From: a virus | Direction: 5' to 3' (one strand) | IMG/VR virus record: IMGVR_UViG_3300042946_001086 | Coordinates: 1 to 22,821 of that record | DNA length: 22,821 nucleotides | Shown: positions 1 to 22,821 of the stretch, piece after piece | Position numbering within the stretch: the stretch's first letter is position 1 | How the letters are laid out: every line of letters begins with the position of its first letter | Translations under genes and position numbers: made by a program | The notes under the pieces: generated by a model | What the model was told of the DNA's origin: nothing | What the model saw: only the letters and a program-made list of their open reading frames with translations | Databases searched by the model: none

Positions 1-3000
1 GATTTATTGCCAGGACAATTAACTGGAAACAATTATAATAAATTAGCTAATTTGGTTTTGCAGCTAACAGGAAAAACTGCAAGCCAACGACAAATACCTT
101 TGCTAGAAAAAGAGACTGACCCCAGCATGGCCGGAATGGCTGGGGCTTATTACCGAGGAGATAATAAAATACGTATACACGCAAAAGATTATGAAGCATT
201 AATTTCATCAGATGTTAGCAAGTTGTCTGACGATCTTATTGATACAATATTGCATGAGATGTTTCACGCTATTCAATATGATTTTGGGAAAATTAAAACA
301 GTACAGGAAGCATCTATGTTTTCTCCATCTCCTACTCTTAAAGAGATGGCTAAATGGAGTAGTGTTTCAGAGTTTAGTGCTGATAGACGCAGAGGTAAAT
401 ATTCTCCTGAAGTTGTTAGCGCAACCTTTGATTTGGAATTAGGTGCTTATAGTTTTGGAAGTAGATATACACAACAAGCTAAAGAAGCATTAAAAACAAA
501 TACTTCATTAAGTCAGTCTGTATCAGGATCTCCAAACCAAGTTGCCAAAGAAGTGCAACAACTACAACAAGCAGCGTTAAAGGTTGGAAAGTCTCATCAT
601 GATACTTTAGAAAAACTTCGGAAAATGAATCTATCTGATGAAGCGTATAACAAATATCATTCAATGGCTAATATTGTCCGCGACAAAGGTATTAGTTTTG
701 CTGAATCTTTAGACAGCGTTGAAAGCTTATCTCCTGAAGAAGTCCAACAAGCTATAGAAAAATTTAATAAAATTGTTGATTACATTAACAATATCCCTGA
801 AACAGTTAACCAAAAACCATCTGAGATAAGTCGTGAAAGACAAAAATCAAAGTCAACACCTGTGGCTAAAGCAGTACAGTCTAGCTCATTAGAACAGAGT
901 AAACTACCAAAAGAATTACAACAAACAATACTATCGTTTAAGCAGACTTATCAAGATATTTCTGGTCAAATCAAAACGATGAATTTGCCAAACGATATTT
1001 ACTCTCAAGCCCATAAAGCTATTGAAAAAGGTCATAATAAAGGTACTGAACTAATTGAAGTATTAAACAATATTCAAGACTTATCTCCTGAACAAGCTAA
1101 TTCAGCTATGGAGAAATTTAATCAATATAGTGCTTACCTTTCTAATATTCCTACAACTATCAATAAGCTTATCAGCAAACCCGATGAAGTAGTTGCTCAA
1201 GAGCAGAAAGCACCTGTTACACCAAGGGCTAGTCAATCAATCCAGCAAAGTGAATTTTTCAGGAATATCAGACAGGTAGTAAGTGGAAGTGCTAACTTAA
1301 AGGAATTAGCTACTAATATCATATCCGCAATAGTACAAACTATTTTAAATCCAGTTCGCAAATATATATCATCTTTTATAGCAAAGGTAACTACAGGTTT
1401 CACGGATGTAACAGATCAACCAATTGTAGCTTTTAAACAGAATTTGCCTCAACAAGCCGGTCAAGCATTAACTAATACTTATAGAACTATTTCACCTATT
1501 CTACCCACGCAGTTTCAGGCAGTTGATACTGAGTCTCGCAAGTGGGAAACTGAGTTCAACAAAAAATTAAAACCCAACCAATCCCAAAACAAATTTAATC
1601 AATATATTCCTAGCATTCCTGTGAAGTCTACTGAAGTATTAACCAATGTTCACAGGGCTGTTTCGCCTATTTTACCTATACAATTCCAAGCAAATGATTT
1701 TGATTTCCATAAGCAGTTAAACAGCGGAAATAGTAATTTACTTAATAACCCTGCCGTAAATCAAGTAGTCAATACTGCCAAAAAACTCAAGTCTACAACT
1801 AGCTTCAAGGAAATAGGTTCTAATTTAATTTCTTCGTTAGGACAAGGATTTTTGTCTGTTAGCAGTGGTGTACTGGGGATAGTGACTGCGTTTGCTAAAG
1901 GCATACTAAGCGCGGTTAAAAAAGTATTTAGAATAGCGTCACCATCAGGTGAAGGCATTGATACCGGGGAAAACTTAGCTGGCAGCATGGGAATTGGTAT
2001 TAACAACCAAGCCCAGACCGCTGTTAATGCTGCTAGAAACATGGCAGAAAATGTTAGGAATGCGATCGCTGATCCTTGGGATACCCCTCTCCCAATGAAC
2101 CTTGTGTTTAAGCAAGATTTAGATTTAGAAAACCAGGCACAAGCCCATATTAAAGCCACCAAGGAACACTTCCAAAAACTCAAGATTCAAGATTTATTGT
2201 CTGACATTGGTGTTAACTTTGGTGCTGATTTTGGGCATGAAGGTATTACCAGTAATGTTCTTTCTAGCTCTGATTTACTTGGCTATTTAAGCAACAAATC
2301 AGCAAGTCTCACTCCACTTCAAAACACCGTTTATAATAGACTTGTTGATGATTTTCAGGAACAAAGAACTCTAGCTGCCCATCATTTTGCGATCGCTCGC
2401 GCTGATGGAAACCCAGTAGATCCCGCTGTTCTCAGAGGTCTTGACGCGGGCTTTAATTCTATATTGTTAAGAATAGTTGAATTTTCAAAAAGATTGGGGA
2501 TAAAAGGGCAGTCAATTGACAAATTGTTAGCATCAAATCAGTCAGTTGTAAACACAGCAGCTTACCAGCCACCTAGATTTGTAGCACCTAAGACCCCAAT
2601 ACCAGAAAGACAGCCAGGACAAACAGACCAAGAATATAGTCAAGCTGTAAAACGCGCTTTAGCAGAAGATAACAATAATTATCGCAAAGCTAAAAACGCA
2701 TACAATCGAATGATACTAGGCGTTAGCAATACCCCAACACCACGGAGAACCCAACTACCAGCACTTCCTCCTGTTCCCGTTTATGCAAGAGAGATTATTG
2801 AACCTGTAACCAATGTACCACTAGTTCAGCGGACACAAACTACTATTCCCCCAATCCCAGATCCTTGGAACGATTCTGTACAGCAACTAGTTAACACTGT
2901 CAGACAAACAACAAGAACTCAGTTTCTATTACCTCCTGCTAGAGAACGCTTAAACATTAACTCGTTTGTACAAACTCAGTCTAATCTACAGAGATTAGCT

Positions 3001-6000
3001 AAAGAAATTGTTGCTCAACAACCGATGACGCAACTATCAAGACCCCAGCCACCAACAATACAGCGTACTATTCCCCCAATCCCAGATCCTTGGAACGATT
3101 CTGTACAGCAATTAGTTAACACTGTCAGACAAACAACAAGAACTCAGTTTTTGTTACCACCTGCTAGAGAACGCTTAAACATTAACTCATTTGTACAAAC
3201 TCAGTCTAATCTACAAAGATTAGCTAAAGAAATTGTTGCTCAACAACCGATGACGCAACTATCAAGACCCCAGCCACCAACAATACAGCGTACTAGCCCA
3301 ATAATTTTACCAAGGAACTTTGTACCCAATCCCAACGCACAGATACTTTCCAGTAAAAACTTTGTACTCAATCCAAATGCACAGATAATCTCATCTCAAA
3401 AGTTTACGCCTAACCCAAATGCACAAATAGTCTCATCTCAAAAGTTTACGCCTAAGCCTGATGCACAATTGATTTTACCAGTCGTCCAAGGGTTGTCGCC
3501 AGCCATAAGATCAACTCATTCACTAGCACAAAATAGTATAAGTGCTTTAATTGCTGCTAACAAACAAGTACAAGCTACTATTGCCGGGAATAAGGTAACG
3601 GTCTCTTCTCGTTTTGCACCCATACCAGATCCTTGGACTACACCACCTTCGCAAACAGTCAAACAAATGGCTGGGCAATATGGTCCAATACCTGACTCTT
3701 GGCTAACATCACCGCGTTCTACCCAAGCGTTTAAACAAGTCGGTAAATTACTTATTGGACAAATACCTGCTACACTTTCATCTACCGTACCATCCCTTAT
3801 CCCCCAACCTGCTGGTACTACTGCGCCAAAATATGTTTTCCCGCCTCAAACTCTTGGAAGTACCGTACCAGCATACACATTTCCTGTTAACCCAACTCCA
3901 AAACCACCTATAGCACCTGTACCACCCATACCACCAACATTATTAGATCAATACTTAAATTTAGGTACTGATTTGGTGACAAATATTTTTAATGCCGTTA
4001 GTGCAAGCATCCGCCAAAGCACTTTATCTGGTTATGCTTCATTGGGTCAAGTCATGCGGAATGCCGTTAACGCAGCTTTGTTTTCTTTAGCGGATACGCT
4101 TAAACAACCACTGCATCAAGCTTTATTGTCTCAAACCAGGAGTATATTGCCTTGGTTCTTAAAATTTATACCTCGCAGTTTTCAACTACTTCCTAAATTA
4201 AGTTTTGCCATACCTTTTGTTGGTGGTATGGTATTAAGGTTTGGTAATTCAATTGTTAAGAATTTATTAGAAAACAATATTTTGAAAGAAGGTGGTTTTT
4301 TAACAAACTTATTAAGTTCTATTACTAGGGTAGATTTATCAGCTTTGTCGGGAACTAAAACTGCTGGTGTTACAGGGTTTTTACATAATATCGTAAGTCC
4401 ATTACCTCTGCTAGTCGGTTCACGGTTTAATCCATTGCTGTCACTAGGAACATTAAGCGCAAGCCCGCTTTATGATGCTTTTAGTGGTATCTTGGGGCTA
4501 GATAAGTCCGTGAAACCCAACCCCAAAAAACAAGCACCTACTATTGAACAAGTATTACAAAACCAGACTAAAATCAACAGAGAAAAAGCTCTCTTGCGTG
4601 ATGTCAAGGAAGTTGGCACTAGCACTAATATCAGTACAGGAGTAGGACAAAATCTTACTGCTTATCCAGATGCCCAAAGAACCAAAGCAGAAGAATCATT
4701 AAAACGTGCTGTTGAGTCAGGTAAAGCAATACCAAAATTAGATGAACTTACCAGGAAAGCATTAAGAGAGCGTGGTGTACGTAGTTTTGTTCGTAATCAA
4801 ATGGATTCTGCTGAGTTGCTTGCTGAACGGGAAAATATACTTAAGAATCCTCTTAACGCTACCAGTAAAGAACGTGACTTTCTCTTGTACATAGCAGACA
4901 TAAAAAAACTTAATGCTACTACTGAAAAAGAACGAGATAAAAGGATTATCTCTATCCTTAAAGAACGGGGGAAAAGTGATCAGGATATTGAAAATATACG
5001 AAATTCAGGTGCATACGCACTACTCGATGTTGGTGATGATTTAATAAAGAACCTGCCTACAATTACAAAACAGCCTACTGCTACACAAACAGTTCAGCCA
5101 CGCACTTCTAGTGCCAGTATTGCTAGTAAAGAACTAGTAGAAAACTTGGGAAATACTTTACTAAACAGTGTTTTAAATAATCTTGATGTTCCTGTCATTC
5201 CTAAGTCTGTAATTCAAAAATTGATTGGCAAGAAAATGGGAGAGAGATCAGCAACAATAGCAGATGCTATTAATGCGTTTGGAACTGAAAAAAGTAAAGC
5301 TGAACAATTATTAACACGGAATCTTGAATCAGGTAACACAAAAAGATTAGATGGACTTACAAAGCAAATACTGAGAGAGCGTGGTGTCACTAAATCTGTT
5401 CGTGATGCTATGACACCGGAACAATTAGCCGCAGCCCGTGAAAAAATAACTAAATCCCCAATTGATTTAACCGCTAGAGAGCGTAAACTTCTGAAGTTTA
5501 TGGGTGATTTTGAATCTCATGCAGCAACGATGGGAAATGATGTAGCCACAAGAAAACGGGATGCTATGGTAATGTCTGTTTTGCAAGAGCGCGGCATGAG
5601 TCGGGATCAAAGGAAGCAGGTTCAACAATCACAGGGTGGACAAGGTTTAAGCAGTTTTGCTGACAACTTGAGAGACAATCCCCGTACAGGCGGATTTATG
5701 GGTAGACTCACAGAAGCTTATGCTAGTAACGACCAGGATGCTATGAAAGGACTGGTTAAAGAAGGGTTAAGAAAAACTGGGATGTCTGCTAAACAGATTG
5801 ATGCTATTGACCCCAAGCTTTTAGACACAGCCACCGCAGGATTGATGACCACGTTGAGCGGACTACAGGCTAAGTTCAGGGAAAAAGGCTTTGACATGGG
5901 TAAAGCCTTAGCCAAGGGCTTAAAAGACTCAATGGTGAATCTAGCTAACGCCAAAGATGATTTAGAATACAACGCCAAAAAAGTCATGGGACAAGCTAAT

Positions 6001-9000
6001 TTTGGTGATTCTGTAGGTTTAATATTCCGTCGTATGTTCAGGGGTACAGCAGCGACTCAAGGTCAATTTGCAGAAATGTACAACCAGATGGGTGCAGGGG
6101 TGAAAAAAGCCATGTTTGGAGGTTCTAAAGAAGGGGATGAGATGTTCCCTAATGTCCTTCAATTCTTCGGTTCAATCGCTACAACCCTTGCACCAATTAC
6201 CACTATGATAGGTGCAATTACGCCATTATTATTACCTTTAGCCCCAATTATTACAGGTATAGGCATGGCTGTAAACATGGTTGCACCCCATGTAGCTAAA
6301 CTCATAGATGGTATTCAAAGGGTAGAAGTATTACAAAGAAGATTTAAGTTTTTAGGCGGGTCAAAAGAAGGAGGTATAGCTGAGTTTAAATATGCAAAAG
6401 ATATTGCTAACAAATTAAATGTACCTTCAGAAGTAGCTGCTAACTCCTATTCTCAACTGGCGATCGCAGCTAAAGACAGCAAGATGGAAGGTCAAGGGGT
6501 TAAAGATCTATTTGAAGGTATTACGTCATCTTTAAGCGCGTTAGGTATCAACGGTCAGGATGCTAGTTTGGTATTTATGGCATATACGCAGATATTAGCT
6601 AAAGGTAAGCTGTCTATGGAAGAGCTTAGGCAGCAGTTAGGTGAGAAGTTCCCACCTGCTATGGCTACGTTCGCTAGAGCCATGGGTGTGACCGTTCCTG
6701 AAATGAATGAACTGGTAGCTTCTGGTGGCATTTTATCCCAAGATATTTTACCTAAAGTAGCTAAAGTATTAAAAGAAGATTATGGTAGTGCTGCTTCCGA
6801 TCAAGCTGGCGGACTGGTAGTTGCGCTCAACAAACTAGGTAATGTGGGCTTTGAGATTACAACAATATTTACTGATAAACTTGGTGGCACACTAGCATTT
6901 TTTGTTAACACTTTTGCTAATATTTTAGGCGTACTTAGCGGTGCATTAAAAGAATTAATACCATTAGTCAAATCCTTTATGATTGGCTTTGCAGCCACAA
7001 TTTCCATTGGACTAACAATCATTCTTTCTAAATTTGGACCTTTTGTAGTTGCAATGAAGAGTTTACAAAACTTCTTATTGGCTACTTTTTCCGCTATTAC
7101 TACCAATATGATGCCAATGGTTATTGGTATTGTCTCAGACGTTGCTGATGGTTGGCTAGGTGCAGAAAAGAACTTGATCGACAATATGTTTCAAGGTATA
7201 AATAACATGATTGTCGTTGTGTTCAGCACTATAGACACTGCCATGCGCTCCATGAGCGACCATCAAGTTTCTTTTGGTACAGTCTTTGGTGGCTTAATCC
7301 AAGGGGCAGAACAAGCTGGTAGTATCATAGACTGGCTTAAAGGGGTGTTTGCAGGTTTCTTTAAAATTCTTCCTTCTGGGATTGTAGAAATACTAGCTAT
7401 AGTATTTATGCTAGAGCAGGGAACAGGTTTGCTGGTTATGGCTTTGTGGCCTGCTATCAAAGGACTGTGGGGTGGCATTACTGGAATATTTGGTGCTACA
7501 GCAAAAGCGTTTTATGGGGTAATGGGTTCACTTAAAGCTGTTGTTGAATTAATGATGACATCTTCAGCGGTTGCTTCAAACGCAACTAATAATGTTGCAA
7601 AAAGTGGCGTAAGAAGCATGGCAATAGTTCAAGGTGCATTAGGATTTTTGAGTAAAGCACTGTTACATTTTGGACTAGCTTACGCTGTTCTGATGTTTTC
7701 TAAAGGTGATTTTAGCGACCCATTGCGAGAATCAATTAATAAATCTACCGCAGACATTAATAAACATTTAAATCAAGTCAGATTAAACATCAACCAAACC
7801 ACCGAAGCGTTTAATAAAGCCACTAAATCTGTAGAGAAACTTGGTAATACGATCACCCATGCTTTACCGGCTAAAGGAGTGCAATTAGACGTTAGAAGTC
7901 TTTGGGGTGGTGGTGATTGGAAATGGGACGACGCAGTACGGGAAACTAACGCGAAATACAGACAAGGTGGTTCAGGTCCAAGCGCAATGGATGTTATAGG
8001 AACTGGTGCTTTATATGCCGGAGGTGCTGGGTATGCCGCTGCTGCCGGATCTAAAGCAATAAAAGCAATTGTAGACCTTGCAGTAAAAACAGCCCCAATC
8101 TTAGCCTCAAATGCAGCATTAGGGTCGGCGCCTGGACCACGCATGGCTGTTCCTCTTTTCGGCAGACTTGCTACAGCAATAGCTCCTGTGGTTGCCATAA
8201 TGGGTCCTTGGGGTTTAGCGATCGCAGGTCTTATAGCTACTATTGTTGCAGTTGGTGTGGCATTAGATGCGTTTGCCCCTAAGATTACTGAAGCGCAATT
8301 AAACACAGAAGAAAAAGGTGGGTTGCCAGAAGAAATTAAACAGATTATTAACGCTAAAAAAGCTGGTGAAAGGCTAGATGCTTCATCTATGCAAGTTATT
8401 AAGCTTTACAAAGATCAGCAACTCAGCAACGAAAGATTAAAAGAGTTTATGGCTTCAATTGGTTTAGACGGAAAAAACCCTTATAGCTTTGTTGCCCGAC
8501 CAGTTGTACCCATGACACAGGAACAGAAGGAAGAATTTGAAGATACTGACCCTGTAAAAAACATTACTAAAAGTATAGAAGACAAAAAAGCGTCGCTTCA
8601 GGAACTAGAAAAAAATGCAGGAACTACAGAAACAGAAAAGTCAAAAGCAAGATCCAAACAAGGGTATAAAACAGTCCAAGAAGAGCTTACTAAATTGGAG
8701 AAAGATAAGCTGTTAATGCAATTATCTTTTATGGCTAATTATGACAATAAGTCAAGAATGGATGCAATTGATGAGCAGATTAAAGCGAAAGAAAAAGAGA
8801 TAGCAAATCATCGTTCTACACACCAATATATTGATACTAGAGTAGGTAGACGTGACCCTGAGAATCGAGCAAAAATAGCAGTAAGACAAGGATTAACAAA
8901 AGAGTTAGAGAAACTACAAAAAGAAAAAGCCGCTTTACAAATAAATATTAACGCTTCAGCGCAACGCAGAGTTAATTATGATGCAATCAAGAAAATTGAT

Positions 9001-12000
9001 GTTGATATGCAAAAAACCGCTGCTGAATTTGTTGAAGCTAGTAATCAATTAGCAGTCAGCCCTAATGACAAGCTACGTAATAAAGCAGGGTTAGCAAAAG
9101 AACGTATCGCGCAGCTACAAAAACAAAGACAGAAATTAGTTGATGAGTTTGGCGATCCTACACCAGCGATTAAGCAAATGCTGGAAGTAACCAAGAGGGA
9201 AATAGAAAAAACTTTATCTGATTCAAGCATCACTTCTCAGCAAAGGAAGGTGACAGTACAGCAATTAAGGGAAACACAGGAGACACTTGAAAAGTCATTA
9301 GCAGAAGCGGAAAAGTTCAGCATTGCACCAATAGCTGACACAATGTACACTCAAGCGGTCGCAGCACTTAAAGACAATGAAGTTAAGTCCAATGTAGACA
9401 TCAGTAAAAATAAGATTGTCTCTAACCAGGCACAAGCTAGACTTTACGGAACTACCTTGACATCTCAGCAAATTGCGCCCGGCTTATCTGACAGACAGAT
9501 TGCAGATTTGACTTTTCAGCAAAAAGTATTAGAGCGTTCTTTGAAAATCAAGGAAGATAACTTATTGAAACTCCAAAACGCTGCTGCACAATCTCCAACC
9601 AACTTATCTCAAATACAAGAGGAAATTACCAAGCTTCAGCAGGAAATAGCGAAGGATAGGGAACAGGTAAGCCAAAATACTTTAGAGATTGTTAAAGCGC
9701 AACGAGAAGCTAGACAAGCGTTAATTGACCAGACTAAACAGGTAGCGGAATACTACCGGACATCTTTAAGGGAGTCCCAAGCTGCTGCTATTGAGTTTGA
9801 TAAAGCTACCAATAACATTAAGTCTCAACAGTTCGCTACTAAGCTGAAACAGGCTTTGGTTGGGGCTGGTAATAATATCTTTACCAACTTTATTGACAGT
9901 GTGATTGGGTTGTTCCAACAACTTACTGAAATTGAGAACTTACGTTTAGACAGGCAAAAACAGAAGTTAGATTATGAGAACAATATACAGGACATCCTGA
10001 TTAAAGTCACGGAAATGCAGCGTAGTCTACCGGGTAAGATTGTACCTTTTAGTCTTGATCAGATTCGTAACTTTGACAAGGAACTAGGAACTGTTAACAG
10101 CAGTGTGTCAGGTATCAACAAAGAAATTAACAGTGTTACAAAAAATTTAGGTGTAAGTGCAGTCAATTCTACTATACAACTTAATAAGCAATTAAAAGAG
10201 GTTCTTAGCACCGTAGAAAAGATAAATAAAGTAACTAGTAATCAGCAGCTACAACCACCAAACAACAGTGGTGTTTCTGGTGTTTCTCCAGTACCGATAT
10301 CTCAGAGAACAAAAATACCAGTAACACCTGAAGATGAGCAAATTTGGCGTGAGTTTGTTGCACCACAATCTGGTATTAAAAGCGGTACATCTAGTCTACC
10401 CACATCCACTCCGGTAGCTAATGCGCCTAAAGAGGTGTTGGTGGCTGGGCTTATGTCAGATATGGGCTATAGCTACTATTCTCAAGTCACTAAATTAAAA
10501 CCAAAGCTACCGGACAATGCTTTTTTGTCACCCATTGTGGGTAAGAACTTATCTAACATCATTAATACTAAATACCGACCTGAAGATTCCTTTGGGAAGA
10601 CCGGAGGGATTCGGTTTAATCAGAATATTGGGGTTGGTAAAAATACCAATATTCAATCTTCTGTAACTGGCATGGCTAGGCTTGTTGGTAATACTTTAGA
10701 GATTATCAAACAAACCAAGGGTGGCACTATTAAGCTGATTTATGAAGGGTTGAATATTCCCAGTGTTAAAAAGAATTTGAAACTCAATGACGGTGGTTCA
10801 GTTAATATCAATGCTGGGCAGTTAATTGGTACTTTAGCAGGGAATAACTTTAAGTTCCGCACAGAAGTCAATTCCTCTAATATGGACCCGTTAAAGGTTA
10901 TTAGGGATATTGAATATAAAAGATTAAATGCTTTTCAGAAAGCGGCTAGGTTTTTTGATCAGCCAAATAACACCGTAACAAATTTAGGTTTATTGCCAGA
11001 GCCAAAGCCGGTAGCAATATCTTCTACACCGTCTACACCACCTGTTAACCGGGCTATTAATTGGTTTAAAACAGAAGTCAAAAAATTTGTGAGAAAAAAT
11101 GCTCCTGAAGAGGTTAAGCGAGTCATCCGTAATACAAAGAATTTTGTTGATAATATTCCACCAATAATCCCTACGTATAATCAGAATACTAACAGCTACA
11201 ATCCTGGTATTTTGGATATTTTAATAGGCAATAATTCAAAACCAAAACCAAATCCAAAACCAAAACCAAATCCAAAACCAAATCCAAACAATAGTACTGG
11301 TAGTAGTAGAAATAACCAAAGCACTGGTAACAAGCCGACAACAACTAACCAAGGTAAAAGCGGTAGTGGAAATAACCAAGGTACTGGTAACAAGCCGACA
11401 ACAACTAACCAAGGTAAAAGCGGTAGTGGAAATAACCAAAGCACTGGTAACAAGCCGACACCAACTAACCAAGGTAATATATCAAATTTGTCTGGTGCAT
11501 TTCCACAGCCTAGCACTAGTGGGCTAACTACAGTAAGTAATACTGGAAACCAAATACCGCCAAATTTATCTGGTGCATTTCCACAGCCTAGCACTAGTGG
11601 GCTAACTACAGTAAGTAATACTGGAAACCAAAGTAATAAAATCAACAACCAGCAGACTAAACAAAATTTGACTGGACAACTACCACAAATACCACAGACA
11701 AGGCAACCCGTGGTAATTCCACCAGGCACTGATCCTTACACTAGATCACAATTGCAGAATCAGCCAAACCCTGATAAGTTACAAGGAGGTGTTGGAGAAG
11801 CTGGTAAGCTCGGTGTGGAAGCTGCTAAAAAAAGAGACGCTGCGGCTAGGTTGCAAAGGCAACAAGAAATAAGCGCAAAGCTGGTAGAGTTCCAAAGAAA
11901 TTTATCCAATCTATTAAGAGATACCAATAAAGGTATCAGAGATGAATCACTACAGGCTGCACAAGATATTAGTAATGCTTCTGAGTATATCCAAGGGCTG

Positions 12001-14106
12001 TTAAATCCCAATGCTTCTGATAAGGAAAAATTTGCTACTGACTTCCAAAAACTAAAGAATGAATACCAAGCAAGGATTAATGAACAACAGAATATTATTG
12101 AGTCTACAAGAGCGCCTCTTGCTGAATTAGCAAGGGTTGATGAGCTAATTGCTGCTGCTCAGAGAGAAGGTATAGATGCGTCAGGGCTAAAAAGATTAAG
12201 AGACGAAGTGTACAGAGTCGTTAAAGCAAGACAACAAACAGCGATCGCACTCCGCAATATGTACACCAAAAACAAGCAAGCGGTTTTTGATAAGTATGTA
12301 AGCAGATTTAAAGAGGAGCAATCAGATAAAGATGCTGATAGAAAAGCTGCTCTCTTGGGTGTAAATATCAGTCAATTAAAACTACGATTGGAAGAACTGA
12401 GAGGAATTCAAGCAATTGATCCTTTGAACCCTGAATTACTCAAGATACCTGACCTTGAAGCAAATATAGCTCAATTAGAATTAACTCAAACAACCCTCCA
12501 AAAAATAGCTGCACTTAGACGCGAGTGGCGACAATCAGGTGGTAAAAACATGGGTAAAGATGTTTATGACAAAAGAATGCAAGATATTAAGAATACTGTC
12601 ACAAAACAGACAGCAATCATTGAAAGAAAGCGTCGGACTGACAATATATTAGCTTATGTTAATCGTGAACTTGGATTGATAGATAAAGGGGCTGCTGAGA
12701 GAGAACCAATTACCAAGGGTTTACAGCTTGATAATAGTCTGTTTGCTGCTAGGAATAAGAACGGTTTAGTTAATATTATTAACTTTGAAAATGAAGCATT
12801 AATTAAACAAAAAGACTTGATGGACTCTTACAGAAAAACTAGCTTAGAGACTCAGCGCGACTTTAAATTATCTTCTGATGATAGAATCACAAAACGCCTA
12901 AGAAATGCTATGAATCTCCAAAAAGAATTAAATGTTTTGAAAATAGAAACTGAGTACCAAAAAGCGACTGGCGAGATTAAAAATAGACAGGTGACTGTAG
13001 ATGTGGAAGTGAGATTATCTGATTCTGCTAAGGCTATTTTTGAAAGCAAGAGTACCATTAAAAAGAATTTGGGATTGGAGTTGGCAGGGGAAAGATTAGA
13101 CCGTCAGAACGCAATCACGACTCAAGAGAATGAGTATAAGCGCAAACAGAATGAAACTAGTCAATTTATTCTGGACAATAACCTGACTGAGTCACAGGCT
13201 TATGTACTTAGAAAGAATAATGAAGTAGAGAATGATTTAAAGCTACGTACCATTAAATCCCAGTTCTCAGAGTTTGCACAACTAATTAAGTCCTTTGTAT
13301 CCGGATTTAAGAGTTCTTTTAAAGAGTTTCTACTCAGCACAGAAGACACAGGCACGGCATTAGTAAACCTGCTTAAAGGTATAGGTAAGTCTGTACTGGA
13401 TACTTTGGCAGAAATAGCATCTAAGCGTGTAACAGACTTGCTTTTTGGTTGGATGGGCGGGGCTGGGCTTAACCCGGCAACGGAATTATCTTTTGCTGCT
13501 CAACAACTTACTCAAGCAGCGATCGCACTACAGACAGCGGCGGGTGCTTCAGCCTTAGACTTGGGTATCTTTGATGGATTTGCTGGTTTTGGTGATATTG
13601 CTTCTTTTATCCCTACGGGTATGGAGTTCTTAGATCCTTCTACTTTTGGGGCTGCTGACTTTGGTTCAGCTATTTTATCAGGATTTGCTAAGGGTGGGAT
13701 GATTGATAAAGATACTCTTGGGAAGATTCAGAATTTTGCCAACGGGGGAATTGTGGGAACGATGAACAAGGAACGGGCTATGACAGGGAGGACACCGCAC
13801 TTGGTGGTCGCTTCTGAAGGTGAGCGCATCCTTAATCACAAAGAAACTGCTATTTGGAATAGGTTGCAATCAGGTATTTCTGGATTTGCTGATGGTGGTA
13901 TTGTCGGTGGTGGCTCTGGGGATATTGCTTCTAAGATTGGTAGCACTACAACGGTAAATGTGCCTGTAAGTGTGTCAGTCAATGAAGGTTCTGATGTAGA
14001 TGGGGCTAGATTGTCACAGACTGTACAGGCTCTTGTCAGTGATGGAATTAGGCGGGAGATGCGTCCCGGTGGCTCTATTCGCAGGGGTAATCCTTACGGT
14101 CGGTAA
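1..14106 (+). CDS. Giant phage tail tape measure protein (5' end outside window)
   Basis: Sets siphovirus tail length by scaffolding tail-tube assembly and usually leaves through the tail tip at infection. The frame is open from base 1 to TAA at 14104-14106 (4,701 residues), so the true start is probably upstream; the first in-window initiators are TTG at 7 and ATG at 127. Order of parts: zincin-like HEMFH (253-267); helical repeat pair (541-1188); hydrophobic stretch ending in a TMP-type ASPSGEGIDTGEN motif (1936 on); proline-rich spacers with tandem repeats (2560-3950); repeated charged helices (4681-5622); canonical TMP block with GKLSMEELRQQLGEKFPPA (6601-6660); hydrophobic segments near 6973-7050, 7381-7460, 7624-7700 and 8167-8274; coiled coils (about 8530-9760 and 11800-12650); degenerate M23-like domain (10591-10911); low-complexity repeats (11238-11631); GGIVG motifs and a typical TMP C-terminus (13273-14106). 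I saw no cysteine anywhere. TMP identity is very secure; the role of the first 2,000 residues is inferred. Confidence 0.95.
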   Translation, partial: DLLPGQLTGNNYNKLANLVLQLTGKTASQRQIPLLEKETDPSMAGMAGAYYRGDNKIRIHAKDYEALISSDVSKLSDDLIDTILHEMFHAIQYDFGKIKTVQEASMFSPSPTLKEMAKWSSVSEFSADRRRGKYSPEVVSATFDLELGAYSFGSRYTQQAKEALKTNTSLSQSVSGSPNQVAKEVQQLQQAALKVGKSHHDTLEKLRKMNLSDEAYNKYHSMANIVRDKGISFAESLDSVESLSPEEVQQAIEKFNKIVDYINNIPETVNQKPSEISRERQKSKSTPVAKAVQSSSLEQSKLPKELQQTILSFKQTYQDISGQIKTMNLPNDIYSQAHKAIEKGHNKGTELIEVLNNIQDLSPEQANSAMEKFNQYSAYLSNIPTTINKLISKPDEVVAQEQKAPVTPRASQSIQQSEFFRNIRQVVSGSANLKELATNIISAIVQTILNPVRKYISSFIAKVTTGFTDVTDQPIVAFKQNLPQQAGQALTNTYRTISPILPTQFQAVDTESRKWETEFNKKLKPNQSQNKFNQYIPSIPVKSTEVLTNVHRAVSPILPIQFQANDFDFHKQLNSGNSNLLNNPAVNQVVNTAKKLKSTTSFKEIGSNLISSLGQGFLSVSSGVLGIVTAFAKGILSAVKKVFRIASPSGEGIDTGENLAGSMGIGINNQAQTAVNAARNMAENVRNAIADPWDTPLPMNLVFKQDLDLENQAQAHIKATKEHFQKLKIQDLLSDIGVNFGADFGHEGITSNVLSSSDLLGYLSNKSASLTPLQNTVYNRLVDDFQEQRTLAAHHFAIARADGNPVDPAVLRGLDAGFNSILLRIVEFSKRLGIKGQSIDKLLASNQSVVNTAAYQPPRFVAPKTPIPERQPGQTDQEYSQAVKRALAEDNNNYRKAKNAYNRMILGVSNTPTPRRTQLPALPPVPVYAREIIEPVTNVPLVQRTQTTIPPIPDPWNDSVQQLVNTVRQTTRTQFLLPPARERLNINSFVQTQSNLQRLAKEIVAQQPMTQLSRPQPPTIQRTIPPIPDPWNDSVQQLVNTVRQTTRTQFLLPPARERLNINSFVQTQSNLQRLAKEIVAQQPMTQLSRPQPPTIQRTSPIILPRNFVPNPNAQILSSKNFVLNPNAQIISSQKFTPNPNAQIVSSQKFTPKPDAQLILPVVQGLSPAIRSTHSLAQNSISALIAANKQVQATIAGNKVTVSSRFAPIPDPWTTPPSQTVKQMAGQYGPIPDSWLTSPRSTQAFKQVGKLLIGQIPATLSSTVPSLIPQPAGTTAPKYVFPPQTLGSTVPAYTFPVNPTPKPPIAPVPPIPPTLLDQYLNLGTDLVTNIFNAVSASIRQSTLSGYASLGQVMRNAVNAALFSLADTLKQPLHQALLSQTRSILPWFLKFIPRSFQLLPKLSFAIPFVGGMVLRFGNSIVKNLLENNILKEGGFLTNLLSSITRVDLSALSGTKTAGVTGFLHNIVSPLPLLVGSRFNPLLSLGTLSASPLYDAFSGILGLDKSVKPNPKKQAPTIEQVLQNQTKINREKALLRDVKEVGTSTNISTGVGQNLTAYPDAQRTKAEESLKRAVESGKAIPKLDELTRKALRERGVRSFVRNQMDSAELLAERENILKNPLNATSKERDFLLYIADIKKLNATTEKERDKRIISILKERGKSDQDIENIRNSGAYALLDVGDDLIKNLPTITKQPTATQTVQPRTSSASIASKELVENLGNTLLNSVLNNLDVPVIPKSVIQKLIGKKMGERSATIADAINAFGTEKSKAEQLLTRNLESGNTKRLDGLTKQILRERGVTKSVRDAMTPEQLAAAREKITKSPIDLTARERKLLKFMGDFESHAATMGNDVATRKRDAMVMSVLQERGMSRDQRKQVQQSQGGQGLSSFADNLRDNPRTGGFMGRLTEAYASNDQDAMKGLVKEGLRKTGMSAKQIDAIDPKLLDTATAGLMTTLSGLQAKFREKGFDMGKALAKGLKDSMVNLANAKDDLEYNAKKVMGQANFGDSVGLIFRRMFRGTAATQGQFAEMYNQMGAGVKKAMFGGSKEGDEMFPNVLQFFGSIATTLAPITTMIGAITPLLLPLAPIITGIGMAVNMVAPHVAKLIDGIQRVEVLQRRFKFLGGSKEGGIAEFKYAKDIANKLNVPSEVAANSYSQLAIAAKDSKMEGQGVKDLFEGITSSLSALGINGQDASLVFMAYTQILAKGKLSMEELRQQLGEKFPPAMATFARAMGVTVPEMNELVASGGILSQDILPKVAKVLKEDYGSAASDQAGGLVVALNKLGNVGFEITTIFTDKLGGTLAFFVNTFANILGVLSGALKELIPLVKSFMIGFAATISIGLTIILSKFGPFVVAMKSLQNFLLATFSAITTNMMPMVIGIVSDVADGWLGAEKNLIDNMFQGINNMIVVVFSTIDTAMRSMSDHQVSFGTVFGGLIQGAEQAGSIIDWLKGVFAGFFKILPSGIVEILAIVFMLEQGTGLLVMALWPAIKGLWGGITGIFGATAKAFYGVMGSLKAVVELMMTSSAVASNATNNVAKSGVRSMAIVQGALGFLSKALLHFGLAYAVLMFSKGDFSDPLRESINKSTADINKHLNQVRLNINQTTEAFNKATKSVEKLGNTITHALPAKGVQLDVRSLWGGGDWKWDDAVRETNAKYRQGGSGPSAMDVIGTGALYAGGAGYAAAAGSKAIKAIVDLAVKTAPILASNAALGSAPGPRMAVPLFGRLATAIAPVVAIMGPWGLAIAGLIATIVAVGVALDAFAPKITEAQLNTEEKGGLPEEIKQIINAKKAGERLDASSMQVIKLYKDQQLSNERLKEFMASIGLDGKNPYSFVARPVVPMTQEQKEEFEDTDPVKNITKSIEDKKASLQELEKNAGTTETEKSKARSKQGYKTVQEELTKLEKDKLLMQLSFMANYDNKSRMDAIDEQIKAKEKEIANHRSTHQYIDTRVGRRDPENRAKIAVRQGLTKELEKLQKEKAALQININASAQRRVNYDAIKKIDVDMQKTAAEFVEASNQLAVSPNDKLRNKAGLAKERIAQLQKQRQKLVDEFGDPTPAIKQMLEVTKREIEKTLSDSSITSQQRKVTVQQLRETQETLEKSLAEAEKFSIAPIADTMYTQAVAALKDNEVKSNVDISKNKIVSNQAQARLYGTTLTSQQIAPGLSDRQIADLTFQQKVLERSLKIKEDNLLKLQNAAAQSPTNLSQIQEEITKLQQEIAKDREQVSQNTLEIVKAQREARQALIDQTKQVAEYYRTSLRESQAAAIEFDKATNNIKSQQFATKLKQALVGAGNNIFTNFIDSVIGLFQQLTEIENLRLDRQKQKLDYENNIQDILIKVTEMQRSLPGKIVPFSLDQIRNFDKELGTVNSSVSGINKEINSVTKNLGVSAVNSTIQLNKQLKEVLSTVEKINKVTSNQQLQPPNNSGVSGVSPVPISQRTKIPVTPEDEQIWREFVAPQSGIKSGTSSLPTSTPVANAPKEVLVAGLMSDMGYSYYSQVTKLKPKLPDNAFLSPIVGKNLSNIINTKYRPEDSFGKTGGIRFNQNIGVGKNTNIQSSVTGMARLVGNTLEIIKQTKGGTIKLIYEGLNIPSVKKNLKLNDGGSVNINAGQLIGTLAGNNFKFRTEVNSSNMDPLKVIRDIEYKRLNAFQKAARFFDQPNNTVTNLGLLPEPKPVAISSTPSTPPVNRAINWFKTEVKKFVRKNAPEEVKRVIRNTKNFVDNIPPIIPTYNQNTNSYNPGILDILIGNNSKPKPNPKPKPNPKPNPNNSTGSSRNNQSTGNKPTTTNQGKSGSGNNQGTGNKPTTTNQGKSGSGNNQSTGNKPTPTNQGNISNLSGAFPQPSTSGLTTVSNTGNQIPPNLSGAFPQPSTSGLTTVSNTGNQSNKINNQQTKQNLTGQLPQIPQTRQPVVIPPGTDPYTRSQLQNQPNPDKLQGGVGEAGKLGVEAAKKRDAAARLQRQQEISAKLVEFQRNLSNLLRDTNKGIRDESLQAAQDISNASEYIQGLLNPNASDKEKFATDFQKLKNEYQARINEQQNIIESTRAPLAELARVDELIAAAQREGIDASGLKRLRDEVYRVVKARQQTAIALRNMYTKNKQAVFDKYVSRFKEEQSDKDADRKAALLGVNISQLKLRLEELRGIQAIDPLNPELLKIPDLEANIAQLELTQTTLQKIAALRREWRQSGGKNMGKDVYDKRMQDIKNTVTKQTAIIERKRRTDNILAYVNRELGLIDKGAAEREPITKGLQLDNSLFAARNKNGLVNIINFENEALIKQKDLMDSYRKTSLETQRDFKLSSDDRITKRLRNAMNLQKELNVLKIETEYQKATGEIKNRQVTVDVEVRLSDSAKAIFESKSTIKKNLGLELAGERLDRQNAITTQENEYKRKQNETSQFILDNNLTESQAYVLRKNNEVENDLKLRTIKSQFSEFAQLIKSFVSGFKSSFKEFLLSTEDTGTALVNLLKGIGKSVLDTLAEIASKRVTDLLFGWMGGAGLNPATELSFAAQQLTQAAIALQTAAGASALDLGIFDGFAGFGDIASFIPTGMEFLDPSTFGAADFGSAILSGFAKGGMIDKDTLGKIQNFANGGIVGTMNKERAMTGRTPHLVVASEGERILNHKETAIWNRLQSGISGFADGGIVGGGSGDIASKIGSTTTVNVPVSVSVNEGSDVDGARLSQTVQALVSDGIRREMRPGGSIRRGNPYGR
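157..465 (+). other. Zincin-like metallopeptidase domain inside the TMP
   Basis: The protein reads DTILHEMFHAIQYDFG with HExxH at 253-267 (two His ligands plus catalytic Glu), followed 35 residues later by SEFSADRR with Glu at 370-372, a plausible third zinc ligand of a gluzincin. A further ELGAYSFGSR segment lies at about 436-465. HExxH preceded by hydrophobic residues and followed by a helix with a downstream E is the standard zincin pattern. Seen: the motif and spacing. Inferred: peptidase activity, either self-processing of the giant TMP or cleavage of a host surface or periplasmic protein during ejection. I could not assign a specific peptidase family. Confidence 0.6.
541..1188 (+). repeat. 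Pair of about 95-residue helical repeats in the TMP
   Basis: Two diverged protein repeats lie at about 541-822 and 904-1188, separated by a short charged linker. Both begin with a KE(V/L)QQ motif, share a K-x-MNL segment, and end in (S/D)LSPEQ-type, A-x-EKFN and YL/I-x-NIP motifs followed by a KP(S/D)E tail. The pattern suggests duplicated helical bundles. DNA identity is low, so the duplication is old. Confidence 0.75.
1465..1701 (+). repeat. Short duplicated segment, LTN-x(4)-SPILP-x-QFQA
   Basis: The segment ALTNTYRTISPILPTQFQA (from 1465) recurs as VLTNVHRAVSPILPIQFQA (from 1636), with starts 171 bases apart. It lies between the zincin-proximal repeats and the hydrophobic ASPS-containing part of the TMP. 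Function unknown; it looks like a duplicated short structural motif. Confidence 0.65.
2842..3291 (+). repeat. 225-bp tandem duplication with only synonymous differences
   Basis: Two direct units, 2842-3066 and 3067-3291, each encode the same 75 residues, starting TIPPIPDPWNDS and ending PQPPTIQR. By eye they differ at six bases in five codons (CTA/TTA, CTA/TTG, CCT/CCA, TCG/TCA, CAG/CAA), all synonymous. They lie in the proline-rich spacer. The pattern indicates a duplication since kept identical at protein level by purifying selection. Confidence 0.9.
3316..3480 (+). repeat. Four 14-residue tandem repeats, (N/K)F(V/T)xNPNAQI
   Basis: Units at 3316-3357, 3358-3399, 3400-3441 and 3442-3480 encode NFVPNPNAQILSSK, NFVLNPNAQIISSQ, KFTPNPNAQIVSSQ and KFTPKPDAQLILP. 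The period is 42 bases. They directly follow the 225-bp duplication and precede further PIPDPW and PIPDSW motifs, forming one extended, probably unstructured or polyproline-like spacer. Confidence 0.85.
4681..5622 (+). repeat. Charged helical repeats of about 110 residues in the TMP
   Basis: Two repeats, about 4681-5001 and 5290-5622, share the order KAE-x(2)-L, LRERGV, VR-x(2)-M, A-x-RE-x-I-x(2)-(N/S)P, T-x(2)-ER-x(2)-L, then (I/V)L(K/Q)ERG-x-S-x-DQ. A weaker third copy of the first half may start near 5743 (LRKTGMSAKQIDAIDPKLL). They are rich in Arg, Lys and Glu and probably form helical hairpins just before the canonical TMP block. Confidence 0.65.
6136..6990 (+). other. Canonical tape-measure N-terminal block (TMP_3 / TIGR02675 type)
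   Basis: This stretch holds the pattern that usually identifies phage tape measure proteins: an AKDIANKLNVP-type helix, GITSSLSALG, GKLSMEELRQQLGEKFPPA, FARAMGVTVPEMNELVASGG, and LPKVAKVLKEDYG followed by LNKLGN. In typical TMPs this block sits near the N-terminus; here it begins about 2,040 residues into the visible protein. Assignment is from memory of the family consensus and is strong. Confidence 0.88.
10591..10911 (+). other. Degenerate M23 (lysostaphin/LytM-like) domain in the TMP
   Basis: The order of strands matches M23 peptidases: FGKTGGIRF in place of H-x-G-x-D, SSVTGMARLVGN in place of A-x-G-x-V-x(2)-GN, a GGTIKLIYEGL strand pair, INAGQLIGTLAG in place of V-x-x-GQ-x-IG-x-x-G, then FKFRTEV with DPLKVI in place of HLHFEV with DPL. 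The zinc-binding His and Asp of both motifs appear replaced (Thr, Arg, Lys, Arg), so the fold looks kept and catalysis lost. M23 domains are known in several phage TMPs. The fold assignment is inference from pattern. Confidence 0.5.
11238..11289 (+). repeat. Lys-Pro/Asn-Pro dipeptide repeat
   Basis: Repeated AAACCA and AATCCA hexamers encode a KPKPNPKPKPNPKPNPN tract, a rigid polyproline-like spacer beginning the low-complexity stretch between the M23-like domain and the C-terminal coiled coil of the TMP. Confidence 0.9.
11311..11475 (+). repeat. 60-bp tandem repeats (NNQxTGNKPTTTNQGKSGSG)
   Basis: Three units start at 11311, 11371 and 11431; the last is cut short after AACCAAGGTAAT. Units are nearly identical in DNA (AAGC versus GGTA near position 9, and ACA versus CCA later), so the expansion is recent. 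They encode a polar Asn/Thr/Gly/Lys linker. Confidence 0.92.
11485..11631 (+). repeat. 78-bp tandem repeat (NLSGAFPQPSTSGLTTVSNT)
   Basis: Two units begin at 11485 and 11563. The shared 69 bases differ at one visible synonymous position (TTG/TTA Leu); unit 1 ends GNQIPP and unit 2 runs into GNQSNK. This continues the low-complexity linker of the TMP. Confidence 0.9.
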
Positions 14107-14113
14107 TGGGAAT

Positions 14114-14295
14114 GTACAGGCAAGATGCCTGTACCACGATTTATAGTGTTTATGGGATGGGTGGTTAAAATGTACGGGTGAGAGTTAAGTGTATAAGCAA
14201 GATGCCTGTACCACAATTTATAGTGTTTATGGGATGGGTGGTTAAAATGTACGGGTGAGAGTTAAGTGTACAGGCAAGATGCCTGTACCACAATT
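14114..14295. repeat. 77-bp tandem repeat carrying a 9-bp-stem hairpin, between convergent genes
   Basis: Units start at 14114, 14191 and 14268 (the third is only its first 28 bases). Each opens with GTACAGGCA-AGA-TGCCTGTAC, a perfect 9-bp stem with a 3-base loop in copies 1 and 3. Copy 2 reads GTATAAGCA on its left arm, which weakens the stem. Units 1 and 2 differ at three of 77 bases. The block occupies nearly all the gap between the TMP stop (14106) and the minus-strand small gene (14301). The hairpin resembles abundant intergenic repeats of Nostoc-type genomes. It could act as a bidirectional transcription stop, but no T tract follows it. Confidence 0.9.
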
Positions 14296-14300
14296 GGTGG

Positions 14301-14456
14301 TTATTCTGCTAATGGTAAGTTGGCTAATTCAGATATTGGGGGATTGTCTACAAATTCTTGAATCACTTGCTCTGTAGTCTCTTGGTTGATATTTAAACTA
14401 CTCATCAATGATTCTAATGGTGGTAGTTCTTCTGGTGGCGGGGTAAATTTACTCAT
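14301..14456 (-). CDS. Small acidic, proline-rich protein (51 aa), unknown function
   Basis: Reading the minus strand from ATG at 14456 gives 51 codons to TAA at 14303-14301. The protein begins MSKFTPPPEELPPLESL, then carries a helix-like NQETTEQVIQEFVDNPP stretch and ends LANLPLAE. It is acidic, has no cysteine and no membrane segment. Its start overlaps the last eight bases of the upstream membrane-protein gene (ATGAGTAA), a classic coupled arrangement, which is the main argument that it is real. It is the last gene of the minus-strand set before the 77-bp repeats. I do not recognise it. It could be a small structural or assembly cofactor. Confidence 0.6.
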   Translation of the reverse strand: MSKFTPPPEELPPLESLMSSLNINQETTEQVIQEFVDNPPISELANLPLAE

Positions 14457-14637
14457 TCTTTTTAGGCTCTTTTGATACGGCTAAACCAGCACTACCGGAC
14501 GCTAACGCTAAGGCAATATTAAATGCACCATTGGCTTTTGTGTCTGATAGATCAGGGACTATCATTGTAACTATGGTGATGATTGCACTAAGCAAAGCAA
14601 ATACTACGGGAACAAAGTCGTTTAATTTGTCTTTCAT
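14449..14637 (-). CDS. Small two-helix membrane protein (62 aa), holin-like in form
   Basis: Sixty-two residues: short charged N-terminus (MKDKLNDF), a strong membrane segment at about residues 8-28 (FVPVVFALLSAIITIVTMIVP), a polar turn (DLSDTKANG), a second hydrophobic segment at about 37-54 and a charged tail KEPKKNE. Size, two segments and a basic C-terminus fit small phage holins or other inner-membrane phage proteins, but no lysin is adjacent, so holin is only a possibility. The start codon overlaps the stop of the portal-MuF gene (ATGA, 14637-14634), and its own end overlaps the next small gene, so the three minus-strand genes should be co-translated. Confidence 0.75.
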   Translation of the reverse strand: MKDKLNDFVPVVFALLSAIITIVTMIVPDLSDTKANGAFNIALALASGSAGLAVSKEPKKNE

Positions 14638-16529
14638 AAACTGGGCAATATTGGTGATTTTGAATAATACTTAACACATTTGCAGTTAGCTCGACACTGA
14701 CAGTTCTCTCCTGGATTTGGTAATGTACCTATCTTTGCCCATCCCATACTGCTGTAACGGATACAGTCACTACAGCTATGACTAGCAGCTATAACCCGAC
14801 GTTCCCACAAGTATCCGTTTCTGCTATGCCCTTCTAGTTTACCATCTTCATAAAAATGCCTGGTTTTGTTGTAGTACATTTGCGCTCTAGCAGCTATCTG
14901 GGCTTCTGATAATTCACCACGGATAATTTCATTGGAAAATCCTCGCAAATATTGATACTGTAAGTTGAGTTTACCGCTTAATTCAGCATGGTCGCGCCAG
15001 TCCATTTGTTTTAGTCCGCCTATACCAAGTGAGTATTGGTACAAGGAAACATCTCTGATTAGTTCTGCGGTTTGTCGTTCCCATGTACTGACGTTGATTT
15101 TCCCTGATAGTAAGTTGTCGGTAACTTTATTACCCATCTTCAATGTGTCTGCTATGGCTTTCTCTGTGATTCTGACTACATCTTTCTCTCTGACAAATTG
15201 ACCTTGTTTATTCCCGTTGGCATATTGATATCTTTGGCTAGATGAGTTCCAATAAAAGCTAGTTGACTCTTGGGCGGCTTTAATTGCTACCCTTTGGTAC
15301 TTTTTTTCACTAGCTACCTCCTTAATCTCTTCTAATGGTGCTATTCCTGCTAGTTCCCTCATTCTATTGATTACAGCTAAGTCGTCAATACTAAATGCGC
15401 CTGTGCTTATACAGTTATTGACAATATTTAAGAGTGATATGACATCTTCGTTGTCCTGTGAATTAATAGGAAAAATCCCGTAATTTTCTTGTTCCCCAAG
15501 ATTAAATTCAATCATGGGACGGATCACTTGTTCAATCAAGACATCCCCCACTAATTCCATCTGTGACTTGATGACTAAATCCAAGATACCCCTATGCCCA
15601 GCGTTGAGGTTACTGTCACCACTGCTAATTGCACCTGTACCTGTGACGGTTCTAGGTACTAACCAGGACAACATGATCATGGACTCTAAGTAGCCTAGGA
15701 TGTTCATGAAAAAGCTACCATCGGTTTCGTGAGCGATCGCAAAGATATCATCAGCAATATCAATGACTGCATAAGAATTATTTTTCATGTCGTCTAAATT
15801 CTTAGACATAACATAAGCTTGGTTAAACAGCCTAGGCTCTCCCGTGGCAGGGTCTAAGAAAGCATACCCGGTTTCAGGATTAACCATAGTGACAGAGTTA
15901 TTGGCTGTGTCAGTTTTGGCTACCAGTAGTTTAGTGGCTTGTCTTTCTGATGCGATCGCCATACAAGCGTTGACTATTTTCATTAATTCCCAGTATGGGT
16001 ATGCTCTTCTACATATTGCTACTCCATAAGGGTCGCCTCCCAGTGCTAAGTATGGTTGATTGATTAAATGAATACCGTTCTCATAAGGGATATAAATATC
16101 AGCATTTCTCATGTAGTGAACTGTTTTGATACTGCCGGAATATCCTTCAAACCAATAATAACGCGGGTCTATGGTACGGATTTTGTCTAAATAAGCTACC
16201 CGTTTTTTGATGATGTAACTAACTTCTGAAAATGAACGTCCAAAGGGAATAAATGTTAAGAGTTCGGCAATTACGTTAGACCAACTTCCTTCCATCTGGT
16301 TAATAGATGACCTAACAAAATGTTCAATGTTTTCATCTGGATGTTGATATTTCCCTAGTAAAGATACACCTAATAATGTTCTTAAATCATTGGCTGCGGA
16401 GGCTACAGGGGAATCTTTGAGCATCTCCACATATTTATCTGTAATGTTTCTATCTGACTGTTGAATCATCCCAATCCAAGTGGAAACTAAGGCTTGAACT
16501 TTGGGAGATAATAAATTTGTATTTAACAT
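14634..16529 (-). CDS. Phage portal protein fused to MuF-like head morphogenesis domain (631 aa)
   Basis: Residues 1 to about 400 resemble the DUF935/Mu gp29 portal family: WIGMIQQSDRNI near the start, WSNVIAELLTFIPFGRSFSEVSY in the typical place of the portal wing, a WLVPRTVTGTG segment, then GHRGILDLVIKSQMELVGDVL and IRPMIEFNLG. Portals form the dodecameric DNA channel at the head-tail vertex. From about residue 430 a second part resembles the Mu F / head morphogenesis domain, ending in SCSDCIRYSSMGW, LPNPGENCQCRANCKC with Cys 586, 589, 610, 612, 616 and 618, probably a metal-binding knuckle. ATG at 16527-16529 is the first start after the divergent promoter region; no clear Shine-Dalgarno sequence. 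The gene is reversed relative to the tail genes on both sides. The portal call is good; the exact family is from memory. Confidence 0.82.
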   Translation of the reverse strand: MLNTNLLSPKVQALVSTWIGMIQQSDRNITDKYVEMLKDSPVASAANDLRTLLGVSLLGKYQHPDENIEHFVRSSINQMEGSWSNVIAELLTFIPFGRSFSEVSYIIKKRVAYLDKIRTIDPRYYWFEGYSGSIKTVHYMRNADIYIPYENGIHLINQPYLALGGDPYGVAICRRAYPYWELMKIVNACMAIASERQATKLLVAKTDTANNSVTMVNPETGYAFLDPATGEPRLFNQAYVMSKNLDDMKNNSYAVIDIADDIFAIAHETDGSFFMNILGYLESMIMLSWLVPRTVTGTGAISSGDSNLNAGHRGILDLVIKSQMELVGDVLIEQVIRPMIEFNLGEQENYGIFPINSQDNEDVISLLNIVNNCISTGAFSIDDLAVINRMRELAGIAPLEEIKEVASEKKYQRVAIKAAQESTSFYWNSSSQRYQYANGNKQGQFVREKDVVRITEKAIADTLKMGNKVTDNLLSGKINVSTWERQTAELIRDVSLYQYSLGIGGLKQMDWRDHAELSGKLNLQYQYLRGFSNEIIRGELSEAQIAARAQMYYNKTRHFYEDGKLEGHSRNGYLWERRVIAASHSCSDCIRYSSMGWAKIGTLPNPGENCQCRANCKCVKYYSKSPILPSL

Positions 16530-16587
16530 CTTTGAGCTATTAATTAATATTAATTATATGCTATCATAAACACAAAGTATATTTATT
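16530..16587. promoter_or_regulatory. Divergent promoter region with a 16-bp perfect palindrome
   Basis: This 58-bp gap separates the portal-MuF gene (leftward) from the gpK-like gene (rightward) and must hold starts for both units or read-through from elsewhere. TAATTAATATTAATTA at 16541-16556 is a perfect palindrome. A TATAAT hexamer lies on the minus strand at 16558-16553, 24 bases before the portal ATG; a weaker TATCAT at 16562-16567 could serve the plus strand. No good -35 is seen for either. The palindrome could be a repressor operator or simply AT-rich sequence. Confidence 0.4.
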
Positions 16588-17352
16588 ATGACAATGATTT
16601 CTGATTTAATTAAGGAACAAATCAAATCTTTAATTATTAGTGACTCTATTGAGTCTTGCGGGTTGATTATTCATAACCAGGTTGTTTCTTTACCCAATTC
16701 TCACAGTGACCCTGTTGATAACTTTGCTATTGCTTCTAAAGATTTAGCTAGATTTAACTATTCTCAAATCAAAGCTTTTTGGCATACCCACTGTAATGAC
16801 ACTCAACCTGGTTACTTTACTTACACCGATATTGAGATGAGTCGTCAAACTCAAAAACCAATTATCCTTTATCACACGGTGTTTGATATGTGGGACTACT
16901 ATGAACCAAATAATCCCAACCCGTTTCCACTTAATTTTATAAATTACACGCCTAAACAAATAGAATTTTATCAAGGCATTCCTTTTTACTGGGGACGCTC
17001 TGATTGTTTCTCTATTGGTAGATGTTATTTTTTAGGTATGCTGGGTGTAGATGTAGGCGATTTTCAACGTTCTCATCTTGATAATTTTCCGCCAGACAAC
17101 TATCAATGCCCTTTTGACTTTGACCACCAACTACGATTAATGCCTATAGGGACTAAAGCAGAAGTTCATGATGTATTTGCGATCGCATTGAGGGGAGGGT
17201 TACAGGTCAATCATGCAGCTATTTTAGTGGATGCAGAAAAGAATTTGATTCTTCACTCTATGTCACAAAAATCTCTGAGTAAAATTGAACCTTATAATAG
17301 ATACTTAAGAGAAAGAACCATTAGCCATTACAGATTAAAGTGCTTATGCTGA
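16588..17352 (+). CDS. Tail tip assembly protein gpK-like: JAB/MPN + NlpC/P60 (254 aa)
   Basis: Two peptidase-like domains in lambda gpK order. The N-terminal JAB/MPN part has Glu22 (ESCGL), His66 and His68 (FWHTHC), Thr78 and Asp81 (TYTD), which match the JAMM metal site except that the usual Ser is Thr. The C-terminal NlpC/P60 part has Cys140 in YWGRSDCFSIGRCY and His209 in GGLQVNHAAIL, with LILHSMSQKS after it, matching gpK homologues. The protein probably acts in tail tip assembly and may cleave peptidoglycan during entry. First gene of the rightward tip operon; ATG at 16588 (a second ATG lies two codons later) with no clear Shine-Dalgarno sequence. Its end overlaps the gpI-like gene. Confidence 0.9.
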   Translation: MTMISDLIKEQIKSLIISDSIESCGLIIHNQVVSLPNSHSDPVDNFAIASKDLARFNYSQIKAFWHTHCNDTQPGYFTYTDIEMSRQTQKPIILYHTVFDMWDYYEPNNPNPFPLNFINYTPKQIEFYQGIPFYWGRSDCFSIGRCYFLGMLGVDVGDFQRSHLDNFPPDNYQCPFDFDHQLRLMPIGTKAEVHDVFAIALRGGLQVNHAAILVDAEKNLILHSMSQKSLSKIEPYNRYLRERTISHYRLKCLC

Positions 17353-17921
17353 CAACTATTAAATTAAATGGTATTTTGGGGACTAAGTTTGTACCTGAAA
17401 TTCAGGGTAACTTAAACACAGTACGAGAAGTAATTAATTTTTTATGTTGCAACTTTTCTGACTTTAAACATTATGTATTGGGTTCAGATTGGTATTATAC
17501 AGTAGTAGTTAAAGGAAACAATTGGGAACGGTATATATTGGAAGATTCACCCAGTATTCTCTTGCCTGTAAGCGGTTGCGTAATTGAGATTACCCCTGTT
17601 ATTGAAGGTTCTGGAAAGACTTTAACTAATATTGCCATGATTGGTATTGGGATAGCCTTGGTTGCTACAGGGGTGGCTGCGCCATTGGGAATGTCTTTAA
17701 TTTATAGTGGTGCTACTGGATTACTTAATTCTATTATTAATGGCAATCCTAAAGAAGATGCTAAGTCTACTTTTTTCCAGTCTTCTGGTTTTAATACTAA
17801 AGAGGGTACACCTATTCCTTTGGTATTTGGTGAAGTATTAGTTAAAAACTTTCAGGTAATTTCTCTGGAAATAACTTCAGAATTTGCGCCGGGTTGGAAA
17901 TATAAAACAGGTTCTAAGTAA
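17346..17921 (+). CDS. Tail tip assembly protein gpI-like (191 aa)
   Basis: An N-terminal ubiquitin-like part (IKLNGILGTKF, LNTVREVINFL, LPVSGCVIEITPVIEGSG) is followed by a Gly/Ala-rich hydrophobic helix pair (IAMIGIGIALVATGVAAPLG) and a C-terminal GTPIPLVFGEVLV-x(6)-ISLEI segment. That order is diagnostic for the lambda tail assembly protein I family, and length is close to lambda gpI. I prefer ATG at 17346, which overlaps the gpK-like stop (ATGCTGA) and has AAAG five bases upstream; an in-frame GTG at 17340 would add two residues. The K-I-J order matches lambda. Confidence 0.88.
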   Translation: MLTTIKLNGILGTKFVPEIQGNLNTVREVINFLCCNFSDFKHYVLGSDWYYTVVVKGNNWERYILEDSPSILLPVSGCVIEITPVIEGSGKTLTNIAMIGIGIALVATGVAAPLGMSLIYSGATGLLNSIINGNPKEDAKSTFFQSSGFNTKEGTPIPLVFGEVLVKNFQVISLEITSEFAPGWKYKTGSK

Positions 17922-17942
17922 TTATTAATTATTAAATAAACT

Positions 17943-19769
17943 ATGGGATTTGCAAATAGAGCGCTTTCCAAAAACCCAATTACTGACCCAGTTACAGCAA
18001 CTTCTAATGATTATGTCAAGTTGCTATTAGCTATTGGTGAAGGCGAATTGGAAGGGATGACTTCTTTGTCTAATATCTACCTTGATAAAACACCATTAGT
18101 TAATAGTGATGGTTCGGCTAATTTTCTTGATGTATCTGTTGACTATAGCATCGGTGGACCCAATCAGTCTAATGATTCTTTCGTGACAAACTTGGGGATA
18201 TCAAATAGTAATGTCAACACTGTTAATACAGAGATAAAAAATATTGGCGATGGGACGACAAGACAAATCTCAAATGCTGATATTACTGCAATTAAAGTCC
18301 GCCTAAGTCTTCAAATGCAGTACAACGATAAAAATGGTGATGTTAGAAAAACTGATTGTTGCTTCAAAATTTTTATTAAAGAAGGAGGAGGTGCGTTTGT
18401 AGAAAGATACTCTACTTGCATCAACGCTAGGTACGCTGACCCAGTGACTTTTGAGTATTATTTTCCTGTTGATCCTACTCAAAGCAGCTTTCAAGTCCGG
18501 GTGCAAAAAACTGTACCCAATGAACCGCCCAACCCTGACAACAGAGAAAGTAGAGAAAGTGTCAATTTGAAATGGATAGACTACTCAGAGATTAATAATG
18601 ACCGGATTTTATTTACCAATACAGCATTACTGGCTTTGCAGTTTCCATCTAAAACTTTCCAATCAATACCGGAAATTTGGATGAAATTAGGTGGGATTAA
18701 ATGCCGGATACCTAGTAATGCTACTGTCAACGCTGCTGATAGGGGAACGGATTTTAGTGGTAGTTGGAATGGTGGCTTTTATCTACCTGTTAAAGCGACT
18801 GCTGACCCGGCTTGGATTGTCTATTATCTATTAACTGAGCCTAGATTTAAGTTGGGTATCCCAGAGGAGTATATTGATAAGTTTGCTTTGTATCAATGCA
18901 GTGTGTATAACAATGGGTATGTGGACAATGGCTATGGGGGACTAGAGAGAAGATTTCTGTTTAATACGGTTTTAGGCACGGGTGGGCAAGAAGTAGTTAT
19001 AGAGATGATTCGTTCTATCTGCTCTACTATGTATGCTAAACCTTATTGGAACGGCACGCAGTTAAGCTTTTGGCAGGATAGACCGACCACTGCATTACCG
19101 AAAATATTAACTAATGCAGATGTAGAGGAGGGTAAATTTGCTTATCAAACCAAAGAACTCAACACTGTAACTACTGTGGCTAAAGTATCTTATCAATCTA
19201 CCATTGAGGACTGGGAACAAATACCAGAAATTGTAGAAGACCCAGCTTCTATTGATAGATATGGAGTCCAAATTGAAGAATACGCTCTATTAGGAGAAAC
19301 CCGTCGGGGGGCTGCTATTCGGTCAGGGAGAAGGACTATTTTTAGTTCTTTACCTAATAATATATTTCTGACCTGTAAAGTGCGGGCGCGGGCTATGTTC
19401 TTTCAACCCGGTGATGTAATTCAAGTATCTGATAGTGCTAAAAACAAAGTGAGAATTGGTGGTTTAGTTTCTGCTGTAACTACCACTAAAGTAACTTTAG
19501 ACGCGCCTGTAACGTTAACATCAAATACTAATAAAAAAATATATTTAACTCTGCCAGATGAGACAGTAGTTGAAAGAACTATTACCAATGGTGCAGGAAC
19601 TTTTACAGAAATTAATTTCAGTACACCATTGACTACATTACCGCAAATTCAATCACCATGGCAGATCATTGATACTAGCAATAAAGTACAATTGTACAGG
19701 GTCACTGATGTAGTCCCAGACTCAGAAAATAAGTCTTTATTTGAGATAACTGCTAAAACTTATGGTTGA
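17943..19769 (+). CDS. Tail tip central hub / host specificity protein gpJ-like, N-terminal portion (608 aa)
   Basis: This corresponds to the conserved N-terminal and middle parts of lambda gpJ. Signs are the DYVKLLLAIGEGELEG opening, the SIGGPNQ-type segment, the WMKLGGIKCRIPSNA and FSGSWNGGFYLPVKATADPAWIVYYLLTEPRFKLG stretch, EMIRSICSTMYAKPYWNGTQLSFWQDRP, and the FFQPGDVIQVSD and LYRVTDVVPDSENKSLFEITA ends. The protein forms the trimeric tip hub that closes the tube. Lambda gpJ is about 1,130 residues; this one stops right after the FEITAKTYG segment, where family members normally run on into FNIII domains, and the next gene starts there. ATG at 17943 lies 21 bases after the gpI-like stop; the leader is AT-rich with no clear Shine-Dalgarno sequence. 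Confidence 0.92.
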   Translation: MGFANRALSKNPITDPVTATSNDYVKLLLAIGEGELEGMTSLSNIYLDKTPLVNSDGSANFLDVSVDYSIGGPNQSNDSFVTNLGISNSNVNTVNTEIKNIGDGTTRQISNADITAIKVRLSLQMQYNDKNGDVRKTDCCFKIFIKEGGGAFVERYSTCINARYADPVTFEYYFPVDPTQSSFQVRVQKTVPNEPPNPDNRESRESVNLKWIDYSEINNDRILFTNTALLALQFPSKTFQSIPEIWMKLGGIKCRIPSNATVNAADRGTDFSGSWNGGFYLPVKATADPAWIVYYLLTEPRFKLGIPEEYIDKFALYQCSVYNNGYVDNGYGGLERRFLFNTVLGTGGQEVVIEMIRSICSTMYAKPYWNGTQLSFWQDRPTTALPKILTNADVEEGKFAYQTKELNTVTTVAKVSYQSTIEDWEQIPEIVEDPASIDRYGVQIEEYALLGETRRGAAIRSGRRTIFSSLPNNIFLTCKVRARAMFFQPGDVIQVSDSAKNKVRIGGLVSAVTTTKVTLDAPVTLTSNTNKKIYLTLPDETVVERTITNGAGTFTEINFSTPLTTLPQIQSPWQIIDTSNKVQLYRVTDVVPDSENKSLFEITAKTYG

Positions 19770-20430
19770 CTTCTATGCTTTAGTTGAAACTAATATTGTC
19801 ATTCCTGGCGACATTACTGTGGAAACTTTGCCAGTGGTTGCGTCACCACCAATTAATTTAAAGTCAGAGTTAATTAAAATTAATTATGGAAACACTGATA
19901 TTTACGCTTTATTAGCATCTTGGCAGCAACCTCGGAAAGAACTTATTAACAGCACTTTTACAGTTGCCAGTATGACTTTTTTGGGAATAACAGCGACAGT
20001 GACTACATCACAAAATCACAAATACAATACTAATGACTTAATATTAATTAAAGGGGCTACTCAATTAATCTATAATAATTATTATACTATTACTAAAATC
20101 AGTAATAATCAATTTAGTTTTCCTTTTTCTGGATGGACCATTACCCCAGCTACGGGAACTATTACCTGTACAAAAATAGTTAACGAATCTTACACCGACC
20201 GCTACAGTTTACAATACAAGAAAGCCCAAGATTCAGAATGGAGTAGTCCTCTTGAAACCTTTGAATTGTCCGCTAGATGGGATAACGTTAGTCCAGGGGA
20301 TTATTATGTAAGAATAGCTGCTATTACTATTAATAATAAAGTTAGTGCTTATGTACAATCATTAATTGTTCCACAAGCGATCGCTGACTTTAGTAATGGA
20401 AATTATACAAGTTTTACAGGAGAGTTTTGA
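19762..20430 (+). CDS. gpJ C-terminal-like protein: FNIII domain with an inserted beta domain (222 aa)
   Basis: The start YALVETNI continues the gpJ pattern broken by the previous stop; the ATG overlaps it (ATGGTTGA, 19762-19769) in another frame. Residues about 30-60 (PPINLKSELI, ALLASWQQP) and 141-203 (YTDRYSLQYKK, SEWSSP, PGDYYVRIAAI) are two halves of an FNIII-like fold. Between them, at about 66-138, lies a separate beta-rich module (ATVTTSQNHKYNTNDLILI, NNYYTITKISNNQFSF, GTITCTK) of a type common in phage tip proteins. It likely assembles with the gpJ-like hub and may help receptor contact. The HIP1 site at 20377 encodes Ala-Ile-Ala near the C-terminus. Confidence 0.75.
   Translation: MVDFYALVETNIVIPGDITVETLPVVASPPINLKSELIKINYGNTDIYALLASWQQPRKELINSTFTVASMTFLGITATVTTSQNHKYNTNDLILIKGATQLIYNNYYTITKISNNQFSFPFSGWTITPATGTITCTKIVNESYTDRYSLQYKKAQDSEWSSPLETFELSARWDNVSPGDYYVRIAAITINNKVSAYVQSLIVPQAIADFSNGNYTSFTGEF
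20418..20424 (+). promoter_or_regulatory. Shine-Dalgarno site of the gpM-like gene
   Basis: AGGAGAG lies five bases before ATG at 20430 and is the clearest ribosome binding site in the window. It decides the start of the gpM-like gene in favour of ATG 20430 over TTG 20427. Confidence 0.65.
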
Positions 20431-20768
20431 TGACTGTACCTATCCTGATGCTACCACCAATTAAATGGGATTTTTCTATTAATAAAACTATCTTTCAACA
20501 AACTACAAAATTGGGAGATGGTTATAGTCAAATACTAACTGCGCCTAATTCAGTTAGAATAGTTTATGATATAGTTATCCCTAACTTAAATACTCAATCT
20601 AAAAATGATGTTACGACTACTTTTAAGCAATACGGAGCTATTACTAGATTCAGATGGCGACCCAATGAATATTATGAATATAAAGAATTTATTTGTGATA
20701 AATGGAGCGTCACGAATCAAGGTACTTACTTATGGGAAATAACAGCAACTTTTAACCAACAATTGTAA
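20430..20768 (+). CDS. Minor tail protein gpM-like (112 aa)
   Basis: Matches the phage minor tail protein family of lambda gpM in length and motif order: TTKLGDGYSQ in place of RFGDGYSQ, a middle amphipathic helix ending TTFKQYGAITRFRWRPNEYY in place of LEEHGGWKSFLWTPPYEW, then FICDKWSV and a final WEITATFNQQL strand. gpM-like proteins join the distal tube to the tip complex. Start ATG 20430 overlaps the preceding stop by one base (TGATG) and follows a good Shine-Dalgarno site. In lambda, M lies between H and L; here it follows the gpJ parts. Confidence 0.85.
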   Translation: MTVPILMLPPIKWDFSINKTIFQQTTKLGDGYSQILTAPNSVRIVYDIVIPNLNTQSKNDVTTTFKQYGAITRFRWRPNEYYEYKEFICDKWSVTNQGTYLWEITATFNQQL

Positions 20769-20784
20769 TTAAACTTATTAATTT

Positions 20785-21348
20785 ATGCCCCAGCCTTACA
20801 TTGGTTCTCAGGGAAGTATTGAATACAGAGAAGCGTCTGGTAATGGTACTTTGGTATCGCCTTATATTCCTCAGTTTTCTTTGTCTGCATTAGCTTATTT
20901 TTCTTCTGCTAACATAACCAGGACTAGTTCTATATCTTATAGTGCTAATGATGTTTATGGCGGTGTGTTTCAACTGCAAAACATCGGACCTAGTGGAGAT
21001 TTTATATATTTAAATAGCATAAGCGTTGTCTTTAATGCAAGTTCACTAACAGGTATAAGTGCTTGTGAAGTTTATTTGTATAATGCAAGTCCGCAGTCTG
21101 GATTTGCTGACAATGCTGCTTTTAATGTTCCACTGATAGACAGAGCATCACTTTTAACTTTAAGTGGAATAGGCTTAAACCCAATCTTAACTAGAGGTGG
21201 TGGTACTGTTGTAGCTGAAACAATACTTGTAAATAGACTACTTAAACTAGCAACCAATAGCACTTCTTTATGGGGATATTTGGTGACTTTAGGTACAGGA
21301 TTGATTGCTGATAGTGCAACGATTTCTGTATATTCTCATATCCGTTAA
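20785..21348 (+). CDS. Tail tip/fibre-associated protein, paralogue 1 (187 aa)
   Basis: Starts MPQPYIGSQGSIEYREASGN, a tag shared with the next gene, and ends in a beta-rich domain that is also shared: ISYSANDVYGG, QLQNIGPSGDF, VVFNAS, LYNASPQSGFADNAAFN, LLKLATNSTSLWGYLVTLG. Such domains recur in phage structural genes near the tip, but I do not recognise a named family. It sits 16 bases after the gpM-like stop; no Shine-Dalgarno sequence, though ACTTATTAA just upstream is also present before the next gene. Probable role: tip decoration or fibre, inferred from position and beta content. Confidence 0.7.
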   Translation: MPQPYIGSQGSIEYREASGNGTLVSPYIPQFSLSALAYFSSANITRTSSISYSANDVYGGVFQLQNIGPSGDFIYLNSISVVFNASSLTGISACEVYLYNASPQSGFADNAAFNVPLIDRASLLTLSGIGLNPILTRGGGTVVAETILVNRLLKLATNSTSLWGYLVTLGTGLIADSATISVYSHIR

Positions 21349-21385
21349 GCTAAAATTATATAAAGCTACAAAATACTTATTAACT

Positions 21386-22240
21386 ATGGCACAACCAATT
21401 TTAGGAATCAAAGGAACAGCGGAATACGTCAAAGCTACAGGAGAAGGTACACCAGAGTCTCCTTACATTCCCGTTGTTCAGGTAGAAGGTGGTGGTACAG
21501 GGGGAGGCGGAACTACTACTGTGGACTTTGGCACTAAAATCACTGATTCCACTATGCCCGCAGGTGGTGTAGGTAATCTAGGGTGGCTATCTGCTATTTG
21601 GAGAACAATTACCGACAGATTGCCTTCACTGATAAACAACAGATTACCAGTAGACGTAACAAATCAAATTAGCTTTGGCACTCAAATTACTGATGCAACC
21701 ATGCCCACGGGTGGGGGAGGTATCCTGGGGTGGCTATCTGCTATTTTTAAGACACTAAGCAACGAAACTGGATTTGTCAGTACAGCAACCATTCAAAGAA
21801 CGTCAGGGAATACATCTTATCAACTCAATGATGTATATGGCTCAATAGTCCAATTGTCAAATATTGGACCTAGTGGGGGTAGTATTTTTATTAATAATAT
21901 AAAAATCATGTTTAACACTTCCACGCCTCCCACTGGAATGACTAGCCTTGTAATTTATTTATACAGTGCTTCACCCCCATCTGCGATCGCTGACAATTCC
22001 CTTTTTAATGGCGCATCTGTTGATAGAAATTTTCACTTAACTGAAGATGGAATTACTTTACCAATTGTGACGATGAGAGGTAGTGGTAGTTTTTTTGCCA
22101 TGGCATCAAACATCAACAGGCAGGTTAAATTAGCCACAGGTAGCACTTCTTTGTGGGCGTACTTAGTAACTTCAACTTCATTTGCACACACAGACAACAT
22201 AGAGACAGGTACAATCACTATAAATTCTTTTGTGGCATAA
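21386..22240 (+). CDS. Tail tip/fibre-associated protein, paralogue 2 with internal duplication (284 aa)
   Basis: Begins MAQPILGIKGTAEYVKATGE, matching the tag of the preceding protein, followed by SPYIP, a Gly-rich linker and two copies of FGTxITDxTMPxGGxGxLGWLSAI at 21527-21610 and 21674-21757 (49 residues apart). The C-terminal part repeats the paralogue's domain: YQLNDVYGS, QLSNIGPSGGS, IMFNTS, LYSASPPSAIADNSLFN, VKLATGSTSLWAYLVTS. ATG 21386 is chosen because similarity to the paralogue starts there; an upstream TTG at 21305 would overlap the preceding gene and add unrelated residues. Function is inferred only: structural tip or receptor-binding component. Confidence 0.75.
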   Translation: MAQPILGIKGTAEYVKATGEGTPESPYIPVVQVEGGGTGGGGTTTVDFGTKITDSTMPAGGVGNLGWLSAIWRTITDRLPSLINNRLPVDVTNQISFGTQITDATMPTGGGGILGWLSAIFKTLSNETGFVSTATIQRTSGNTSYQLNDVYGSIVQLSNIGPSGGSIFINNIKIMFNTSTPPTGMTSLVIYLYSASPPSAIADNSLFNGASVDRNFHLTEDGITLPIVTMRGSGSFFAMASNINRQVKLATGSTSLWAYLVTSTSFAHTDNIETGTITINSFVA

Positions 22241-22241
22241 C

Positions 22242-22821
22242 ATGAGACGTTTTACTAAAACGGTGGTGTTGGGTAGGAAAAGCTATTTTCCTCTTGAACC
22301 AATTTCTGATTTTATAGCAGCCCGTAGTTACAATTATGGGAGCGTGACAGACATACTAACAACTCCATCAGGTACTTATTTGGGTGGTTTTGCTGGAGGA
22401 GTATTGTTACCTGATGGTAGAGTATTCTGTGTTCCTAATGATTCTACTACAGCTAGAATATACAATCCAATTACAGATACTTTAACAACTCCGTCAGGTA
22501 CTTATCCGGGTGTTAGTAGTTTTTATGGAGGAGTATTGTTACCTGATGGTAGAGTATTCTGTATTCCTCATTATTCTACTACAGCTAGAATATACAATCC
22601 AATTACAGATACTGTAACAACTCCATCAGGTACTTATCCGGGTGTTTTTGTTGGAGGATTATTGTTACCTGATGGTAGAGTATTCTGTGTTCCTTTTAAC
22701 TCTCCTACAGCTAGAATATACAATCCAATTACAGATACTTTAACAACTCCATCAGGTACTTATTCGGGTGGTTTTGCTGGAGGAGTATTGTTACCTGATG
22801 GTAGAGTATTCTGTGTTCCTT
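22242..22821 (+). CDS. Kelch-like repeat adhesin / tail fibre (3' end outside window)
   Basis: Open from ATG 22242, one base after the preceding TAA, to the window edge (193 codons, no stop). After an N-terminal stretch (MRRFTKTVVLGRKSYFPLEP) come repeats of about 42-44 residues with the core TTPSGTY, GGVLLPDGRVFCVP and TARIYNPITD. Repeat starts lie at 22359, 22485, 22617 and 22743, the last one cut. The GG-x-LLPDGRV and Y-x-P-x-TD pattern fits Kelch / galactose-oxidase-type beta-propeller blades. As the last visible gene of the tip operon it is a good candidate receptor-binding protein. Total blade number is unknown. Confidence 0.8.
   Translation, partial: MRRFTKTVVLGRKSYFPLEPISDFIAARSYNYGSVTDILTTPSGTYLGGFAGGVLLPDGRVFCVPNDSTTARIYNPITDTLTTPSGTYPGVSSFYGGVLLPDGRVFCIPHYSTTARIYNPITDTVTTPSGTYPGVFVGGLLLPDGRVFCVPFNSPTARIYNPITDTLTTPSGTYSGGFAGGVLLPDGRVFCVP
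22359..22821 (+). repeat. Near-identical 126-132-bp tandem repeats in the Kelch-like gene
   Basis: Starts at 22359, 22485, 22617 and 22743; unit 2 is six bases longer because of two extra residues. Long stretches such as TTACCTGATGGTAGAGTATT and AGAATATACAATCCAATTAC recur unchanged in DNA, including third codon positions, which points to recent expansion or gene conversion between blades. Variation clusters at the segment before GGVLLPDG and at the residues after VFC(V/I)P. Confidence 0.92.

Follow-up and report, generated by a model that had tools for sequence, protein, structure and literature searches.

The longest tail that we found in print is that of phage P74-26, at nearly 1 µm (PMC10034513, partial text), and the tail of P23-45 is given as exceeding 800 nm (PMC9022992, partial text). 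The tape measure protein (TMP) of P23-45, gp96 (EU100883), has 5,002 residues, which include an RNA polymerase at the N-terminus as well as an M23 peptidase; P23-45 is a Thermus phage and belongs to the group with the longest tails known. The Gordonia phages Hotorobo, Monty and Woes have some of the longest tape measure genes and tails of ~540 nm (PMC4982279), and Mic1, a freshwater cyanosiphovirus, has a tail of ~400 nm (PMC7156551, partial text). Particles with extremely long tails have been seen elsewhere too, as siphoviruses of this kind are cited from Baltic sediment, with no sequence attached in the available part of the source (PMC11500664). The rule relating TMP to tail length is printed as 0.145-0.15 nm per residue; in TP901-1, where the rise is 0.145 nm per residue, the tail changed by 30% when 29% of the TMP residues were deleted from, or inserted into, the N-terminal region (PMC5099701, partial text). 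Within the open PMC literature covered, we found neither a report of a TMP above 5,002 residues nor a tail measurement for CrV.

The stretch of DNA analysed here (the window) is a virus record of 22,821 bases, IMGVR_UViG_3300042946_001086. Its frame 1 is free of stop codons from base 1 onwards until a stop codon whose last base is 14106, and it encodes 4,701 residues with the left edge open; given the regional base composition, the chance of such an open run is ~10^-144. Window bases 1-17800 recur without a single difference in contig IMGVR_UViG_3300037541_000700 (G006), which carries the entire gene. This gene has 6,228 codons and begins with an ATG preceded by a GGAG ribosome-binding site. 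The true start sits 1,527 codons upstream of the window, which encodes residues 1528-6228. Another contig, 3300043803_002147 (G001), differs from window bases 1-8683 at a single base. Because G006 is identical and G001 nearly identical to the window, we dismissed an error in a single assembly, and as judged from these contigs misassembly of the gene is unlikely. The features of the window are listed in the table.

The identity of the protein was clear. The TMP_3 domain (PF20155) matched window residues 2106-2279 with 90.2 bits (cut-off 41), TIGR02675 matched window residues 2178-2249 with 49.3 bits (cut-off 21.35), and the strongest PHROG TMP family matched the frame with E 6.6e-35. On G006 the N-terminus reads MNLGELIVELSADSSELEKT, a canonical TMP start in the style of lambda H, MAEPVGDLVVDLSLDAARFDE. 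Substitutions between the relative G009 and the window in the TMP_3 region fall mainly on the third codon position (0.088/0.050/0.328). The C-terminal blocks from residue 6101 show 71-98% identity in G009, G011, G004 and G007 and 36% in the isolates CrV-01T and Cr-LKS4. The gene is confirmed as a complete and uninterrupted TMP gene. The initial annotation had already read the frame as an exceptionally long TMP and advised looking upstream for its start; both the assignment and the exceptional length hold, and the start is now located, while its lower bound of 4,701 residues is real but underestimates the complete protein. Other searches returned less. A sequence search against solved structures returned weak hits only, to chemotaxis receptors and a haemoglobin, the Rfam search gave no match, and nothing in the phage collection matched the N-terminal 1,833 window residues at E 1e-5. 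The TMP_3 region matched 706 plasmid records; among the ten listed, all are ordinary TMPs.

Features of the 22,821-base window; TMP residue numbers refer to the complete protein of 6,228 residues
Feature	Position	Strand	Evidence
TMP, C-terminal 4,701 residues (1528-6228)	1..14106	+	open frame; 100% match to G006 TMP
Zincin-like cassette in TMP (residues 1558-1690)	91..489; HEMFH 253-267	+	SprT-like PF10263 20.1 bits, below cut-off 25.6
SPS...GLxxGI-type module, copy 3 (copies 1 and 2 upstream of window)	1804..2055	+	iterative HMM, E 2e-26
Proline-rich stretches in TMP	2650-3489 and 3550-4059	+	proline-rich, hardly helical
Tandem duplication in TMP	2841..3295	+	2.0 copies of a 225-base unit, 97% alike; lies in proline-rich stretch
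TMP_3 region	6130..7500	+	family alignment; Pfam match 6316-6837, TIGR02675 match 6532-6747; inside hydrophobic block
Conserved TMP C-terminus	13717..14103	+	family block identities from residue 6101
Portal protein (Mu type) with extra C-terminal domain	14634..16529	-	PF06074 85.2 bits; phrog_24776 at 422-623
K-like minor tail protein	16588..17352	+	phrog_30 E 6.5e-23
I-like tail assembly protein	17340..17921	+	phrog_32 E 5.1e-24
J-like central tail fibre / tip protein	17943..19769	+	phrog_31 E 5.1e-113; PF24801, PF13550
M-like minor tail protein	20427..20768	+	PF05939 42.8 bits, cut-off 39

The two nearest isolates by TMP, CrV-01T (MH636380) and Cr-LKS4 (OQ625504), share with this protein the N-terminal start, a similar C-terminus, SPS modules before TMP_3 and a TMP_3 region of 43% and 34.5% identity, respectively. 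However, their TMPs have only 4,416 and 2,987 residues against 6,228 here, and both lack the HExxH cassette. Like gp96 of P23-45, the protein is of giant size, would be the ruler for a non-contractile tail of great length and carries an enzyme-like part within it, but neither the RNA polymerase nor the M23 peptidase of gp96 was found in it. The TMPs of Hotorobo, Monty and Woes, compared by length alone, have ~3,320 residues, about half of this one, and that of Mic1 (MN013189), with 2,572 residues, was not matched by the model of the TMP_3 region with the filters at their usual settings.

Searches of viral contigs for relatives recovered 8, 6 and 66 loci, which overlap, and a frame-length search on 49 of the 66 together with CrV-01T and Cr-LKS4 matched in all 51 cases. 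We compared 22 complete TMPs. As the selection leaned to long frames on long contigs, and 17 of the 66 loci as well as some records possibly with complete genes fall outside the set, proportions among the 22 do not hold for the family as a whole. Ten of them exceed the 5,002 residues of P23-45: G047 (6,256), G048 (6,235), G006 (6,228), G049 (6,125), G009 (6,123), G011 (5,846), G013 and G014 (5,772 each), G040 (5,555) and G007 (5,050); one partial TMP, G003, has at least 5,100 residues. Over the family, lengths range from 2,987 to 6,256 residues with the ends alike. These giants are not independent, G013 and G014 having the same N-terminal part and G047 and G048 being 93% identical. Since only 9-41% of residues are shared, at 27-34% identity, among the groups G006/G009/G011/G013/G007, G047/G048, G049 and G040, TMPs of more than 5,002 residues are found in about four divergent lineages. 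In three of these (G047 and G048, G006 and G009, G049), the longest TMPs all lie between 6,123 and 6,256 residues. The similar maxima may be due to chance or to a common upper physical limit near 1 µm.

Length varies mostly in one part of the protein. Among the 22 complete TMPs, the part before TMP_3 (N-part) has 957-3,858 residues and the part after it (C-part) 1,612-2,430. The variation statistics were calculated for 19 TMPs, leaving out the near-duplicates G014, G020 and G048 and uncorrected for relatedness. The coefficient of variation is 0.39 before TMP_3 and 0.085 after it, the variance of the two parts equals 82% and 3% of the total length variance, and their lengths correlate at 0.51. 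In the present TMP, 3,570 residues precede the TMP_3 region. Comparison with G006 in hundred-residue blocks showed mosaic exchange: from residue 4501, G004 is at least 96% identical in 16 of 18 blocks but lacks most of residues 1520-2838, whereas identity to G009 is 93-100% in residues 1-3100 and no more than 14-57% in 4501-6000. The family is anchored at the N-terminal start, at TMP_3 and at the C-terminus, the end of which is different in G036.

An 84-residue module, often of the form SPS...GLxxGI and located by an iterative HMM, is present in two to five copies in 21 of the 22 complete TMPs, only before TMP_3, and in no copy in G036. It is also found near the C-terminal ends of the matching PHROG TMP families. 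We rejected growth by simple duplication of this module, as its copy number is only a loose guide to the length of the N-part (Spearman 0.50 with p 0.03 over 19 TMPs, not allowing for relatedness). When seven TMPs were compared with themselves by BLAST, the output listed no repeats; however, this comparison also missed the known tandem duplication of 225-base period and is not a valid test for repeats.

To predict the tail length, we fitted five phages with known TMP and tail: Pam4 (703 residues, 110 nm, weak TMP_3 match), lambda (853 residues, 150 nm), CL131 (2,131 residues, 361 nm, where the neighbours gp047 and gp048 may also be tail parts), Mic1 (2,572 residues, 400 nm) and Hotorobo (9,984 bp or 3,327 residues, 540 nm). 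All are without TMP_3, except possibly Pam4. TP901-1 and P23-45 were kept outside the fit and served as checks, and Pam2 was dropped because no TMP is annotated in the stretch examined. The slope of the fit was 0.159 nm per residue, with r2 0.995; taken singly, the calibrators gave 0.156-0.176. The fit returned 803 nm for P23-45 and 999 nm for the phage studied here (992 nm when CL131 was left out). Full-length use of the TMP at 0.150-0.176 nm per residue corresponds to 0.93-1.1 µm. The 0.15 nm rule used in the initial annotation thus agrees with the printed values and roughly with the five calibrators, and the tail near or above 700 nm which it proposed is set too low, as the rule has to be applied to 6,228 residues rather than 4,701.

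We consider it most likely, with a probability of about 0.6, that this is the 6,228-residue TMP of a phage, probably a cyanosiphovirus, whose tail is long and non-contractile, and that the whole protein sets a tail predicted at ~1.0 µm. The tail of ~1 µm is a grounded prediction. The tube would be built along the entire stretched TMP, with the C-terminus at the tip and the N-terminus at the head as in TP901-1 and lambda, and the main route by which tail length evolves would be that blocks lying after the fixed N-terminus and before TMP_3 are gained, lost or exchanged. During infection, the C-terminal part would be the first to exit and the hydrophobic TMP_3 region would insert into the inner membrane. 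In TMPs that have it, the zincin-like cassette would arrive late. Use of the full ruler is supported by P23-45, whose length fits the rule with the N-terminal polymerase included. Several observations weigh against it. The length variation found before TMP_3, with the remainder constant, would fit an N-part lying outside the ruler as well, ~920 residues of the protein are proline-rich with little helix, and the present N-part scores lower than the C-part on a crude helix scale (0.64 vs 0.72).

The caution of the initial annotation that N-terminal residues may lie outside the tube is therefore real, and it has become sharper, as the 3,570 residues before TMP_3 include the zincin-like cassette and account for almost the whole variation in length. 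If the measured part were TMP_3 plus the constant C-part alone (~2,660 residues) and the N-part were cleaved, placed in the head or folded as cargo, the tail would have ~430 nm, close to the 400 nm of Mic1. We regard this as rather unlikely. The length of the C-part varies by only 8.5% while that of the N-part varies fourfold, but a TMP-like N-terminus is retained at the far end of the N-part, and in TP901-1 changes at the N-terminus scale with the tail (PMC5099701, partial text). The zincin-like cassette and the long proline-rich stretches do sit in the N-part; in G047 and G049, however, its helix propensity is not below that of the C-part (0.85 vs 0.71 and 0.84 vs 0.72). P23-45 bears on both sides, being a precedent for a TMP whose N-terminal part is a folded enzyme (PMC10770324, partial text) and yet obeying the rule when this polymerase is counted.

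It is a less probable case that the whole TMP lies in the tube with its folded or proline-rich blocks not fully stretched, which would give a tail clearly longer than 600 nm yet falling well short of 1 µm, ~0.8 µm. Leaving out the 920 proline-rich residues gives 796 nm at 0.15 nm per residue, but Hotorobo, Mic1 and P23-45 follow the rule by residue count without any such correction. A chimeric assembly or gene decay is hardly credible as the source of the giant frame: the frame does contain tandem repeats and its identity to relatives jumps along its length, but the window, G006 and G001 agree (the metagenome numbers differ in two of the names), the domain order is the same in G009 and G011, and equally long open frames exist in unrelated lineages.

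Beyond the prediction of a ~1 µm tail set by the whole protein, we propose only tentatively that there is a group of freshwater cyanophages with tails of ~1 µm or more, the longest known, whose length is tuned by block swaps in the stretch that links TMP_3 to the fixed N-terminus. Among these blocks would be enzymes, such as a zincin-like protease, that travel in the tail and are injected, making the ruler an effector carrier, and TMPs of more than 5,000 residues would have arisen in about four divergent lineages, with a possible upper limit as the longest of three of them end at 6,125-6,256 residues. If this is true, the record of tail length would shift from a hyperthermophile phage to uncultured phages, probably of bloom-forming cyanobacteria. 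With 2,987 to 6,256 residues, the family is a natural series of rulers bearing on which part of a TMP measures and how far tails can grow, and as CrV-01T and Cr-LKS4 were isolated on one host species, the question can be tested now. The protease-like cassette extends the question raised by the polymerase of P23-45 of how enzymes borne by a TMP traverse the tail.

The nature of this cassette was more difficult to determine. We call it only zincin-like because the SprT-like match stays under the cut-off. The HExxH motif is present in three of the 22 complete TMPs (G006, G009 and G011), or in six of 31 rows when partial TMPs and the window are counted. Between G006 and G011, blocks 1501 to 1900 are 93-99% identical and the flanking blocks 45-62% and 47%, as would be expected of a recently exchanged block. 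The region gave one match in the phage collection at E 0.1 and six loci in viral contigs, one of which is a 42-residue piece at a contig edge. Its structural model, built from four near-identical sequences, was uninformative (mean pLDDT 39.1), as was the all-helical model of residues 820-1260 from 19 sequences at its mean pLDDT of 34.8.

The M23 peptidase of P23-45 is of the same type as that found after TMP_3 in the relatives G024 and G032, where it was confirmed by Pfam; a three-sequence HMM placed it after TMP_3 also in G043, G022, G007, G019 and G020. No M23 domain was found in the TMP of the window. By blastp, gp96 matched within the family only G032 and G024, with E 1e-10 and 1e-9 and in the M23 peptidase, and weakly G043 and CrV (E 0.03 and 0.07); the G006 TMP had no match to it at E 0.1. 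A fused RNA polymerase of the P23-45 type was rejected, as the DFDGD-like motif is present in none of 31 family proteins; of seven TMPs examined for the looser D-x-D-x-D, four (G006, G007, G004 and CrV) have a single copy, which lies in the C-terminal half.

The surrounding genes fit a siphovirus TMP, with K-, I-, J- and M-like genes downstream and an antisense portal gene intervening. This portal gene stands between the TMP and the K-like gene. The C-terminal 200 residues of its product (phrog_24776) match non-portal genes in CrV-01T, Cr-LKS4 and S-CBS4, so the portal looks fused to a head protein. Two genes upstream of the TMP on G006 there is a gene with a weak match to a major tail protein (phrog_820, E 0.0036). 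A major-tail-like protein was found in all eight related records, in several copies in G048, CrV-01T and Cr-LKS4. The sheath family PF04984 was found in none of these eight records, several of which are fragments, and in three of 14 control genomes. Three to four major-tail-like matches are adjacent in CrV-01T (25493-28097), Cr-LKS4 (26152-28756) and G048 (47791-50304), and these phages may have tubes built of several paralogues.

As for the host, both CrV-01T and Cr-LKS4 infect Cylindrospermopsis raciborskii, and six of ten records matching the portal are cyanophages, the other four being Bacillus, Geobacillus and Staphylococcus phages. Based on the hosts of these TMP and portal relatives only, the host is probably a cyanobacterium. 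The J-like protein matched mainly enterobacterial phages. Scanning genome contigs with J gave nothing, and the scan with the TMP_3 alignment gave a single Bacteroides match of 29%, linking no host genome.

Several smaller features were noticed around the TMP. Upstream of it on the G006 contig (L010, 4210-5366, plus strand), a second frame runs past the stop of a 287-residue frame. This two-frame layout resembles the frameshifted G/GT tail chaperones, and no canonical slippery site was recognised in it. Directly past the TMP stop, 14113-14295 contains 2.4 copies of a 77-base repeat with the inverted repeat TGTACAGGCAAGATGCCTGTAC and is without a clear gene. On the minus strand, a frame of 62 residues with two hydrophobic stretches (14449-14637) overlaps the end of the portal gene; it is holin-like by look only, no family matching it over the cut-off. 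The last frame (22357-22821, plus strand), cut by the right edge of the window, consists of 42-residue repeats (126-base period, 3.6 copies) such as occur in beta-propellers, and may belong to a receptor-binding protein.

Follow-up and report, generated by a model that had tools for sequence, protein, structure and literature searches.

An inverted portal-MuF gene block between the TMP and gpK-like genes, shared by three clades of uncultured viruses related to freshwater cyanophages

The analysed DNA, hereafter the window, was the complete IMG/VR virus record IMGVR_UViG_3300042946_001086 (22,821 bp). A portal-MuF gene and two coupled small genes were located on its minus strand, between the TMP gene and a gpK-like gene on the plus strand; the sequence-only reading had given these coordinates and strands correctly. 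The locus comprised the following features:

1-14106, plus strand: TMP gene, 3' 4701 codons, start cut off by the contig end (Pfam TMP_3, E = 2.6e-26 in 5401-8400)
14107-14300, no strand: intergenic junction at which the two strands converge, with a tandem repeat of 77 bp holding the palindrome GTACAGGCAAGATGCCTGTAC; putative bidirectional terminator or insulator
14301-14456, minus strand: 51-aa acidic ORF, last gene of the minus-strand block, overlapping the 62-aa ORF by 8 nt
14449-14637, minus strand: 62-aa ORF with two hydrophobic stretches, joined to the portal gene by an ATGA stop-start overlap
14634-16529, minus strand: 631-aa fusion of a portal (Portal_Mu) and a C-terminal MuF-like domain that carries a Cys cluster
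16530-16587, no strand: divergent AT-rich spacer of 58 bp between portal and gpK
16553-16558, minus strand: TATAAT, facing the portal gene
16559-16567, plus strand: extended -10 TGCTATCAT, facing gpK
16588-17352, plus strand: gpK-like minor tail protein (phrog_30, E = 6.5e-23)
17340-17921, plus strand: gpI-like tail assembly protein (phrog_32, E = 5.1e-24)
17943-19769, plus strand: gpJ-like central tail fibre protein (phrog_31, E = 5e-113; Pfam FNIII-A_GpJ and Phage-tail_3)
20427-20768, plus strand: gpM-like minor tail protein (Pfam Phage_min_tail, E = 7.8e-11)

Matches to TMP_3, phrog_30, phrog_32, phrog_31, Phage_min_tail and Phage_tail_L identified a lambda-like siphovirus tail module, with all tail genes on one strand, broken only by the portal block; the canonical siphovirus late operon (terminase-portal-protease-capsid-tail on one strand) was not found. 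The near-identical contig G001 (44 kb, protein-identical to the window across the shared region) encodes the complete TMP of 6228 aa at 14988-33674 (L030-L031). TMP lengths in relatives were 5772 aa (G002 and G004), 6123 aa (G005) and 5846 aa (G007), compared with 2761 aa in G010 and about 4416 aa in phage CrV-01T. Tail length follows a rule of approximately 0.15 nm per TMP residue, by which tails near 0.9 μm are predicted. An HExxH motif (TILHEMFHAIQ) was located within the TMP frame at 1-600, with a SprT-like match below threshold (E = 0.003), and a peptidase domain inside the TMP is possible. A repeat-rich, propeller-like protein of the g353 family is encoded at 22230-22821 and at L032:1798-2859; its gene, on the minus strand in CrV-01T and inverted beside TerL in one of the clades described below (clade C), may be a mobile adhesin-like gene.

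The portal part of the fusion protein was assigned by Pfam Portal_Mu (PF06074), which matched residues 35-378 (E = 7.1e-24) at 85.2 bits against a curated cut-off of 23.9; phrog_113 also matched the portal (E = 5e-16), and these profile hits settle its identity. Residues 422-623 were matched by phrog_24776 (function unknown, E = 1e-39). This C-terminal domain, in which the Cys cluster is conserved, was 36-37% identical to CrV gp007, encoded directly after the CrV-01T portal gene, and a Pfam search of the portal-MuF protein returned no MuF family match. For the 62-aa ORF no Pfam family was matched at 0.01, and a single weak PHROG match of unknown function was obtained at 0.05; by topology only, the product is holin-like. 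The 51-aa ORF was conserved across clades A, B and C. Differences at codon positions 1/2/3 were counted as 115/77/304 for the portal gene (clade A versus B; the strongest bias of the three), 4/1/26 for the 62-aa ORF (within clade A) and 18/11/32 for the 51-aa ORF (clade A versus B), and since a codon-position bias was seen in each, all three ORFs look coding. Each record contained one portal match, which rules out the block as a duplicate portal copy.

Relatives were collected by querying IMG/VR with the portal, the MuF domain, and portal alignments including the outgroup. By portal identity to the window they fell into three clades: A (95-100%), B (about 76%) and C (71-72%). The minus-strand portal gene was located between TMP and gpK in the window and in 16/16 further contigs spanning both (L002-L013, L016 and L052-L054; portal 71-100% identical, three clades), with 0 exceptions, and an empty TMP-gpK site was found in none of the A/B/C contigs examined. 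Every A/B/C sequence is a metagenome contig, which leaves some room for an assembly artefact or chimera, but identical junctions recur in many contigs from different metagenomes and across three diverged clades, which makes such an origin extremely improbable. The natural recombinant G005 (IMGVR_UViG_3300044616_001576; L011, L034, L035 and L073) argues in the same direction: its terminase-to-tail-tube genes are of clade A, its portal and tail tip of clade B, and the order is retained, so that recombination between clades kept the gene order. The arrangement is therefore real and inherited: all close relatives have it, and neither a recent insertion nor an assembly error accounts for it.

Fuller contigs (G001, the 100-kb G002 and many more) supplied the head genes. 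Their order was TerL (minus), HTH (minus; in clade B taken from the ORF list), protease (plus), MCP (plus) and a DUF4054 connector (minus), followed by further connectors, tail tube, TMP (plus), the portal block (minus) and gpK-gpI-gpJ (plus). The strand of TerL varies, minus in clades A and B but plus in clade C; apart from it, portal-MuF and the DUF4054 connector are the only minus-strand head genes, and protease, capsid, most connectors and the tail genes run on the plus strand. The head genes are thus split: the shell genes run with the tail, and portal-MuF and DUF4054 run opposite. The "head gene set" that the sequence-only reading had seen in the block accordingly shrinks to portal-MuF and two small ORFs, the protease and capsid genes of the relatives lying elsewhere on the plus strand. 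That reading had also named, as the sign of an ancestral order, most relatives sharing the arrangement with all head genes on the minus strand; the arrangement was indeed common to the relatives, but protease and capsid were not on the minus strand. It had also spoken of related prophages; evidence for a prophage was not seen in the window, and both this record and the relatives found for it are viral contigs with kinship to freshwater cyanophages.

Several further observations were made on these contigs. The DUF4054 connector gene, whose start overlaps the start of its divergent neighbour, occupies the minus strand between MCP and the connector that follows in G001 (L030:10522-10935), G002, G010, G011 and G014. 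In clade C, the TerL frame of G011 (approximately 94057-96753, L100-L101) is 911 aa long and carries an in-frame insert directly behind the Walker A GSGK; the insert ends HN before S, intein-like, and is absent from G014. HIP1 sites (GCGATCGC) numbered 11 in the window, 24 in the 44 kb of G001 and 49 in G010, were also numerous in G002 and G003, and amounted to 0 across the 100 kb analysed of CrV-01T; their abundance points to a cyanobacterial host. The genome-contig search returned only a spurious 17-residue match in Dolichospermum, the plasmid search gave 0 matches, and no tRNA was detected in the scanned contigs.

At the convergent end of the block, the repeat cluster claimed earlier was confirmed as 77-bp direct repeats (14113-14308). 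Repeats with an internal palindrome, coinciding exactly with where the block ends on its 3' side, are what a recently inserted or inverted cassette bounded by a repeat cluster might show. Relatives with the identical arrangement nevertheless lack them: the window and G001 carry them and L005 has a related version, whereas L006 and all of clade B have junctions of 29-34 bp without them and L003, L004 and L007 have other sequence. Within IMG/VR, the exact 25-nt repeat unit was found, beyond the window, only in the near-identical G001. The opposite end of the block carries no matching repeat, and the arrangement is older than about 28% portal divergence. A mobile cassette bounded by these strain-specific, one-ended repeats is thus very unlikely, and the repeats, absent from most relatives, are better read as a later local expansion in or near a terminator than as a cassette edge. 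The palindrome had no exact match in one Dolichospermum genome searched for it as a host repeat.

Each lineage has a hairpin at this junction, and these hairpins are unrelated in sequence between lineages. In clade B the hairpin is AAAAAGCGGGATTTGCCCGCTTTT with the arms AAAAAGCGGG-CCCGCTTTT (z about -5 to -6.6), in clade C a stem flanked by A and T tracts (z about -2 to -4), in L003, L004 and L007 AAACCGC-GCGGTTT, and in L006 a perfect 12-bp stem (z about -5). The GTACAGGC palindrome array of the window reached z -4.7 on the minus strand, the plus-strand fold being no better than shuffles. A classical terminator ending in a T-run was not found in the window. That one hairpin has taken the place of another at the same site suggests that a stop acting on transcripts from both sides has been selected for.

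The divergent start region proposed earlier corresponds to the AT-rich spacer between portal-MuF and the gpK-like gene, which contains the palindrome-like ATTAATTAATATTA. Its length is 58 bp in the window, and relatives reach about 95 bp. The sequence TATGCTATCATA, which holds the extended -10 TGCTATCAT, is kept in clade B and most of clade A with differing flanks, and TGTGCTATATT stands at the matching position in most of clade C. As a two-hexamer promoter consensus scan gave fewer sites than shuffles, it is this conservation that suggests promoter activity of the spacer. A search for a promoter motif common to TerL, DUF4054 and the portal gene returned only short AT-rich or Shine-Dalgarno-like words.

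The direction of the change was judged from outgroups. The closest of these, G010 (IMGVR_UViG_3300049491_000955, 82 kb; portal 59%, TerL 66% and MCP 63% identical), is the only outgroup genome with a closely homologous portal, and is probably circular, as gpJ seems to continue from one contig end into the other. Its genes follow the order portal-MuF, TerS/TerL, protease/MCP and TMP, all on the plus strand. Like the A/B/C group, it has DUF4054 on the minus strand; unlike it, G010 carries portal-MuF on the plus strand, about 3 kb ahead of TerL, and orders the tail-tip genes differently. Portal and MuF of G010 are in different frames, joined at a nine-T run (AGTTTTTTTTTAAAG, L094:10685-10710), and no start codon stands early in the MuF frame, for which slippage, frameshifting or an assembly indel may account. 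In CrV-01T (MH636380) and Cr-LKS4 (OQ625504) the order is TerL-portal-MuF, all on the plus strand, and in S-CBS4, vB_BpsS-36 and GBK1 portal/MuF share the capsid/TMP strand. Outgroup portal/MuF genes thus lie upstream of the tail genes, mostly adjoining the terminase.

A tree of five tail genes united A, B and C (100/100) against G010, G012 and CrV, and a TerL tree likewise recovered A+B+C (83/86); with the group monophyletic in both, one event suffices. In the portal tree, which has very distant roots, G010 joined clade C (99/99) and A+B+C was not resolved, and in the MuF tree A+B+C was neither resolved nor rejected (p-AU 0.46). For this reason the polarity is drawn from the trees of the tail genes and TerL, together with the state shared by the outgroups. 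An inverted portal as the ancestral condition, with the plus-strand portal of the outgroups derived, would agree with the presence of the arrangement in all A/B/C members and with the portal tree, which requires two changes and leaves room for a reversion in G010. However, portal/MuF lie on the capsid strand, mostly beside TerL, in CrV-01T, Cr-LKS4, S-CBS4, vB_BpsS-36, GBK1 and G010, and the five-gene and TerL trees place G010 outside A+B+C, so that this polarity is distinctly unlikely. Given outgroups whose portal/MuF lie on the capsid strand and upstream of the tail, the inverted state appears derived, old and fixed, and a single translocation with inversion in the A+B+C ancestor is the simplest reading and a probable one. 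Of the rearrangement suggested by the sequence-only reading, a derived translocation and inversion is thereby retained on the basis of the outgroup strand, but not the idea that a head gene set was inverted locally or recently; the arrangement can be called ancestral for the A/B/C group only.

Among known systems, CrV-01T and Cr-LKS4, both Cylindrospermopsis phages, encode homologous connectors, tail tube, TMP and gpI/gpJ/gpK, and resemble the group in an HTH gene divergent from the capsid gene and in a scrambled late order. They differ from it in having portal and MuF as separate plus-strand genes beside TerL, and in other capsid, portal and terminase families (HMM search negative). In the cyanosiphovirus vB_AphaS-CL131 of Aphanizomenon (MG209611), an HTH-type regulator is similarly divergent from the protease, but a putative 1393-aa portal lies upstream on the plus strand and DUF4054 is also on the plus strand; portal and terminase of this phage are reported by its authors to flank the structural region on opposite sides, contrary to the usual order (PMC6293099). 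Synechococcus phage S-CBS4 (HQ698895) shares a terminase opposite to the capsid/tail strand and a MuF-like domain 30% identical, and differs in its separate plus-strand portal and MuF genes upstream of the capsid gene. A limited literature search returned no portal inverted between TMP and gpK. Scrambled late order in cyanosiphoviruses is known already, and the portal inverted between these two genes appears to be a further form of it.

The preferred reading, held at a probability of about 0.8, is that portal-MuF, the 62-aa membrane-like ORF and the 51-aa ORF form a conserved minus-strand mini-operon that was moved and inverted ancestrally and has its own transcription unit; from its sequence features, the block looks like a self-contained one. 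In the common ancestor of A, B and C, the block would have been transferred from upstream of the capsid/tail genes and inverted into the TMP-gpK gap. A leftward transcript would begin in the 58-bp spacer, cover portal-MuF and the two coupled ORFs and terminate at the hairpin junction, which would also end the rightward TMP transcript, and the same spacer would hold a separate rightward promoter for gpK-gpI-gpJ. Most likely the portal product does nothing unusual: it would form the dodecameric ring of the packaging vertex, and its MuF-type domain would sit in the head. The scheme builds on what the sequences show, namely gene content, strands, conservation, the derived polarity, the conserved -10-like box and the junction hairpins; we infer from these the promoter activity in each direction, termination, protein function and any benefit of separate portal expression.

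Why the block stayed there is a separate matter. Neutral shuffling, which is compatible with the mini-operon reading, has about even odds: late gene order would be loose, and the portal site merely tolerated once a promoter and terminator were present. The variable TerL strand (A/B versus C), the inverted g353-like adhesin gene of clade C, the gap of some 17 kb by which TMP follows the tail tip in CrV-01T and the CL131 portal apart from its terminase agree with this, whereas the portal position is fixed throughout A/B/C while other genes moved, and a hairpin is retained at the convergent end in each lineage. A more specific proposal, which we regard as rather unlikely, is a stepwise transfer of packaging-vertex genes to the strand opposite shell and tail, with DUF4054 first (shared with G010), portal-MuF next (A/B/C ancestor) and TerL last (A/B), giving a separately controlled "packaging" set. 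Against it count the flip of the tail adhesin-like g353 gene in clade C, the likewise flipped TerL of S-CBS4, the choice of the gene set after seeing the data and the lack of a shared promoter motif; if true, it would mean that portal supply is set apart from capsid and tail supply.

Siphovirus late genes usually form one co-directional operon of well-kept order, on which gene callers and classifiers rely. The uncultured freshwater cyanophage group described here broke the rule for the portal and retained the break through three clades. Being conserved, the break implies that the usual order is not required for assembly, and the group offers a natural case for asking whether the portal dose must be separate from the dose of capsid and tail.
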